DNA from: Octadecabacter arcticus 238
Lineage (GTDB): Bacteria; Pseudomonadota; Alphaproteobacteria; Rhodobacterales; Rhodobacteraceae
Assembly: GCF_000155735.2 (NCBI RefSeq)
Contig: NC_020908.1
Span: 2,795,001-2,859,000 of the forward strand
DNA: 64,000 nt
Direction of reading: 5' to 3'
The notes beneath the pieces were generated by a model. The model worked only from the letters and a program-made list of their open reading frames with translations. It searched no databases and had not been told where the DNA came from. Both the position numbers and the translations under genes were made by a program. Numbering within the stretch: position 1 is the first letter of the stretch; each line of letters starts with the position of its first letter. Below, in pieces: positions 1 to 64,000 of the stretch.

Positions 1-731
1 GGTGGAACTGGGTCCACCCCTGCGGCTTTCATCGCTGCGATTGCGCCACCACCGGTGCCATCATTTGCAGCCACGACGCCGACGATATCACCACCAAAGC
101 GGGTGATCTGACCTGCAGCCCATTCCTGCGCTTTTGGTGGAGCCCAATCTGGCGTGTCAAATTCGGACAGGGTCACGTACGGTGACGCGTCCAGCGCACG
201 ATCCACACCATCACGGATCAAACCAGCAGCAGCATCAGTTGGTGACCCGTTGATTTGCAAAACGCCCGCGCCTTCGGGAACGCCTTGGGCTTGCAAGTTG
301 TCGATGAGCGATTGCGCAATGGCAAAGCCGATGCCCTCGTTGTCAAACGATACATAAAAATCCGCAGGCGAGTCTGGGATTGGTCGATCATATGCAATCA
401 CCTTAACATCTTGCGAGTGGGCAATTTCAACCAATGCGGCGGCCGCAGCGGAATCCACTGGGTCAAGCACAATTACAGTCGCACCCTGCGCGATAACAGA
501 ATTGAATTGTTGCTGTTGCAGTGCAACGTCCGCGTTGCCGTTCTGATAGATCAGCGTGCAGTCAGGGCAAAGTTCTCCCATCGCGGCCTCAAAGCCTGGC
601 CAGTCATGATTTTCATATCGTGTAGACGCCTGATCCGGCATCAGAAAGGCTACGGTTTGCGCTGTGGCTGCAGTAGCAAACAAGGTTGCGACAAGCGTTG
701 ATGCCGCCGCCAGTGATGTTGTCGTTTTCAT
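1..731 (-). CDS. Sugar ABC transporter substrate-binding protein (3' part beyond the left edge)
   Basis: Reading leftwards from the ATG at 731 gives 243 open codons running off the window, so the C-terminus is missing. Residues 1-24 form a signal peptide (MKTTTSLAAAS..., cleavage near ATAQ). The mature part has the fold signature of periplasmic binding proteins of the ribose/xylose type: VAFLMPD near the start, ALVEIAHSQDVKVIAYDRPI, then a DGTGGGAIAAMKAAGVD stretch near the edge. A strong ribosome site (GGAGGAAC) precedes the ATG. The protein should capture a sugar in the periplasm for an ABC importer whose other genes probably lie left of the window. The divergent LacI-type gene at 986 is the likely regulator. 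The exact sugar cannot be read from sequence. Confidence 0.88.
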   Translation of the reverse strand, partial: MKTTTSLAAASTLVATLFATAATAQTVAFLMPDQASTRYENHDWPGFEAAMGELCPDCTLIYQNGNADVALQQQQFNSVIAQGATVIVLDPVDSAAAAALVEIAHSQDVKVIAYDRPIPDSPADFYVSFDNEGIGFAIAQSLIDNLQAQGVPEGAGVLQINGSPTDAAAGLIRDGVDRALDASPYVTLSEFDTPDWAPPKAQEWAAGQITRFGGDIVGVVAANDGTGGGAIAAMKAAGVDPVP

Positions 732-985
732 TATTGTTCCTCCAAACAAATTCGCGCCCGCCCATGCGGAGAGTGACATCCAAGAAGAGACGAACGACTA
801 GTCGCAATCCGCCTCCACGGATCGAAAATGGCCAAATATTCAAACTCTTCCCAGCGCATCACGCAGAATACGCAGTCAACGGTGATATTTGCACCATCGA
901 TTGAGCAAGGTTGCTCCATCGGTTGAACTGCGTCAAGTTAATTTGAATGAACATTTAGATTGAACAATGGATCGCACAATAAAAG
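732..985. promoter_or_regulatory. Divergent promoter region between sugar-binding protein and LacI-type regulator
   Basis: This 254-base gap separates two divergent starts and must hold both promoters. The stretch 940-970 contains imperfectly repeated TTGAATGAACA and TTGAACAAT words that could be operator half-sites, but I see no perfect palindrome. Assignment as regulatory is inference from gene layout. Confidence 0.4.
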
Positions 986-1984
986 ATGGACAAAGAGTCA
1001 AAGAGAACAACGATCTATGACATTGCAAAGCTTGCAAATGTTTCACCAAGTGCGGTGAGCTCCGTGCTCAACGGAACTTGGGAGAAGCGGCGAATCAGCC
1101 GAAAATTATTCGAGCGGGTCATGCAGATTGCAGAGGAACAAGGCTACTCCGTCAATGTTCCAGCCAGTCTGTTGCGACGGGAACGATCCAACATCGTAGG
1201 TATGATCGTCCCCAAATACGACAATCGTTATTTTGGTGAGATTGCAGAGCAGTTCGAGGCCATGGCGCGCGCGCGTGGTTTTTTCCCAGTTGTCACCTGT
1301 ACACAGCGTGACCCCGACTTGGAGTTTCAGGCCGCAAAAGAACTCATCTCCTATCAAGCAGAATGTCTGATCTCGACCGGAACAACCGACCCAGATCGTA
1401 TTTCGGCATTTTGCACAGCATCAAGCGTTCAGTCGATCAACCTTGATCTTCCCGGCAAAAATGCTCCTTCGGTGATTTCGGACAATCATGCTGCGGCATT
1501 GGAACTTACCCAACTCATCCTTGATCGTTGCGCACAGGATCTCGACTGGATTGGACCATTGCGTTTCGTCGGTGGACGGCTGTCAGACCACAACACGGCT
1601 GCGCGTTTAGCTGGCTTTATGGCAGCGCATCGGGATCGCGGAATTTCAGTTCCCGAAACCCATATCATGTCGACCGGCTATTCCGCTGAGAGCGCAGCAA
1701 AAGTATTAGAAAACTGTGTGCCAGAAGGACCGACAGGCCTATTCGTGAACTCGACAATTTCACTAGAGGGCATTGTGCGCTGGCACAGCAAGCTTGAAAG
1801 CAACTCTGAGTTGGTAAGATACGGGTGCTTTGACTGGGACCCTTTCGGATCTTTTTTACCAGGAAATGTAGGTATGATTGAACAAGACGTCACAACAATG
1901 CTGACCAAAGCCTTTGAATTGATAGGTAATCCCAACAGTACTAACCAGCAGATCTTGGTGCCCTGTAAGCTGCGCGTCTTTTAG
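986..1984 (+). CDS. LacI-family transcriptional regulator
   Basis: A 332-residue protein of usual LacI length. Residues about 8-32 (TTIYDIAKLANVSPSAVSSVLNG) are the LacI helix-turn-helix with hinge; from about residue 68 (SNIVGMIVPKYDNRYFGEI) a periplasmic-binding-protein-like effector domain follows. It should bind an operator as a dimer and respond to a sugar. It is divergent from the sugar-binding protein at 1-731, which is the expected target. The C-terminus lacks any extra domain. The ligand is unknown. Confidence 0.9.
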   Translation: MDKESKRTTIYDIAKLANVSPSAVSSVLNGTWEKRRISRKLFERVMQIAEEQGYSVNVPASLLRRERSNIVGMIVPKYDNRYFGEIAEQFEAMARARGFFPVVTCTQRDPDLEFQAAKELISYQAECLISTGTTDPDRISAFCTASSVQSINLDLPGKNAPSVISDNHAAALELTQLILDRCAQDLDWIGPLRFVGGRLSDHNTAARLAGFMAAHRDRGISVPETHIMSTGYSAESAAKVLENCVPEGPTGLFVNSTISLEGIVRWHSKLESNSELVRYGCFDWDPFGSFLPGNVGMIEQDVTTMLTKAFELIGNPNSTNQQILVPCKLRVF

Positions 1985-2702
1985 GATAAAATGAAGTGCC
2001 GTCAGACGAATGCGAACGAGTCTCTGTTCTTCAGCAACCTCAATTCGTTAGGCTAACCCCTTCTTGGCTCGCGTTTGCAGCGAACGTCTGGTTCCCGCCC
2101 TTCACGTCGAAATGTGCATAGCGCAGCATCTGTCACTATCGCCCTAGGAAGTACCTGCTAATGCTGACTGGTCATAACTCGCTCATCCACGGGGACTTCT
2201 GGCTCAACTCAAACCCATCACCATAGCTGCTGCCAACACCGGCCGTGCTCCATCCTCCAAGTGCATCTATGATATCTGTAGGGCACTGAGCCGCTCACAA
2301 ACGGTCCCGGAAGCTGTGCCTGAAGGAATGCATAACGCAGCCATCTGGCAGGGTTCCATGGTCCTGCTGTCTGACAGTTGGAAGGATTGGGTCAAGTCAT
2401 ACCGGACCGCGGTGCGCTGCGCGGGTGCCGTGGAACGGGACTGACGATCCATGTCATAGGCCTCAGAACAAAATTACCCCTGAATGAATTTACAAGGCTA
2501 ATACTAAAGGGCCGTGGTCCGAGGGGCGGGGCCCTACGATAGGGGGGTCCCCTAGCGCCAATTGCAGCTGAACCGTAATGGTTGGGTACAGTAACCCCTG
2601 ATTAACTCTGTTTTGATCTGATGTTTCATTGTGGGTAGTGTTGTGGGTATGGATTGGATCTTATCATAAAAATCAATAAAAACAAACACTTAACCTGCTT
2701 AC
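1985..2702. other. Non-coding stretch left of the integrated element
   Basis: About 700 bases without a convincing gene. The short open frames here lack ribosome sites and recognisable motifs. At 2513-2556 there is a G/C-rich stretch with GGGGCCC and GGGGTCCCC palindromic cores. The region lies between the LacI gene and the left attachment repeat, so it may be chromosomal debris from earlier insertions. Confidence 0.5.
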
Positions 2703-2721
2703 GTGGCGGAGGCTCAGGGAT
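2703..2721 (+). repeat. Left attachment repeat (att), copy of the tRNA-Ser 3' end
   Basis: Nineteen bases identical to 13379-13397, including the complement of the encoded CCA and the acceptor stem of tRNA-Ser. No tRNA body follows here, so this is the displaced end created by integration. Confidence 0.9.
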
Positions 2722-2780
2722 ACTACGCCATGTAGGTATATTAAGTTATAACCCTTATATTATGAGGAATAAGTCTGTAT

Positions 2781-2804
2781 TGTAGGTGGTTTGCGTAGGT
2801 GGTA
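2781..2804 (+). repeat. Left arm-type integrase binding repeats
   Basis: Two direct words, TGTAGGTGGT at 2781 and CGTAGGTGGT at 2794, stand 13 bases apart. The same arrangement recurs at 13315-13338 with 21 of 24 bases identical. Their position just inside each att repeat fits arm sites of a tyrosine integrase. They also sit immediately upstream of the integrase start, so they may regulate it. Confidence 0.6.
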
Positions 2805-2828
2805 ACGTCACTTCAGTGGAGGACTTGT

Positions 2829-4070
2829 ATGCCCCGATATTTACTAAAGCAACGTCAGGGTTGGTATGCCGTTCTAGAGGTACCCAAAGCCCTTAAGGGT
2901 AAGCTAGGTAAGACACGCTTTAAGCAAACGCTAAGCACCCAAAGCCTGACGATTGCACAAGAGAGGGTTCTACCTCTAATTATCCAGTGGAAGCGCCTTT
3001 TTGTGGCTGTAAGGACTGGCGATGACAGCTCACTAGAGGGTGCGGTAGCTCTGCATAGAAGTCATATAGAATTTCATCGCAAAGATGGTTGGACTGAAAA
3101 CGAAATCAAAGATATGTCGATTGATGTATTGCCTCATTGGAAACATGAGCCAGAAAAACATAAGGAGGCGGTACTAGTCCACGATATCGCCTTTGGCAAA
3201 AAGTTCCTTCTTACAGAGTACTTCGATGAGTGGCAGGAAAGCAGCAAACATCTTGCCCAGAAGACAAGGGACATGCAGCGACGCGACGTTATAGAGTTCT
3301 GCAAAGAATTTAGGTTTGCCTCAGATGCTACTTGGCACAAAGTTGTTAAATGGGTCGATACTGAACTCCTGCAAAAACGGGGCCTAAGTGAAGCCACTGC
3401 AAGACGTATAATCTCAGCCTGCAGAGCCTACTGGAAGTGGTTGATGAGGCATCGAGGGTTAGAGGATTCATCTCCATTTACAGATGTTGTTCCAAACAAA
3501 AAGACGGGACGTTCAGCCAAACCTAAGCGCAAAGGCTTCGAAGTGGAGGACTACAGGAGGCTTCTCGCGGCAGCATCTAAAAACAACAAGCACCTATCAG
3601 ACCTTATCAGGCTTGGCGCGCATACTGGTTGTAGGATTGAAGAACTTTGCAGCCTTAAACTAGGCAATGTGAAGCAAGACAGGCTTGTGATTGAAGACGC
3701 TAAAACTCAAGCTGGCTGGCGAGAAATACCAATTCACAAAGATGTCTCTAAGCTTGTTGCAGATTTAGCTAGGGAATCTAGCGATGGATTTCTTATTTCT
3801 GGATTAACATTTAACAAATATGGAGACAGGTCCAATGCTATTGGAAAGAGGTTTGGACGACTGAAGCATAGTCTAAATTACGGCTCTGATTATGTATTTC
3901 ATTCCTTTAGGAAGGGGCTGGCAAGGCAACTAGAGACCAATGGTGTACCAGAAAACATCTCTGCTAGATTGCTTGGCCATGAGATAAACACGATGACCTA
4001 TGGTCTTTACTCTGGTGGCGTCGATTTCTCTGTCTTGGTGGGTGCCATAAGCAAGGTTTCTTGGCATTAA
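2829..4070 (+). CDS. int: Tyrosine-type site-specific integrase
   Basis: A 413-residue phage-type integrase. The N-terminal arm-binding part begins MPRYLLKQRQGWY, a SAM-like core-binding domain follows around residues 130-220, and the catalytic domain shows HTGCRIEEL (first Arg), HSFRKG (His-x-x-Arg), LLGHE (His) and YGLYSGG (nucleophile Tyr). I chose the ATG at 2829 because GGAGG lies seven bases upstream; a GTG at 2799 would overlap the arm repeats. The gene sits just inside the left att repeat and should catalyse integration at and excision from tRNA-Ser. It reads into the element. A remnant of a related integrase lies at the other end of the element. Confidence 0.93.
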   Translation: MPRYLLKQRQGWYAVLEVPKALKGKLGKTRFKQTLSTQSLTIAQERVLPLIIQWKRLFVAVRTGDDSSLEGAVALHRSHIEFHRKDGWTENEIKDMSIDVLPHWKHEPEKHKEAVLVHDIAFGKKFLLTEYFDEWQESSKHLAQKTRDMQRRDVIEFCKEFRFASDATWHKVVKWVDTELLQKRGLSEATARRIISACRAYWKWLMRHRGLEDSSPFTDVVPNKKTGRSAKPKRKGFEVEDYRRLLAAASKNNKHLSDLIRLGAHTGCRIEELCSLKLGNVKQDRLVIEDAKTQAGWREIPIHKDVSKLVADLARESSDGFLISGLTFNKYGDRSNAIGKRFGRLKHSLNYGSDYVFHSFRKGLARQLETNGVPENISARLLGHEINTMTYGLYSGGVDFSVLVGAISKVSWH

Positions 4071-4680
4071 AGTTGCCCAGCGCACTGCTGTGATACTCTA
4101 CCTGCAGGCTGTAATTGATATTCTTGGCTGGAGAAAATTAAACAATATATAGATGTATAATGCTGCATCACATACAACATATGGTATAATTAGTCTGATC
4201 AACTACTTAATGTGCAATCGCTCTTACTAAACCTCAAGACTAAACACCTACTCTAGTGCTGTAGAATACACAGTATTTTTACCAGTACTCGCTCCGAGTT
4301 CACTAAAATTCCTCTGTTTAGTAACAATGAGTTATTATGATAATTGTTGAAATATCTGATTAAGTTTACATTAAACTATTGTAATTTATGAACTCGCAAT
4401 TATCTCAATTTGGCAGGCAGCGAATCTTTGTCGCTACTAAGACCTGTGCTTTCCAGCACCCTCACTGGATAAAATCCATATAACCTTATCGTTGCCAACC
4501 CTAATTGGTTGCAGTGTTATTGTTTTGTCGTGCCTACGGCTCTCTCAACGCGTCCCTACAGCGTCATTAGCGTCCCCATCCTACCCCATACTCATCCCAA
4601 TATAGATCACGTCCTGAGCAACCTCATGTGGCCTGTGAGAGCCTGTGCGTGTCCACCCATAATCAAGGAAAACTAGTAAA
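4071..4680. other. AT-rich non-coding region upstream of the helicase gene
   Basis: About 600 bases of very AT-rich DNA with no supported gene on either strand. It probably holds the helicase promoter and 5' leader; AAGGAAAAC at 4667-4675 is the ribosome site for 4681. No clear iterons or hairpins were recognised. A divergent repressor, common in phage satellites, was looked for and not found. Confidence 0.5.
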
Positions 4681-6075
4681 ATGACCAAAAAGAACAATAC
4701 GTACACAGATGACACTCCATATTCGCACCTGTCAGACGGGATGAGCCTAGCATTTGACCGCTTGGATAATAAGTTCGGGAAGCAGTTGGATGGGGATACT
4801 ATCAAAGCCTTAAGTGAGAAAACTTATCTTCAATCGGATGGGAATGGCCGCTCTGTTATCCGCCACGACACTGGACACCGTACTGTCACAACCACACCTC
4901 TCGAGGTCGAGCAGTCGCTGCTGTCAGCTTATGAAATGAGCTTTGGCTGGCAGGACAATCTACTTGCAATCCCACACCCTGTTTACGCTCCAAACCGACC
5001 TATCTGGCTCAAAGATGACAAATCCCTCTTTCGTAATACGTGGCGGAAGGCAGAAGTCTTATTCACTGTCCCAGAAATCCCCGAGGATGGTTCTGTTGTT
5101 AGTAAACCACCAGAATGGGCTGCATTTCTCCAGCGTGTCTTTCATGGTGAACTAGCGAGCGACCTCAGTGCTGTTCAAGAAGACCCAACCAATGAGTTCC
5201 TCCTTGATGGTATAGCCAATAGGACCCCAGACAGAGAACGGTTCATCAAGGAGTTTGAACTGTGGCTCGCCTTTAGTCTGTTTAGCGATCAGCGTCCTAT
5301 GTGGGGCCCAGTGCTTCGTGGTGGTCACGGGACAGGTAAAGGAACTATTGCAAACCAGATACTTAAACCATTTGCTGGTGCATCTAACTACGTCCAAATC
5401 CTACCCCACAATCTCAAGGGCGATCATGCTGCACAACTTCTGACCGAACGCCTGATGATCGTATTTGATGAAGTAAATGACCGTGGACAAGTCTTTTATG
5501 ATCGCCTGAAGAATATGACTACTGAGCCAACCCTAGCTGTAAATCCGAAGCATCTTGCTCCTTATACAGATGAGCCAGTATTTTCTGTTGTAGTGCTTTC
5601 CAATGAAGAAGTGCCCATGAGCTATCCTGAGGGAGAGCGACGATGGCTAGTATCGCCATACATGGTTCATGAAGTAGACGGTGAAGATACCGCAGGGTGG
5701 TTATACGATACATTCGTACCTTGGCTCAGAGATGGGGGCTATTCAGAGGTGGGTCAGTATCTCAAGTATTTGGTGGCTACAGAAGACCTGCCTGCACAAG
5801 CTTGGAAAAGCCCTTGGTTCTACGAGACCTGCAAGACCGATGCGAATGAAGATCACACAACAGCTATACTTACTTGGTTAGGGCAGCAGAATGAAAACCA
5901 AGGTTACACTATTTCTGGGCTGTCTAGTCACTTCAAGGCTGGGTCAGGTGTTGTGAAAAAGTGTCTGGCGGACTGTGGTTATAAGCGTGGTAAAACTAAC
6001 GGAACGAACATTAACGTAATGAAGAAAAAAGGTAAAACGGGCCAATTGCACCCTATTTGCTCTAAGACTGATTAA
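4681..6075 (+). CDS. SF3-type helicase / primase C-terminal domain replication protein
   Basis: 464 residues. Walker A is GGHGTGKGT near residues 219-227, followed by Walker B-like RLMIVFDEVND around 258-268 and the later VVVLSNEEVPM and GERRWL stretches typical of superfamily 3 helicases of phages, satellites and plasmids (DUF5906/D5-like group). The N-terminal part has no recognisable primase active site, so it may act with a host primase. It should unwind DNA at the element's origin and allow autonomous replication after excision. The TTCTCA array just downstream is a candidate origin. The assignment to the helicase superfamily is secure; the subfamily is less so. Confidence 0.85.
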   Translation: MTKKNNTYTDDTPYSHLSDGMSLAFDRLDNKFGKQLDGDTIKALSEKTYLQSDGNGRSVIRHDTGHRTVTTTPLEVEQSLLSAYEMSFGWQDNLLAIPHPVYAPNRPIWLKDDKSLFRNTWRKAEVLFTVPEIPEDGSVVSKPPEWAAFLQRVFHGELASDLSAVQEDPTNEFLLDGIANRTPDRERFIKEFELWLAFSLFSDQRPMWGPVLRGGHGTGKGTIANQILKPFAGASNYVQILPHNLKGDHAAQLLTERLMIVFDEVNDRGQVFYDRLKNMTTEPTLAVNPKHLAPYTDEPVFSVVVLSNEEVPMSYPEGERRWLVSPYMVHEVDGEDTAGWLYDTFVPWLRDGGYSEVGQYLKYLVATEDLPAQAWKSPWFYETCKTDANEDHTTAILTWLGQQNENQGYTISGLSSHFKAGSGVVKKCLADCGYKRGKTNGTNINVMKKKGKTGQLHPICSKTD

Positions 6076-6143
6076 CCTACCATAATTCCCACTGTAGGGC
6101 TGCTGGCTTAAATGCTGGTGGCCTTATACCACTACCCAGTAAT

Positions 6144-6297
6144 TTCTCACTTTTCTCAATGTCTTCTCACTCAAAGAGAAGTGGTATGTCTTTGTAAATA
6201 AGTGATATTGTAGTGATTTCTCAATTTCTCATTCTTCTCATCACCTATTTTCATTAAGACTGAGACTCCCTCCCGATTTATGCCTCAGGGCTTCTCA
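6144..6297 (+). repeat. TTCTCA motif array, candidate origin or operator region
   Basis: The hexamer TTCTCA appears at 6144, 6153, 6164, 6218, 6226, 6235 and 6292, all on the same strand, within 154 bases right after the helicase gene. Spacings of 8-11 bases in the first two groups place copies on roughly the same helix face. The whole 6076-6535 gap has no supported gene. A role as iterons bound by the replication protein is inference. Confidence 0.45.
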
Positions 6298-6535
6298 TCA
6301 ACTCAGACCAGACCGTGTTCCTGTTGTGGCAATGGCAGGGCTTAGACTACCAAAGCGATATTATCCCAATGCAATAACCAGTGGTCTAGTAAGGCTATTC
6401 CTCGGTTATTTGAGCCTAGAGATCATTACACGTAAGGGGTTTTTGTTGCCTTACTGCTCTCCGAGAACTCAAAATAGTTTTGGGAATCTACGACCTATAG
6501 GCATGGGCCTTTTTATGAGTTTATGCACCTATAAA

Positions 6536-7030
6536 TTACTGTGACAGTTGAAGCGATAAAGCAATAGCAACTCCAAACACTGCATGTACTCCAAGCGCTG
6601 ATAGGCAGGCCAAAACTGGGCGTGGTGTTTTACTGCCTAATACCCCAGCCCCCATAGTTGGCATAAAGAAAAACCAAGGCACGGCTACACTCACGATACC
6701 GAAGATCAAACCATCAAGAAAAGTAGGGGTCAATATTCCCACGTTTTTCCAGAGAGCTATGTATGCAATCACATACATCATCCCAATAAGATAATGGAAA
6801 ACCCAGCCAATCATAGTCTCGCGCGGATACGGTGTAATTTTCTGCAATTGATGACCGAAGATTTTATGAGTGTTGACTGTAGCAAGTAACCAGCGCCCAA
6901 CCATCGCCCAATTAGTAGGAGGTAAACCTCCCAAACGATGATATAAGCGTTGCCAAACATCCATAACAGCGACAGAAAAAATGCTTACTGTAATAATCGT
7001 TAAGGTTGTGCTCATCAGCATTTTTATCAC
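6536..7030 (-). CDS. DUF2938-family membrane protein
   Basis: 164 residues with four predicted membrane segments (near residues 8-25, 75-95, 103-125 and 140-160). The pattern NWAMVGRW, GWVFHYLIG and MGAGVLGSKTP matches the DUF2938 family of small inner-membrane proteins, whose function is unknown. The start could also be the ATG at 7015. It has no operon partner here; the next gene upstream is the IS66 fossil. It is cargo on the integrated element. Confidence 0.75.
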   Translation of the reverse strand: MIKMLMSTTLTIITVSIFSVAVMDVWQRLYHRLGGLPPTNWAMVGRWLLATVNTHKIFGHQLQKITPYPRETMIGWVFHYLIGMMYVIAYIALWKNVGILTPTFLDGLIFGIVSVAVPWFFFMPTMGAGVLGSKTPRPVLACLSALGVHAVFGVAIALSLQLSQ

Positions 7031-7102
7031 CGTTTCAATAATTTATTAAAATCCATTATAGCGTTTAAGACAAAAGACAAGCGCTATTATGTAGGTTTAG
7101 CG

Positions 7103-7189
7103 TCAAACTTTTAAGTTCCACGGTAGCAGTTGGTCGATGTGTTCAATAGGACGTCTACTTAGACGATAATCAGTCAACATATGTTTCAT
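7103..7189 (-). pseudogene. IS66-family transposase (TnpC) C-terminal remnant
   Basis: The last 28 codons read MKHMLTDYRLSRRPIEH then IDQLLPWNLKV and a stop, which matches the conserved end of IS66 TnpC transposases (HxIDxLLPWN). Everything upstream is gone; the resolvase gene follows at 7214. It is a fossil of an earlier insertion inside the element. Confidence 0.65.
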
Positions 7190-7213
7190 TAGGGTTCTCG
7201 CCTTGAGAATAAC

Positions 7214-7768
7214 TTACACAGACAAGCACCTGTAATATGAAGCCTTCGATATGTTCAGTTGCTCCTGTATCTTCAGACGATCAACACCAGCCTCAACCAA
7301 CGCTTTCACCTTATCAGCTTTGTTCATCGCTGTTGGGACACGGCCCTTATATTTGCCTTCAGCCTTAGCTCTTTTGACGCCTTCGACCTGTCTTTCCTTC
7401 ATCATCTCACGCTCAAATTGGGCGACAGACACCATCATGTTGAGTATGAGCTTGCCTGTTGCAGTTGATGTATCAACTCTCTCTGAGCCTAAGGACAAGA
7501 TAACCAAGCCAGCGCCTTTGGCTTCAATCTCTTCTAGTATGTTTCCCATATGAGCGACTGATCTCGCCAGACGGTCCAGCTTCGTTACTACCAGCTTGTC
7601 ACCAATGCGTAGGATATCAATAGCAGCATCAAGCTGGGTACGGGTAGCAACAGCAGACACTTGCTCCTGATACATACGCTCACAGCCGTATGCCTTCAGT
7701 TCGACTAGTTGAGCTTCAAACCCTGCCTGTTGATCAACGGTGCTGGTTCTGGCGTATCCGATTAACAT
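7214..7768 (-). CDS. Serine recombinase (resolvase/invertase family)
   Basis: 184 residues, the normal length for small serine resolvases. The catalytic N-terminus reads MLIGYARTSTVDQQAGFEAQ, with the active Ser in RTST, followed by TKLDRLARS and the E-helix FEREMMKERQVEG; a C-terminal helix-turn-helix (RLKIQEQLNISKASYYRCL) binds DNA. It could resolve multimers of the element or invert a segment. No inverted recombination sites were recognised next to it. A remnant of another serine recombinase lies at 10031-10132. Confidence 0.9.
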   Translation of the reverse strand: MLIGYARTSTVDQQAGFEAQLVELKAYGCERMYQEQVSAVATRTQLDAAIDILRIGDKLVVTKLDRLARSVAHMGNILEEIEAKGAGLVILSLGSERVDTSTATGKLILNMMVSVAQFEREMMKERQVEGVKRAKAEGKYKGRVPTAMNKADKVKALVEAGVDRLKIQEQLNISKASYYRCLSV

Positions 7769-8084
7769 CTACTGTCTCTCCATTTGACGAATCATTAGCC
7801 TCTTAAGCTTATCTGAGACTAACACTGTATCAGCCGTGGAGCAAGCTATTGAGACAGAACTGCCCAGAATACCTTCAATACAGGTGTCTCAGGTGTTGGA
7901 TCACATGAGCAGGCTTTATTGAGGCTTGGCTATACTCAAATATGAGGCAAGGCTGCTAGAGTTTACAGGTTATTAATAAAGTAAATCAGGGCTAGGCGTC
8001 TAGGCGTCTAATCGCCTCTGAAAACAGCCTCATCACTCTTATTAATAAGGCTTAAACGCCTATACACATGTTGATTTAAGGCGT
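7769..8084. repeat. Non-coding region with GGCGTCTA repeats
   Basis: The octamer GGCGTCTA is repeated in tandem at 7995-8002 and 8003-8010 and again at 8080-8087, with a reverse-type AACGCCTA near 8054-8061. The region lies between the resolvase promoter and the small exported genes. These may be recombinase or regulator sites, but no function can be assigned. No gene is supported in this gap. Confidence 0.4.
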
Positions 8085-8204
8085 CTAATTGGTGTCCATT
8101 ACGATGAACGCATTATCCTGAAACGCAGTAGCCGTATAACGCCCATCACTAGCCATTGCTGTACCAGCGGAAAACAAAAACGCTGCGGTTAAAACTAGTC
8201 TCAT
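8085..8204 (-). CDS. Tiny exported protein, short paralogue of the upstream gene
   Basis: A 39-residue frame: MRLVLTAAFLFSAGTAMASD followed by GRYTATAFQDNAFIVMDTN. The signal peptide and the GRY-T-T-A core are clearly related to the 62-residue neighbour at 8204-8392. Its ATG overlaps that gene's stop by one base (TAATG), which suggests translational coupling. It lacks the C-terminal Cys-containing half of the paralogue, so it is either a truncated duplicate or a genuine micro-protein. Confidence 0.5.
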   Translation of the reverse strand: MRLVLTAAFLFSAGTAMASDGRYTATAFQDNAFIVMDTN

Positions 8205-8392
8205 TACATAGTCCACGGAGTGCAAATGGTTTGACCCCCTGCGGCACGGCAGAAACGAACAGCACCCGTCTTGCTGTCTGTAATAAAGACGCCAGGGTGA
8301 GCAGGTGTTGCCGTAGTCACATAGCGTCCCTCTGCAATTGCTGCCCCAGAGGCTGCTGTCATCAAGAGCGCTGCGGTTAAAAGAAGTCTCAT
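8204..8392 (-). CDS. Small exported protein with two cysteines
   Basis: 62 residues. Residues 1-20 are a signal peptide (MRLLLTAALLMTAASGAAIA), and the mature part is about 41 residues with one GRYVTTATPAHPGVFI strand-like segment and two cysteines (RFCRAAGG, TICTPW) that could form a disulphide. I do not recognise the family. It is followed by a one-base-overlapping paralogue. Export of such a small protein by a mobile element is unusual; a periplasmic modulator or toxin-like role is possible but not shown. Confidence 0.6.
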   Translation of the reverse strand: MRLLLTAALLMTAASGAAIAEGRYVTTATPAHPGVFITDSKTGAVRFCRAAGGQTICTPWTM

Positions 8393-8485
8393 AATGTTAC
8401 CTTTTTGTGTTGATACGAAAGACTAGCCGCAACCAATCCCCCAAAGGCTACATAATAGGAATGGTAACTGTAAATAACCCAAAGG

Positions 8486-8644
8486 GATACACGCCGTACT
8501 GCTCTCTATGAACTGAAGCGAGAGGCTTATGAAGTTGGAGCTAATGCTGTTGTTGGGGTGGACTTGGATTATGTAGAACTGAGCGGCGCAGGTTCCATGG
8601 TCATGCTGGTAGCGTCTGGAACTGCTGTAATCATTGAAGACTGA
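8486..8644 (+). pseudogene. YbjQ-family fragment, decayed duplicate of the gene at 10161
   Basis: The frame from GAT at 8486 to the stop at 8644 reads [20 protein letters not shown] and continues to GTAVIIED, nearly the same as the last 52 residues of the intact gene at 10161-10640. No N-terminal part precedes it. Similarity continues past the stop (ATCACAGCCAAACG... and ATCGCGCGACAA occur behind both copies), so a segment larger than the gene was duplicated and then truncated. Confidence 0.85.
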
Positions 8645-8929
8645 TGAGCTTTCACCGACAACATCGTGGGACCCCCAGATCACAGCCAAACGATCTGCTC
8701 AGGGCAGGTATCCACATCGCGCGACAATATAAGCAAAACCCTATCTGGAAAAAAAATAAATTCCTGAGTTACCCAAGTAGCTTCTTCAGCCACCCTATAG
8801 GTTTAACCGTAAGCGCTGCTTTGATCCCACCACGCGGATGATGCAAATGCAAAACCTACCCATGTCGCGTTATTTCTAAAAATTAAGTTCACAATCCCAG
8901 TGGAGAACATCGTTTACGGGAAATTCTTG
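8645..8929. other. Non-coding stretch with duplicated 3' flank
   Basis: The first about 100 bases are a diverged copy of the sequence following 10640. The remainder shows no gene or recognisable signal. Confidence 0.5.
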
Positions 8930-9811
8930 TTACTCAGACTTTCTGAATAACCGCATCATCCAAGTTCCAACCCAATAAAGTGGAAGTAAAAGAAGGAAAG
9001 CGGCTTTCTTCAAAAATAGCACAAGAGCAACCAGAATACCGGTCACAGCAGCTTTCCCGTATTTCACACCAACAAGCGATGCCAAAACGCCAACAGCTCC
9101 GACGGCTGCAACTTTATCTCCAGAGACAAAGGACGAGTACCCTTCCAGCAGGTTAGGCTCGTATTTGTCCAGAACATCGTTGATGGTGGTCACTATTTGT
9201 GTCTCGGACATATTTGAATCAACGGGCATAATAGAGAAGGTAATAAATCCATACCGATCAAAAACTACGGCTTTAACGTTGGTCACGGGTTCTCCACCCC
9301 AAGTAATATCGGTAGCATAGTACATGTAGTTTTTGGCAGTATTTAAGGTTGGGTATACCCTCCATCCGTCGAAGGTAATAATCTGTCCAATCCTTTCTCC
9401 CTGCTCCTCAACCGATGCTCGGAGGTAGTCTTCAATATCAGAAATAACTTCTTCGCGTTCATCTGAATCCCAATCGTCGAGTTTGACGTAACCAGACGCA
9501 TCAGGCTTGTCTATTATCAGCGTATCTATCTGTGGTGTAAACAGAAACACCATGACATCTACCTCTTCGCATCCAGCCCATCCAAACTCTGTTTTGACCA
9601 GTTCGCACATCTCTTCTCTTGGCATCTTAATTGCCTCTTGGGATGAAGGCATAAGTCTTCCGCGTGATACGGTCAGCGGTTCTATAAAAGCATATGGATT
9701 TACCTCTTGAGCATAGAGGATGGCAGGTCCAGAACTGAAAGCCATAAATGAAACTACAAGGAAAATTATGTTTTCTCGTAGCAGCGTTTTGAGAAATCTG
9801 TTTGAAAGCAT
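8930..9811 (-). CDS. DUF2167-like membrane-anchored exported protein
   Basis: 293 residues. A hydrophobic signal segment spans about residues 14-34, then a soluble domain of about 200 residues with two nearby Cys (MCELVKTEFGWAGCEE), then a C-terminal hydrophobic region from SGDKVAAVGAVGVLAS to the basic end MRLFRKSE with one or two membrane segments. This architecture, including the GDKVAxxG start of the membrane region, matches the DUF2167 family. Function is unknown in the family. It is a single gene with its own upstream region. The family call is from memory of the pattern and is moderately sure. Confidence 0.65.
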   Translation of the reverse strand: MLSNRFLKTLLRENIIFLVVSFMAFSSGPAILYAQEVNPYAFIEPLTVSRGRLMPSSQEAIKMPREEMCELVKTEFGWAGCEEVDVMVFLFTPQIDTLIIDKPDASGYVKLDDWDSDEREEVISDIEDYLRASVEEQGERIGQIITFDGWRVYPTLNTAKNYMYYATDITWGGEPVTNVKAVVFDRYGFITFSIMPVDSNMSETQIVTTINDVLDKYEPNLLEGYSSFVSGDKVAAVGAVGVLASLVGVKYGKAAVTGILVALVLFLKKAAFLLLLPLYWVGTWMMRLFRKSE

Positions 9812-10030
9812 CTCACTTTGACCTTCGTTAATTAGTAAGTTTAAGCTAGCTGATCGCTGAAGCGGATTTATAAATTTCTTGTAATCGTCATTGTTGTTAT
9901 TCTCACTTAGTTTTCAAGTATTAAGCGAATCATTCATAGACAAGCCCTCTTTTCAATCACCACGGTGAAGGGGATGGGAGCTGAGGTCAAACGGTTGCCG
10001 CCTACGAGACATCATGGCTGTAGTAACCGA

Positions 10031-10132
10031 GGACTTACAAACAACTCTCCAGACCCTGAACATAAAGCTGCTGGTATGGGTGCTATTGCACGGGCGCTGG
10101 GCATTGGTTGGGCAACTGTCTACAAGATATAG
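10031..10132 (+). pseudogene. Serine recombinase C-terminal remnant
   Basis: The frame reads GLTNNSPDPEHKAAGMGAIA then RALGIGWATVYKI and stop. The last part is the Hin/resolvase DNA-binding helix-turn-helix. The catalytic domain is absent; upstream codons are degenerate. The intact YbjQ-type gene begins 29 bases downstream. Confidence 0.65.
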
Positions 10133-10160
10133 CACTCAAGTAATTAGAAGGTGAAACGAC

Positions 10161-10640
10161 ATGGCTCAATGCAAGAAGTGCAATAAGAAGATTGGTTTTT
10201 TAGACTACGCCGCGTCGGGAATATGCCTTACCTGCTACAAAATCGAGCACATGCCTCAAAGCGACGAAGATGTAGAACTGCATAAGCACAGGGTAGAACA
10301 GGACGCCAAGATTGACGCTATCATGCTAACCACCGAAACAGCACCCAACCTCAACATCACCAAGCGCATTGAGATTGTCACAGCAGAATGTGCGTTCGGT
10401 ATGAATATGTTCAAAGACCTGTTCGCTGGGGTAAGAAATGTTGTTGGTGGACGCTCTGAGGCTGTTCAAAAGACTATGCGAGACTCACGCCGTACTGCAC
10501 TCTATGAACTGAAGAGAGAAGCTTTTGAGGTAGGTGCTAACGCTGTTGTCGGTGTGGACCTTGATTATGTAGAACTCAGTGCCGCTGGTAATATGGTCAT
10601 GTTGGTAGCATCTGGAACGGCTGTAGTGATCGAAGACTGA
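10161..10640 (+). CDS. Zinc-ribbon plus YbjQ-type (UPF0145) protein
   Basis: 159 residues. The N-terminus has two CxxC pairs (MAQCKKCNKK and GICLTCYK), a small zinc ribbon. The C-terminal about 100 residues match the YbjQ/UPF0145 fold ([49 protein letters not shown]), a family that forms pentamers and is loosely described as heavy-metal binding. A ribosome site AGAAGGTGA lies before the ATG. A truncated duplicate occurs at 8486-8644. Its role on a mobile element is unknown. Confidence 0.85.
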   Translation: MAQCKKCNKKIGFLDYAASGICLTCYKIEHMPQSDEDVELHKHRVEQDAKIDAIMLTTETAPNLNITKRIEIVTAECAFGMNMFKDLFAGVRNVVGGRSEAVQKTMRDSRRTALYELKREAFEVGANAVVGVDLDYVELSAAGNMVMLVASGTAVVIED

Positions 10641-11045
10641 CAGGGCTTAGCCATCACAGCCAAACGTTTTGCCGGACATAGATATCTAAATCGCGCGACA
10701 ACATAAAAAAAATGGTTTTGCTCCTACGAATTCAGCACTTTGGGCGGGAACCAGACGTTCGCTGCAGTCGCGAATCTTAATTTCATCACGGGAGAAAGCA
10801 GACCTTCCGCTTTGCGATGCTGTGTCGGAGCAGCAAAGGGCTCGTTTCGAGTCCTCAACGGACGCCCGGAAATCACGTGCCAATAACAACCACGCCAGAT
10901 CTTTGTCATCAACTAATTGTTCTTTTATCATGTACTTGAGGGTAGAACTTCAGGTTGATCTTGCGGTCGGCGATGCGGCTGACAGCGTAAAAAACTGAAG
11001 TTACGTAGTACGGGCGAAAGAAGACTAGAAGGGTCGTTCTCAGGG
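10641..11045. other. Non-coding stretch, no gene recognised
   Basis: The first 70 bases correspond to the duplicated flank also found after 8644. The remaining 330 bases contain short frames on the minus strand without ribosome sites or motifs. Composition from 10720 to 10900 is less AT-rich than its surroundings and may be debris of another insertion. Confidence 0.4.
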
Positions 11046-11876
11046 TTAACTATCTCGTTCAGCTATACCCTTGACCTTATTTTCAGGCAGTCCGTCGTAC
11101 AGCTCGTTGATAAGCTTTTCTTCAGAGATCATCGCGTTCACAATTAGATTAAATACATTAAACAACTTCAGTGCGGTTTGGCTGTCATCCCGCATATCAA
11201 GTTCGCCGGGGTGCACGGACTCGTTTCCAACCACTCTAAGTACATCAAGTGCCCTTTGTATCTTTTGGCTCAATCCCTTCGCAACCAAAGCCTTTATATC
11301 TTTATCAATGGATTTCCCTTCTTGACCGAGTTCGCAGCAGAGTTTTTGGATGCAAAGACGAAGCAATGCCGCTGCGCCACGTGGTGATTGTATGAAGATC
11401 AGTGCTGCTTCTTCATAATCAGCCTTGATGTCACTTGGCGTGTCAGGGTTTACCATAGGCGCAGTTCGAGCCTCCGGATAGATCAGCGTGCTGTGTACCC
11501 AAATGGCGATGTCTTGGCACGATATGCATTGGCTTATATGAACATTCTCTAAAATGGTATCGTTCGCTTTTCCAAAAAATTTCCTCGATAGAGATGGCTT
11601 GCCAGACGATTGAATACGTGACTTGTCGTATTTTTTCCTGATCTCCGCAGCTTCTAATTCTGCTTCTGTTGGCGTGTGACCTCGTGTGGTCGGCTTTGGA
11701 GACGGTAATTTTTGCGCCTGTCTCACCAAGTCTTGAAATTCTGATTGGAGAAATACTTGAGGAATCGACCCGTCCATACTGCTAGCCTCAACGACACGCC
11801 AAGCGTGGTGCGAAAAGGCTCCGCAGTGAGGGCAGTCAAATGATTTCAGTTTTATCGATGCGGGTCTTGTTGTCAT
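11046..11876 (-). CDS. DUF4145 domain protein
   Basis: 276 residues from the ATG at 11876 (a GTG at 11894 is also possible). The N-terminus has a zinc-ribbon-like FDCPHCGAFSHH and later SQCISCQD, giving two CxxC pairs. From about residue 150 the helical DUF4145 region follows (YEEAALIFIQSPRGAAALLR, LCIQKLCCELG, VRVVGNESVHPGE). DUF4145 also occurs in restriction and anti-phage genes, but here it stands alone without a nuclease domain. As cargo of an integrative element, a defence-related role is possible but only inferred. Confidence 0.8.
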   Translation of the reverse strand: MTTRPASIKLKSFDCPHCGAFSHHAWRVVEASSMDGSIPQVFLQSEFQDLVRQAQKLPSPKPTTRGHTPTEAELEAAEIRKKYDKSRIQSSGKPSLSRKFFGKANDTILENVHISQCISCQDIAIWVHSTLIYPEARTAPMVNPDTPSDIKADYEEAALIFIQSPRGAAALLRLCIQKLCCELGQEGKSIDKDIKALVAKGLSQKIQRALDVLRVVGNESVHPGELDMRDDSQTALKLFNVFNLIVNAMISEEKLINELYDGLPENKVKGIAERDS

Positions 11877-12220
11877 AAACTCATTCCAATCCACTCAGGG
11901 TAGTTAAACCTGATTATCGCGTTATGATTGCGTCGTCCATGTGGATGCGCAAACGGAGGGTGCCACCCCAGATATTAGCCCCGTAGAAGCGCGTAAGTCT
12001 CATTTGCTGACGTTGATCTAGAAAATACCCTATACGCACTGTATGACGCCCACAGGGCCTCTCAGAGCCATTCTAGGTTAATGTATCGGGTGTAAGTGAC
12101 GCCATACAACAATTCAGAGGTATCTGAGAGCCACAGAGGGCGTCCCTGAGTGATGTTAAGGACTTCCCCTTGATAACCCAAGCAAACACCACTGTGAGGG
12201 GCTTAAGGCGGTTCCTAGGG
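11877..12220. other. Non-coding stretch, no gene recognised
   Basis: No supported open frame on either strand. It lies between the DUF4145 promoter side and the 3' end of an integrase fossil on the minus strand. Confidence 0.45.
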
Positions 12221-12379
12221 TTACTTCCAACTTACATGACTGATGGCTTGCAGTAGTACATCCAAGGCTAAGCCGTCTGAGTAACGACCAAAGGTCTCGT
12301 TTTGGATTTCATGTCCCATAAGTCTTGCTGATACGTTTAACGGGATATTAGCGTTCTCTAGTTGAGTGGCAAAGCCCTT
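12221..12379 (-). pseudogene. C-terminal remnant of a second tyrosine integrase
   Basis: The minus strand reads KGFATQLENANIPLNVSARL then MGHEIQNETFGRY, ending in VSWK and a stop. This aligns residue by residue with the end of the intact integrase at 2829-4070 (KGLARQLETNGVPENISARL, LLGHEINTMTYGLY, KVSWH) including the HE motif and catalytic Tyr. It is in opposite orientation and only about 52 codons long. The stop of the neighbouring exported-protein gene at 12389 lies in the same frame, so the break point is near 12380-12390. Confidence 0.88.
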
Positions 12380-12388
12380 ACTTATATT

Positions 12389-12907
12389 CTACTCCAAAAC
12401 AGGCAATGCAAGAATATCGGCCATGAACGCATCCAGCGCCGATGGCTCACGTTGCGCCATGAACCGTTCAAACAGGATGGCTTCACGTTCCACAATGCCT
12501 TCTCGGATGACCATTTGCCTATTAATAGCAAATATCCACAATTTTAGTATGTCCATTTCAACTGCGTCCAGACCACATGGCCGTGTCATCCTATCAGCAT
12601 ACGTTCTTGAAGAAACTGAGGACATCATTGCGCCATTAGCAATGTTACCAAATGCAAGGTCAACTATTGCGCCAAGGGCTTTGAAGTCATCAAATGTCAA
12701 CTCATTGCAGACTGCCGTTTGGGTAAAACCCTCAATGACCACACTGCGTTGATTGGAGGTCATATCTATCGCCTCAACTTCACCCTGCAAATAGCTCAAC
12801 TCTGTCAATATCTCGGATGTACTTTGGTTCAGGAGGTCCTGAGCCTGTGCCGTGGTAGCAAACACTGCCAGTGTTGCAAGGGTTGTCATGGTTGTTCTTA
12901 GTGTCAT
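12389..12907 (-). CDS. Exported protein of unknown function
   Basis: 172 residues from the ATG at 12907, chosen because AAAGGAGAAAAAG precedes it; an upstream in-frame start at 12952 lacks a site. Residues 1-22 are a signal peptide (MTLRTTMTTLATLAVFATTA). The mature domain is helical with two cysteines (TAVCNELTF and TRPCGLDA) about 45 residues apart. I do not recognise the family. It ends directly against an integrase remnant and belongs to the element's cargo. Confidence 0.7.
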   Translation of the reverse strand: MTLRTTMTTLATLAVFATTAQAQDLLNQSTSEILTELSYLQGEVEAIDMTSNQRSVVIEGFTQTAVCNELTFDDFKALGAIVDLAFGNIANGAMMSSVSSRTYADRMTRPCGLDAVEMDILKLWIFAINRQMVIREGIVEREAILFERFMAQREPSALDAFMADILALPVLE

Positions 12908-12998
12908 TACTTTTTCTCCTTTGGAGTTACCTGCTGACGTTAGTCTGTACATTCACACCGTTCCCCTACCGAACTCAACAATAGCTGGCCCAGACTAG

Positions 12999-13142
12999 CT
13001 AGAAACACTTCTTGCCGGACTTACTAAAAGTAATGCACAAAATGAATTTCAAGTACTCGCTAACTTTAAAATGCTTCTGGATGAATTTCCCACCATGCTT
13101 TTAACAGAAGCTTTGGATGATCGCTATCAGTGCAATCAATAG
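12999..13142 (+). other. Possible coding remnant (47 codons)
   Basis: After an in-frame stop, the frame LETLLAGLTKSNAQNEFQVL continues with NFKMLLDEFPTMLLTEALDD and ends at TAG 13140-13142. The composition resembles a helical protein, but no start codon or family is recognised. It may be the tail of a lost gene, or chance. The remaining bases from 12908 to 13314 show nothing else. Confidence 0.25.
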
Positions 13143-13314
13143 GTCTTCCCTAAGAAGGGGCGTGGGACCCTCTCGAAAACACCCAAACGATTTTGATCAG
13201 GGGGGTATCCCGAGTCATCTACAAAATAAGAAAATATGTTAGCCACCAAGGATTGCTCCCCACGACTTCTCTAGATTTTTACAAAAAACAATTCAGGACA
13301 ACGTTGGTGGTCAA

Positions 13315-13338
13315 TGTAGGTGATAAGCGTAGGTGGTA
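13315..13338 (+). repeat. Right arm-type integrase binding repeats
   Basis: TGTAGGTGAT at 13315 and CGTAGGTGGT at 13328, again 13 bases apart and in the same orientation as the left pair at 2781-2804 (21 of 24 bases identical). They lie about 40 bases inside the right att repeat. Confidence 0.6.
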
Positions 13339-13378
13339 GACATCCGCCAATCCCCTTATTTATATGACTTATAGGGTT

Positions 13379-13397
13379 GTGGCGGAGGCTCAGGGAT
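13379..13397 (+). repeat. Right attachment repeat (att) within tRNA-Ser
   Basis: Identical to 2703-2721. It covers the end of the T-arm, the acceptor strand and the encoded CCA, so the integrated element restores a complete tRNA. Confidence 0.9.
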
Positions 13398-13469
13398 TCG
13401 AACCCTGGGAGGACTTTCACCCTCGTCGGTTTTCAAGACCGGTGCATTCGACCACTCTGCCAAGCCTCC
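13380..13469 (-). tRNA. tRNA-Ser (anticodon UGA)
   Basis: On the minus strand the gene starts GGAGGCTTGGCAGAGTGG, has the anticodon loop CTTGAAA with TGA anticodon, a long variable arm (CGAGGGTGAAAGTCCTCC), the T-loop GGTTCGAATCC, and ends AGCCTCC-G-CCA with the CCA encoded. The 7-base acceptor stem pairs perfectly. The 3' end is the attachment site of the integrated element. Confidence 0.97.
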
Positions 13470-13692
13470 GCTTAGACATACCTTTAAGCAGGGCCAATTG
13501 ATTCTAAAAGGACCTATGCACGCTCTTTTATCAAAGAGGAAATCCGCCGAAATGACACCAAAGCCTTTCAAAGGTGCGCGCGCGCAGCTAATGTCGCACA
13601 AAGGCCTGCGTTTGCAGGCAGATCTGACTGAGCAGAACAAGCCCGCAAAGGGCACAGCGCCGCAAAATACGGTGCAGATAAGAGGGCGAACA

Positions 13693-14610
13693 ATGGCAAG
13701 AGAACTTTCAGGCAAATCATTGGTATCAAAAAAGAATTTCGGAATGGCATTGGCGATAACCACGGTACTGGCGCTGAGTGCTTGTGACGAAAACGGAGAA
13801 TTTGCACTCCCAACTTTGGGCGGCGGTGCGGATGATGTCGTCACAGTCGCGCCCTCCCAAAGCGTACAACTGGTGGAACGTGACGTTGAAGCGCCCGACG
13901 CATTTCAAGTCACCGAAGCTGGTTTGTGGGACGGTCGCCCGTCGCTGGGCGGGGTATGGGTCGCCCATCCAGACGTCACAGAGCCTGAGCGCGTGATCAT
14001 CCGCAACCAAGCCAACGGCACTTTCGTGATCGGGGCGCTTTTTAGCCGTGAACGCGACAATCCAGGTCCATCCTTACAGGTTTCATCTGATGCGGCCGCC
14101 ACGCTGGAAATGCTCGCAGGATCGCCAACACAATTGCAAGTAACCGCGCTACGCCGTGAAGAAGTGGCCGACGCGCCGCAAGCCATGCCGACGGCTGATT
14201 TCGAAGCCCCAACAGACATTGCAGCCACACCTATCGACAGCACACCCCTAGATGCGCAGGACCCGATCGCAGCAGCTGCCGCAGCAATTGATGCCGCCGA
14301 AGCCGCAGCGCTGACCCCGGCCACTGCCCTGCCCGTTCCATCGCCGCGCCCAACCGCTGCCCCATCTGCCTCGGGTCTTGATCGCGCCTTTATTCAGATC
14401 GGCATCTTTTCGGTCGAAGACAATGCACGCGGCACAGCTGATCGGTTGCGTGGCACCGGAATTGTGCCCACAGTGCTTGAACAAACGAACCAAGGCCGCA
14501 CATTCTGGCGCGTCATCGTTGGCCCTGCTTCTTCCGAGAACGAACGCGCCGAATTGCTGCGTCAGGTCAACGCGCAGGGTTTTGAGGACGCCTATTTTGT
14601 CACGAACTAA
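13693..14610 (+). CDS. SPOR-domain lipoprotein
   Basis: 305 residues from the ATG at 13693. A lipobox LSAC places the modified Cys at residue 31, so an in-frame start 195 bases upstream is unlikely. The middle is Ala/Pro-rich, and the last about 75 residues (FIQIGIFSVEDNARGTADRL to FEDAYFVTN) form a SPOR domain that binds denuded peptidoglycan at division sites. It is directly followed by a D-Ala-D-Ala carboxypeptidase gene, consistent with a cell-wall role; in roseobacters these two are commonly neighbours. Confidence 0.9.
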   Translation: MARELSGKSLVSKKNFGMALAITTVLALSACDENGEFALPTLGGGADDVVTVAPSQSVQLVERDVEAPDAFQVTEAGLWDGRPSLGGVWVAHPDVTEPERVIIRNQANGTFVIGALFSRERDNPGPSLQVSSDAAATLEMLAGSPTQLQVTALRREEVADAPQAMPTADFEAPTDIAATPIDSTPLDAQDPIAAAAAAIDAAEAAALTPATALPVPSPRPTAAPSASGLDRAFIQIGIFSVEDNARGTADRLRGTGIVPTVLEQTNQGRTFWRVIVGPASSENERAELLRQVNAQGFEDAYFVTN

Positions 14611-14642
14611 TCCCCTCACCATCTAACCCACCGAGAGGCCCC

Positions 14643-15842
14643 ATGATCCGCCACATCGCTGCCCCATTCGCCCTGTTTGCCCTGTTTATCGCCAGTGCTG
14701 CCCCCGTCGGCGCGCAGACGTTCGACACCCGCGCCTCGGCCGCCTATGTGCTGGATCATTCCACCGGCGTTGTCTTGCTGGCAAAAAACGCGGACGACCC
14801 GCTACCACCTGCATCTATGTTGAAACTGATGACGCTTTATATGGCGTTTGAGGCGATCAACCCGCTTAACGGGCAAGACCCGTTCCTGACGGTGGACGAC
14901 GTGCTTCCTGTGTCCCAGCACTGCATGGATTATACCGGATCGACGATGTTTCTGGATACCACGGACCGCGTCAGGGTCGATGATCTGTTGCGCGGCATTA
15001 TCGTGCTGTCGGGCAACGATGCGTCGTGCGTGATTGCAGAGGGTCTGTCGCGCAATGGCACCGAAGCGGGCTTTGCCCAGCAGATGACCGTGCGCGCGCA
15101 ACAGCTTGGCATGCTGAATTCCAGCTTTGCCAATTCCAACGGTTGGCCAGCTGCAGGCCAGCGTATGTCCATGCGCGATCTGGGTCTGCTCGCCAATCGA
15201 TTGATCACCGATTACCCGACCTTTTATCCACTCTTTGCTGAACAAGAATTCGACTATGACGGCGAACACCCTGCCAATACCCGAAACCGCAACCCGTTAC
15301 TGTCGTTGGGCATCGGGGCGGATGGCCTTAAGACCGGCCATACAATCGAGGCGGGCTACGGGCTCGTCGGGTCAGCAAAACAAGGTGACCGCCGCATCAT
15401 CTTCGTCGTCACCGGGCACGAAACAGTGCAAGAACGCGCCGAAGAAGCCGAGCGCATTGTCAATTGGGCCTTCCGCCAATTCACCCAACGCGACATTGCC
15501 CGCAGCGGTACCCGCATTGCGCAAGCCGAAGTGTGGCGTGGCGAGCAGCCCCTTGTGGGACTTTTGTTACAAGAAGATTTGTCTTTATTGGTCCCCACAT
15601 CAGGTGGCAGCGAAATCAGCGCCGAAGTCGTCTATAACGGCCCGATCGAAGCACCAATTGCGCAAGGAGACACGATTGCCGAATTGGTGATCCACCTTGA
15701 AAACCTGCCCGAAACGCGCGTGCCGTTGGTTGCAGACGCATCTGTTGCATCCGGCGGGTTCAGTTCACGTCTGCGCACAGCGGCAGGTGTGTTGATTGAG
15801 AGGATCAACGCCACAGACTCCGACGCTGTTGAGGCGGAGTGA
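14643..15842 (+). CDS. D-alanyl-D-alanine carboxypeptidase (penicillin-binding protein 5/6 type)
   Basis: 399 residues with an N-terminal signal peptide (to about residue 24). Serine-protease S11 motifs are present: SxxK in PASMLKLM (Ser58, Lys61), SGN in VLSGNDASC near residue 121, and KTG in GLKTGHTIEAGY near 226. A C-terminal beta domain follows. It trims the terminal D-Ala from peptidoglycan pentapeptides in the periplasm. It starts 33 bases after the SPOR gene and overlaps the tmk start region, so these genes probably form one operon. Confidence 0.95.
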   Translation: MIRHIAAPFALFALFIASAAPVGAQTFDTRASAAYVLDHSTGVVLLAKNADDPLPPASMLKLMTLYMAFEAINPLNGQDPFLTVDDVLPVSQHCMDYTGSTMFLDTTDRVRVDDLLRGIIVLSGNDASCVIAEGLSRNGTEAGFAQQMTVRAQQLGMLNSSFANSNGWPAAGQRMSMRDLGLLANRLITDYPTFYPLFAEQEFDYDGEHPANTRNRNPLLSLGIGADGLKTGHTIEAGYGLVGSAKQGDRRIIFVVTGHETVQERAEEAERIVNWAFRQFTQRDIARSGTRIAQAEVWRGEQPLVGLLLQEDLSLLVPTSGGSEISAEVVYNGPIEAPIAQGDTIAELVIHLENLPETRVPLVADASVASGGFSSRLRTAAGVLIERINATDSDAVEAE

Positions 15843-15844
15843 TC

Positions 15845-16486
15845 ATGGCCGAGCACGCCCATGACGGCCCCCCGCACGGGCTGTTTATCTCATTTGAGGG
15901 GATCGACGGGTCAGGCAAATCAACCCAGACCAAATTGCTCAAAGACCGCCTTCCAGATGCCGTGCTGACCCGCGAACCCGGTGGCAGCGCCGGTGCAGAA
16001 GAAATCCGCGCGCTCTTGCTGACGGGTGATCCGGATCGATGGTCGGCAGAAACTGAAATTCTGTTGTTTACGGCAGCGCGCCGCGACCATCTTGAAAAGA
16101 CGATCCGCCCAGCTTTGGCAGCCGGAAAAACTGTGATTTGTGATCGGTTCGCCGACAGCACTCGCGTCTATCAGGGTGCCACGCGCGGCGCGTTGCGTGG
16201 TGCTGTGGACACGTTGCATGACGTCATGATTGGCCGCGAACCGGACCTGACGTTCATTATCGATATGGATCCGGCAGTGGCTTTGTCACGCGGATTGGCG
16301 CGCGGATCGGGCGAAGACCGGTTTGAAGACATGGGGCTGGCCTTTCAAGAAACCTTGCGCCACGGGTTCCTCGCCCTCGCAAAGGCCAATCCAGATCGCT
16401 GTGTGCTGATCGACGGCAACCGCGACCCCGTGGCTGTGGCCGCTGAAATCACAGTGCACGTGGCCGACCGAATGCCTGCCACCTGA
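15845..16486 (+). CDS. tmk: Thymidylate kinase
   Basis: 213 residues, the usual length. The Walker A loop FEGIDGSGKSTQ, the DRF motif in VICDRFADST and the LID-like GSGEDRFEDM are visible. It phosphorylates dTMP to dTDP. The ATG at 15845 follows GGAG by five bases; a GTG at 15839 is possible. It overlaps holB by one base (TGATG), giving the conserved tmk-holB-tatD order. Confidence 0.96.
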   Translation: MAEHAHDGPPHGLFISFEGIDGSGKSTQTKLLKDRLPDAVLTREPGGSAGAEEIRALLLTGDPDRWSAETEILLFTAARRDHLEKTIRPALAAGKTVICDRFADSTRVYQGATRGALRGAVDTLHDVMIGREPDLTFIIDMDPAVALSRGLARGSGEDRFEDMGLAFQETLRHGFLALAKANPDRCVLIDGNRDPVAVAAEITVHVADRMPAT

Positions 16487-17640
16487 TGGCCATCGCGCCG
16501 CAAGACCTCCCTCGCCCCGACCAAATCGAAGGCGCGCCGCATCCGTCGGAGGCCGCGATCCTGTTTGGCCAATCCCGCGCTGAGGCCGATTTTCTTGACG
16601 CATTCACGTCTGGCCGGTTGCATTCCGGCTGGCTGATCAGCGGACCGCAAGGCGTCGGCAAAGCCACGCTCGCATGGCGCATGGCCGCGTTTTTGTTGTC
16701 CCAGCCCTTGGCGGCTGATGATGACATGTTCGGCGCACCGCCCGCGCCCATAAGCCTAGATGTCGACGATGATAATGGTGATCTGCGATTGCTGCGCGCC
16801 GGTGCACATCCACGTCTGTTTGTTGTTCGTCGCACGATGAATGTCACCGAAAGCGGCCTGCAAGACCAGATCACCATGGCGGCGCTGCGCGGTCATAAGG
16901 GTGGCCCCAACAAGCTGATGGAATTTTTGCATCAAAGTGCGGCGGATGGTGGTCGCCGTGTCGTCATCATTGATTGCGCAGACGAGATGAACCCCTCGGT
17001 CGCCAACTCCATCTTGAAGGTTCTTGAAGAGCCGCCAAAGAACACGTTCTTTCTGCTGGTGTCGCACCAACCGTCCCGTCTGCTGCCGACGATCCGGTCA
17101 CGCTGCCGGATATTGCGCTGCGGGTTGTTGGGAGCAGATGATGTGACGGCAGCCCTTGCGCAGGCCGATATTGTGGTGGATCGCGGTGATGCGCTGACAG
17201 CACTTTCGGGCGGTTCTGTGGGCGAGGCGATTAGGCTGACCAACCTAGACGGGCTTTCGTTGTATTCAGATTTGATATTTCTGTTTAATGGCTTGCCTAA
17301 CTTTGACCGACCCCGCGCCCTGAAACTCGCGGACAGCTGTATTGGCAAGGCGGGTGCCACACGTTTCGCGCTGACCCTCGATTTGATCGATAAATTTCTT
17401 GCCCGCGCCGCCCGCGCCGGATTGCAGGGGCCGCCAACAACGCAGGCCGCAACGGGTGAGGCATTGTTGTTGGCTAAACTCGCGCCTCATGACGCCGCCG
17501 CCCGCGCTTGGGCGACATTGGCGCAAGAGGTAACAGAACGCACGCGTCACGGCAAAGCGGTCAATCTTGACCCTGCCGCCCTCATCCTTGATACGCTATT
17601 TAAGATCGAAAAGGCTGCGCAGGACGTGGCCCCCGTTTAA
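16486..17640 (+). CDS. holB: DNA polymerase III delta' subunit
   Basis: 384 residues. A AAA+ clamp-loader core with GPQGVGKATLAW (P-loop), IIDCADEMN (Walker B-like), EEPPKNTFFLLVSH and the arginine-finger SRC motif in PTIRSRCR. The zinc-binding cysteines of Gram-negative delta' proteins are not obvious, as is common in alphaproteobacteria. It is part of the clamp loader that places the beta sliding clamp on primed DNA. Confidence 0.93.
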   Translation: MAIAPQDLPRPDQIEGAPHPSEAAILFGQSRAEADFLDAFTSGRLHSGWLISGPQGVGKATLAWRMAAFLLSQPLAADDDMFGAPPAPISLDVDDDNGDLRLLRAGAHPRLFVVRRTMNVTESGLQDQITMAALRGHKGGPNKLMEFLHQSAADGGRRVVIIDCADEMNPSVANSILKVLEEPPKNTFFLLVSHQPSRLLPTIRSRCRILRCGLLGADDVTAALAQADIVVDRGDALTALSGGSVGEAIRLTNLDGLSLYSDLIFLFNGLPNFDRPRALKLADSCIGKAGATRFALTLDLIDKFLARAARAGLQGPPTTQAATGEALLLAKLAPHDAAARAWATLAQEVTERTRHGKAVNLDPAALILDTLFKIEKAAQDVAPV

Positions 17641-17649
17641 AGGTCGCAA

Positions 17650-18447
17650 ATGTCCCTACCCCAAATCGTCGACAGCCACTGCCACCTCGATTTTTCTGAT
17701 TTTGACGCGGAACGCGCCGACGTAATTGCGCGTGCAGTGGACGCAGGCGTGACGCGGATGGTCACGATCTGCACGCGGCTGCGCCTGGAACCACAGGTGC
17801 GCAAAATCGCCGAAGACTTCGCACCTGTTTTCTACGCGGCTGGCACCCACCCGATGAGCGCGGCTGACGAACCTATGGCAACGCTTGACGAATTGATCGC
17901 GCTGACAGCGCATCCCAAAATGGTCGGCATCGGTGAAAGTGGGCTGGATTATCATTACACGGCGGAAACCGCGCAGGTGCAAAAACAATCCCTGCGGGTT
18001 CACATTCAAGCCGCACAAGAAACCGGTTTGCCGCTGATCATCCACAACCGCGCCTCCGATGACGATATGATCGACATCTTGAGCGTGGCGCACAAGGAAA
18101 AACCCTTTGCCTGCGTCATGCATTGTTTTTCCAGCAGCGCGGAGCTTGCACGCGTTGCAATCGACCTTGGCTTTTATCTGTCGATGTCGGGCATCGCAGC
18201 ATTCCCTAAATCACAAGAGCTACGCGATATCTTTGCCAGCGCGCCCGTTGATCGCATTCTGGTCGAAACCGACAGTCCCTACCTCGCGCCGCCGCCCCAT
18301 CGCGGGCGTCGCAATGAACCCGCCTATACTGCACACACCGCCAAAATCGGCGCCGAGGTGTTCGGATTGAGCTACGAAGACTTCGCCGCGCAAACATCGG
18401 CCAATTTCGACCGCCTGTTTGCCAAAGCTGCGGGGTGGTCATCATGA
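17650..18447 (+). CDS. tatD: TatD-family DNase
   Basis: 265 residues with the TatD metal-binding motifs: DSHCHLDF at the start, GIGESGLDYHY around residue 96, IIHNRASDDD, MHCFSSS and LVETDSPYLAP. These are metal-dependent nucleases of the amidohydrolase fold that act on DNA ends. It follows holB by nine bases and overlaps the next gene by four (ATGA). Confidence 0.94.
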   Translation: MSLPQIVDSHCHLDFSDFDAERADVIARAVDAGVTRMVTICTRLRLEPQVRKIAEDFAPVFYAAGTHPMSAADEPMATLDELIALTAHPKMVGIGESGLDYHYTAETAQVQKQSLRVHIQAAQETGLPLIIHNRASDDDMIDILSVAHKEKPFACVMHCFSSSAELARVAIDLGFYLSMSGIAAFPKSQELRDIFASAPVDRILVETDSPYLAPPPHRGRRNEPAYTAHTAKIGAEVFGLSYEDFAAQTSANFDRLFAKAAGWSS

Positions 18448-19238
18448 CCATCACCCTGCGGATCCTTGGTTGCGGATCATCAGGCGGCGTGCCGCGATTG
18501 GGCGGACGCTGGGGGGACTGCGATCCGTCCAACCCCAAGAACATCCGCAAACGCTGCTCCCTTTTGGTGACGCGAACAACGCCGTCCGGCGTCACGCGTG
18601 TGTTGATCGACACCTCACCCGATCTGCGCCAACAGCTGTTGGACGCGGATGTCGGCGAACTTGACGCGGTGATCTACACCCACGCCCATGCAGATCATGT
18701 GCATGGCCTCGATGATATCCGGATGATCGTTTATAACATGCGCCAGCGCCTACAGGTTTGGGCCGACGGCGACACGGGCAACCAGTTATTGGCACGCTTT
18801 GGCTATGCATTCGTTCAGCCCAAAGGGTCAAATTACCCACCGATTTGTGACCTCAACACGATAGACGGCGACGTGACGATTGACGGCGCCGGTGGCCCGA
18901 TCACGTTTATCCCGTTGGAGGTCGAACATGGCAGCATCGATGCGCTCGGCTTTCGCATCAACAATGCCGCCTATTTGCCCGACGTGTCCGACATTCCCGA
19001 TGATGTCTGGCCGCTGTTGACAAACCTTGATCTATGGATCGTCGACGCACTGCGCCGCGACCCACATCCGACCCATGCGCATCTGGCAAAGACGCTGGAG
19101 TGGATCGATCGTGTTCAGCCAAAGCAAGCAGTGCTGACCAACATGCACATCGATCTGGACTATGCGACGCTGGCGGCTGAAACGGCGCCGAATATTGAGC
19201 CCGCTTTCGATGGCCTGACCCTAACCCTCGCCGACTAA
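18444..19238 (+). CDS. MBL-fold metallo-hydrolase (PhnP-like)
   Basis: 264 residues from the ATG at 18444, which overlaps the tatD stop. The HAHADHVHGLDD motif gives the metal site of the metallo-beta-lactamase fold, with further ligands at VEHGS and the final HIDLDY region. The N-terminal GCGSSGGVPRLGG is typical of the PhnP-like cyclic phosphodiesterase subgroup that follows tatD in many alphaproteobacteria. The physiological substrate is unknown. Confidence 0.9.
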   Translation: MTITLRILGCGSSGGVPRLGGRWGDCDPSNPKNIRKRCSLLVTRTTPSGVTRVLIDTSPDLRQQLLDADVGELDAVIYTHAHADHVHGLDDIRMIVYNMRQRLQVWADGDTGNQLLARFGYAFVQPKGSNYPPICDLNTIDGDVTIDGAGGPITFIPLEVEHGSIDALGFRINNAAYLPDVSDIPDDVWPLLTNLDLWIVDALRRDPHPTHAHLAKTLEWIDRVQPKQAVLTNMHIDLDYATLAAETAPNIEPAFDGLTLTLAD

Positions 19239-19242
19239 CGCC

Positions 19243-20172
19243 ATGTCAAATATCTTTACCATCGTCCTGCCAGTTTTCATCGTGATGGGGTTTGGCTACC
19301 TTGCCGTGTGGCGCGGATTGTTTGCCGATAGCACGGTTGATGGACTGATGAAGTTCGCGCAAAACTTCGCCATTCCGTGCCTGTTGTTTCGCGCGATTTC
19401 AACGCTTGATCTGCAACAAAACTTTGATCTTCCGCTGCTTTTCAGCTTTTACAGCGGTGTGGTTGGGGCATTTGCTGTTGGGCTTTTGGGGGCGCGTTAT
19501 CTATTTGGACGCCCGTGGGAAGATTGCGTCGCGATCTCGTTTTGTTGTCTGTTTTCAAATACTTTACTTCTGGGCCTGCCGATTACTGAACGCGCATATG
19601 GCGCGGATGCATTGCTGGGAAATTACGCGATCATCGCGTTTCACGCACCTTTTGGTTACGCGCTAGGCATCACCGCGATGGAACTTGTACGCGCCCAAGG
19701 GACGCCACTGCGCCATATCCCTGTGAAGGTCGGCAAGGCAATGTTCTCAAACGCCTTGGTGTTGGGGATCGCGCTGGGATTTGTCGTCAATCTTGGGCAC
19801 ATTCCATTGCCGGTGGTCTTTACAGATGCTGTGGATCTAATGGTACGCGCGGCCCTGCCCGCAGCGCTATTTGGTTTGGGCGGCGTACTGTATCGCTATC
19901 GCCCTGAAGGTGACATGCGCACCATTCTATTCGTTTGCGCGGTCTCGCTTGGTTTGTATCCGGCAATCGTCTGGACACTGGGCAGTGCCAGCGATCTCTC
20001 AACGGAGGCGTTCCGGTCGGCGGTTCTGACGGCTTCCGTCGCGCCGGGCATCAACGCCTATGTGTTCGCAAACATGTACGGTGTGGCCAAACGGGTGGTG
20101 GCATCAGCGGTGTTGGTTGGCACAGGATTGTCGATTTTGACGACCGCGCTCTGGCTTGGGATGCTGCCATAG
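19243..20172 (+). CDS. AEC-family transporter (auxin efflux carrier type)
   Basis: 309 residues with about ten hydrophobic segments in two halves, starting FTIVLPVFIVMGFGYLAVW and ending in a membrane helix. The central SNTLLLGLPI and the SVAPGINAYVFANMY segment are typical of the AEC family. Members export small organic acids or amino-acid derivatives; the substrate cannot be deduced here. It begins five bases after the metallo-hydrolase stop. Confidence 0.88.
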   Translation: MSNIFTIVLPVFIVMGFGYLAVWRGLFADSTVDGLMKFAQNFAIPCLLFRAISTLDLQQNFDLPLLFSFYSGVVGAFAVGLLGARYLFGRPWEDCVAISFCCLFSNTLLLGLPITERAYGADALLGNYAIIAFHAPFGYALGITAMELVRAQGTPLRHIPVKVGKAMFSNALVLGIALGFVVNLGHIPLPVVFTDAVDLMVRAALPAALFGLGGVLYRYRPEGDMRTILFVCAVSLGLYPAIVWTLGSASDLSTEAFRSAVLTASVAPGINAYVFANMYGVAKRVVASAVLVGTGLSILTTALWLGMLP

Positions 20173-20195
20173 CAACGTGTCCCGCAATCACGATA

Positions 20196-20525
20196 TCAAC
20201 CCGCGAGCAACGCACTTTGGACAGTCTCATCCCAGCCAAGATACAAGTTGTCACCATCGCGGATCACCGGACGGGTCATGACCTTTGGCTTGGCCGCAAT
20301 CTGCGCCTCAGCCTCGGAATTTTTCAACCAATCGTTAAGCGCGCGGTAATCGTTTGAACTGCGATCCACCAAGCGATCGCCAAACTCCACAATCAGCTCG
20401 CCCAATTCAGCCTCATCAAGCGGTTCAGCACGGATATCGCGAAAATCGACGTCCTTGCCAGAGGCTTCAAGGTCTTTGCGGGCCCGCTGGCACACGGCAC
20501 AAGTGCTCAATCCATAAATAATCAT
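20196..20525 (-). CDS. ArsC/Spx-family protein
   Basis: 109 residues. The N-terminal STCAVCQRARKDL has the CxxC form of the thioredoxin-like ArsC/Spx family, followed by FRDIRAEPLDEAEL and a late MTRPVIRDG loop. The LMxRPV-like region fits reductases of unknown substrate rather than transcription-binding Spx. It converges with the AEC transporter gene. Confidence 0.82.
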   Translation of the reverse strand: MIIYGLSTCAVCQRARKDLEASGKDVDFRDIRAEPLDEAELGELIVEFGDRLVDRSSNDYRALNDWLKNSEAEAQIAAKPKVMTRPVIRDGDNLYLGWDETVQSALLAG

Positions 20526-20659
20526 GTCGAAAATTCCCCTCGCGATGATCCCGCACCTTTATGCATCAGCCTGCCCAACGCAACAGATTTGGCGCAACAG
20601 CGTCGCAACTAACTATTGATCCAACCCCACACCCAGTTAACGGGTTTGGTCCGTTCGAT

Positions 20660-20941
20660 CTAGAATGCATCAATCTCAGGAACGCTACCGAACCGTGCTA
20701 GAAACGTCGGCAAACTGATCTCACCAGACTCTTGATCTTCGATCACCATATAAGCGTCAGCGCCGACACACGCCTCAGACCTGGATTCGCGTTCTGCACG
20801 TTCTTGCGCGGGCGAAGCTGACGTATATTCAAATTGCTTGCCGATTTGCAGGCTGGCCTCCCCAGCGCCCTTCCCCATCTTTGCCACGTATGTCTGGCAG
20901 ATATAATGCACTTTCGGCGCGATCTCGCTGGAATCAGTCAT
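20660..20941 (-). CDS. Hypothetical protein
   Basis: 93 residues, acidic, with two cysteines (YICQTY and EACVGAD). A central stretch SASPAQERAERESRSEACVG is likely helical. No family is recognised, but codon use and composition resemble the neighbouring core genes. The ATG is preceded by a weak GAGGGACCAAC site. Confidence 0.6.
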   Translation of the reverse strand: MTDSSEIAPKVHYICQTYVAKMGKGAGEASLQIGKQFEYTSASPAQERAERESRSEACVGADAYMVIEDQESGEISLPTFLARFGSVPEIDAF

Positions 20942-21399
20942 GTTGGTCCCTCAATCAATAATTAGGAACAAAATAGGAACTTTTACTAGGCTTGGCAAGC
21001 TGCTTTGGAAGGACCGAAATCTACGAACCACATGGGCGGCAATCGGAACCCGATAGGCTGAATCATGTTGTCGGATGGCGCATTGATGTCGTTAAAACGT
21101 GAGCGCTTCTTACGTCGATTTCCGTTGCAGTACGGTGAATGCCAACACGACCCACGCGCAGGCAAGGTAAAATAACTATACCTTGGAAAGGAGAAACTAC
21201 GCTCAGCGTAAAGAGCTTTTGGTGCGGTCGGGGCGCACCACATCCTCCACTTTATATCAGCGCATGAGTCGAGTAAAACCCCATACAATATAGGCGATGG
21301 TATACTTGTGCGCTTTCCTTAGACGGGGTATCGATCTAAAAGTGGACCACAGAATGGACCACGGGATTCACCACGGAGACGATAGGGCGCGAGAGATTG
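20942..21399. other. Non-coding stretch before the insertion cluster
   Basis: No supported gene. Codon-like structure is absent and no tRNA was recognised, although an integrase pseudogene follows and one might expect an attachment tRNA nearby. Confidence 0.4.
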
Positions 21400-21890
21400 G
21401 AGGATGCAGAATGCAGAGCTGCGACCAAGGATATGCAGGACGGCGGGGGATTGTTCCTGAAGGTCGATGGGCAGTCAAAAAGCTAGGTGTATCGATATCA
21501 GCTCAAAAAGAAGCGCCGCAAAATTGGCTTCGGCCCCTACCCTGTCATATCGCTCAAAGCGGCGCTTGAGCGCCACAGGGAGGCTCAGTTCTTGGTTAAG
21601 CAAGGCACACACACCCTTGGCCACTGGAGGGCGCTCACGCGCCGGGGAGGGCTCTCCACGAGATCGCCCAAGCCTACCTTGGAACGAAGCAGAAGTTGAA
21701 ACGCGGCGGCGAGGCAGGACGATGGATGTCGCCACTTGAAACGCACATTTTCCCCACGCTCGGCGACTTGTCGGTAATTGACCTAACGGTCGATAATGTC
21801 AGCGACACACTTCAACCGATCTGGCAGGACAAACACCCCACGGCGGTTAAGGCGCTCACGCGCCTTGGACAGATTATCCGTTGGTCGGGA
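21400..21890 (+). pseudogene. Decayed P4-type tyrosine integrase (N-terminal and core-binding parts)
   Basis: Pieces in three frames fit one protein: DGGGLFLKVDGQSKS, then after an in-frame stop VYRYQLKKKRRKIGFGPYPV and SLKAALERHREAQFLVKQG (the DUF4102 domain of P4-like integrases), then EIAQAYLGTKQKLKRGGEAG and SPLETHIFPTLGDLSVIDL from the core-binding domain. At least one stop and one frameshift separate them and the catalytic domain is missing. An island once integrated here is probable. Confidence 0.75.
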
Positions 21891-22044
21891 GGGAGGCCGG
21901 GACACTCGCATCGACGTAACGCTGTCCAACCGCGTGAATGAGAACCTTGGCGAGGTCGCCCAAAGCATGCATAATTGGGCTGCCCTCTGTTCTGAGGTCG
22001 AGCTCCCGTTAAGATCACAGGATAGCTGTGAACAAGGGAGATAG

Positions 22045-22386
22045 ATGATGGAATACTTTGTTGGACTAGATGTTTCGCTTCGAAACTGTGCGCTTTGCAT
22101 TGTTGATAGCAAGGGGACGATGCTGTTGGAGCGCGAACTGCCGTGTGAGATCAAGGATATTACAGAATGCCTTGCAAGTTTTCGGCATCCGATTGAGTGG
22201 GTCGGCTTTGAAGCGGGCACGATGAGCCAGCACCTTTTCTATGGCCTGAAGGCAGAAGGCTTTGATGTGGTCTGCATGGAGGCCCGTCAGGTCAATGCGG
22301 CGCTGTCAGCGATGCGCAACAAGACGGATAAGAATGATGCACGCGGCATTGCTCAAGTCCTGCGCACGGGTTGGTTCAGTCCTGTG
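22045..22386 (+). pseudogene. IS110-family transposase, 5' fragment
   Basis: The frame starts MMEYFVGLDVSLRNCALCIV, with the RuvC-like DEDD domain start (Asp in GLDVS, later Glu in GFEAGTMSQ and the KTDKNDARGIAQ motif). It is cut after TGWFSPV by the IS481-type element at 22387. The rest of the IS110 transposase is not found on the far side, so a deletion accompanied or followed the second insertion. Confidence 0.85.
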
Positions 22387-23519
22387 TGTATAGGTTCAGG
22401 TGTTTTGAGACTCACACGACTTTGGCCTGAGTGATTCGAATTTACTCCATTGGTGTCTTGCCTTTCAAGGCATGATGAGGCCTGAATGTGTTGTATTTAT
22501 CGACGGCTTTTCGAAGTTCAAACCGCATCGCTCCTATGCTGTCGGCAATGAGATCACGACATGCATAGAACTCTTCGCGGAAGGTGCGGTTACCGCGCTC
22601 GACACCACCGTTGTATTTTGGCCTTGCTGGCGGCAGCACAATGAGCGGGATCTCCATCTGTTCGCACGCTGTCTCAAAATCGGCCATAAACTCAGACCCG
22701 CCATCGACTTGAATTGAGATGATCTTATAGGGAGCTATTTCCACGAGTTCTTGCAAAAACCGTTTGGCAGAGCGTGCCGTGGCATTCGAATAAACTTGCG
22801 CGTGGATATGCTTGCTACACCTCTCCCAGGCTTGAAAGTGTTTGCACGTGACGCCGTTCTTCGTGGCAGTCATATGATCGATCTGCACACGCTCGCCAAC
22901 CACAATATCTTTGTAATCCCTATATTTCCATCCCTTGGCATGCCCCTTGGAAAAATTACGCTTGCGCTTTTGGGGCGCAGATCTTGATCGTGTGATCAGG
23001 CCTTTTTTCCTTAGAAAGCTCAAAATGCGCCCCACGGTGCTATCGCTCATGGTTTGCTTTTTGTCGCGACGCAAGATGGCCCCTATTTTCTCCTTACCGT
23101 AGGTTTCATTGTCGCGGCGGGCCTCAAGCACCAATTGCTTTTCTGCCTCGCCCCACTGTGACTTGTTGCAGCGTTTGGGAGCCTTTGAAGGCGGTATGAT
23201 TGCCTGCGCCAAATCCTTCAAAATACGCTTGTGACGGTAATATGTCGCGCGCGAGATGCCGACGAATTCAGCGCACTTTGATAGAGAAACGCCCTCTGTA
23301 CGTAAGTCGTCCCATTGCCGAACCTGACATTCGTATTTGATACGGTACACGTCCAAACATTCTTGTGTCCGCGCCCAAGCATAAAGTTTATAAACGTTCT
23401 TGTGCAGTCCGATGATTTGCATATTGGCCTCGTGAGCTGGTTTCTTTCAATTCTCAGTCTCCGAGGTCGCCTAAATCTTGGCAACAAAATTTTATCTCAC
23501 ATCTATCTGAACTTATTCA
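22387..23519 (-). mobile_element. IS481-type insertion sequence
   Basis: Candidate terminal inverted repeats TGTATAGGTTCAGG (22387-22400) and TCTGAACTTATTCA (23506-23519), agreeing at 11 of 14 positions, enclose one transposase gene. The element interrupts an IS110 fragment on its left and meets an IS30 fragment on its right. No target duplication is evident. Confidence 0.65.
22442..23422 (-). CDS. IS481-type transposase with integrase core
   Basis: 326 residues. Two helix-turn-helix regions (LSKCAEFVGISRATYYRHK and the TVGRILSFLRKKG part) precede an rve-type DDE core: D in VQIDHMTATK, D in ISIQVDGGSEF and E in GGVERGNRTFREEF. Length and integrity suggest a working enzyme. The family call (IS481 or a close IS3-like relative) is by pattern. 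Confidence 0.82.
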   Translation of the reverse strand: MQIIGLHKNVYKLYAWARTQECLDVYRIKYECQVRQWDDLRTEGVSLSKCAEFVGISRATYYRHKRILKDLAQAIIPPSKAPKRCNKSQWGEAEKQLVLEARRDNETYGKEKIGAILRRDKKQTMSDSTVGRILSFLRKKGLITRSRSAPQKRKRNFSKGHAKGWKYRDYKDIVVGERVQIDHMTATKNGVTCKHFQAWERCSKHIHAQVYSNATARSAKRFLQELVEIAPYKIISIQVDGGSEFMADFETACEQMEIPLIVLPPARPKYNGGVERGNRTFREEFYACRDLIADSIGAMRFELRKAVDKYNTFRPHHALKGKTPME

Positions 23520-23536
23520 GGTCATAGGATGTTGCG

Positions 23537-23725
23537 ATGGACATACGAAGCAGGCACCACAGTAGCGAGGACCGTGGTGTGATATTAGCCGAGCATAATA
23601 GGGGCAGCAGTCAGCGGTCCATCGGGCAGATTTTGCAACGCCCAGTAAGCACGATTTGCCGTGAGTTGGCGCGGGGTCGGCAGGAAGACGGCAGCTATTG
23701 CCCGCAAGCAGCACGGCAGGCCTAA
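23537..23725 (+). pseudogene. IS30-family transposase, N-terminal fragment
   Basis: 62 codons reading MDIRSRHHSSEDRGVILAEH then RGSSQRSIGQILQRPVSTIC and RELARGRQEDGSYCPQAA, the N-terminal helix-turn-helix of IS30 transposases. A stop follows at 23723-23725 and the catalytic domain is missing. Confidence 0.8.
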
Positions 23726-23874
23726 GAGACCACACAGTTCGGCCTTAAAAACTGCGTTTGTGACTTCTGGAATATGGCGCGTGGATGCTGCAAACGCGGC
23801 GAATGACCATTTCGCGTCATCCAAGATATTTGAAGTGGTCCTGGTTTTTAGGACAACACCTGCGTCCAGAACGC

Positions 23875-23903
23875 AAAAAGGCCCCACGCCATGAAGGGGC
23901 CTT
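23875..23903 (-). terminator. Rho-independent terminator behind the carbonic anhydrase gene
   Basis: An AAGGCCCC/GGGGCCTT stem of eight pairs with a 10-base loop is followed by a T run on the minus strand, 20 bases beyond the carbonic anhydrase stop. Confidence 0.85.
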
Positions 23904-24215
23904 CGCATCGCAATGGTACGACTTAGTTGATCGGAGACAACAGCGCTGGATAAAGCACAAGGTTGCGCACACCGTGCGCATGGCCTTCGTCAAAGATGTT
24001 GTCCGCATACCATGCGCCAACAGAGTTGATGTCTACCTTGATCACGTCAGGACGCACAGACCAACTGACCTGTAACGGAGATCCAGCTTCGTTGTAGCTT
24101 GGCCCAGTTGTCGACCCGTCATATGCGATTGGCGTGCCAGTGCCCAGTGTGTCAGGGATGTTGTCCGCTGCTCTATTTTTCTCTAATTTTCAGGTGGGCG
24201 GATTAGGACAATGAC

Positions 24216-24710
24216 ATGGGATATTCACTGGAACGAAAAGCAGCTGTGCTGAAACGGATGCTTCCGCCGAACAACGTGGCCATTCGGCAGCTTTCGCAGG
24301 AGGAAGGGATTTCGGAGGCGACGCTTTTCTCTTGGCGTGCTCAGGCGCGCAACAAGGGGCAGCTTTTGCCTGACGCTGATGCGAGCCCTGAGGGCTGGTC
24401 TTCACGTGACAAGTTTGCGGCGGTGTTGGAAACTGCTGCGCTGAACGAGGCTGACCTAGCCGAATACTGCCGCAAACGCGGCCTTTACCCGGCGCAGATT
24501 GCCATGTGGCGAGTTGCTTGCGAGCAGGCCAACGACTGGGACCGCACGAGTGCAGCACGTCTTGTGCGTGCGACCAAGGAAGACAAGAAACGGATGAAAG
24601 ATTTGGAACGCGAGCTTGCTCGCAAGGATCGCGCACTGGCCGAAACTGCAGCACTGCTTGTTCTGCGAAAAAAGGCCTCAGCGATCTGGGGGGACGGAGA
24701 GGACGCATGA
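24216..24710 (+). CDS. IS3-family orfA (transposase helix-turn-helix subunit)
   Basis: 164 residues with two helix-turn-helix segments (VAIRQLSQEEGISEATLFSW and the ADLAEYCRKRGLYPAQIAMW part) and a C-terminal leucine-rich coiled coil (MKDLERELARKDRALAETAA). It overlaps the orfB start by four bases (ATGA). Confidence 0.85.
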   Translation: MGYSLERKAAVLKRMLPPNNVAIRQLSQEEGISEATLFSWRAQARNKGQLLPDADASPEGWSSRDKFAAVLETAALNEADLAEYCRKRGLYPAQIAMWRVACEQANDWDRTSAARLVRATKEDKKRMKDLERELARKDRALAETAALLVLRKKASAIWGDGEDA

Positions 24711-25767
24711 TCAGCACCCCAGATCGCCAAACCGCAGTTGCTCTGATCAATGAGGCCGTCACCGCAGGAGCGCGGCGCGCCAAAGCCTGTTCCGAGTTGG
24801 AAATCAGCGAACGCACTCTGCGGCGCTGGACAAAAGACGGCGAGGTTCGCCCTGATAAGCGCCCCCTCGTGCCGCGTGCGGAACCAGCAAACGCGTTGAG
24901 TACGGCAGAACGCGCGGCTGTTCTAGATGTCTGTAATTCAAAGGAGTTCTCTAGCCTTCCCCCAAGTCAGATTGTGCCAAAGCTAGCCGATCAGGGTCGA
25001 TATCTGGCCTCGGAATCGAGTTTCTACCGCATTTTGCGCGCCAATGGATTGCAGCATCACCGGGGTCGAGCCAAGTCCCCAGTCAAGCGTAAGAAGCCCA
25101 CAAGCTATCAGGCCAGTGCGCCCTGTGAGGTCTGGACCTGGGACATTACCTGGATGCCGGGACCTGTCGCAGGCATGTTCTTCTATCTGTATCTGATCGT
25201 GGACATCTTCAGCCGGAAGATCGTGGGCTGTACATCCATGAGCGTGAAAGTGCGGATCTGGCTGCCATTCTGATCCGGCAAGCAGTGCTAGCGGAGGGCT
25301 GTCAGTTGCGCCCCTTGGTTCTGCACGCTGACAACGGCAGTCCTATGAAGGGCGCCACGATGAAGGTGACGATGGAAAAACTAGGGATCACGGCCTCCTA
25401 CAGTCGCCCTCGCGTAAGCAACGACAACCCTTTCTCAGAGGCGTTGTTCCGAACCTGCAAATACCGCCCGGACTGGCCGACCAAGGGCTTTGCCACCAAG
25501 GCGGATGCTCAAACCTGGGTCCAAACCTTCGCTGGTTGGTACAATAGTGAACACCTGCACAGCGCCATCCGCTTCGTCACGCCGAATGCGTGCCACGCAG
25601 GTCATGATCGTGCAACGCTCACAAATCGTGCCAATCTCTATGCCACTGCTCGCGCGCAAAACCCGCAACGCTGGTCAAGAAAAACCCGAAACTGGCAACC
25701 AGCAGGACCCGTCTGGCTGAACCCAGAAAACGAAATCAGCGCCTCTGAAATCAGAGACGCTGCATGA
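24707..25767 (+). pseudogene. IS3-family orfB transposase with frameshift
   Basis: The first part contains the helix-turn-helix and the first catalytic Asp (WTWDITWMPG); the frame then breaks near 25230, between SRKIVGC and the out-of-frame YIHERESADLAAILI. The rest carries the second Asp (LHADNGSPMKG) and the Glu (NPFSEALFRTCKY). A loss of a few bases around GGGCTGTACATC explains the shift. The transposase is probably dead unless supplied in trans. Confidence 0.85.
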
Positions 25768-26469
25768 AATCGGCGGACAACACCTTTGACAAACACCGAG
25801 TGTTGCTTGGCAGGTTTGGCGCTTGCCAGTATCCACTGACCTCTTCAACGGTCGCTAGCTCAACAAAATTGAATGCCGCTGCGTCGTTAATTAGCACCAT
25901 CACCTGGGTCTCAACACGCAGCTGTGGGTTGGCGAGCGCTTCGGACAGGCAAGACCCAAGCGTAGGGCCATGTGTCACCTGTGCGGTCGTGTGGACGTAG
26001 TGCACTTCGATGGTCATGCCCGGCTCAAGTAAACCCTTTTCACCTGCGCCGATAGGGGCATCGACAGGTGCCAGTTCTGTATCTGCCAACTCGCCATCAT
26101 AGCCAAAACCAGTGCCGTAGCCCTTGCCGTCGCCATTCCCAAGAGATGTGGTAAAACTACCGCCTTTGTGCTCTGCTCCTTCGTGGAGGTGGATGTTGCA
26201 AATGTTCATCTCTTCATAGGCGGGCGCGTCGTTAAAGCTACGCATGTTTTCACCCACAGCAGATGTCAGATCGCGCGGTGCCTGTGGACCAAAGCCCTGA
26301 CCGTCCGTATTGGCGGCCAGTGCAGCACGGTGCGACGCGATGACATCATCACCCACTTCGGTTCTATTTTCGGCAATAACGGATGTTGCTGTCACTGTTG
26401 CCAGAATGCCGAAGGTGGCGAATCTTCTTCTGTACATTGTCATTTATTTCTCCAAATAGTCATACTTTA

Positions 26470-27658
26470 CTCCTGCGCCTGAATTGACCTGACGATTTTG
26501 GGCCTGCGATTCACTTCGTCGCATGGCCAAAGGCGGTTCAGTCTGTATTTTGAGTTTATGAGCAAGCAATACAAAACAGTCTCCTTATCCGACGAGCAGC
26601 GCATAGCACTTGAAGCGCTTTGCCGCCGCCGCAAAGTTGACGCCCTTGTTTGGAAACGGGCGCGCGCGTTTTTTCTTTTGGACGCAGGAGAAGACGCCGG
26701 AACGGTTTGCCGGATTTTGGATATTGGCCCGACAGTTTTGACGGAGTGGCGATTAGCCTTTGCCGGTGCGGGACTATCGTTTTTCGGTCTGAAGGACTAC
26801 AGCCAGCGTCAGGGTCATTTGTCCGTCGTGCAAGAGCAGGCGGTGAGAGCCCATTTCACCGCGCAGCCTGCCCGCAATGCCGATGAGGTCTGTGCCTATG
26901 TTCTAGCCGAGTGCGACCAAAACTACAGCACGTCGGGAGCCGCCAAGCTGATGCGCCGCCTGGGGTTCGCGTATAAGAAACCACAATTGCTGCCTGCACA
27001 GGCCGATGAAGCCAAGCAGGCTGCGTTTATTGCCAAATATGAGGCCCTGATGAACGGGTTGGCCGCAGATGAGATGGTTGTCTTTTCGGACGCTGTCCAC
27101 CCCGAACACCAGAGCCGCCCCGCCCATGGTTGGTTCCCCAAGGGACAAAAGACGGCCCTGAAGGCGACATCAGGGCGCAAGCGGCTCAACATTCAGGGCG
27201 CGCTTGACCTTGAGACTTTCCAGGTCACCTTTGTGGAAGGCGAGAAGATCAATGCCCAGACAACCCGACAGATGCTGGAAAAGTTGGAACGCAACAACCA
27301 AACCAAGACGGCCATCCACGTCTTTGTCGACAATGCCCGCTATCATCATGCCAAGATACTACAGCCATGGCTGGACAGCCCAGAACGTCGGGTGAAGTTG
27401 CATTTCTTGCCAGCATATGCCCCGCACCTCAACCCGATCGAGCGTCTTTGGGGTGTTATGCACAAATGGGTCACCCACAATCGGCACTATGCAACGTTCA
27501 ACCAATTCACAGAGGCCATTTTCGACTTCTTCCGCAAGACCCTGCCAGAAAAATGGCCAGAGTTCCGCGACACCGTCACCGACAACTTCCGCGTCATATC
27601 GCTCAAGGAATACAAAGTGATTTGAGGGGAAAACCTCAGGTCAATTCAGGCGCGGGAG
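26470..27658 (+). mobile_element. IS630-family insertion sequence next to nrdJ
   Basis: Inverted repeats CTCCTGCGCCTGAATTGACC (from 26470) and its near-perfect complement ending at 27658 enclose one full transposase gene. TA dinucleotides at 26468-26469 and 27659-27660 are the expected IS630 target duplication. The element lies between the carbonic anhydrase promoter side and the start of nrdJ. Confidence 0.88.
26558..27625 (+). CDS. IS630-family transposase, full length
   Basis: 355 residues from the ATG at 26558. An N-terminal helix-turn-helix (AGTVCRILDIGPTVLTEWRL) is followed by a winged-helix region and a DDE core: D in MVVFSDAVHPEHQ, D in IHVFVDNARYHHAK and E in APHLNPIERLWGVMHK. No frame damage, so it may be active. 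An in-frame upstream start at 26498 lies in the terminal region and is less likely. Confidence 0.9.
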   Translation: MSKQYKTVSLSDEQRIALEALCRRRKVDALVWKRARAFFLLDAGEDAGTVCRILDIGPTVLTEWRLAFAGAGLSFFGLKDYSQRQGHLSVVQEQAVRAHFTAQPARNADEVCAYVLAECDQNYSTSGAAKLMRRLGFAYKKPQLLPAQADEAKQAAFIAKYEALMNGLAADEMVVFSDAVHPEHQSRPAHGWFPKGQKTALKATSGRKRLNIQGALDLETFQVTFVEGEKINAQTTRQMLEKLERNNQTKTAIHVFVDNARYHHAKILQPWLDSPERRVKLHFLPAYAPHLNPIERLWGVMHKWVTHNRHYATFNQFTEAIFDFFRKTLPEKWPEFRDTVTDNFRVISLKEYKVI

Positions 27659-27676
27659 TATAGATAGGATTCTAAA

Positions 27677-29401
27677 TTGCGTGATGCAAAACGGACACAA
27701 GGAACAACCGCGGAATTTCCACAACCACTGGCTGCACAAATCTGGCAAGCGAAGTACCGATATGCGACGGCTGGGGGCATAGTTGACCAGACGTTGGACG
27801 AAACTTGGGCGCGGGTCGCGAACGGTTTGGCAGCCCACAAAGCCTTAGCGGTGCGGGACAAAGTGGTCACCGACTTCCATGCCGCGATGCACGATTTCAA
27901 GGTGCTTCCGGGGGGGCGGATTTTGTCGGGCTGCGGCACGGCGCGCCATGTGACCCTGTGCAATACCTTCGTGATGCGCACAATTCCCGATTCCGTTGAC
28001 GGGATCATGGACACCCTCAAGGACGCGGCGTTAACGATGCAGATGGGCGGTGGCGTTGGCTTTGATTTCTCGATGTTGCGGCCGTCCGGCACCGTCGTGC
28101 GCGGTCTTGATTGCCGCGCGGCAGGGCCACTTGCAGCGATGGATATCTTTGACGCCACCTGCAAAATGATTGTCAGCGGGATGGGGCGCGGCGCGATGAT
28201 GGCGACGATGCGGTGCGATCATCCCAACATAGAAGCCTTTATCAACGCCAAATCCGACCGCACGCGGCTGCGTAATTTCAACATGTCCGTCATGGCGACG
28301 AACGAATTCATGGCTGCAATCGCGGCCGATGAAACATGGGATCTGGTTTGGCAAGGAGCCGTGATGCGCCGCCTGCGGGCCCGTGATCTGTGGAATGCGA
28401 TCATGAAACAGACCTACGCGGCAGCTGAACCCGGGGTTTTGTTCATCGACAGGATCAACGCGGTCAACCCGCTGCGCTATCTTGAAGTCATAGCGGCGAC
28501 CAATTCGTGCGCCGAACAGCCCCTGCCCCCCAATGGCACCTGCCCGCTGGCGTCCATAAACCTCGCGCAGTTGGTAAGCGCGCCGTTCACCACTGACGCG
28601 CGACTGGATGTCACACAATTGCGCCAGCTGGTGCGGGTGGCGGTTCGCATGTTCGACAATTCGTTGGATGTGTCACGCTTCGCATTGGATGCACAAAGAC
28701 AACAGGCGCAAGATCAGCGACGCATCGGAGTTGGTGTTACGGGTGTGGCGAATGCAATTGCAATGATGGGTGTGCGGTATGGGTCGTCAAAGGCGGTGTT
28801 TTTGCTCGGCAGTTGGATGCAAACGATCCAGAATGCGGCCTACGGCGCCTCCGCCCTTTTGGCGAATGAACGCGGGGCTTTCCCGCTCTATGACGCCGAT
28901 AAACATTTGGCATCACGGGGCATTCAGGCCCTGAATCAAGACATTCGCGCGTTGGTGGAACAACACGGGCTTCGCAACGGCACGCTGACGACAATTGCAC
29001 CCACGGGGACCACATCCATGTTTGCAGAAAATGTGTCATCGGGAATCGAGCCAATATTTTCGACCTCGTTCACGCGCACGATCACCAAAGCCAACGGTGA
29101 AAAATCAAGTGAGCGGGTCATGGATTATGCGGCGTGGCAGTTTGCACAGATATACGGGCCTAACGCGGCCCTTCCCGACAGTTTCGTGACCGTCGCGGAC
29201 CTGTCACCCGATGATCACATCGCCATGCAAGCAGCCGCGCAGGAATGGATCGACAGCGGCATTTCTAGGACCGTGAATTGCCCCGAAGACATCCCGTTTG
29301 AGGCATTCAAAGGCATTTACCGCGCGGCTTATGATGCCGGCTGCAAGGGCTGCACGACCTATCGGCCCAATGCGACCACCGGATCGGTGTTGTCGCTGTG
29401 A
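27677..29401 (+). CDS. nrdJ: Adenosylcobalamin-dependent (class II) ribonucleotide reductase
   Basis: 574 residues. Recognisable parts are GGRILSGCGTARHVTLCNTF with the redox cysteine, TMQMGGGVGFDFSMLRPSG, the CAEQPLPPNGTCPLASINL active-site loop and IAPTGTTSMFAENVSSGIEP, ending in a CKGCTTYRPN tail with a CxxC pair. The enzyme reduces ribonucleotides using B12. There is no ATG in frame before residue 70; the frame opens at 27668 and the first usable start is TTG at 27677 with AGGA nearby. The IS630 ends 18 bases upstream, so the native start and promoter were probably displaced. The catalytic part is intact. Confidence 0.9.
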   Translation: MRDAKRTQGTTAEFPQPLAAQIWQAKYRYATAGGIVDQTLDETWARVANGLAAHKALAVRDKVVTDFHAAMHDFKVLPGGRILSGCGTARHVTLCNTFVMRTIPDSVDGIMDTLKDAALTMQMGGGVGFDFSMLRPSGTVVRGLDCRAAGPLAAMDIFDATCKMIVSGMGRGAMMATMRCDHPNIEAFINAKSDRTRLRNFNMSVMATNEFMAAIAADETWDLVWQGAVMRRLRARDLWNAIMKQTYAAAEPGVLFIDRINAVNPLRYLEVIAATNSCAEQPLPPNGTCPLASINLAQLVSAPFTTDARLDVTQLRQLVRVAVRMFDNSLDVSRFALDAQRQQAQDQRRIGVGVTGVANAIAMMGVRYGSSKAVFLLGSWMQTIQNAAYGASALLANERGAFPLYDADKHLASRGIQALNQDIRALVEQHGLRNGTLTTIAPTGTTSMFAENVSSGIEPIFSTSFTRTITKANGEKSSERVMDYAAWQFAQIYGPNAALPDSFVTVADLSPDDHIAMQAAAQEWIDSGISRTVNCPEDIPFEAFKGIYRAAYDAGCKGCTTYRPNATTGSVLSL

Positions 29402-29610
29402 CCCGCTTAGCGTCCTTTTGGCGTCGCGTGATGCGGACGCAGGACTGGCAGCCGACACATCGCCACCACAAGGGAGGGCTTTACCGTTTGATCGGCCCCG
29501 CCGTTCTTGAGACCGATCGATCCGACGTGGTGATTTATGACGATGCAAACGGCGCGGTCTGGGTGCGCCCAGTGGAAGAGTTCAATGACGGGCGGTTCAG
29601 CCAGCTGTAA
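29398..29610 (+). CDS. Small DUF1653-like protein
   Basis: 70 residues from GTG at 29398, overlapping the nrdJ stop (GTGA), or 59 residues from ATG at 29431. The pattern HRHHKGGLYRLIGPAVLETD with DVVIYDDANGAVWVRPVEEF resembles DUF1653, a small beta-rich domain of unknown function. It is likely co-transcribed with nrdJ. Confidence 0.65.
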   Translation: MTRLASFWRRVMRTQDWQPTHRHHKGGLYRLIGPAVLETDRSDVVIYDDANGAVWVRPVEEFNDGRFSQL

Positions 29611-29619
29611 TGGGCCAGA

Positions 29620-30399
29620 TTACTTGACCACGGTCACGCCAACGGCTTGCGAATACAGTGTCATCGGGCCAAAACTGCTTAGAAACGACACCTCTGCTGC
29701 GTCCAAGCCAACGCCGATCCGCACAGTTTCGTCCGCGCGCGCCATGCCGGTCGGGTCCACAAGATGCCACGCGTCGTCCAGATAGACTTCGGCGACGGCG
29801 TGAAAATCCTGCGGTTTAACGTTTGGCGCATATGCGCTGACAAAGCGGGCTGGAATGGCCGCAGCGCGGGCCAGTGAAATCAGCACATGGGCATAATCAC
29901 GACACACACCCTGGCGATTGGCATAGCTATCAACGGCCGTGGTTCGGGCATCACTGGACCCGATAACATATTCAAAATTATTGAAAATCATATCGCGTAT
30001 AGCGGCGATCCGCGTGCCACCCGACAGGTGATCGAAACCAGCTCCAACAAGGTCCTGAACCTCATCGGGGAGGCAATAGCGCGACGGCATCAAATAGCGC
30101 ACCACATCACCCGGTAATTTATGGGGGGCAACCGCGGCCAGCGTCGACATATCGTGAACGGGGCGGGTCACGTCGATCTGTGCGCTGTAGGAATAGGCCA
30201 GATTACCCGTGGTGCGCAGCAAGGTGCGCCGGCCGATGCCAGCCTCGGCGTCAACAGTTCTGATGTGTTCAATAGGTGACATCGTGACCGTTTCGTCAAG
30301 CACGCGCTGATCGGCAAGGTTTGGCGCCTGAACCTGCATAAAAACATCCGTCGGTTGAGCCATCCGGTACTCAAATTGAACGTCGATATTGAGGATCAT
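29620..30399 (-). CDS. Transglutaminase-like cysteine peptidase family protein
   Basis: 259 residues from the ATG at 30399. An N-terminal beta domain is followed by a transglutaminase-like core with the catalytic triad in GVCRDYAH (Cys), DFHAVAEVYL (His) and HLVDPTGMA (Asp). Family members of this kind are cytoplasmic and often sit beside proteasome-like or ATP-grasp genes; none is present here. It converges with the DUF1653-like gene and is divergent from soxB. Confidence 0.87.
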   Translation of the reverse strand: MILNIDVQFEYRMAQPTDVFMQVQAPNLADQRVLDETVTMSPIEHIRTVDAEAGIGRRTLLRTTGNLAYSYSAQIDVTRPVHDMSTLAAVAPHKLPGDVVRYLMPSRYCLPDEVQDLVGAGFDHLSGGTRIAAIRDMIFNNFEYVIGSSDARTTAVDSYANRQGVCRDYAHVLISLARAAAIPARFVSAYAPNVKPQDFHAVAEVYLDDAWHLVDPTGMARADETVRIGVGLDAAEVSFLSSFGPMTLYSQAVGVTVVK

Positions 30400-30566
30400 G
30401 GCTGCAAGCTTTCTAGATGTGGCTTGGGTGCGACCTAGTCTGCAAGCCAAACGGCCGCAAGGTGGGCGTTGCGTACCAATATGTCGTATTTGCACCTCTA
30501 AATGTCCGTTCCCCAAAGGACGGTAGCAGATGGAAAGTCCAATGTGTGAGAAAGGGGATAAATCAC

Positions 30567-31817
30567 ATGCGCTATTCCGGTTTTCAGGTCATCAAACAGG
30601 CGCTGAGCGGTCACAAGGGCTGGACGCCTGCATGGAGCGATCCTGAACCGCAGCCGCACTATGACATCATCATTATTGGGGGCGGCGGGCACGGACTAGC
30701 CACGGCGTATTATCTTGCGAAAGAATTTGGCGGCAAGCGCATTGCCGTGCTGGAAAAGGGCTGGATTGGCGGCGGCAATGTTGGGCGGAATACGACCATT
30801 ATCCGGTCCAACTACCTGCTTGATGGCAATGAGCCGTTCTATGAATTTTCGCTTAAGCTGTGGGAGGGATTGGAGCAGAATTTCAACTACAACGCGATGA
30901 TTTCCCAGCGCGGCATCCTGAATCTGATCCATACCGACGCACAGCGCGATGCGTTTATCCGGCGGGGCAATGCGATGTTACTGAACGGTGCGGACGCCGA
31001 AATGCTGACCACCGCACAGATCAAGAAACGCTACCCCTATCTAAACACCGAAGATGCGCGGTTCCCGATCAAGGGTGGTTTGGCCCAACATCGCGGCGGC
31101 ACCGTGCGCCACGACGCGGTGGCGTGGGGGTATGCCCGCGGGGCGGACAGCCGCGGCGTTGATATCATCCAGAACTGCGAAGTGACGGGGTTCAAAATCG
31201 AGAACGGCAAGGTTTTGGGCGTGGAAACGTCGCGCGGGTTCATCGGGGCGGGCAAGGTCGGCTGCGCCGTTGCGGGGTCATCGTCGCGATTGATGTCAAA
31301 GGCAAATATGCGCTTGCCGATGGAAAGCCACGTGTTGCAGGCGTTCGTCTCTGAGGGTCTGAAACCCGTCATGGCTGGCGTCGTGACGTTTGGTGCAGGG
31401 CATTTCTATTGCAGCCAGTCGGACAAGGGCGGGTTGGTGTTTGGCGGCGATCTGGACGGGTACAATTCCTATGCCCAGCGCGGCAACCTTCCTGTGGTTG
31501 AGGACGTCTGCGAGGGGGGCATGGCAATCTTTCCCGCCTTTGGGCGGGCGCGACTGTTGCGGATGTGGGGCGGCGTCATGGATATGTCGATGGACGGGTC
31601 CCCGATTATCGACAAAACCCATATCGACGGGCTCTATTTCAATGGGGGCTGGTGTTACGGCGGCTTTAAGGCGACCCCCGCGAGCGGGTATTGCTTTGCG
31701 CACTTGCTGGCGAAAGACGCGCCGCACCCGTTCGCGACGGACTACAGGTTTGATCGGTTCGAAAAAGGCCGGATGATCGACGAAAAAGGGGTGGGCAATC
31801 AGCCCAATCTGCATTGA
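30567..31817 (+). CDS. soxB: Sarcosine oxidase beta subunit
   Basis: 416 residues from the ATG at 30567 (AAAGGGGATA upstream); a longer frame from 30417 has no site. GGGGHGLATAYYLAKEFG is the FAD dinucleotide fold; HRGGTVRHDAVAWGYARGA near residue 175-193 holds the His to which FMN is covalently bound in the family. Together with alpha, gamma and delta it oxidises sarcosine to glycine and a C1 unit on tetrahydrofolate. It is the first gene of soxBDAG. In this organism sarcosine would come from glycine betaine breakdown. Confidence 0.95.
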   Translation: MRYSGFQVIKQALSGHKGWTPAWSDPEPQPHYDIIIIGGGGHGLATAYYLAKEFGGKRIAVLEKGWIGGGNVGRNTTIIRSNYLLDGNEPFYEFSLKLWEGLEQNFNYNAMISQRGILNLIHTDAQRDAFIRRGNAMLLNGADAEMLTTAQIKKRYPYLNTEDARFPIKGGLAQHRGGTVRHDAVAWGYARGADSRGVDIIQNCEVTGFKIENGKVLGVETSRGFIGAGKVGCAVAGSSSRLMSKANMRLPMESHVLQAFVSEGLKPVMAGVVTFGAGHFYCSQSDKGGLVFGGDLDGYNSYAQRGNLPVVEDVCEGGMAIFPAFGRARLLRMWGGVMDMSMDGSPIIDKTHIDGLYFNGGWCYGGFKATPASGYCFAHLLAKDAPHPFATDYRFDRFEKGRMIDEKGVGNQPNLH

Positions 31818-31884
31818 TCCACTCTCTTGCCCCTTCATCTTGCCCTTACAACTCAAATCCCACATCCACCCCACAAGGTGCCCT

Positions 31885-32172
31885 ATGATTATTGATCACC
31901 CGCTTCTCGGCCCGCGCGACAGTTCGGAATTCACCTATCTGGGTGACGCAAAACTGATCGAACGCCCCGATCCTGACGCCGAAACCGCCACCCGTGATTT
32001 CTATGAATACGCCTACCTGCGCGACAACCCCGCGGGCTGGCACGAGGAACTATGGTTTCACGAGGCGGGCGATCGCAGCTGGCTTGTGGTGACGCGCAAC
32101 ACGCTAACCCATGAGATTTCCAAAGTTGAAATGGCGCGTGACGTGGCCCGCGGGAAGGGGCGGAGCAAATGA
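31885..32172 (+). CDS. soxD: Sarcosine oxidase delta subunit lacking the zinc cysteines
   Basis: 95 residues from the ATG at 31885. The family core is present (GPRDSSEFTYLGDA, DNPAGWHEELWFHEAGD, RSWLVVTRNTLTHEI). In structurally known SoxD a zinc is held by two N-terminal Cys, a His and a third Cys. Here the N-terminal CPxCG is replaced by HPLLG and the Cys after HEAG by Asp, leaving only His. Loss of zinc binding is therefore likely. It overlaps soxA by four bases (ATGA), so it is a genuine operon member. Confidence 0.9.
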   Translation: MIIDHPLLGPRDSSEFTYLGDAKLIERPDPDAETATRDFYEYAYLRDNPAGWHEELWFHEAGDRSWLVVTRNTLTHEISKVEMARDVARGKGRSK

Positions 32173-35105
32173 CCCAAAAGAACAGGTTAGCCGGTGGGCA
32201 GATTAATACGGCCACACCGCTGAACTTCAAATTTGATGGCAAATCCTACACGGGGCATCAGGGCGACACTTTGGCGTCCGCGTTGCTCGCCAATGGGGTG
32301 CGGCTTATGGGGCGGTCGTTCAAATATCACCGTCCACGCGGGGTTCTCTCGGCGGGGTCTGAAGAGCCCAACGCTCTGGTGCAGTTGCGCAGTGGTGCGC
32401 GCCAGGAACCCAACACACGTGCGACGACGACTGAACTGTTCGACGGGTTGGTTGCCAAAAGCCAGAACCGTCTTGGATCGCTGCGCTTTGACGCGATGGC
32501 GATCAACGACCGGTTCTCGAACTTCCTGACAGCGGGCTTTTACTACAAAACATTCATGTGGCCCAAAGCGTTCTGGGAAAAGGTTTATGAGCCGATTATT
32601 CGCAAGGCTGCTGGCCTAGGATCGCTGTCTTTGCTCGACGATCCCGACGTCTATGACAAAGGGTTTTTGCACTGCGACTTGTTGGTGATCGGCGCTGGCC
32701 CTGCGGGTCTGATGGCGGCACTGACGGCGGGTCGATCAGGTGCCAATGTCATCCTCGCAGATGAAGATTTCACCTTTGGTGGGCGGCTGAATTCCGAGAC
32801 GTTTGGCATTGGCGATGATGCGAGCGCGGTTTGGGCCGCAGGTGCCGTCACTGAACTGGCAAGTTTGCCAAACGTGCGCTTGATGGTGCGCACGACTGTG
32901 ATTGGCGCGTTTGATCACGGAATTTACGGCGCGGTGGAACGGGTCAGCGACCACGTGGCCGTACCCGATGCCGGAAAACCACGCCAGATTTTGTGGCGCA
33001 TTTATACCCAGCACACCGTGCTGGCAGCGGGGGCGATTGAACGCCCCATTGCATTTGAAAACAACGACCGTCCCGGCATCATGTTGGGGTCTGCGATCCG
33101 CACCTATGCGAACCGCTATGGCGTCGCGGCCGACAAGCGCGTGGCGATTTTCACCAACAATGACGACGGCCACCGCACCGCCGCCGATCTGCACGCAAAG
33201 GGTGTTAAGATTGCGGCCGTTGTGGATGTGCGCGCCGATGCGCCCAGAAGTATGGATTTTGAGGTTTTGCACGGGCAAGTCGTTGATACCAAGGGGCGAC
33301 TTGGTTTGACCTTTGCGGATGTAAAGCTTGCCGATGGGACGATCCGCACCCTCGATATTGGCGCGCTTGGCATGTCGGGCGGGTGGAACCCGAACGTCCA
33401 TATGACCTGCCATCAACGCGGTCGCCCGACATGGAACGCGGATTTGGCCGCGTTCGTTCCGGGTGGCACCCTGCCCGACGGGATGATCGTGGCGGGGGCG
33501 GCCAATGGCGATATGTCCACCGCTGGTGCGCTGCGTGGCGGAGCGCAAGCGGCGCGCGCGGCTTTGGGGCTGAAAGGGCGGTTGCCCAAATTGCCCGTAG
33601 CCGAAGATGCCCCCGTCAACCTGACGCCATTTTGGTACGTTGAAGGGTGCAGTCGCGCGTGGCTGGACCAACAGAACGACGTGACCGTAAAAGACGTGAA
33701 GCTGAGCCATCAAGAAGGGTTTCGATCTGTCGAACACCTGAAACGCTACACCACGCTGGGCATGGCAACCGATCAGGGCAAGACGTCCAATATGGGCGGG
33801 CTTGCGATTATGGCGGAACTGGCGGGCAAGACGATCCCGCAGGTCGGCACAACGATCTTCCGCCCCCCCTATACGCCCACCGCGATTGGTGTGCTGGCAG
33901 GACGACATCGTGGGCAGGATTTCCACCCAAAACGACTGACGCCAAGCCATACTTGGGCTGCAGAACAAGGCGCAGTGTTTGTTGAGGTCGGCAACTGGAT
34001 GCGGGCGCAATGGTTCCCAAAAGAGGGTGAAACCCATTGGCGTGAAAGTGTTGATCGTGAGGTTCTCGCGACGCGCGGTTCCGTCGGCGTGTGCGATGTC
34101 ACGACCTTGGGCAAAATTGATGTGCAAGGTGTGGACAGCGCCGATTTCCTTAACAAGATTTACTGCAACGGGTTCGCAAAACTCGCCGTCGGCAAGGTCC
34201 GTTACGGGTTGATGTTGCGCGAAGACGGAATTGCGCTGGATGATGGCACGGCGGGGCGATTGGCGGAGGATCATTTCGTCGTCACAACCACAACCGCCAA
34301 TGCCCTGCCCGTCTATCGCCACATGGAATTCGTTCGCCAATGTCTGTTTCCCGACATGGACGTGCAGCTGATTTCGACCACTGAAGCTTGGGCGCAATAC
34401 GCTGTCGCGGGGCCCAACAGCCGGAAACTGCTGGAAAAGATTGTAGATCAGGACATCAGCAATGACGCCTTCCCGTTCATGGCCTGCGCCAATATCACCA
34501 TCTGTGGCGGTCTGCGCGCGCGGCTGTTCCGCATTTCGTTCAGCGGTGAATTGGCGTTCGAGATTGCGGTGCCAACAGCCTACGGCGACGCGCTGATGCG
34601 AAAGATCATGGAAGCTGGTGCTGAATTCGACGTGACCCCATATGGCACCGAAGCGCTTGGCGTGATGCGGATGGAAAAGGGTCATGCGACGGGCAATGAG
34701 TTGAACGGCACAACCAGCGCGCTGAACCTTGGCATGGGGCGCATGGTGTCCACGGCCAAAGACAGCATCGGATCAGTTTTGTCGCGGCGGGACGGAATGA
34801 ACGCAGCCGATGCTTTGATGCAAGTGGGTATCAAACCACTGGATTTAGGCGATCCCGTGCCAGCAGGTGCGCACCTGATGAACGCTGACGGACCTGTCGA
34901 TGCGGCCCATGATCAGGGCTATGTGACATCCGCCTGCTATTCGCCCAATCTTGGCCACGCCATTGGTCTGGCGTTCATCAAAGACGGGTCCAACCGGATC
35001 GGCGAAAAGATGCGCCTTGTCAGCCCGCTGACGGGCGTCGACGTTGCAGTGGAAATTGTCAGCGCGCACTTTATTGACCCAAAGGGGGAGCGGCTTCGTG
35101 CATAA
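32169..35105 (+). CDS. soxA: Sarcosine oxidase alpha subunit
   Basis: 978 residues, the expected size. Order of domains: an N-terminal ferredoxin-like fold (HQGDTLASALLANGVRLMGR), an FAD/NAD fold (VIGAGPAGLMAALTAGRSG near residue 175), the middle flavoprotein part, and a C-terminal GcvT-like tetrahydrofolate domain of about 370 residues (from GSVGVCDVTTLGKIDVQGVD). The C-terminus takes the one-carbon group as 5,10-methylene-THF. It overlaps soxD and soxG, so the four subunits are translationally linked. Confidence 0.95.
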   Translation: MTQKNRLAGGQINTATPLNFKFDGKSYTGHQGDTLASALLANGVRLMGRSFKYHRPRGVLSAGSEEPNALVQLRSGARQEPNTRATTTELFDGLVAKSQNRLGSLRFDAMAINDRFSNFLTAGFYYKTFMWPKAFWEKVYEPIIRKAAGLGSLSLLDDPDVYDKGFLHCDLLVIGAGPAGLMAALTAGRSGANVILADEDFTFGGRLNSETFGIGDDASAVWAAGAVTELASLPNVRLMVRTTVIGAFDHGIYGAVERVSDHVAVPDAGKPRQILWRIYTQHTVLAAGAIERPIAFENNDRPGIMLGSAIRTYANRYGVAADKRVAIFTNNDDGHRTAADLHAKGVKIAAVVDVRADAPRSMDFEVLHGQVVDTKGRLGLTFADVKLADGTIRTLDIGALGMSGGWNPNVHMTCHQRGRPTWNADLAAFVPGGTLPDGMIVAGAANGDMSTAGALRGGAQAARAALGLKGRLPKLPVAEDAPVNLTPFWYVEGCSRAWLDQQNDVTVKDVKLSHQEGFRSVEHLKRYTTLGMATDQGKTSNMGGLAIMAELAGKTIPQVGTTIFRPPYTPTAIGVLAGRHRGQDFHPKRLTPSHTWAAEQGAVFVEVGNWMRAQWFPKEGETHWRESVDREVLATRGSVGVCDVTTLGKIDVQGVDSADFLNKIYCNGFAKLAVGKVRYGLMLREDGIALDDGTAGRLAEDHFVVTTTTANALPVYRHMEFVRQCLFPDMDVQLISTTEAWAQYAVAGPNSRKLLEKIVDQDISNDAFPFMACANITICGGLRARLFRISFSGELAFEIAVPTAYGDALMRKIMEAGAEFDVTPYGTEALGVMRMEKGHATGNELNGTTSALNLGMGRMVSTAKDSIGSVLSRRDGMNAADALMQVGIKPLDLGDPVPAGAHLMNADGPVDAAHDQGYVTSACYSPNLGHAIGLAFIKDGSNRIGEKMRLVSPLTGVDVAVEIVSAHFIDPKGERLRA

Positions 35106-35661
35106 TCTTCAAACCATCACCGCCCTTGGCGGGGCGACCCCGCGTGTTGATGTGTTCAACCACATTACAATCACGGAAAATGATGGCGTCGCCTTGGCGT
35201 GTGTTGCGGTACGTTTGGGGCGCGAGGCTGCGTGCCGAAAGGTGCTGAAAAAGCTGCTTGGCGCCGTGCCCGAAACCGGACGCGCGGTACTGCATGACCC
35301 CGAAGCGGGGTTTTGCATGGGGCCAGATCAATGGATGCTTGGTGCCCCGCGGGTGAGCCATGAATTGATCGCCGATCAGCTTAAAACCTTGTTTGGCGAC
35401 AATGCGTCTGTCACGGAGCAATCCGGCGCTTGGGTGTGTTTTGACATCACCGGCGCGGCGATGCGTAATATGTGCGAACGGCTTTGTGCTGTTCCAATTC
35501 GGCAGATGGTTGCAGGAGATGTGCGCCGCACGGTTATTCACCAGTTGGGATGTTTCGTGATCCGTCGCACGGCGGACGATCACGTGCGTATCTTTGGCCC
35601 CCGCGCGTCAGCGGCAACGTTGCATCACGCGCTGATGACAGCCGCTGCGTCGACCGCGTGA
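35098..35661 (+). CDS. soxG: Sarcosine oxidase gamma subunit
   Basis: 187 residues from the GTG at 35098, preceded by AAAGGGGGAG; the start overlaps the soxA stop by eight bases. Weakly conserved GcvT-like fold (HDPEAGFCMGPDQWML, SGAWVCFDITGAAMRNMCER, RRTADDHVRIFGPR) as usual for SoxG. It completes the heterotetramer. Confidence 0.92.
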   Translation: MHNLQTITALGGATPRVDVFNHITITENDGVALACVAVRLGREAACRKVLKKLLGAVPETGRAVLHDPEAGFCMGPDQWMLGAPRVSHELIADQLKTLFGDNASVTEQSGAWVCFDITGAAMRNMCERLCAVPIRQMVAGDVRRTVIHQLGCFVIRRTADDHVRIFGPRASAATLHHALMTAAASTA

Positions 35662-35752
35662 CATTTGCAGTCTGCGCTAGGCCGATGGACAAGCGCAGCG
35701 CTGTCGCGGCGACGTCCCAGCAAGGGTGATCGACGTCACGGGTTTTGCAGCC

Positions 35753-36421
35753 TCAGCTGTCGTTTGGCAGGTGCCCGACTTTTACCAAAATCAGCGCGCC
35801 TTCGGGTCCGGTGTAGGGCGTGTGTTTGGAACCGTGCGGGCTGCGTATCCATGTACCCGAGGGGTAGTCGCCCAATTCATCGCGAAACGTTCCCTCAAGC
35901 ACGAAAATTTCTTCCCCACCCCAATGGGTATGGGGATTGAACTGGGTGTCTGGTGCCCAACGGACAAGTGCGACGCTTTCGGTGCCATGGGCGTGTAGCG
36001 GCAGGACGCTTAGCCCAGCGACCATTCCGGGCCGGAACGCGGCGTTCGCGGTATCGATCACCACGGGGGCCAGATCATCGGGTTGAAACTGATGCAGTTT
36101 GACCAAGATCGTGCAGCCATCATCGCCGACAAAGGGCGAATGCGATGTGCCGATCGGGTTTCGCACATAGGTGCCTTTGGGATAGCTGCCATGTTCGTCG
36201 TTGAACGTGCCCTCAAGGACAATGAATTCTTCGCCACCGTCATGGGAATGCTGCGAAAAGCGTGAATTCGGGGCGTAGCGCACGATTGTTGTGGCGCGCG
36301 CGACTTCATCCCCGACGCGGTCCAACATCATGCGGTCAACGCCGGGCATGGGTGACGCACGCCAGTCTTCGTCACCGAGGTGGACGACCTCGCGCGTGGA
36401 AAAATCTGATCTGAGCTGCAT
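35753..36421 (-). CDS. Double-cupin protein (ChrR-like)
   Basis: 222 residues made of two similar cupin domains. The first has HSHDGGEEFIVLEGTFNDEH and the second HTHWGGEEIFVLEGTFRDEL, each with the HxH...E metal ligands; both continue with a GTxxRxPxGSxH stretch. This is the anti-sigma ChrR-type cupin pattern, but the N-terminal zinc-binding anti-sigma domain is absent. It probably binds a metal and a small ligand or acts as an oxygenase-like protein. It converges with soxG. Confidence 0.85.
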   Translation of the reverse strand: MQLRSDFSTREVVHLGDEDWRASPMPGVDRMMLDRVGDEVARATTIVRYAPNSRFSQHSHDGGEEFIVLEGTFNDEHGSYPKGTYVRNPIGTSHSPFVGDDGCTILVKLHQFQPDDLAPVVIDTANAAFRPGMVAGLSVLPLHAHGTESVALVRWAPDTQFNPHTHWGGEEIFVLEGTFRDELGDYPSGTWIRSPHGSKHTPYTGPEGALILVKVGHLPNDS

Positions 36422-36558
36422 GGTGTCCCCCTGTATTATGGTCTGTCGACTGTAGTCTTACGGCGGACGCGGGGCCAGACAAAGGTTGAATGCACGCCGC
36501 GTTCACGCGACATTGTGAATGACAAGTCCTGCCACCAACGAAAGTGATCAAACCGAAA

Positions 36559-37698
36559 ATGTCTGGCATTGCCAAAGCCTACGTCGGGGCCCTGATCTAT
36601 GATGGTCAGACCCTGCTTTCGTCGCACGCGCTTTTGGTGGGATCGGACGGGTGTTTCAGCATCGTACCGCTTGCCGCGGTGCCGGACGGCTGCCCCACGG
36701 TGACATTGGAGAGTGGTGTCATCACCGCCGGATTTGTAGATTTGCAGGTCAATGGCGGTGGCGGCGTGATGTTTAATGACGATCAATCGGTGGCCACGTT
36801 GCGCACGATTGCCGACGCCCACGCAACAACCGGAACGACGGCCATATTGGCGACCTTGATCACCGACACCCCTGCCCGCACCCGCGCGGCAATTGACGCG
36901 GTTGAACGCTCCATTGCCGAAGGGGTCAGCGGCATTGTGGGCATCCATCTTGAAGGTCCGCACCTGTCCGTTCCCCGCAAAGGCGCGCATGATGCCAATC
37001 TGATCCGCCCGATGGATGATGAAGACCTGTCCGTACTGCTGGCGGCTGCGGATCGGTTGGCAAACATCATGGTCACAGTCGCGCCAGAGAATATATCGCT
37101 CAAGCAGATAAAAAATCTGGCGGACGCGGGGATCGTGGTGTCGCTGGGCCATACAAACGCCGATATGGGCACGTGCCACGCGGCGTTTGACGCAGGCGCG
37201 CGCTGCGTCACGCATCTGTTCAACGCGATGAGCCAACTGACAAGCCGCGAACCCGGATTGGTCGGCGCGACCCTGTCGCGGGGTGACGTTTATGCTGGGC
37301 TGATCGCGGACGCCGTTCATGTCCACCCATCGACGATCAACGTGGCTTTGGCGGCGAAACCGCAATCGGATAAGATTTTTCTGGTGACGGATGCGATGGC
37401 AACGGCGGGATCGATGATCAATCACTTCACCCTCAACGGGCGCGATGTTTTTCGCAAAGACAATCGTCTGACATTGGCGGATGGCACGTTGGCTGGCGCT
37501 GATTTGGCGATGCCGCGCGCTGTGTCGGTGATGATGGATTTGGTGGGTGACAACATCAAGGCGGCGTTGTCCCGAGCAACGTCAACACCGGCAAGCTTGC
37601 TGCGCCAGCGCGGTGAATTCGGACGTATTGCAAGCGGATGCCGGAGTGTGATGTATTTTGGTGCTAACATGTCGGGGCCGACCGTATTGCAGGCGTGA
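36559..37698 (+). CDS. nagA: N-acetylglucosamine-6-phosphate deacetylase
   Basis: 379 residues from the ATG at 36559; a GTG at 36544 in frame is also possible as neither has a strong site. Amidohydrolase motifs are present: GFVDLQVNGGGGV, HLEGPHLS (metal Glu), GHTNADMG and THLFNAMSQL (His ligands), IADAVHVHP and LVTDAMATAG with the catalytic Asp. It converts GlcNAc-6-phosphate to glucosamine-6-phosphate in the cytoplasm. No other amino-sugar gene is next to it. Confidence 0.92.
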   Translation: MSGIAKAYVGALIYDGQTLLSSHALLVGSDGCFSIVPLAAVPDGCPTVTLESGVITAGFVDLQVNGGGGVMFNDDQSVATLRTIADAHATTGTTAILATLITDTPARTRAAIDAVERSIAEGVSGIVGIHLEGPHLSVPRKGAHDANLIRPMDDEDLSVLLAAADRLANIMVTVAPENISLKQIKNLADAGIVVSLGHTNADMGTCHAAFDAGARCVTHLFNAMSQLTSREPGLVGATLSRGDVYAGLIADAVHVHPSTINVALAAKPQSDKIFLVTDAMATAGSMINHFTLNGRDVFRKDNRLTLADGTLAGADLAMPRAVSVMMDLVGDNIKAALSRATSTPASLLRQRGEFGRIASGCRSVMYFGANMSGPTVLQA

Positions 37699-38947
37699 GA
37701 GATCGCCCAAAAACTAGTTTAACAACGAAGGGATGAGCAAATGGACTTGATGCAACACTACATTAACGGGGCGTGGGTCGCGCCGCTGAGCGAACAAACC
37801 TTTCCGGTCATTAACCCCGCCACAGAAACGCAAATCGGGTCGATCATTCTGGGCAATCAGGGTGACGTTGATCGCGCGGTGGCTGCTGCCAAGGCCGCAT
37901 TTACAACGTTTTCGCGCACGTCCAAGGCTGAACGTCTTGCCCTGCTCGAGCGGTTATTGGTGGAAACTGAACTGCGCCTCGAAGACCTAGCGCAGGCGAT
38001 GAGTGCTGAGATGGGTGCACCCATCACACAATGGCGCGCGACGATCAGGCGGGTGCTGCGGTGGGCCATTTGCAAGGGTTTATTGCAGCGCTTGCAGCGC
38101 AGGACGCGCGTGAAATTTTGCCAAACGGTGACGTGCAACTGCGCGAACCGATTGGTGTCTGCGGGCTGATTACGCCTTGGAATTGGCCGATGAACCAGAT
38201 CGCCCTTAAGGTCATTCCAGCACTGGCGACGGGTTGCACTTGCGTGGTGAAACCGTCTGAACACACGCCAATCTCCGCTGCTATCTACGCGGAAATTATC
38301 GACGCCGCGGGCTATCCTGATGGCGTTTTCAACCTTGTGCACGGCGATGGGCCAACCGTGGGAAGCGCGTTGTCGAGCCACGCCGAAGTGCAAATGATGT
38401 CATTCACCGGATCAACCCGCGCGGGCACAGCCGTGACCAAAGACGCCGCTGATACCGTGAAACGGGTGACGCTGGAACTTGGCGGGAAATCCCCCAACAT
38501 CGTCTTTGATGATTGTGATCTAGAAGACCGCGTCACCGCGTCGGTGCTGGAATGCATGTATAATACGGGACAATCATGTGATGCGCCGACGCGCCTGTTG
38601 GTGCAGCGGTCGTGCTACGATGACGTGGTGCAAATCGCCAAACGCGCCGCGTTGGGACAGGCGGTTGGCGACCCGAAGCAGGTCGGCGACCACATCGGCC
38701 CGCTGTTTGACCGCATCCAGTTTGATCGGGTTCAGGGCATGATCCAAACAGGGTTGGATGAGGGCGCAACATTGCTGTGCGGCGGGCTCGGCAAACCCGA
38801 CGGGTTTGACACAGGCTGGTTCGTCAAGCCGACGATCTTTGCAGACGTGCGCAACGATATGGCCATTGCCCAGCAGGAGATTTTTGGCCCCGTGCTGGTA
38901 ATCATCCCGTTTGATCACGAAGACGACGCAATCACTATCGCCAATGA

Positions 38948-40113
38948 TACCAACGGCCGAATTAAGTGACCCTTGCCCATTCTCGATCTGTGATTGAACT
39001 TATTCGCTCTGGGTCGTTCGCAAAGAAGTTCCAAGCTTGTGCACATTTGTCGAGTATTTCGTCATAGGTGTCGAAAACTGTGATTGCGAGTTTATTAGCT
39101 CGCAGATAAGCCCAGACGTTTTCCATGGGGTTCAGTTCGGGTGAATACGGTGGCAGCTTAACGAGCGTAATTTTATCTGGCACCTGCAAACATTTTGCGC
39201 CATGCCACCCCGCCCCATCAACAATCAGCAAGGCATGTGAGCCGGGTGCGACAGCTTTTGCGATCTCATCAAGATGCAGCCCCATAGCCTCGGCGTTGAC
39301 GTAGGGCAGGACGAGACCTGCGGCGGTGCCACGTGCGGGACAAGCGGCACCAAAGATATAACTCCATTTGAAGCGTATATCACGGGGTGCGCGCGGGCGA
39401 GTTCCACGCTTGGCCCATTTACGGGTGAGTGTCCCCTGTTGTCCAACGCGGGCTTCATCTTGGAACCATACCTCAAGAGGCTTCCCCTTTGCATGTTCTG
39501 GCAGAGTATCGTTTACGAGGCTCGCAAAGTTTTTTTAAAAGCCTGCTGCGCTTCGCGATCAGTTTTCGGATGCTCTGGACGCACAGACAGGCGGCGAAAG
39601 CCATGCTTGGTTAGATATTTTCCAATCGTACGCACATGCAGTTTCACGTCGAACTCCTCTTCAACACGAGCCTGCAAGTCGACACAACGCCATCGTACTA
39701 CGCCATCTTTTACTGGGTTGGGCCCGGCCTCCACCCACGCCACAAATTGCGCCTGTTGCTTGGGCGACAACCGTGGTTTTGCCCCCTTGCCATTCCTATC
39801 CGATAACCCCTCAATGCCTTCTGCGTTAAAGCGATGCGCCCAATCCCGAAGTGTTTGTCGATCCATACCACTGCTGCGGGCAGCCGTTTCACGATCCACC
39901 CCATCAAGCACCAGCGCTATGGCCAGTAGTCGCCGTACAACCCGCCCATCCTTGGTTCGCTTTGCCGCACGGCGCAAATCTTTCGCAGACATATCCGTGC
40001 GCGTAATTTTTATGGCTCCACCCATGAGCACCTCCCAATCTATGGAGGTCATTGATTCAGAGTTTGCCAAAAATTAAAACCAAAAAAATGAGTCAGATAT
40101 TATAGCCACTGGT
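38948..40113 (-). mobile_element. IS630-family element with ATGA flanks
   Basis: The element sits in the ALDH gene. ATGA occurs at 38944-38947 and 40114-40117. The ends ACCAACGGCCGAATTAAGTG and the complement of the right end (ACCAGTGGCTATAATATCTG) are imperfect inverted repeats beginning ACCA and sharing about 15 of 24 positions. It contains one transposase in two frames. Confidence 0.8.
38962..40025 (-). CDS. IS630-family transposase made by a -1 frameshift
   Basis: The first frame runs from the ATG at 40025 (GGGAGGTGCTC before it) to 39513, about 170 residues with a helix-turn-helix (RETAARSSGMDRQTLRDWAH) and winged helix. The second frame, open to 38962, carries the DDE core (VWFQDEARVGQQG, LLIVDGAGWHGAK, ELNPMENVWAYLR). 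They join at TTTTAAAAAAAC (T7 at 39530-39536 on the plus strand), where a -1 shift reads straight into NFASLVNDTLPEH. This is the layout of IS630 elements that use programmed slippage. Confidence 0.88.
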
Positions 40114-40340
40114 ATGACACGCCCTACGGTCTCGCGGCGTATGTGCAAACCGGCGATCCGGCCCGCGCCGAACGCGTTGCTGCACAATTGCGCGCGGGTG
40201 CGGTGCACATCAACGGCGGCGGGTTCAACTACGGATCACCATTTGGCGGCTACAAACAATCGGGCAATGGGCGCGAAGGCGGCGCGCTGGGGTTGGAAGA
40301 CTACCAAGAGGTAAAGACGCTGCATTTCGGCTGATATCTT

Positions 40341-40366
40341 GGTCGGGTGCGTTTCTGCGCCCGACC
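40341..40366. terminator. Hairpin between convergent ALDH remnant and formaldehyde dehydrogenase
   Basis: GGTCGGGTGC and GCGCCCGACC-type arms around a TTTCT loop form a strong stem between two convergent genes. The T run is short, so termination strength is uncertain. Confidence 0.6.
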
Positions 40367-40379
40367 ATCAAGACGCGGC

Positions 40380-41492
40380 CTAAAATTCGATCACGGCGCG
40401 AATGGATTTGCCTTCGTGCATCAATTCGAACCCGTGATTGATATCTTCGAGCTTGAGCTTGTGGGTGATCATCGGGTCAATTTCGATCTTGCCGTCCATG
40501 TACCAATCGACGATTTTCGGCACATCCGTGCGCCCCGATGCGCCGCCAAACGCGGTGCCGCGCCAGCTGCGGCCTGTCACCAGCTGGAACGGACGAGTTG
40601 AAATTTCTGCCCCCGCAGGTGCCACGCCAATGATGATGCTTTCGCCCCAGCCTTTGTGCGCGGCTTCCAGTGCAGTGCGCATGACATTCACGTTGCCCGT
40701 GGCATCAAATGTGTAATCCGCGCCGCCACCGGTGAGTTCGACGAGATGCGCAACCAGATCGCCGTCTACTTTGGACGGGTTCACGAAATCAGTCATGCCG
40801 AAATGCGTCGCCATTTCGATTTTCCCGTCGTTCAGATCGACACCAACGATCTGGTCCGCCCCCGCCAGCCGCAGGCCTTGGATGACGTTTAATCCGATCC
40901 CGCCGAGGCCAAACACAATTGCCGTCGATCCGATTTCGACCTTGGCGGTATTGATCACCGCGCCAATGCCCGTTGTGACACCGCAGCCGATGTAGCAAAT
41001 CTTGTCAAACGGCGCGTCTTTGCGCACTTTTGCCAGCGCGATTTCAGGGACAACTGTATGATTGGCGAAGGTCGAACAGCCCATGTAGTGATAGATCGGC
41101 GTCCCATCGAGCATGGAAAACCGTGTCGATCCGTCCGGCAGCAGGCCTGCGCCCTGTGTGCTGCGGATTTTCTGGCACAGGTTGGTCTTCGGGTTCAGGC
41201 AGTAGTCACACTCACGACATTCCGGCGTATAAAGCGGGATAACGTGATCGCCAACTTCAAGGCTGGTAACGCCTTCGCCGATCTCTATGACGATGCCCGC
41301 GCCCTCGTGGCCAAGAATAGCTGGAAAGATGCCCTCAGGGTCGTCACCAGAACGGGTGAATTCGTCAGTGTGGCACAGGCCAGTGGCCTTGATTTCAACC
41401 AGAACCTCACCCGCGCGAGGCCCCTCAAGGTTTACTTCCATGATCTCAAGCGGTTTTCCGGCGGCAACGGCGACAGCGGCTTTGGTGCGCAT
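40380..41492 (-). CDS. S-(hydroxymethyl)glutathione dehydrogenase (class III alcohol dehydrogenase)
   Basis: 370 residues from the ATG at 41492, the usual length; an upstream in-frame start at 41621 is not needed. Catalytic zinc ligands are in GLCHTDEFTRSG and GHEGAGIV, structural zinc cysteines in ECRECDYCLNPKTNLCQ, and the NAD fold in VFGLGGIGLNVIQGLRLAGA. It oxidises the formaldehyde-glutathione adduct and so detoxifies formaldehyde released by demethylation reactions such as those of the methylamine genes downstream. Symbol frmA/adhI/flhA depends on organism. Confidence 0.93.
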   Translation of the reverse strand: MRTKAAVAVAAGKPLEIMEVNLEGPRAGEVLVEIKATGLCHTDEFTRSGDDPEGIFPAILGHEGAGIVIEIGEGVTSLEVGDHVIPLYTPECRECDYCLNPKTNLCQKIRSTQGAGLLPDGSTRFSMLDGTPIYHYMGCSTFANHTVVPEIALAKVRKDAPFDKICYIGCGVTTGIGAVINTAKVEIGSTAIVFGLGGIGLNVIQGLRLAGADQIVGVDLNDGKIEMATHFGMTDFVNPSKVDGDLVAHLVELTGGGADYTFDATGNVNVMRTALEAAHKGWGESIIIGVAPAGAEISTRPFQLVTGRSWRGTAFGGASGRTDVPKIVDWYMDGKIEIDPMITHKLKLEDINHGFELMHEGKSIRAVIEF

Positions 41493-41656
41493 TTGGTATC
41501 TCCCAAGAAATGTCTGGTTTTGGTGGACGTTGTCCCCCTGTTCAAAAGCAATCTCATCAAATGGGAGGGGATCGTCAATCGCCATCTGGTGTGCCGATTG
41601 ACCCTGCCACGCCAACGACACCCTTATGCGGCGCGATCTACGCCCCGCTTGCGGCC

Positions 41657-42598
41657 CTAATAAGACTTCTCGAACGCGATCCGGCAGTCGGTGGTTTGAT
41701 AGTCATACAACGCGATATTTGATGCGTTGCGCTGGACTTGGCAGCTGATTTTTGGGCGCGCACCAAAAATATCGAATTGCTGCGGGCTGTAGGAAATGCC
41801 CAAGGCAACTGTATCATCTTCGCGAATAAGGTCTGTTGCGGGAAAAATACCGTCGTAGTCGCGCGCGGTTATGCTGCCGAAAACGCCGAGCGCGCCAATG
41901 CCATCAAAACGCCGCGAAATGTTGGCTGAAAGGCTGCTTTCCCAATATGTCAGGTGCTCGCGTTCCGGTTCAAACCGTGCAACCGAAACCCCAAACCCGA
42001 ACCGCATGCGTGGGCCGATGGAATTTCCGTAATTCACGCCGATCCGGCCGTAGGGGCCGCTTGACGCTTCGCTGTCGATGTAATTGCGGCTTTTTACCCA
42101 TAAACGATGTGCGCAATTGCCCGCCATTGCCAAGCTGCCACGCCGTGGACAGACTCAAACCATAATCGCGGCGTTCCAACTCCCGTTCTTCGTCAAAACC
42201 CAGTCGAAGGAAGGGTTCAATCGTCGTGGTGCGCCCGATGGCAAAACTTTCACGGCTCAGGGCGACGCGGACACTGGTGCTGTTGAGGTCGGGCACGTCA
42301 TACAGTCTCTGATCGACCCGCGTGCGCAGGCTCAGCTGCGAATAATCCGGCAACGCGATGGTGTAGGACAGCCCCGCGCCGACAGACAGGCCGATGCCGC
42401 TGACCTCATCGCCGCCGCCCTCGGGGGTGAATATCCCGAGCAAGGTTTCGAATTCATTGTTGTAGGTATAGCGGTTCACGTTGGTGGACGGCAGGAGCGA
42501 AAAGTTGAACGACACATCCCACGGATCGGCTGCGGTGATTTCCGACAGGCCGCGGGTCAGTGTTTCAATATCGTCTTCTGATTGGGCCGAACGCAAAA
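41657..42598 (-). pseudogene. Outer-membrane beta-barrel protein (Slam/DUF560-like), truncated and frameshifted
   Basis: Only the barrel part remains, starting at the IS3 edge (SAQSEDDIETLTRGLSE, then alternating beta strands such as SYTIALPDYSQLSLRTRVDQ) and ending GARPKISCQVQRNASNIALY and DYQTTDCRIAFEKSY. The end resembles the C-terminus of surface lipoprotein assembly modifiers. The frame shifts at a run of five A (plus-strand T at 42092-42096): before it the protein reads QLRTSFMGK, after it SRNYIDSEASSGPYGRIGVN. The N-terminal part was removed or displaced by the IS. Confidence 0.65.
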
Positions 42599-42661
42599 TG
42601 AACTTCGTCCCTGTTGCCGGACATTGGGGTACTTTACCCCAGTCCGTGAAAGGGGCACCAA

Positions 42662-42958
42662 ATGGGACAACATCGACGCAATTATACAGACGATTATAAG
42701 GCAGCTGCAGTTGAGCGGTTATATGAGCCTGGTGCGACGCAAGGCAGCGTTGCCAAGGAGCTTGGGATCACTGGGACGCAGCTGAAGACGTGGCGCTTGG
42801 AAATTGAGGCGTTTGGCTCAGTTGAAGCCAAACGGCGTCAGCAGGCGGATGCGGCTGAATTGCTCCGCCTTCGCAAAGACAACAAGCGGCTTGCTGAGGA
42901 AGTGGAGATTTTGCACAAAGCATCCGCTTTTTTCGCGGCGCGGGCGGTGAAACCATGA
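42662..42958 (+). CDS. IS3-family orfA
   Basis: 98 residues: helix-turn-helix (GATQGSVAKELGITGTQLKT) followed by a leucine-zipper region ending LAEEVEILHKASAFFAARA. It overlaps orfB by four bases (ATGA). Confidence 0.88.
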   Translation: MGQHRRNYTDDYKAAAVERLYEPGATQGSVAKELGITGTQLKTWRLEIEAFGSVEAKRRQQADAAELLRLRKDNKRLAEEVEILHKASAFFAARAVKP

Positions 42959-43779
42959 CGAACAAGCGTGCTTTCATCACCGCCCATAAAGCTCAATACG
43001 CGGCTTCAATATTATGCCGTCTTCTAGAGATATCCCGGGGCTGGTTCTACGAGTTCCCAGCCAGTCAGCCTGCACGTGATCAGCGTCAAGCTAATCGCGA
43101 CGCTCGGGATCAGGCGTTGCTTCCCAAGATAAAAACCTTCTTCAAGGCCAGTAAGAAATGTTATGGATCAAAGCGTATTCACCAAGACTTACTGGCGGAT
43201 AGTGAGGTCGTCTCCGAGCGCCGTGTTGCGAGAATAATGAAGGAACACAAGGTGTCCCCGCTTCTTCGCAAGCGTAGAAAGCCAATCACAACGGACAGCA
43301 ATCATAAGCTGAAGCCATCCCCAAACTTGTTGGAACAGAAATTCCACAGCCAGACGCCTAATGCCGTTTGGCTGGCGGATATCACCTATATCGACACGGA
43401 CGAAGGCTGGCTTTATCTGGCTGGCGTGAAGGACATGGCTACGCGTGAGATCGTCGGTTGGGCGATGGAGGATCACATGCGTGCGGAGCTTTGCTGCGCC
43501 GCCCTCGAGATGGCTCTGGGACGCAGAGGCCCGGTTCCGGGATTGATACACCACTCCGATAGGGGCGGCCAATATGCTGGCGGGGACTATCGCAAGCTGA
43601 TCAAAAAGGCGAAACTCACTCAATCCATGAGCCGCAAGGGCCAATGCCTCGACAATGCGCCGATGGAAAGCTTCTTTGCTTCATTGAAAAAGGAGATGGT
43701 TCACCAGCGGCGCTTTAGAACACACGCTGAGGCCAAGGCCGCCATCTTCGAATACATTGAGGTCTTCTACAACCGCTAG
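42955..43779 (+). CDS. IS3-family orfB transposase, shortened by a late stop codon
   Basis: 274 residues with the rve core intact: D in WLADITYIDTDEGW, D in IHHSDRGGQYAGG and E in NAPMESFFASLKKE. The reading frame ends at TAG 43777-43779 where the family has YNRxRRHS; the frame stays open after it (RRHSGVGYKTPKQAFEDMTW) to a second stop at 43852-43854. So about 25 C-terminal residues are cut off by a nonsense change. Activity may be reduced or lost. Confidence 0.88.
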   Translation: MTNKRAFITAHKAQYAASILCRLLEISRGWFYEFPASQPARDQRQANRDARDQALLPKIKTFFKASKKCYGSKRIHQDLLADSEVVSERRVARIMKEHKVSPLLRKRRKPITTDSNHKLKPSPNLLEQKFHSQTPNAVWLADITYIDTDEGWLYLAGVKDMATREIVGWAMEDHMRAELCCAALEMALGRRGPVPGLIHHSDRGGQYAGGDYRKLIKKAKLTQSMSRKGQCLDNAPMESFFASLKKEMVHQRRFRTHAEAKAAIFEYIEVFYNR

Positions 43780-43924
43780 CGCCGTCATTCAGGCGTCGGC
43801 TACAAAACGCCAAAACAGGCTTTCGAAGATATGACTTGGAAAATGGCAGCATAGGGTCAATAAGCAAGCTGTCCGGAAAACGGGACGAAGTTCATAGCAC
43901 ACGGTACAGTTTCGCCGCACAACT

Positions 43925-45067
43925 TCAGGCTGACAGGATAGCTTTTTGCGCGACGAATGCAGACAAAACACCAAGTCCGGCAGCCACCCAAAGCGCGGGA
44001 GTATAGCTTCCGCCCCAGTCGTAAATCTGGCCAGCGAGCCATGGAGCCAGCAATCCTGCAACGCCCCAAGCCGTGAATATACGCCCGTAGGCATATGGCC
44101 CATCCTCGCCCGGAAAAAGTCTGGCAATGGCGGCTGGATAGGTTGCAATCATCCCGCCGTAAGCGAAACCCACGACCCCCAAAAGCGCGATTGTCTCTCG
44201 TGGTAGAACTGACAGCGTCAACAGCGCAATTGCGCTGAGAAGCGGCAGGATCATGAGTATCCGGCGATGCGATATCCTGTCGGATAGCCAGCCAGAAAGC
44301 AGGCTACCAACAAGGTTGCAACCCGCGATTGTGGCAGCGGCTTTCCAGCCGGAAAAGCCCGCAGTTGCCGCAATTCCTGCGGCATGTCCAATTGCCATAA
44401 GCCCCGCGGCGACGCCGCTGCCGTAAGCGAGCCATATCGCGGCGATACGCAGCCACGGCAGGTTGGACACGCCCGTGTCGGTTTGTGTGTCCACATATCG
44501 TGCGCCACTTCGAGCGACCAAAACTGCGGCACCGATGCCAACCAAAAAGACGATTGAACAAAGGGCGAGCATAGCCAACGAAAAGCCCCCGAACGCCAGT
44601 GCCACTTCAAAACCATATGGAGCCAGAACCGCGCCAAGGGCGTAAGCCGCCGTGACGACGCCCATCGCAAGGCCCGAACGATCAGGGTTGGCACGTGCAG
44701 CAAATTGAAGCCCAAAACCGTATCCCAGCCCGTTCGCGACGCCAAAAAACAGGCTGTACCCAATCCAAACCAGTTCTAATCCGCCAGCGATGCCAGCAAG
44801 GCCAGCCCCAATGGAGCCCAGAACCGAAACCCATATATAAAATGTTGCGGGTCGCAGGCGGGAATAGACCGCAGGGCCAAACAGCACGGCGATTGTCAGG
44901 AAGACCAAGCCAAACGAATAAATGAGGCTAACAGTTGCGCGGGACGTCCCGAATTCGGCCTCGAGGGGCACTAAAAAAACAGAAAATGCATGGATTGAGC
45001 CAAGCACCATCGACACCATTGAGGCGGCGAACAGCACCGTTCGTCCTTGAGTGTTTGATGACCTCAT
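43925..45067 (-). CDS. MFS transporter, oxalate/formate antiporter-like
   Basis: 380 residues from the ATG at 45067, with 12 hydrophobic segments. The N-terminus ASMVSMVLGSIHAFSVFLVP and the STRAT-like GTSRATVSLIYSFGLVFLTI are typical of the OFA family, which carries small carboxylates. The GYGFGLQFAARANPDRSGLA loop agrees. Substrate unknown. It lies between the IS3 element and the TMAO transporter genes in the same orientation as the latter, about 210 bases downstream of them. Confidence 0.85.
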   Translation of the reverse strand: MRSSNTQGRTVLFAASMVSMVLGSIHAFSVFLVPLEAEFGTSRATVSLIYSFGLVFLTIAVLFGPAVYSRLRPATFYIWVSVLGSIGAGLAGIAGGLELVWIGYSLFFGVANGLGYGFGLQFAARANPDRSGLAMGVVTAAYALGAVLAPYGFEVALAFGGFSLAMLALCSIVFLVGIGAAVLVARSGARYVDTQTDTGVSNLPWLRIAAIWLAYGSGVAAGLMAIGHAAGIAATAGFSGWKAAATIAGCNLVGSLLSGWLSDRISHRRILMILPLLSAIALLTLSVLPRETIALLGVVGFAYGGMIATYPAAIARLFPGEDGPYAYGRIFTAWGVAGLLAPWLAGQIYDWGGSYTPALWVAAGLGVLSAFVAQKAILSA

Positions 45068-45279
45068 GAACAAAGCGTATCGCAGGCGGTGCGTATGACG
45101 ACATGCTGCAAGGTCCGCGCATCACACAAATCTAGAGTCGGATTGAAAAGTAAGCTGAGCAACGCATGATCCACCGTGGATTACCTCTTAGAATTGCACG
45201 CCTGCTCTACCGGCCAATATTAATCCAAGCCAAACCGAAGGCTACCTTTCCAGTGAACCAACACAACCGCACGGTGACA

Positions 45280-47256
45280 CTATGGTAGCCCTAAGGCACG
45301 CTTCTTGTCCGCAGCCCACTTCATGATCGTCAGATCAAACGTGAGCGCCATCAACGACACACAGATTCCCAGCACGAAATTCTTGCCCAAATCAGTACCC
45401 GCAAGTGTCCGTTGCAATTCTTGTCCCAAATCCTGCGTGCCGATAAAGGCCGCGATGATCACCATAAAGAACGCGAACATGATCGCTTGGTTGAACCCGA
45501 TGGCCATGGTCGGCAGGGCCAACGGCAGTTGTACATTCACCAGTTTTTGGAACCGTGTCGCACCCGCCATGTCAGCGGCTTCCGTCATTTCCGGGGGCAC
45601 GGTGCGCAAGCCTTCGATGGTATACCGGATCAGCGGAACTGTCGCAAAGATCACAATCGAGAAGATGACGGCGATATCGGTGATGCCGAACAACATGATC
45701 GCGGGGAGCAGGTAAACAAAGCTTGGGAAGGTTTGGAACGTATCGCAAACCAGCAACATCCAGCGTGACCCCCGATCAGACCGCGACGCCATAATCGCAA
45801 CAGGCAGGCCAATAATCGCGGCCAATATCACAGCCGACGTCACAGAATAGAGCGTGATGATCGCCCTGTCCCACCAGCCAGACAACGCAACAAGTGAAAA
45901 GAAAATGAGCGCGTAACCCGCCTGCCGTCGTCCCGCCAGCGCCAGCGCAAAGGCCGCGATTAACAGGATCATCGCAGGTGTCGGGATCGACAACATGAAA
46001 TTGCGAAACGGGATCAACACCTGAACATTCAAGAAGGCCCGCAAGAAGCCAGTGGTCGCCTTAACCCAGCCAATATCAAGAAACGCCTTGATCTGAACAT
46101 CCAAAAATTTGCCAATGCTGAAATCCTGACCGCGACCAATTTCGGCAAAAATCGGAATTTCACGTGCGATCATCGTCAATAAAACCACCAAACCAAGCCC
46201 TATCAACGCCATCTTATGACGGACCCAGAACGCAGTGCCGCGTTCAAAATGTTCGGGTTGTTTGACGACCCAAGCCTTTGACATCCTGTCCAGCGTCACG
46301 GCCAGCAGCACAATCGTCACTCCAACCTCAAACGAACGCCCCAACTTGAAGCTGCCCAACATCTGCAACAATTTCGCGCCCAGCCCTGGCATGCCAACGA
46401 ACGCGGTCAACACGACCATCGCCAGCGACAGCATAATAACTTGGTTCACCCCCACGAGGATTTCTGTGCGCGCAGACGGAATATAAACATGGCGCAGCAT
46501 CTGGAACTTTGAACAGCCGCTCATCTTTCCGGCTTCGACGACTTCTGGCGATACTTTTTGCAGGCCCAGCGTTGTCATCAAAATCATCGGCGGGATGGCA
46601 TAAACGGTTGTTGCAACAGCCCCCGCCGTCGGCCCCACCTTAAAGAAAATCACGGCAGGCAGCAGGTACGTGAAGAATGGCAATGTCTGCAAAACGGACA
46701 AAACCGGCTTGATGACGGCATCGACCCGCGCAGATTTCCACGCAGCGATACCAAGGGATAGACCAATGATGAACGCCAACGGAACCGTGACAGCCAAAAC
46801 AGAAATGGTCTGCATTGCAATGTCCCATTGACCCATCAACGCGGTCCACATGAAAGTTATGAAGCCCAAAAGGGCAAGCCGCCATCCACCAAGATAATAG
46901 CACAGGACAGTGACAGCCGCCGTTAGTGCCGTCCAAGGAATCGGGCCAAGATTTGGCCAGCGGCGTTTGCCGTAAAAGATGTTGCCGGACGCATCCAAAA
47001 GCCATTCAAGGCCTTCGGTCAGCGTGCGCGTAAAAACCAACAACCCTAGATCGTCTTTGACGTAGTTAAAGATCGTGTCGAGCCAGCCTGCGAAGTTCGG
47101 TATCGCGGTCTCAGGTAGGCGGTGCAGCCATTCGGGTAACAGACCGAGATATTGCAGCGCAGTCACCAGAACCGCGAAAGCGAGAATGCATAAGGCAACT
47201 TGCCCACGATCCAAGCTGCGTGACGTGGTCCGAATGAGCGTTGTTGTATCGGCCAT
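45280..47256 (-). CDS. tmoV: TMAO/betaine-type ABC transporter permease, fused double permease
   Basis: 658 residues, about twice the size of a usual betaine permease. Two binding-protein-dependent permease domains occur in tandem: the first with the EAA loop EVVEAGKMSGCSKFQMLRHV around residue 240, the second with EMTEAADMAGATRFQKLVNV around residue 560. Each domain has about six to eight membrane helices. This fused form is characteristic of the Tmo trimethylamine N-oxide transporter of roseobacters. The ATG overlaps the ATPase stop (TAATG). The letter V versus W is from memory of the convention. Confidence 0.88.
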   Translation of the reverse strand: MADTTTLIRTTSRSLDRGQVALCILAFAVLVTALQYLGLLPEWLHRLPETAIPNFAGWLDTIFNYVKDDLGLLVFTRTLTEGLEWLLDASGNIFYGKRRWPNLGPIPWTALTAAVTVLCYYLGGWRLALLGFITFMWTALMGQWDIAMQTISVLAVTVPLAFIIGLSLGIAAWKSARVDAVIKPVLSVLQTLPFFTYLLPAVIFFKVGPTAGAVATTVYAIPPMILMTTLGLQKVSPEVVEAGKMSGCSKFQMLRHVYIPSARTEILVGVNQVIMLSLAMVVLTAFVGMPGLGAKLLQMLGSFKLGRSFEVGVTIVLLAVTLDRMSKAWVVKQPEHFERGTAFWVRHKMALIGLGLVVLLTMIAREIPIFAEIGRGQDFSIGKFLDVQIKAFLDIGWVKATTGFLRAFLNVQVLIPFRNFMLSIPTPAMILLIAAFALALAGRRQAGYALIFFSLVALSGWWDRAIITLYSVTSAVILAAIIGLPVAIMASRSDRGSRWMLLVCDTFQTFPSFVYLLPAIMLFGITDIAVIFSIVIFATVPLIRYTIEGLRTVPPEMTEAADMAGATRFQKLVNVQLPLALPTMAIGFNQAIMFAFFMVIIAAFIGTQDLGQELQRTLAGTDLGKNFVLGICVSLMALTFDLTIMKWAADKKRALGLP

Positions 47257-48275
47257 TAATTGGCCTCCAGCAGAACCGTTAGTCCGTCTTGACGGTTCAT
47301 GCCACCGATGACCAAGCCGTTTTTGTGAACAGGGATAACGTCGCGCGTATCATGAACCAACAGCTTGGCGAGGTCTTTGATCGTGGCTTTGGCATCAACC
47401 GGATCACCCTCCCCGTGCGTGTCAGCGATGGCCAGAACGCCAGCATGCACGACGCGGGCTTTGTCGATGTCTTCAGTAAATTTGCGCACGTATTCTGTGG
47501 CAGGATGCAACACGATTTGGTCAGGTGTATCGCATTGCTCAATCGCGCCGTCTTTCATGATGGCAATGCGATCGGCAAGGCGCAGGGCCTCGTCGAAGTC
47601 GTGCGTGATAAAGACAATAGTTTTGTTGAGCAGCTGTTGCAGGCGCAGAAATTCATCCTGCATTTCTTTGCGGATCAACGGGTCCAGCGCGCTGAACGGT
47701 TCATCCAGAAACCAAATATCGGGTTCAATCGCAAGCGAACGTGCAATGCCGACGCGCTGCTGTTGGCCGCCGGACAATTCGCGCGGAAAATAATCCTCAC
47801 GCCCCTCAAGGCCCACCAGTTTGATCACCTCAAGCGCACGCTCACGCCGTGTGTGTTTATCTTGTCCACGCATTTCCAACGGGAAGGCAACGTTATCCAG
47901 AACGGAACGGTGCGGCAGCAGACCAAACGATTGGAACACCATGCCCATTTTGGAGCGACGTAAATCAATCAGTTCTTTTTCGGGCAATGACATGATGTCC
48001 TGCCCTTCGACAGTAATCGTCCCGCTGGTGATATCATGAAGGCGCGAAAAACAACGGACCAAAGTGGATTTCCCAGACCCCGACAAGCCCATAATAACCA
48101 ACATCTCACCCTTTTGGACATCGAGCGAGACATCGCGGACGCCGGCGATATAGCCCGCCTCGCGGATGTCATCAAAACTCATGTCAGGGGTCATTTTCTT
48201 ATGAAAGGCCGCCGGATCTGGCCCAAATATTTTCCAAGCGTTGCGACAAGAAATGACGGGCGTATCAGCTGACAT
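47256..48275 (-). CDS. tmoW: TMAO/betaine-type ABC transporter ATP-binding protein
   Basis: 339 residues from the ATG at 48275 (AAGGATCATC before it); a longer frame to 48386 runs into the binding-protein gene. Walker A GLSGSGKST, Q-loop FQSFGLLPH, signature LSGGQQQRVGIARSLA, Walker B DIWFLDEPFSALD and H-loop FITHDFDEAL are all present, followed by a CBS-like C-terminal region as in glycine-betaine ProV proteins. It powers uptake by the neighbouring permease. Confidence 0.92.
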   Translation of the reverse strand: MSADTPVISCRNAWKIFGPDPAAFHKKMTPDMSFDDIREAGYIAGVRDVSLDVQKGEMLVIMGLSGSGKSTLVRCFSRLHDITSGTITVEGQDIMSLPEKELIDLRRSKMGMVFQSFGLLPHRSVLDNVAFPLEMRGQDKHTRRERALEVIKLVGLEGREDYFPRELSGGQQQRVGIARSLAIEPDIWFLDEPFSALDPLIRKEMQDEFLRLQQLLNKTIVFITHDFDEALRLADRIAIMKDGAIEQCDTPDQIVLHPATEYVRKFTEDIDKARVVHAGVLAIADTHGEGDPVDAKATIKDLAKLLVHDTRDVIPVHKNGLVIGGMNRQDGLTVLLEAN

Positions 48276-48297
48276 GATGATCCTTGTGAAAAATGTT

Positions 48298-48334
48298 CCC
48301 GCCCGGCGAAACCCAAAATGGTTTGTCGGACGGG
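48298..48334 (-). promoter_or_regulatory. Intercistronic stem-loop between binding protein and ATPase genes
   Basis: CCCGCCCGGCGAAACC and GGTTTGTCGGACGGG can pair over about 15 positions around a CAAAAT loop. Such hairpins after binding-protein genes usually protect the upstream message and lower expression of the ATPase and permease. No T run follows directly, so it is not a full terminator. Confidence 0.65.
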
Positions 48335-48364
48335 ATTCTGTGCAATGCAGTTTATGGCGTGGGT

Positions 48365-49524
<1,160 letters not shown>

Positions 49525-50529
49525 TTAGGCTGACGGCACGATCGCGTTCTCGCGAACGCGGAACATGTTAATTTTCTTGCGGTCATCTTTGGGTAGAATG
49601 CCAAAGACCTCCATGTATGTCTTGCTCATTGACCCGGTGCTGGAATAGCCCACAGCAAGCGCGATCTGGATCATCGAGTCTTTCCCATACAGCAACATTT
49701 GGCGCGCTTTGTGCATCCGCAACGACTGATAATATCCCAGCGGGGTCTTGCCCGTCGTGCGCACAAATACCCGTTCGAGTTGGCGCACAGACACGCCGAC
49801 ATCGCGCGCCACATCAATAATTTTGACCGTATCTTCGATGTTGGCAGAAAAAATCTTCACGGCTTTACCCACCATGGGCGGCAGCATGTCGTTCGTGATC
49901 TCGGCCGCGAAAGTCGGTTTGCGCTGCGTGACACCCTGCCCCCGCACCAGCGGATGTTGAAACCAACACGCCACCTCAGTGGCAATATCGCCGTTCAGTA
50001 CTTCCTCAATCATATGAAGCGACAAATCAAACGCCGCTGCGGCGCCTGATGCGGTAAGGCGCGTTCCGCCCAACACGATCACATCCTCCGTTGCTTCAAT
50101 ATTCGGGAATTCCCCTAAAAACGCAGCTTCATAGCACCAGTGAACCGACGTGACATGCCCGTCCAGCAATCCCGCCCGCGCCAACGGAAAGATGCCACCA
50201 CTGATCGCCCCCATCGTCACACCATGACGCGCAAGTCTGCGCAGTTTGCCATTAGAGGTTTGACCTTGCGCAAACTGCGAAGACGGCCCACTCAGCACAA
50301 ACAGAAGGTCCAGCTTACAGCACTCGTCGAGCGACATGTCTGGCTCAAACCAGACATTGGCGCTGGCCTGAACCCGCGCGCCATCCTCGGATATGAGGGT
50401 CCAGTTGAAAACGTGTTGGCCAGAGATCTCATTTGCGGCGCGTAAAGGCTCAATGATCGACGTTAGGCAAGCCATTGGGAAACCTGGAAAAATCAGAAAG
50501 CCAATTTGCATATTTTTATTCAAAGTCAT
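49525..50529 (-). CDS. GlxA-type AraC-family transcriptional regulator
   Basis: 334 residues. The N-terminal about 180 residues have the DJ-1/PfpI-like amidotransferase fold (IGFLIFPGFPMACLTSIIEP, MGAISGGIFPLARAGLLDG, TSVHWCYEAAF), and the C-terminus carries two AraC helix-turn-helix units (VSVRQLERVFVRTTGKTPLG and ALAVGYSSTGSMSKTYMEVF). This architecture matches regulators of betaine and methylamine breakdown such as GbdR. It reads towards tmoXWV and is divergent from the XRE-cupin gene. A start at 50511 is also possible. Confidence 0.88.
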   Translation of the reverse strand: MTLNKNMQIGFLIFPGFPMACLTSIIEPLRAANEISGQHVFNWTLISEDGARVQASANVWFEPDMSLDECCKLDLLFVLSGPSSQFAQGQTSNGKLRRLARHGVTMGAISGGIFPLARAGLLDGHVTSVHWCYEAAFLGEFPNIEATEDVIVLGGTRLTASGAAAAFDLSLHMIEEVLNGDIATEVACWFQHPLVRGQGVTQRKPTFAAEITNDMLPPMVGKAVKIFSANIEDTVKIIDVARDVGVSVRQLERVFVRTTGKTPLGYYQSLRMHKARQMLLYGKDSMIQIALAVGYSSTGSMSKTYMEVFGILPKDDRKKINMFRVRENAIVPSA

Positions 50530-50656
50530 AAATTTATACTAACAGGAATAATTCCTGCTAGGATAGTGCACAAACCATCAATTTATAGTCGTGCGATCCT
50601 TGCCCTACGTCTGCAAACCCGTAAGTCTTCGGTCTCAGTTGAAATTGGAAGTCATC
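50530..50656. promoter_or_regulatory. Divergent promoter region between two regulators
   Basis: 127 bases separate the AraC-type and XRE-cupin starts. The part near 50530-50560 is AT-rich. Both promoters must lie here, making mutual regulation possible. No operator was identified. Confidence 0.4.
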
Positions 50657-51292
50657 ATGTCAGTAACCTCGCTTCAGCAAGATCCACACCGAACCCGCGA
50701 GACCCGTGAAAAAGTTCTCGAGGTTGCGATTGGACGTGAAGTTCGCGCGTTTCGCCGCAAACAAGAAATCACCGTTGCAGACCTTTCTGCGACGACAGGC
50801 TTGTCGATTGGCATGTTATCCAAGATTGAAAACGGCATCACGTCGCCGTCACTGACGACGTTGCAGACGCTGGCGCACGCGCTCGCAGTCCCCCTCACCT
50901 CATTTTTTCGGGGATTTGAAGAAAAGCGGATGGCAGTCCACACAAAAGCGGGCGAAGGCGTTGAACTGGAACGGGAAGGCACGCGCGCCAACCACCAGTA
51001 CAAATTGCTTGGCCATATCGGGTCAAATGCAAGTGGCGTGATCGTGGAACCCTACCTGATCACATTGTCCAACGAAGCCGACGTGTTCCCGACGTTCCAG
51101 CACGGCGGCATTGAGACGATCTATATGCTTGAGGGTGAGGTGGATTACCGCCACGGCGACAACGTTTATCCCTTAAAACCGGGCGACACGCTGTTCTTTG
51201 ACGCCAATGCGCCGCACGGGCCGGACGGTCTTGTCTCCCTCCCCGCGCGCTACTTATCAATCATTAGCTACCCGCAGAACGCTAAGTCTTAA
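50657..51292 (+). CDS. XRE-family regulator with cupin domain
   Basis: 211 residues from the ATG at 50657. An XRE helix-turn-helix (ITVADLSATTGLSIGMLSKI) at about residues 37-90 is followed by a cupin sensor domain (FQHGGIETIYMLEGEVDYRH, LKPGDTLFFDANAPHGPDGL). Members often control polyamine, amine or choline metabolism. Its 3' end overlaps the dimethylamine demethylase gene on the opposite strand by 11 bases, so the two transcripts converge. Confidence 0.9.
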   Translation: MSVTSLQQDPHRTRETREKVLEVAIGREVRAFRRKQEITVADLSATTGLSIGMLSKIENGITSPSLTTLQTLAHALAVPLTSFFRGFEEKRMAVHTKAGEGVELEREGTRANHQYKLLGHIGSNASGVIVEPYLITLSNEADVFPTFQHGGIETIYMLEGEVDYRHGDNVYPLKPGDTLFFDANAPHGPDGLVSLPARYLSIISYPQNAKS

Positions 51293-52349
51293 GCGGCGGT
51301 TCTGTGTCACGATCCGGCCAGATCCCCATGGATGTCGGCTGTCCGTCATCAAACGCTGACAGATAGTCCAGCATCATCGGTCGGTTATCGATGAAGCCTT
51401 TGTAGGTCGCCAATTCTTCTGGCAGGTCTCGGATCACACGGTGCAGTCGGCGGCCCCATTTTGGCACCGACATTAAATCGTCAAAGCAACACAGATAGCA
51501 GCGGATCGGGAACACCAGCGCGTTTGAACGAGGCAGGCGAAAGAACGTCTGTAATTCCACACGCAAGTGCTGTTTCGCGCCGATATTTTCGGGCGTAACG
51601 CTCGTCTTTTGGATGCCCCATTTGTGGTAGTTTTCGGGCGAGGTATCGAGCAGCGGATTGACCGTCATCGTCCAGTTCAACCGCCGCGCGGGGGCGCCCT
51701 GCTGGATGCTTAACAGGAACTTCAACGCGCGCACAAAAATACCCTTTTCGTGCGCCAGCGGCACCGGCGCGTGCCATTCGAAAAAGTTCATCCCGATATC
51801 AAAATCGAGAGACCAATCAGCCTGCGTGGTGATCATACCCGCATCCATCCACAGGTTGTCATCCCGTTGATCCAAAACGCAGAAATCGCCCTGTGTCTGG
51901 CGGGTGATGTATTCCATTGGGCCGTATGGCAACGTCGCTTCGTCCAAAAAGGTAAAGCTGTCATCAATGCCCATGGGCTTGTTTACCCAGCGCCATTTGT
52001 CGCCGTTGCGGTGCAATTCAAAAAGGTCAGGATAATCCTCGGACTTGGACACCATGATCAGTTCCAACAGATCCCATCCCGCCAGCGTCATGTGCGGCAA
52101 CGACTGACAGCGCAGCGGATCATCGGCCAGCACCATCGCACGGTCTCGCATTTCAGAAACGTAATGTTCATCCACATCGAACCGTTTTTCATAAATCGAC
52201 CCGTCCGGGCCGCCACGATGCTGTTCCATGTTTACGGAATACATATAGCTGTCTTCGTGGAACGGGAACGGGAACCGCTTGATCGCCCAATCGGAATTTT
52301 TAAACGAGTAATCGCCGCGGAAGGTTTCGTCGTGGAATTGAATCGTCAT
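51282..52349 (-). CDS. dmmC: Heme-dependent oxidative N-demethylase-type subunit (DUF3445) of dimethylamine monooxygenase
   Basis: 355 residues from the ATG at 52349, preceded by CAGGAGAAAAC. It belongs to the DUF3445 family (PFPFHEDSYMYSVNMEQHRG, DEHYVSEMRDRAMVLADDPL, TQGDFCVLDQRDD, LRVELQTFFRLPRSNALVFP). In this enzyme the subunit carries the oxygen-activating centre that removes a methyl group from dimethylamine to give methylamine and formaldehyde or its THF adduct. It is last in the operon dmmDABC. The subunit letters follow gene order and are from memory. Confidence 0.85.
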   Translation of the reverse strand: MTIQFHDETFRGDYSFKNSDWAIKRFPFPFHEDSYMYSVNMEQHRGGPDGSIYEKRFDVDEHYVSEMRDRAMVLADDPLRCQSLPHMTLAGWDLLELIMVSKSEDYPDLFELHRNGDKWRWVNKPMGIDDSFTFLDEATLPYGPMEYITRQTQGDFCVLDQRDDNLWMDAGMITTQADWSLDFDIGMNFFEWHAPVPLAHEKGIFVRALKFLLSIQQGAPARRLNWTMTVNPLLDTSPENYHKWGIQKTSVTPENIGAKQHLRVELQTFFRLPRSNALVFPIRCYLCCFDDLMSVPKWGRRLHRVIRDLPEELATYKGFIDNRPMMLDYLSAFDDGQPTSMGIWPDRDTEPPLKT

Positions 52350-52410
52350 TGTTTTCTCCTGCCGCCGCAACTTGTTCAATATTGCTGCGCTGTTCTTGGG
52401 TTGAGACGCG

Positions 52411-53373
52411 CTACCGATCCAAAACGAGGATCTTGCCCTCAAATCGTGACACGCACGGCATGATCTTGTCACCGGATGCGTGTTCTGCGTCGTCCAGCCA
52501 ATGATCGCGGTGAATGAAATTGCCAGTGTAATCAATGACCCGCGTTTCGCATTGTCCGCAGGCACCGCCACGGCACAAATACGGTGCGTCAACCCCTGCC
52601 CTTTCAATCGCTTCGAGCAGGCTTTCTTGTTCACCGACTTGGATGACGATGTTGCTCACCGCGAGTTTGACTTCAAACGGCTTGCCTGATTGCGGCGCAA
52701 GAAATTCCTCGTAATGAATGCTTTCGCGCGGCCAGCCTTCACCAGCCGCCGTCTTGCGCACCCAATCGATCATTCCTTTGGGGCCGCAAACGTAAATATG
52801 CGTGCCAAGCGGTTGACCGTCCAGTAAGTTCACCAGGTCAATCCGTTGATCGTTGTCGTCGTAATAGACATGCGTTGCGTTTGGATAATGATCCGTCAAT
52901 TCATCGACATATGACCCGAGTGCTGCGTTGCGGCAGGCATAATGCAGTTCCCAATTTCCGTTAAAGCGTTCCAGCTGTTTTATCTGCGCGAGGAATGGCG
53001 TTATTCCGATGCCGCCCGCCAGAAACAGGTATTTCTTGGCCCGCAGATCAAGGCTGAACAAGTTGACGGGATTGCTGACCACCATTCGATCGCCAACCTT
53101 GACGTTATTGTGCATGAACAGCGAACCACCGCGACCTTCGTCGTCGCGGCGTACAGAAATGGTGTAGGCAGTTTGATCCATTGGATCGGACATCAGGGAA
53201 TACGGGTTCATGCGAGTTATGTCGCCATCACGCATCTCAACAACTGTATGCGCACCACCTGAAAAAGTCGGCAGCAGCCCACCATCGGTGCGTTTGAATT
53301 CAAACCGTGTCACCAGATTATTCAGCGGCACAATATCCGTCACAGTGACGGCGATTTTCTCGGCCCCGCTCAT
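52411..53373 (-). CDS. dmmB: Dimethylamine monooxygenase reductase subunit (ferredoxin-type oxidoreductase)
   Basis: 320 residues from the ATG at 53373, overlapping the previous stop (ATGA). Domains in order: flavin-binding barrel (RMNPYSLMSDPMDQTAYTIS), NAD-binding fold (FLAGGIGITPFLAQIKQLE, YVCGPKGMIDWV) and a C-terminal plant-type [2Fe-2S] ferredoxin (CRGGACGQCETRV plus a later Cys in IMPCVSR). It passes electrons from NAD(P)H to the oxygenase subunits, like phthalate dioxygenase reductase. Confidence 0.9.
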   Translation of the reverse strand: MSGAEKIAVTVTDIVPLNNLVTRFEFKRTDGGLLPTFSGGAHTVVEMRDGDITRMNPYSLMSDPMDQTAYTISVRRDDEGRGGSLFMHNNVKVGDRMVVSNPVNLFSLDLRAKKYLFLAGGIGITPFLAQIKQLERFNGNWELHYACRNAALGSYVDELTDHYPNATHVYYDDNDQRIDLVNLLDGQPLGTHIYVCGPKGMIDWVRKTAAGEGWPRESIHYEEFLAPQSGKPFEVKLAVSNIVIQVGEQESLLEAIERAGVDAPYLCRGGACGQCETRVIDYTGNFIHRDHWLDDAEHASGDKIMPCVSRFEGKILVLDR

Positions 53374-53966
53374 TCGTATAATCCTTTGGGTGCGGGTACA
53401 TTGCCCGGATCTTCGGCGTCGATGCACACACCTTGATAGGCGGCCAGACGGCGTGAATAATGGTCGCGCACGAATAGGTGCAGCCCACAGTGTGCACATT
53501 GAAACGGGTCGACTTCCACGTCTTCGGTGATGCCTTTGCAATGCACGCACTGCATCCGCCGCGCAGTGGATCCGCGGTGTTCGGTTTGGATCGCGGTGTG
53601 CGGAATGCCCGCCTGCATGGCGGCGTGCTGCGCCTGCCCGATCACGCCTTCGGTACCAGACAGATAAAGCTGTAGACCCATTTTTGCATCGGCGAACGCC
53701 TTATGAATGCGTTGTTCGGCAGCGCTGTAAGTCGGGCCAGAATAGAACTGTGCAGGTTTAAGCGCGCGCAGCTTGTCCTCGAAAGGCTCCCCCTTGGGTA
53801 TGTAGATGATGTGCGCTTTTGCCATCATGGCGGGGGTCGCCACATCTAAGATCGCTTCTGCGCCATGTGCGTCCGCAATCAACAAATGCGCCGCCCCCGC
53901 GCGCAGTTCAAGCGTGCCATAAACCGGACGGCTGCGGATACTTTCGGGGAAGGTAAACTTCGACAT
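53370..53966 (-). CDS. dmmA: Dimethylamine monooxygenase small subunit with zinc ribbon
   Basis: 198 residues. A Rossmann-like N-terminal region (YIPKGEPFEDKLRALKPAQF, LQLYLSGTEGVIGQA) is followed by MQCVHCKGITE and PFQCAHCGLHLFVRDHYSRR, two CxxC pairs forming a zinc ribbon or metal site, and a late Cys in QGVCID. It corresponds to the third component of the enzyme found with the DUF3445 and reductase subunits in marine methylamine users. Its mechanistic role is not settled by sequence. Confidence 0.8.
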   Translation of the reverse strand: MSKFTFPESIRSRPVYGTLELRAGAAHLLIADAHGAEAILDVATPAMMAKAHIIYIPKGEPFEDKLRALKPAQFYSGPTYSAAEQRIHKAFADAKMGLQLYLSGTEGVIGQAQHAAMQAGIPHTAIQTEHRGSTARRMQCVHCKGITEDVEVDPFQCAHCGLHLFVRDHYSRRLAAYQGVCIDAEDPGNVPAPKGLYE

Positions 53967-54022
53967 GGGTGTCCTTTTGCAACGCGGTTGGGCGCAAGGA
54001 TTGTCCCCGCGCCCGTGTCAGA

Positions 54023-55171
54023 TCAGCCCTTCGCGGTACGGATCGATTTATCTTTGTCATAGAATGGCATCTCTTCTGCCGTTGCCGCCAATTCCGTGCC
54101 ATCAAGCTGCACGACCGTCAGTTTCGTGCCTGCCTTTGCGGCTTCAGGTGCAATCCGTGCGATCGCGACGCTGTAATCGTTAAGCTCGGAGCTTAGCCCG
54201 TAGGTGATGACACCAATGTCTTTGCCGTCGTGCATAACCCGCGCGCCCATATCCATCTGCGCCATACTGTCAGATAGTTGAACACCGTAAATCTTGAACC
54301 GCTCTTTGCCCTTGGACGCATAGTGGTTTTCAGACCCGATGAACCCGATCTTGTCAGGCGACACTGTGAATTCCAAACCCAATTCCCACAGCGTGTCACC
54401 GCATGTTTCATCGTCAAACGGGAAGGTTTCGGAATTGTCGCCGGGATAGAACAACAAATAGCTTTCAATCCGCAACATATCGAGGGTGCTGAACTGGACC
54501 GGGCGCACGCCCATATCTTTGCCAGAGTCCAGAATGCTGTCCCACAGATGCACAGCGTCTTTACGGCGGCAGAAAATCTCATATCCACGTTCGCCGGTGT
54601 AGCCCGTGCGCGATATCATCACGTCGCGCCCAAACAATCGCGTTTGCAGGATGCCAAAATAGGCAAGGTCGCGGATTGCCGGGATTTCTTTCGCCAGCAG
54701 ATCGACAGAAACTGGGCCCTGTAGCGACATGTCGTGCAGATCGTCGTCAAACAAAACGGAACAGTCTTTGCCAGCCGCCACTGTCACAAGCGATTCCATG
54801 CCTGTGCCGGTGCCGATCACAACCATCCAGGTGTTCACCGCGAGATGATAAATCACACAATCATCAATGAACTTACCCTCACCGTTCAGCATCGCCGCAT
54901 AGACGGCACGACCTGGTGCGATTTTTTCTACGTTTCGCGTGGTGCAGCGGTCAATCACGTAGGCTGCGTCTTTGCCCGTCACATGTAGTTTTTTCAGACC
55001 GGACACATCCATCAGGCCCGCTTTGGTGCGAATCGCTTCATAGTCGGCTTTGGCGCGCTCTGGGGTGTGGTCATAAAACCAGGCTGTGCCCATCCCGTTC
55101 CAATCTTCCAGCTCAGCGCCAATTGCTTCATGGCGCGGGCCAAGAACGGAATGTCTCCAAAGAATAGCCAT
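54023..55171 (-). CDS. dmmD: GcvT-like aminomethyltransferase partner of dimethylamine monooxygenase
   Basis: 382 residues of the glycine-cleavage T-protein fold: AKADYEAIRTKAGLMDVSGL, GRAVYAAMLNGEGKFIDDCV, ISRTGYTGERGYEIFC and GVRPVQFSTLDMLRIE. A single GcvT in front of dmmABC, rather than in a gcvTHP operon, points to tetrahydrofolate-linked capture of formaldehyde released from dimethylamine. It is the first gene of the operon, 57 bases upstream of dmmA. Confidence 0.86.
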   Translation of the reverse strand: MAILWRHSVLGPRHEAIGAELEDWNGMGTAWFYDHTPERAKADYEAIRTKAGLMDVSGLKKLHVTGKDAAYVIDRCTTRNVEKIAPGRAVYAAMLNGEGKFIDDCVIYHLAVNTWMVVIGTGTGMESLVTVAAGKDCSVLFDDDLHDMSLQGPVSVDLLAKEIPAIRDLAYFGILQTRLFGRDVMISRTGYTGERGYEIFCRRKDAVHLWDSILDSGKDMGVRPVQFSTLDMLRIESYLLFYPGDNSETFPFDDETCGDTLWELGLEFTVSPDKIGFIGSENHYASKGKERFKIYGVQLSDSMAQMDMGARVMHDGKDIGVITYGLSSELNDYSVAIARIAPEAAKAGTKLTVVQLDGTELAATAEEMPFYDKDKSIRTAKG

Positions 55172-55283
55172 TTGTATTTCCCCTATTTTCGACTCTTATC
55201 TCGTTGGATGTATTCAGCCCTAGCCCACATCAAAAAGCAACATTCTAATGCAACTTTTTTTCCTGTCAGGCAATTATTTACAC

Positions 55284-55313
55284 AAAAAGGGCCGCACGTT
55301 TCCGACGGCCCTT
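55284..55313 (-). terminator. Rho-independent terminator after the amtB unit
   Basis: AAGGGCCG and CGGCCCTT arms around TCGGAAACGTG, followed by TTTTT on the minus strand. It separates the ammonium-transporter unit from dmmD. Confidence 0.88.
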
Positions 55314-55339
55314 CGTTAGATGTGTTTCGAGCGGCTGAC

Positions 55340-55510
55340 TTACTTGTCGAACGTTTTCGTCTTAGCCGCCTCGGATCGTTGACCAATCACAAGGACTGCC
55401 ACACAGATCGCCGCCGCAATCAACGTTGTGACGCCTGGCAGGATCGTGCCCCAGCCAATGAACATTGCACCGTCCACAACGCTCCAGCTTGCTTCAGAAT
55501 ATGGAAACAT
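55340..55510 (-). CDS. 56-residue single-pass membrane protein next to amtB
   Basis: The ATG at 55510 has a strong ribosome site (AAAAGGAGAAACTG). The product starts MFPYSEASWSVVDGAMFIGW and continues into one membrane helix (LPGVTTLIAAAICVAVLVIG), ending in a basic tail. It starts 22 bases after amtB and precedes a terminator, so it is co-transcribed with the transporter. I do not recognise a named family; a role as an accessory of AmtB is inference. Confidence 0.8.
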   Translation of the reverse strand: MFPYSEASWSVVDGAMFIGWGTILPGVTTLIAAAICVAVLVIGQRSEAAKTKTFDK

Positions 55511-55531
55511 CAGTTTCTCCTTTTACTAACA

Positions 55532-56947
55532 TTATTCGGCAGGATGTGCGGGTGTAACAGGTGCGTCACCGCCCCATTCGGGATAACCCGCAGCCGGTAC
55601 TTTCACGAGGTCCATGCCAGCGATTTCAGCGCCATGCGGTATACGCAACATGCCAACCATCTTGAGAATGTAGGACACGATGTATCCCGGCACGAAGCCA
55701 CACAAGAAGAAGACAATCGCGCCAACGATCTGACCCACAAGGCTGATCGTCGGGGCTTCGCCCGCAGCACCTTGAAGCGCCGGATAGCCCCCCGCCCAGA
55801 TGCCCAACATGACCACACCATAAAGACCAATCGTGCCGTGAACCGTCACGGCGCCAACAGCATCGTCGATACCGCGGTTTTCCAACCAATCCGCACAGGG
55901 CTTCAGGATGAGACCCGCTGAGAAGGCGATGATGAACGCGTGAGCTGGAAAGTAGATATCAAGCCCAGATGCGGTCGAGATGATCCCAGCCAACGCGCCG
56001 GACATCATCCAGAACGGATCACGGGTCAGCAGCCATGCGCCAATGATACCACCAGCGACTGCCATCAGGATGTTGAACGACAAGGCCGACAACGTGATCG
56101 GTGTGCCATAAATCGTGGACGGTTTGTCTGCGAACCATGACCATGCCTCACCCGGAACAATGACGCAGGCCATTAAAAAGCCGAAGAAGCCAACGATAAT
56201 CAGCATCAGGCCCGTAACAGTCAGCGGCATATTGTGGCCCGGAATGTGGTTAGCCGATCCGTCGACATTAAACTTGCCGATCCTTGGCCCAAGGTTGATC
56301 AGGACACCTAGCGCAAAGAAACCGGCGACCGCATGCACAAGACCCGCAGCGCCAAAGTCATGCACGCCGAACCGCGTGACCAACCAGCCATCCGCGTGCC
56401 AACCCCATGCAGCGGCAACGACCCAAGCAAACGAGCCAAGGACCACGGCAAGGATGATGAAGCCGACTGTCTGGATGCGTTCAATCACAGCACCCGACAT
56501 GATGGATGCGGTGGTCGCAGCAAACAGCGCGAAGGCACCAAAGAACACGCCCGACGCTTGGTCTGCAATGTTCGGCCCCATGTATTGCGCGCTTTCGCCC
56601 CAGCCCAAAGCAATGGCATTAGCGTATTCAATGCCGGAAATGCCTGCCGGACCCGGTGCACCCGGAAGACCCGTGGGGAAACCCCAGTAGACCCACCAGC
56701 CAAAGAAGTAGAACGTCGGGATCATGAACGCGAAGGCTAGAATGTTCTTCACACCCGATGACAGCACATTCTTCAGACGTGATGCCCCCATCTCGTAGGC
56801 CAGAAAGCCCGCATGAATGATGATCATCAAAGGAATCGTTAGATAATAAAAAGTCTCGGCAAACATCGTGTTGGTGACCGCTGCACCACCCGCTGCTGCT
56901 TCTAACTCGGCCACCTTGGCCACGAGCTCGGCTAATTGTTCTTCCAC
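55532..56947 (-). CDS. amtB: Ammonium transporter
   Basis: 471 residues from the GTG at 56947, which has GGGGGA seven bases upstream; another GTG at 56962 lacks a site. A short charged helix with heptads (EEQLAELVAKVAELEAAAGG) precedes 11 membrane helices of the Amt/Rh fold, with GAGLVHAVAGFFALG-type core (AAGLVHAVAGFFALGV), DDAVGAVTVHGTIGLYG and twin-His regions. No GlnK gene is adjacent. Its place beside methylamine genes suggests it recovers ammonium released by breakdown or takes up methylammonium. Confidence 0.93.
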   Translation of the reverse strand: MEEQLAELVAKVAELEAAAGGAAVTNTMFAETFYYLTIPLMIIIHAGFLAYEMGASRLKNVLSSGVKNILAFAFMIPTFYFFGWWVYWGFPTGLPGAPGPAGISGIEYANAIALGWGESAQYMGPNIADQASGVFFGAFALFAATTASIMSGAVIERIQTVGFIILAVVLGSFAWVVAAAWGWHADGWLVTRFGVHDFGAAGLVHAVAGFFALGVLINLGPRIGKFNVDGSANHIPGHNMPLTVTGLMLIIVGFFGFLMACVIVPGEAWSWFADKPSTIYGTPITLSALSFNILMAVAGGIIGAWLLTRDPFWMMSGALAGIISTASGLDIYFPAHAFIIAFSAGLILKPCADWLENRGIDDAVGAVTVHGTIGLYGVVMLGIWAGGYPALQGAAGEAPTISLVGQIVGAIVFFLCGFVPGYIVSYILKMVGMLRIPHGAEIAGMDLVKVPAAGYPEWGGDAPVTPAHPAE

Positions 56948-57164
56948 GTTTTTGTCCCCCACGTCGAAAATTTGTTGTCATCGGACCTGCACATTCGTGC
57001 TCGGCCACTGGAAAAAAAGAAACATGGAACTTCGTTTTGGCAAAGTATTATTTTGCCTCATGTTAAAAAAAGTTTCCTCATGGTTGATCTCTGGGAATTT
57101 GGTGGTAGCTTCATATCAGATCATTTGGCACCACTTAGGGTGTTGTGAGTCGGGGATGAAAACG

Positions 57165-58094
57165 ATGTGCGGAATTGTAGGGTTGTTCCTCAAAGACAAA
57201 TCACTTGAGCCCAAACTGGGCGAGATGTTGACAGCCATGCTGATCACGATGACGGACCGTGGTCCTGACAGTGCCGGCATTGCAATTTATGGTGGCGAAA
57301 CAAACGGTCGCACGAAGATGACAGTGCAATCTGACAACCCTGATACAGCGTTTCTGGGGCTTGATGCCGCGCTGACATCAGCACTTGGTGGTACGGTCAA
57401 TATGACCGTCAAAAGCACCCATGCCATCTTTGATATTCCAGCAGGAAAGACGGCACTGACTCGCGCAGAAATCGACAAACTTGACCGCGGCATCCGCGTG
57501 ATGAGCCGCGGTGACAGCCTTGAGATTTTCAAAGAAGTGGGGCTGCCTAAAGATGTAGCAAGGCGCTTTGAAATTGAGCAGATGGGCGGGACGCACGGCA
57601 TCGGCCACACTCGCATGGCAACAGAATCAGCGGTAACAACCATGGGGGCGCATCCGTTCAATACAGGTGACGATCAGTGCCTCGTGCACAACGGCTCGCT
57701 CTCAAATCACAACTCGCTGCGCCGCAGACTGCGCCGCGAAGGGATTCATATCGAAACCGAAAATGACACCGAAGTCGGGGCAGCCTACCTCACGTGGCAG
57801 ATGCAAAACGGCGCCACCCTTGGTGAAGCCCTTACAAGCTCGCTTGATGATCTTGACGGCTTCTTTACCTTCGTTGTGGGAACCAAAGACGGGTTCGGTG
57901 TTGTCCGTGACCCCATCGCCTGCAAGCCCGCCGTCATGGCCGAAACCGATCAATATGTTGCCTTCGGGTCCGAATACCGCGCCCTCGTCGACCTGCCCGG
58001 GATTGAAAACGCCCGAGTCTGGGAACCGGAACCCGCGACCGTCTATTTCTGGAGCCATAATGCGGCTCCGTCTTCCGCTGAAAAGGCCGCCTGA
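57165..58094 (+). CDS. mgsA: N-methylglutamate synthase subunit A (class II glutamine amidotransferase-like)
   Basis: 309 residues from ATG 57165, which gives MCGIVGLF with the N-terminal nucleophile Cys2; GGGGATG lies upstream. The Ntn-hydrolase motifs follow: MTDRGPDSAGIAIYG, HGIGHTRMATESAVTTMGAH and VHNGSLSNHNSLRR. It corresponds to the amidotransferase domain of glutamate synthase split into its own gene. With B and C it makes N-methylglutamate from gamma-glutamylmethylamide or methylamine. It is divergent from amtB. Confidence 0.88.
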   Translation: MCGIVGLFLKDKSLEPKLGEMLTAMLITMTDRGPDSAGIAIYGGETNGRTKMTVQSDNPDTAFLGLDAALTSALGGTVNMTVKSTHAIFDIPAGKTALTRAEIDKLDRGIRVMSRGDSLEIFKEVGLPKDVARRFEIEQMGGTHGIGHTRMATESAVTTMGAHPFNTGDDQCLVHNGSLSNHNSLRRRLRREGIHIETENDTEVGAAYLTWQMQNGATLGEALTSSLDDLDGFFTFVVGTKDGFGVVRDPIACKPAVMAETDQYVAFGSEYRALVDLPGIENARVWEPEPATVYFWSHNAAPSSAEKAA

Positions 58095-58096
58095 TT

Positions 58097-58780
58097 ATGC
58101 AAACAATCGACCTGTCTGAAACTGGCCTGCGCGAGATGAACAAAATGCTTCATAGCCAAGCAGATCAAACAAACCAAACCGCGTGGGAAATCATAAACCC
58201 CAAGGGCGCACATGCGATTGCCTGTGGGTTGAATGCCCCGATTGAAGTCACCGTCAAAGGATCGACTGGATATTACTGCGCCGGCATGAACCAGCATGCG
58301 ACCGTAAACATCCACGGTTCCGCCGGCCCCGGAACTGGCGAAAATATCATGTCTGGCAAGATCGTGATCGACGGCGATGCCAGTCAGTATCTTGGTGCGA
58401 CGGGCCACGGCGGCTTGATCGTTGTCAAAGGCAACGCCTCGTCGCGCTGCGGAATTTCCATGAAAGGCGTGAACATCGTCGTGCAGGGAAACATTGGCCA
58501 CATGTCCGCTTTTATGGGGCAATCCGGCAATCTTGTGGTCTGCGGTGACGCGGGCGATGCGCTGGGGGATAGCTGTTATGAAGCGCGGTTCTTTGTGCGT
58601 GGCAGCGTCAAAAGCCTTGGCGCGGATTGCGAGAAGAAAGAGATGCGGGCGGAACATATCGAAATTCTGCAAGGCCTGCTGAATGAGGCCGGTTTTGACG
58701 CCGACCCGTCCGATTTCACGCGCTACGGGTCCGCCCGTACGCTTTATAACTTCGATGTTGATAACGCTGGCGCGTATTGA
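58097..58780 (+). CDS. mgsB: N-methylglutamate synthase subunit B (GltB C-terminal, GXGXG-domain protein)
   Basis: 227 residues of the right-handed beta-helix GXGXG domain found at the end of glutamate synthase: repeating glycine turns NIHGSAGPGTGENIMSGKIV, DGDASQYLGATGHGGLIVVK, GNASSRCGISMKGVNIVVQ and VCGDAGDALGDS. It starts two bases after mgsA. It is thought to have a structural role in the complex. Confidence 0.9.
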   Translation: MQTIDLSETGLREMNKMLHSQADQTNQTAWEIINPKGAHAIACGLNAPIEVTVKGSTGYYCAGMNQHATVNIHGSAGPGTGENIMSGKIVIDGDASQYLGATGHGGLIVVKGNASSRCGISMKGVNIVVQGNIGHMSAFMGQSGNLVVCGDAGDALGDSCYEARFFVRGSVKSLGADCEKKEMRAEHIEILQGLLNEAGFDADPSDFTRYGSARTLYNFDVDNAGAY

Positions 58781-58792
58781 GGGATGACCTAA

Positions 58793-60130
58793 ATGACTGA
58801 TTCTAGAATCCCCACGACAACGCCACGCCAATCCGCGACGTTTACCCAAGATGTGAACAGCGACATTCGTCGCGCAGCAGCGACGGGCATCTATGATATC
58901 CGTGGCGGTGGCGCGAAACGCAAATTGCCGTCATTTGACGACCTGCTGTTCATGGGCGCGTCGATCTCGCGCTACCCGCTCGAAGGCTACCGCGAGAAAT
59001 GCGAAACATCGGTGACCATCGGTGGATTGCACGCGAAAAACCCGATTGAATTGGACATCCCAATCACCATCGCGGGGATGTCGTTTGGCGCGCTGTCCGG
59101 CCCCGCAAAAGAGGCGTTAGGGCGCGGTGCGTCGATGGCTGGCACGTCGACAACAACCGGCGACGGCGGCATGACCCCCGAAGAACGGGGCCATTCTGAC
59201 AAGTTGGTCTATCAATATCTGCCATCGCGTTACGGGATGAACCCTGACGATCTGCGCAAAGCAGACGCGATTGAAATCGTCGTTGGTCAAGGCGCCAAGC
59301 CGGGCGGCGGTGGCATGTTGCTCGGGCAGAAAATCAGCGACCGTGTGGCGCATATGCGCAATTTGCCCAAAGGCATTGATCAGCGGTCCGCCTGTCGTCA
59401 CCCTGACTGGACCGGCCCAGACGATCTGGAGATCAAAATTCTTGAACTGCGCGAGATTACCGGTTGGAAAGTGCCAATCTATGTCAAAGTTGCGGGCGCG
59501 CGGCCCTACTACGATGTCACGTTGGCCATAAAAGCGGGCGCTGACGCGGTTGTTTTGGACGGGATGCAGGGCGGCACAGCAGCGACCCAAGATGTGTTCA
59601 TCGAACACGTGGGCCAACCAACGCTCGCAATCATTCGTCCTGCCGTTCAGGCACTGCAAGACCTCGGTATGCACCGCAAAGTTCAGCTGATCTTGTCGGG
59701 TGGTATCCGCTCCGGTGCGGACGTGGCGAAAGCCATGGCACTGGGGGCTGATGCGGTATCAATCGGATCGGCGGCCTTGATCGCCCTTGGCGACAATGAT
59801 CCCAAATATGAGGCCGAGTATAACGCGCTTGGGACCACGGCAGGCGCATACGATGATTGGCATGAGGGCCGCGACCCAGCGGGCATCACCACGCAAGATC
59901 CTGAATTGATGGCACGGTTTGATCCCATTGAGGGCGGACGTCGCCTCAGAAACTACCTCAAGGTCATGACACTTGAGGCGCAGACGATTGCGCGGGCTTG
60001 TGGCAAAAACCACCTCCACAACCTCGAGCCAGAAGATTTGGTCGCACTGACGATGGAAGCTGCGGCCATGGCAAAAATACCGCTTGCGGGCACTGACTGG
60101 TATCCTGGAAAACCCGGTACCGGATTTTGA
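58793..60130 (+). CDS. mgsC: N-methylglutamate synthase subunit C (FMN-binding glutamate-synthase-like)
   Basis: 445 residues of the glutamate synthase central FMN barrel: ITIAGMSFGALSGPAKEALG, STTTGDGGMTPEERGHSDKL, GQGAKPGGGGMLLGQKISDR and LSGGIRSGADVAKAMALGAD. The three-cysteine [3Fe-4S] motif of classical glutamate synthase is not seen; only isolated Cys occur. It is the catalytic subunit, 12 bases behind mgsB. Confidence 0.92.
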   Translation: MTDSRIPTTTPRQSATFTQDVNSDIRRAAATGIYDIRGGGAKRKLPSFDDLLFMGASISRYPLEGYREKCETSVTIGGLHAKNPIELDIPITIAGMSFGALSGPAKEALGRGASMAGTSTTTGDGGMTPEERGHSDKLVYQYLPSRYGMNPDDLRKADAIEIVVGQGAKPGGGGMLLGQKISDRVAHMRNLPKGIDQRSACRHPDWTGPDDLEIKILELREITGWKVPIYVKVAGARPYYDVTLAIKAGADAVVLDGMQGGTAATQDVFIEHVGQPTLAIIRPAVQALQDLGMHRKVQLILSGGIRSGADVAKAMALGADAVSIGSAALIALGDNDPKYEAEYNALGTTAGAYDDWHEGRDPAGITTQDPELMARFDPIEGGRRLRNYLKVMTLEAQTIARACGKNHLHNLEPEDLVALTMEAAAMAKIPLAGTDWYPGKPGTGF

Positions 60131-60136
60131 ACAACA

Positions 60137-60169
60137 GGGCGCGGCCAGCAACGGCATGCGCCCTTTTTT
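60137..60169 (+). terminator. Terminator between mgsC and gmaS
   Basis: GGGCGC and GCGCCC arms around a 15-base loop followed by six T. It ends the mgsABC unit, implying that gmaS has its own promoter or depends on read-through. Confidence 0.8.
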
Positions 60170-60215
60170 ATGACCAAAAGGCGTAACAGACGCCGAGACG
60201 ACAGGGAATGACACC

Positions 60216-61544
60216 ATGGCCACAGACCTCGCGAAATTTGCCGAAGACAACGGCGTTAAATACTTCATGATCTCGTTCACCGACCTGTTTGGCGGGCAAC
60301 GTGCCAAGCTGGTTCCGGCCCGCGCAATAGCGGACATGCAGGAAGACGGCGCAGGGTTTGCAGGCTTTGCCACATGGCTCGACCTGACCCCTGCCCACCC
60401 TGACATGCTGGCCGTACCTGATCCCGACGCAGTGATTATTTTGCCGTGGAACAAAGAAATCGCATGGGTGCCGGGCAATTGCGTGATGGAAGGCAAAGAT
60501 GTCGAACAAGCCCCTCGCAACGTGCTGCGCAAGCTGGTTGCACAGGCCGCTGACATGGGCATGCACGTCAAGACAGGCATCGAGGCGGAATTCTTTTTGC
60601 TGACCCCTGCGGGCGACCAGATCAGTGACGAATTCGATACGGCTGCCAAACCGTGTTACGATCAACAAGCGTTCATGCGTCGCCTCGATGTGATCCGCGA
60701 GATTTCAGATTACATGCTGGAACTTGGTTGGGGTGCCTACCAAAACGACCACGAGGACGCGAACGGTCAGTGGGAAATGAATTGGGATTTCGACGACGCG
60801 CTCAAGACCGCCGACAAGCATTCCTTCTTCAAGTTCATGACAAAATGCGTCGCCGAAAAGCACGGCTACCGCGCGACGTTCATGCCCAAACCCATTGAGG
60901 GTCTGACGGGCAATGGCTGCCACGCGCATATCTCGGTCTGGGACGCGCCGGGGGCTGCATCTAAAACCAACGTTTTTGCTGGAAAAGGCGACGGCCAAAC
61001 TGGCGAAGTCGGGCTGTCCGAGCAAGGCAAGCACTTCCTTGGCGGCATCATGAAACATGCGTCTGCTTTGGCGGCGATCACCAATCCGACGGTGAACAGC
61101 TACAAACGCATTAACGCCCCGCGCACGATGTCGGGGGCCACGTGGGCGCCCAATACGGTCACGTGGACCGGCAACAACCGCACCCATATGGTCCGCGTCC
61201 CCGGCCCGGGACGGTTTGAATTGCGCTTGCCGGACGGTGCGGTGAACCCCTACTTATTGCAGGCCGTTATCATCGCGGCGGGTCTGTCGGGTATCCGGTC
61301 CAAGGCCGACCCCGGCAAACGCCACGATATCGATATGTACGCCGAGGGCCACACCGTTACGGGCGCGCCAAAACTGCCGCTCAACATGCTGGATGCTTTG
61401 CGCGAATACGACCGCGATGATGGGCTTAAGGCCGCGATGGGCGAAGAATTCTCAGCCGCGTACCTGAAGATGAAACATCAGGAATGGAACGATTTCTGCA
61501 GTCATTTCTCTGACTGGGAAAAGGCGCACACGCTGGACATCTGA
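60216..61544 (+). CDS. gmaS: Gamma-glutamylmethylamide synthetase (glutamine synthetase family)
   Basis: 442 residues of the glutamine synthetase fold: KYFMISFTDLFGGQRAKLVP at the start, GIEAEFFLLTPAG with metal Glu residues, YQNDHEDANGQWEMNWDFDD, FMPKPIEGLTGNGCHAHISV and NRTHMVRVPGPGRFELRLPD. It is clearly not housekeeping GlnA (no adenylylation loop NLYDLPPE, location beside mgsABC). It couples ATP hydrolysis to ligation of methylamine and glutamate, the first step of indirect methylamine oxidation. Confidence 0.93.
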   Translation: MATDLAKFAEDNGVKYFMISFTDLFGGQRAKLVPARAIADMQEDGAGFAGFATWLDLTPAHPDMLAVPDPDAVIILPWNKEIAWVPGNCVMEGKDVEQAPRNVLRKLVAQAADMGMHVKTGIEAEFFLLTPAGDQISDEFDTAAKPCYDQQAFMRRLDVIREISDYMLELGWGAYQNDHEDANGQWEMNWDFDDALKTADKHSFFKFMTKCVAEKHGYRATFMPKPIEGLTGNGCHAHISVWDAPGAASKTNVFAGKGDGQTGEVGLSEQGKHFLGGIMKHASALAAITNPTVNSYKRINAPRTMSGATWAPNTVTWTGNNRTHMVRVPGPGRFELRLPDGAVNPYLLQAVIIAAGLSGIRSKADPGKRHDIDMYAEGHTVTGAPKLPLNMLDALREYDRDDGLKAAMGEEFSAAYLKMKHQEWNDFCSHFSDWEKAHTLDI

Positions 61545-61560
61545 TCGCGACCATACAACC

Positions 61561-61597
61561 AAAGCCGCGCCTGTGTCACGATGGGCGCGGCTTTTTT
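61561..61597. terminator. Bidirectional terminator behind gmaS
   Basis: AAAGCCGCGCC and GGCGCGGCTTT form a perfect stem with a 13-base loop and TTTTTT on the plus strand, AAA on the other. It lies between convergent genes. Confidence 0.92.
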
Positions 61598-61604
61598 GGT
61601 GGAT

Positions 61605-62003
61605 TTACCCAAGCCAACCGGAACGCCGCGCTATGCTGCTGTACCAAAGCAAAGCCACACCGACCAACACGACCAAAACCAGACTTGGCGTGACCCCTGC
61701 AACACGCAGCGTAAAAACGCTGTGACCGGCTATGGCGATCAGGGACACGACAAACGCAGCCGACGCCACGCGGCGACGCAGCAACAGCAAGATACATCCG
61801 ACCGCCCCACCAAATACCGCGATTGCAAATGCCGCCGTTGCCCAAGCCGGACGCGCGGCGATGATCTCCTGATACAGCTCTGGCATCTGGGCAACCACGT
61901 CAGCGTTGGCCTGCATGATGTAGTTCAGACAACCCATCAAATTCCAGAGCAAACCTACCGCGGCGAAGATCCAAAAACTGAAATGTGGTTTTGCCAGTGT
62001 CAT
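61605..62003 (-). CDS. Small four-helix membrane protein
   Basis: 132 residues from the ATG at 62003 with AGGACAG before it. Four membrane segments occur near residues 8-30, 52-72, 80-98 and 105-122, with a conserved-looking NLMGCLNYIMQ after the first. Proteins of this form are frequent in marine proteobacteria but have no known function. It is divergent from tmm and may share its regulation. Confidence 0.75.
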   Translation of the reverse strand: MTLAKPHFSFWIFAAVGLLWNLMGCLNYIMQANADVVAQMPELYQEIIAARPAWATAAFAIAVFGGAVGCILLLLRRRVASAAFVVSLIAIAGHSVFTLRVAGVTPSLVLVVLVGVALLWYSSIARRSGWLG

Positions 62004-62161
62004 ACCGCTGTCCTTGATTGATTTACGAACCTTAAACCAAAGCCATACGACCACGCCAGCGAAAGAAGAAACCATCTTCACTGTCAAGAATAATAGTTGA
62101 CTTTAAGGGGCGGTATGTTGTGGACTTGACCAAACCAAAATCTGCAAAGGAACGCAAAATA
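62004..62161. promoter_or_regulatory. Divergent promoter region of tmm
   Basis: 158 bases between the small membrane protein and tmm. AAAGGAACGC at 62146-62155 is the ribosome site of tmm. The AT-rich part around 62088-62105 is the likely promoter zone. No operator recognised. Confidence 0.4.
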
Positions 62162-63496
62162 ATGACCAAACGTATCGCCGTTATTGGGGCTGGTCCCTCA
62201 GGTCTTGCGCAATTGCGTGCCTTTCAATCAGCCGCAGCAAACGGCGCTGACATCCCTGAAATCGTCTGCTTTGAAAAGCAATCCAATTGGGGTGGTCTAT
62301 GGAATTACACATGGCGGACAGGCCTTGATCAGTACGGCGAACCTGTGCACGGATCGATGTATCGCTACCTGTGGTCGAATGGCCCCAAAGAAGGTTTGGA
62401 GTTTGCCGATTATTCGTTTGAAGAACATTTTGGCAAACAGATCGCATCCTACCCGCCGCGCGCTGTGCTGTTTGATTACATCGAAGGGCGCGTGAACAAA
62501 GCCGGTGTGCGCGATTGGATTCAGTTTGAGACCGCTGTGCGTTGGGTGGAAAAAGAAGATGGAAAGTTCAACGTCACCGTCACCAACCTGCCCGAAGATC
62601 ACACCTATACCGAAGTTTTCGATCACGTCATTGTCTGCAATGGCCACTTCAGTACGCCCAATGTGCCGCAGTTCGACGGTTTTGAAATCTTCAAAGGCCG
62701 CGTTTTGCATGCCCATGATTTCCGCGACGCGATGGAATTCAAAGACAAAGACGTTTTGATCATCGGTACGTCCTATTCCGCCGAAGATATCGGGTCCCAA
62801 TGTTGGAAATACGGCGCGAAATCCATCACTGTCAGCCACCGCACGGCGGCCATGGGATTTGATTGGCCCGACAACTGGGCCGAGGTGCCACTACTGACCC
62901 ATGTGGACGGTAACACCGCGCATTTCAAAGACGGCACATCGCGCGACGTTGACGCGGTCATCCTGTGTACGGGTTACAAACACCACTTTCCGTTCTTACC
63001 CGATGATCTCCGCCTGAAGACCGCCAACCGTTTGGCAACAACAGACCTGTATAAAGGCGTTGCATACGTAAACGACCCCGATCTGTTCTACATCGGAATG
63101 CAGGACCAGTGGTTCACATTCAACATGTTCGACGCGCAGGCTTGGTGGGCGCGCGACGTCATCATGGGGCGTATTACGCTGCCCGACAAAGCCGCGATGC
63201 AGGCCGACATTGACGATCGTATCGCGCGCGAAGAGGCGGGCGCGGATGACTATGACGCGATCTGGTATCAGGGCGATTACATTAAAGAACTGGTTGCTGA
63301 AACCGACTATCCCACCTTCGATCTGGAAGGCGCATGTCAGGCGTTCAAAGCTTGGAAAGCCAACAAAAAGGCTGGCATTATGACCTTCCGCGACCACGGC
63401 CATAAGTCTGTTCTGACTGGCACAATGGCGCCCAAACACCACACACCGTGGGCACGCGCGCTTGATGACAGTCTGGACGTGTATTTACAGAACTAA
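62162..63496 (+). CDS. tmm: Trimethylamine monooxygenase (flavin-containing monooxygenase)
   Basis: 444 residues from the ATG at 62162; an in-frame GTG at 62120 has no site. FAD loop GAGPSG at residues 9-14, the FMO fingerprint [11 protein letters not shown] around 183-193, NADPH loop [10 protein letters not shown], and the [10 protein letters not shown] motif. Length and the [20 protein letters not shown] stretch agree with bacterial Tmm, which oxidises trimethylamine to TMAO with NADPH and O2. It feeds the same TMAO pool that the Tmo transporter imports. It overlaps the next convergent gene by four bases. Confidence 0.94.
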
Positions 63497-63942
63497 GGCA
63501 TGAAAGGCCGCTCAACCCGCAAAAATACGTAAGTCTGGTTGAGCGCGCCTTTGTCCTTGAGGGGAACACTGATCACGCCCACCCCAGAACTGAACTGGCG
63601 CAGATCGTAGCTGTTCGGATGGTTGACCGATGATGTGTCCGCGGCGATTGGATTTGCACATGCCGCGACCTGCCCCAACAGGGACTCAAAGGCATCCAAA
63701 GATTGCATTGATCGGTATTTAAACGGCCACGCACAGTGAAGTGAGACCGTGCCACCCAGCCCGCGGGACGGCGCGCAGTCAACCTGCGCGAGGGTGCGTG
63801 ACGAGAGATGAAAGCTGGTCGTGACGCCATCACCAGCTTGAACCATAAGACTTTGTAACTGGTCGCAGAAAGCGTCCGTTTGTGCTGATAGGTTACTGCC
63901 TAGGACCATCGGTATGATCAATATGAGCTGCGCAAACCGCAT
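63493..63942 (-). CDS. Exported protein of unknown function
   Basis: 149 residues from the ATG at 63942 (an overlapping GTG at 63948 is also possible). A signal peptide to about residue 20 ([20 protein letters not shown]) is followed by a small domain with four Cys ([32 protein letters not shown]). No family recognised. It is tightly coupled to the partial gene at the right edge and overlaps the tmm stop on the other strand. Confidence 0.7.
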
Positions 63943-63944
63943 TT

Positions 63945-64000
63945 TCACTCGGCCAATAACTGTTCCCCCTCAAGAACCTCAAACGGGGTGGGCGGCGTGG
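63945..64000 (-). CDS. Partial gene at the right edge, last 17 codons only
   Basis: The minus strand reads TPPTPFEVLEGEQLLAE and stop TGA at 63947-63945, overlapping the possible GTG start of the following exported protein gene. Too little is visible to name it; the overlap says the two genes form one operon. Confidence 0.5.
   Translation of the reverse strand, partial: TPPTPFEVLEGEQLLAE

Follow-up and report, generated by a model that had tools for sequence, protein, structure and literature searches.

Features of the locus

The window, by which we mean the whole 64,000-nt stretch analysed from Octadecabacter arcticus 238 (NC_020908.1, positions 2,795,001-2,859,000; all coordinates are window-based), contains an element of approximately 10.7 kb integrated in a serine tRNA gene of this marine bacterium (Table 1). 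The att sequence, GTGGCGGAGGCTCAGGGAT, is found as two exact copies bounding the element, and a search of the 64-kb window that allowed as many as 3 mismatches gave no third site; a mean of 0.01 match was expected, and two copies occurred in 0 of 100 shuffles. Since the tRNA-Ser(TGA) gene spans the right copy on the minus strand, this copy corresponds to the tRNA 3′ end. The exact repeat, the tRNA call and the intact integrase agree with a preliminary description of this DNA, which had proposed a 19-base att duplication at tRNA-Ser with an integrase at one end.

Table 1. Features of the integrated element and its target gene.
Feature	Position	Strand	Evidence
Distal att copy, 19 bp, copy of tRNA-Ser 3′ end	2703..2721	+	exact repeat
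Left integrase arm-type doublet, GTAGGTGGTT-TGC-GTAGGTGGTA, 13-bp period	2782..2804	+	
Tyrosine integrase, DUF6538 N-terminus	2829..4070	+	open, catalytic motifs
SF3/D5-like helicase (DUF5906), 464 aa, no recognised primase domain	4681..6075	+	
Iteron array TTCTCA x7, predicted replication origin	6144..6297	+	shuffle test
DUF2938 protein, cargo	6536..7030	-	E 3.3e-38
Serine resolvase/invertase, conserved alongside integrases of this group	7214..7768	-	Resolvase 9.5e-37
Small exported-protein ORF, resembles paralogue of 8204..8392	8085..8225	-	DNA repeat
Small probable exported protein, 62 aa	8204..8392	-	
Remnant of second YbjQ gene, C-terminal third	8474..8641	+	E 2.8e-26; DNA repeat
DUF2167 protein, cargo	8930..9811	-	E 2e-18
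YbjQ protein	10161..10640	+	
DUF4145 (HEPN clan) protein, matches PD-T7-4 anti-phage model	11046..11894	-	
Remnant of second integrase, C-terminal part	12224..12388	-	E 1.3e-17
Probable exported protein, 187 aa	12389..12952	-	
Right integrase arm-type sites, three units	13303..13338	+	
att copy within tRNA 3′ end	13379..13397	+	exact repeat
tRNA-Ser(TGA), intact target gene	13380..13469	-	

The integrase combines DUF6538, SAM-like and Phage_integrase domains, and its catalytic R/H-x-x-R/H/Y motifs are in place. ATG 2829 is more likely to be its start than GTG 2799, the start given in the ORF list. Among the matches listed for the best 7994 candidates scored, the nearest homologues were 99% (possibly the window's own protein) and 70% identical. 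The arm motif, at no more than 1 mismatch, had 7 matches in the window compared to 1.1 expected, 4 of the 7 lying at the two ends of the element, which also have a common 12-mer (p = 0.003). These doubled arm sites at both ends had been overlooked at first reading, as had the integrase and YbjQ remnants.

Neither capsid, terminase, portal nor conjugation families were matched above cut-off by the 9 larger ORFs of the element (Pfam), and no PHROG match of these ORFs carried such a name, in line with the absence of capsid, packaging and transfer genes noted previously. We also found no packaging signal in the element, and no excisionase or AlpA-like gene, or Gram-negative AlpA or Stl/Xis regulator of the PICI kind, in the 9 larger ORFs (Pfam, PHROG) or 20 small gap ORFs. 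P4-like satellites carry the capsid-size and polarity-suppression genes sid, delta and psu, and Tycheposons and VEIMEs, which are packaged in particles or vesicles, are linked to tRNAs and have a tyrosine recombinase; no PHROG or Pfam match to sid, delta or psu was obtained with the element's 9 ORFs. The exact attP junction pattern of an excised circle had no match in IMG/VR.

Coding density is only 62%, and an integrase and a YbjQ gene have left relics inside, so the element may be a decaying mosaic. Insertions interrupt a sister copy that the genome has at another site.

The helicase and its iteron array

The assignment of an SF3-type helicase to the element, made previously, was upheld by a match to DUF5906 (PF19263, E 1.6e-16) and by intact Walker A and B motifs; a VapE-like match fell under its cut-off. 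The predicted structure, of middling confidence (mean pLDDT 71), has the SaPI5 primase-helicase among its best fold matches. The C-terminal helicase region of the NrS-1 phage polymerase (PDB 6k9c) is also among the closest known systems, although the N-terminal primase-polymerase part of that protein was not recognised in the window helicase. No close helicase relative was found in genome contigs or IMG/VR viral contigs (two peptide patterns per scan), and 12 homologues besides the window's own lie on contigs of 1.4-5.8 kb. Three records of small-plasmid proteins, from Klebsiella and Methylobacterium nodulans, were weakly similar to it (22-28%).

Seven TTCTCA repeats stand directly 3′ of the helicase gene, an array that had also been missed. 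All are on one strand, at 6144, 6153 and 6164, then, after 48 bp of 69% AT, at 6218, 6226 and 6235, and finally at 6292; 7 copies were attained in 0 of 500 shuffles. Distant DUF5906 loci also have 3′ arrays, each with its own hexamer. The comparison took 24 of 27 helicase loci (16 + 8; L126, L127 and L132, with no called ORF, were left out), and arrays were significant 3′ of 11 of the 24 DUF5906 genes versus 1 of 138 control flanks, the latter drawn only from the 15 non-window loci of the first 16-locus set. At k = 6 the other 13 genes had no significant 3′ array, and at k = 8 L138 and L130 (3′) and L125 (5′) too reached ≤1/200.

Resolvase and cargo

The serine resolvase had escaped notice at first reading; multimer resolution is typical of such enzymes. 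A further resolvase relic, suspected by eye at 10040-10135, was rejected: the resolvase profile finds none there and Pfam gives only HTH_7 at E 0.1. Family matches supported the names given earlier to the cargo (DUF2938, DUF2167, YbjQ and DUF4145), and its supposed oddness is overstated, given that the DUF4145 protein matches the anti-phage model PD-T7-4 (2.9e-76, residues 111-282) and YbjQ has phage relatives, Rhodobacter phage RC1 and Rhodovulum phage RS1 having proteins 43.9% identical to it across 97% of its length. The PD-T7-4 match, likewise overlooked before, suggests that the DUF4145 gene is probably an anti-phage gene. No family was assigned to the small ORF at 8085..8225, to the 62-aa protein (Pfam, PHROG) or, above its cut-off, to the 187-aa protein (Pfam).

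The tRNA locus in congeners

The tRNA was on the examined locus in fifteen congeners, and in 13 of these the sequence ran on for 1.2-1.5 kb past it. This stretch matched window positions 1-20000 in 0 of 13, and the element is therefore absent there. The stretch varies between species, L014 and L016 alone being alike (82%), and because of this variation no clean empty site sharing the left flank was found among the congeners. The comparison of the tRNA-Ser locus that had been suggested thus established absence of the element in 13 congeners, but not the matching empty site.

Relatives of the integrase at tRNA-Ser

A tRNA-end repeat lay near the called integrase start in 24 loci; L176 and L227, where the repeat follows the start, were excluded, leaving 22 delimited elements with a related integrase in named Alpha-, Beta- and Gammaproteobacteria. 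Eighteen of the 22 are at tRNA-Ser, and 18 of the 22 have a serine resolvase inside. The resolvase profile was trained on the resolvases of 14 of the delimited elements themselves plus two others; all-against-all BLAST clustering returned the same 18 resolvase-bearing elements, and the window's resolvase alone finds 17 of them. The window element has the layout of this group, with a DUF6538 integrase about 100 bp inside the distal att copy, the tRNA at the other end on the minus strand relative to the integrase, and a serine resolvase inside. Arm sequences common to both ends were detected in 19 of 23 elements, the window element included (p < 0.05), and are not all of the GTGTGTGG type (e.g., L183, L217 and L224).

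A TV-Pol-like protein is present in 7 of the 22 relatives, an assignment resting on motif agreement with the published description and on a profile match to L089:4164-5474, itself unannotated; the profile had no match in PDB, or in the window element (six frames of 2600-13480). A ParB-like protein in five delimited elements is weakly supported, with a ParB_N match below cut-off in 1 of 3 members scanned. The helicase profile found no relative in 89 integrase-relative loci. Of the 22 host genomes, 9 had DUF5906 (Pfam), at 11 places in all; the contigs being listed without names, these were judged by coordinates, which put none inside a delimited element. One place could by numbers fall in L217, where the corresponding ORF does not encode a DUF5906 protein. 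With no relative in the 89 loci and, by coordinates, no DUF5906 place in the 22 elements, the helicase was discarded as a group-defining gene. A viral contig of 5.8 kb (L231), which has a related integrase, an att-like site and an arm doublet, was likewise rejected as evidence of packaging because it has no terminal repeat.

The relatives of the integrase bear out the expectation of related elements elsewhere. They do not fit the proposed uncharacterised roseobacter family of integrase plus helicase, since they carry a resolvase (18 of 22) rather than the helicase and extend to Beta- and Gammaproteobacteria; these integrase and helicase clades were seen together in the window element only (89 loci, 22 host genomes).

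Discussion

We consider it likely that the locus holds a two-module integrative element, in which a mobility chassis and a helicase/iteron replication module are joined to cargo, and which is probably borne by a helper. In the mobility chassis, the DUF6538-type integrase would recombine at the tRNA-Ser 3′ end via the doubled arm sites, and the resolvase would probably resolve multimers or cointegrates. In the replication module, the SF3 helicase, with no recognised primase domain, may bind the TTCTCA array 3′ of its gene, probably via its C-terminal winged-helix-like part, melt the AT-rich gap and load onto the excised circle, with synthesis left to the polymerase and primase of host or helper. 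The remainder would consist of cargo, with the probable anti-phage gene among it, and of remains of sister elements. The best reading of the sequence is that the element would excise and replicate itself, and that a fixed chassis may take different replication modules. Because no particle or conjugation gene was recognised, cell-to-cell travel would most likely be in the particles of a helper, by analogy with phage satellites, a phage being favoured. Several observations count against this reading: no excised-circle junction, excisionase, AlpA-like gene or packaging signal was found in the searches described above, the two clades were paired in this element only, coding density is low and relics are present, 13 of the 24 DUF5906 genes had no significant 3′ array at k = 6, and the helicase model is of middling confidence.

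The statement that the element fits no described type is not supported by the literature: integrase and DUF5906 stand in the PICMI search model (PMC10803314), a helicase with 3′ iterons is the PICI/SaPI layout (PMC6092414), and the chassis overlaps that of TV-Pol elements (PMC2579912). As described by Iyer, Abhiman and Aravind in 2008, who proposed TV-Pol mobile elements with resolvase and integrase, a subset of TV-Pol genes adjoins a gamma-delta resolvase, a lambda-type integrase or a transposase, and TV-Pols come from several roseobacters, Paracoccus and Thauera among others (PMC2579912). The 7 relatives with a TV-Pol-like protein link the delimited elements to these. The window element resembles them in its resolvase and integrase neighbours but has, instead of TV-Pol, a stand-alone SF3 helicase with iterons. 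The HE-PICI survey describes a doubled attP motif and, at tRNA-Phe, one group with a resolvase but no primase (PMC10111431); both traits recall the window element, whereas the hosts are Enterobacteriaceae.

That the element is a bona fide satellite of PICI or PICMI type, packaged by a helper phage, approaches an even prospect without reaching it. PICIs and SaPIs, as described in PMC6092414, place an iteron origin immediately 3′ of a helicase or initiator gene, and the window element shares the integrase at one end and an initiator followed by two predicted iteron sets around an AT-rich gap; SaPI5 among the best folds of the modelled helicase and the anti-phage cargo (PD-T7-4 match) point the same way. 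It differs in having a resolvase and no recognised AlpA/xis, primase domain, terS or interference module; neither the 9 larger ORFs nor the 20 small gap ORFs matched an AlpA family, and the former matched no terS, capsid or interference family either (Pfam, PHROG). The PICMI search model combines integrase and DUF5906 with AlpA, DUF3987 and fis (PMC10803314). With the PICMI of Vibrionaceae described there, the window element has in common small size, marine origin, integrase plus DUF5906, defence cargo and no capsid genes; however, it is at tRNA-Ser and not in fis, AlpA and DUF3987 were not found, and at 10.7 kb it exceeds the 6.7-kb average of the Vibrionaceae elements. IMG/VR, moreover, yielded neither the exact attP junction nor close helicase relatives.

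Two other explanations appear unlikely. The locus could be a decayed remnant, or several elements that gathered at a tRNA-Ser hotspot into a composite that has lost its mobility, as the internal integrase and YbjQ relics, the 62% coding density, the broken sister copy and the variable flank among congeners would suggest; yet the reading frames of integrase, helicase and resolvase are open and retain their motifs, the two att copies are identical, and neither the arm sites nor the iterons have been lost. It strikes us as similarly improbable that the element is integrative but plasmid-like and spreads through mobilisation or transformation with no phage involved: no relaxase, oriT protein or partition family was recognised in the element (Pfam, PHROG), against which stand the weak similarity of the helicase to small-plasmid proteins and a resolvase of the kind generally associated with multimer resolution.

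Beyond the preferred two-module reading, we tentatively suggest, as a possible and on balance doubtful generalisation, that a widespread unnamed lineage of replicons of 2-11 kb would keep its chassis constant (a serine resolvase together with a DUF6538 integrase and its doubled arm sites, in most cases at tRNA-Ser) and swap both defence cargo and complete replication modules, be it TV-Pol, an SF3 helicase accompanied by its iterons or, in isolated cases, another initiator-like gene. In the window element, a PICI-type helicase-origin cassette would then have been docked on this chassis, giving a resolvase-bearing, AlpA-less phage satellite. The integrase clade, arm doublet, resolvase and tRNA-Ser together give a sequence-level definition with which this group of small elements can be found automatically, and suggest that the replication module is exchangeable on a constant mobility chassis. 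As the arrays at distant DUF5906 loci each have their own hexamer, the helicase-origin pairing is directly testable, and the 3′ hexamer arrays offer a handle for predicting origins in elements with no known helper.

Boundaries and gene content of the element

The element is a novel assembly of known modules. It is bounded by two exact copies of a 19-bp repeat, with no further site at up to 3 mismatches in the 64 kb, and the right copy forms the 3′ end of a tRNA-Ser(TGA) gene (Table), which confirms the att duplication claimed in the preliminary description. The integrase and SF3-type helicase named there were both recovered as open reading frames with their motifs in place, and the stated lack of capsid, packaging and transfer genes also held, none of these families passing the cut-off when the 9 larger ORFs of the element were compared with Pfam and PHROGs. 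That description is correct as far as it goes; the resolvase, the defence match, the arm units and the relics were absent from it. In 1-kb windows the GC content of the interval is 41-49% compared with 55-60% rightward (up to 20 kb), and the DNA to the left is also low in GC, at about 50%.

Table. Features of the element (window coordinates)
Feature	Position	Strand	Remark
Left att copy	2703-2721		19 bp, exact
Arm units of GTAGGTGGTA type, left end	2782-2804		doublet
Tyrosine integrase	ATG 2829		open reading frame, motifs present
SF3/DUF5906 helicase	4681-6075	plus	open reading frame, motifs present
TTCTCA iterons	6144-6297		seven, predicted origin
Serine resolvase/invertase	7214-7768		Pfam scan
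Relic of second YbjQ gene	8474-8641	plus	C-terminal
Relic of second integrase	12224-12388	minus	C-terminal
Arm units of GTAGGTGGTA type, right end	13303-13338		three units
Right att copy	13379-13397		19 bp, exact
tRNA-Ser(TGA)	13380-13469	minus	its 3′ end is the right att copy

With E = 2.9e-76, the DUF4145 protein matches PADLOC's PD-T7-4 model, most strongly across residues 111-282; a HEPN survey places DUF4145 in the HEPN clan and notes several connections with defence (PMC3710099). Relatives of the YbjQ protein, 43.9% identical over 97% of its length, occur in Rhodobacter phage RC1 and Rhodovulum phage RS1. The element is a mosaic, since it also contains the C-terminal remains of another integrase and of another YbjQ gene.

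The region upstream of the resolvase gene contains three copies of GGCGTCTA (7994-8090; 8-mer p = 0.022, one among 30 tests), where the resolvase may recombine. Copies of a short sequence around AGCGAACGTCTGGTTCCCGCCC (2065-2150) are scattered over the host genome and those of congeners; by eye, it also recurs in inverted orientation inside the element, at about 10746-10776. A 7.2-kb stretch (window -5083 to 2111) that ends 0.6 kb left of the element has a 95.8% identical duplicate about 0.39 Mb off in the same genome (G000:C1:3186153-3193347).

Integrase relatives mostly share a chassis at tRNA-Ser genes

Searching one genome per species, we confirmed 146 integrase relatives and kept the best 80 of them; IMG/VR contributed 9. 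Hosts extend to Azospira, Thauera, Halomonas and Pseudomonas. At least 5 kb of downstream sequence was available for 58 of the best 80, and among these a resolvase similar to that of the window was present at 35, the next downstream minus-strand tRNA being tRNA-Ser at 27 and any tRNA at 33. The tRNA 3′ end was repeated near the integrase start at 24 loci, 22 of which were accepted as delimited elements; in the two left out, L176 and L227, the match falls after the called start. The delimited elements are 2.2-10.6 kb long, mostly at tRNA-Ser (18/22), and 18/22 contain a resolvase, compared with 0/37 flanks of at least 3 kb. With the window counted, 19 of 23 elements have a common sequence at both ends (p < 0.05 relative to random pairs drawn within the locus), which is AACGTGTGTGGTA in several roseobacters and GCGTAGGTGGTA at the same place in the window. 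Five relatives, in Palleronia, Boseongicola, Nioella, Roseovarius and Roseivivax, occupy a tRNA-Ser(TGA) that adjoins the same SPOR gene as in the window; dacA, tmk and holB come after SPOR in three of them, and the other two stretches end there. Cargo of the relatives includes a C-5 methylase and Mrr-type and Bpu10I-type restriction genes, one each (96 ORFs; 25 of 59 families listed), and a separate scan agreed on the methylase and the type IV enzyme.

One small viral contig from IMG/VR (L231, 5798 bp) combines a related integrase with an att-like GGTGGCGGAGGAACAGGGATCC and a AACGTGTGGGT doublet.

Replication modules and 3′ iteron arrays

The helicase profile had no match across the 89 integrase-relative loci, and no DUF5906 place in the 22 host genomes falls inside a delimited element. 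Seven of the 22 instead encode a TV-Pol-like protein, 430-522 aa in length except for a 172-aa fragment in L192. Aligned, these proteins display the published TV-Pol features, namely the GGRxYG arginine hairpin and the ExD, RxxxK and HD motifs. Other initiator-like genes were seen in single elements: an ORC/CDC6-DnaA-like ATPase (L211), an AAA_25 ATPase (L217) and, among the families listed (25 of 59), a Replicase-family protein in one element. The 2008 TV-Pol paper places these polymerases beside a gamma-delta resolvase and a lambda-type integrase and infers mobile elements (PMC2579912). Given these published neighbourhoods, the window element shares the same sort of chassis and differs in bearing a satellite-type helicase-origin cassette. 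In a literature search covering few subscription journals, we found no publication on Rhodobacteraceae phage satellites at tRNA genes or on DUF6538. In the text available, the O. arcticus 238 genome paper mentions a single 'P4-integrase' alongside very numerous IS elements and gives no description of this element (PMC3646047).

In a congener, some 5 kb separate the gene of a TV-Pol-related protein (L089:4164-5474; profile match 99.6%) from a DUF5906 helicase; this gene probably belongs to a neighbouring element, since it lies beyond an att-like repeat on the far side from the helicase. TV-Pol-like proteins of a congener at L088:8139-9011 and L089:4164-5474 have DUF5906 helicases and HNH-type genes nearby; the relation of L088 and the HNH gene of L089 were identified by eye.

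DUF5906 was found at 29 places in 101 genomes; surroundings were fetched for 26 besides the window, two being left out. We tested 24 helicase genes, window counted (three more had no called ORF), scoring an array where the commonest hexamer in a 450-bp flank was equalled or exceeded in at most one of 200 shuffles. Significant arrays lay 3′ of 11/24 genes and 5′ of 0/23, with 1/138 among control 3′ flanks, which belong to other ORFs at 15 of the loci; the 13/24 without a 3′ array at this setting count against a strict rule. Loci differ in their hexamer, with TCGACA x11, CCTCCA x15, CTGACC x13 and GGTGAC x10 as examples, which makes the arrays look independent. Each helicase is predicted to recognise an iteron of its own, probably via the C-terminal region, which in the model of the window's helicase (388-449) comprises three helices and short strands.

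Integrase-helicase pairs and a proposed cycle

Some tyrosine integrase was present in the fetched stretch of 13/26 other DUF5906 loci (by a profile partly trained on five of them). A tRNA-Phe element in the same genome (L087) has an integrase, a DUF5906 helicase, a resolvase and a YbjQ relic, a 330-bp stretch with 90% identity to window 11965-12295, and the 3′ part of tRNA-Phe repeated at 14781-14835; a tRNA-Leu element in a congener combines a DUF5906 helicase with a truncated integrase and has a repeat of 38 bp. The combination is thus not rare, and the pair search proposed earlier did find pairs elsewhere, although the pairing of these exact integrase and helicase clades has so far been observed in the window alone. 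A BLUF-type blue-light sensor occurs at two tRNA loci of different species (L087:13164-13604, Pfam; L089:13604-14035, by eye).

Most likely, the integrase and some excision factor would release a circle, on which the helicase would fire the iteron origin while the resolvase holds circles monomeric, and the circle would re-insert at tRNA-Ser, restoring the gene. Cell-to-cell transfer would require outside help; we infer that a phage is the favoured helper because a satellite-type replicon is combined with anti-phage cargo.

Probable horizontal arrival of the element, and a second left end

Searches of 18 congeners, some of which are incomplete genomes, yielded no close integrase relative of full length, and 13 congeners have other DNA after the tRNA-Ser; together these results speak for horizontal arrival. 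The comparison of this locus suggested in the preliminary description therefore showed the element absent from these 13, but gave no clean empty-site counterpart. At a distance of 0.28 Mb, at an att core differing at two bases, is a second, near-identical left end that also has the arm doublet. The integrase of this copy (L086) is split by insertions, among them near-identical transposase genes of 415 aa that resemble IS256 by eye; its surroundings yielded no tRNA, and an exact search of the genome gave no further copies of that tRNA end. Just outside the element's left att copy, the 78 bp at 2625-2702 include a GTGGGTA doublet and are visibly similar to the sequence that flanks the att of this second copy on its outer side (L086:8272-8353); they resemble another element's right arm, as in tandem accretion.
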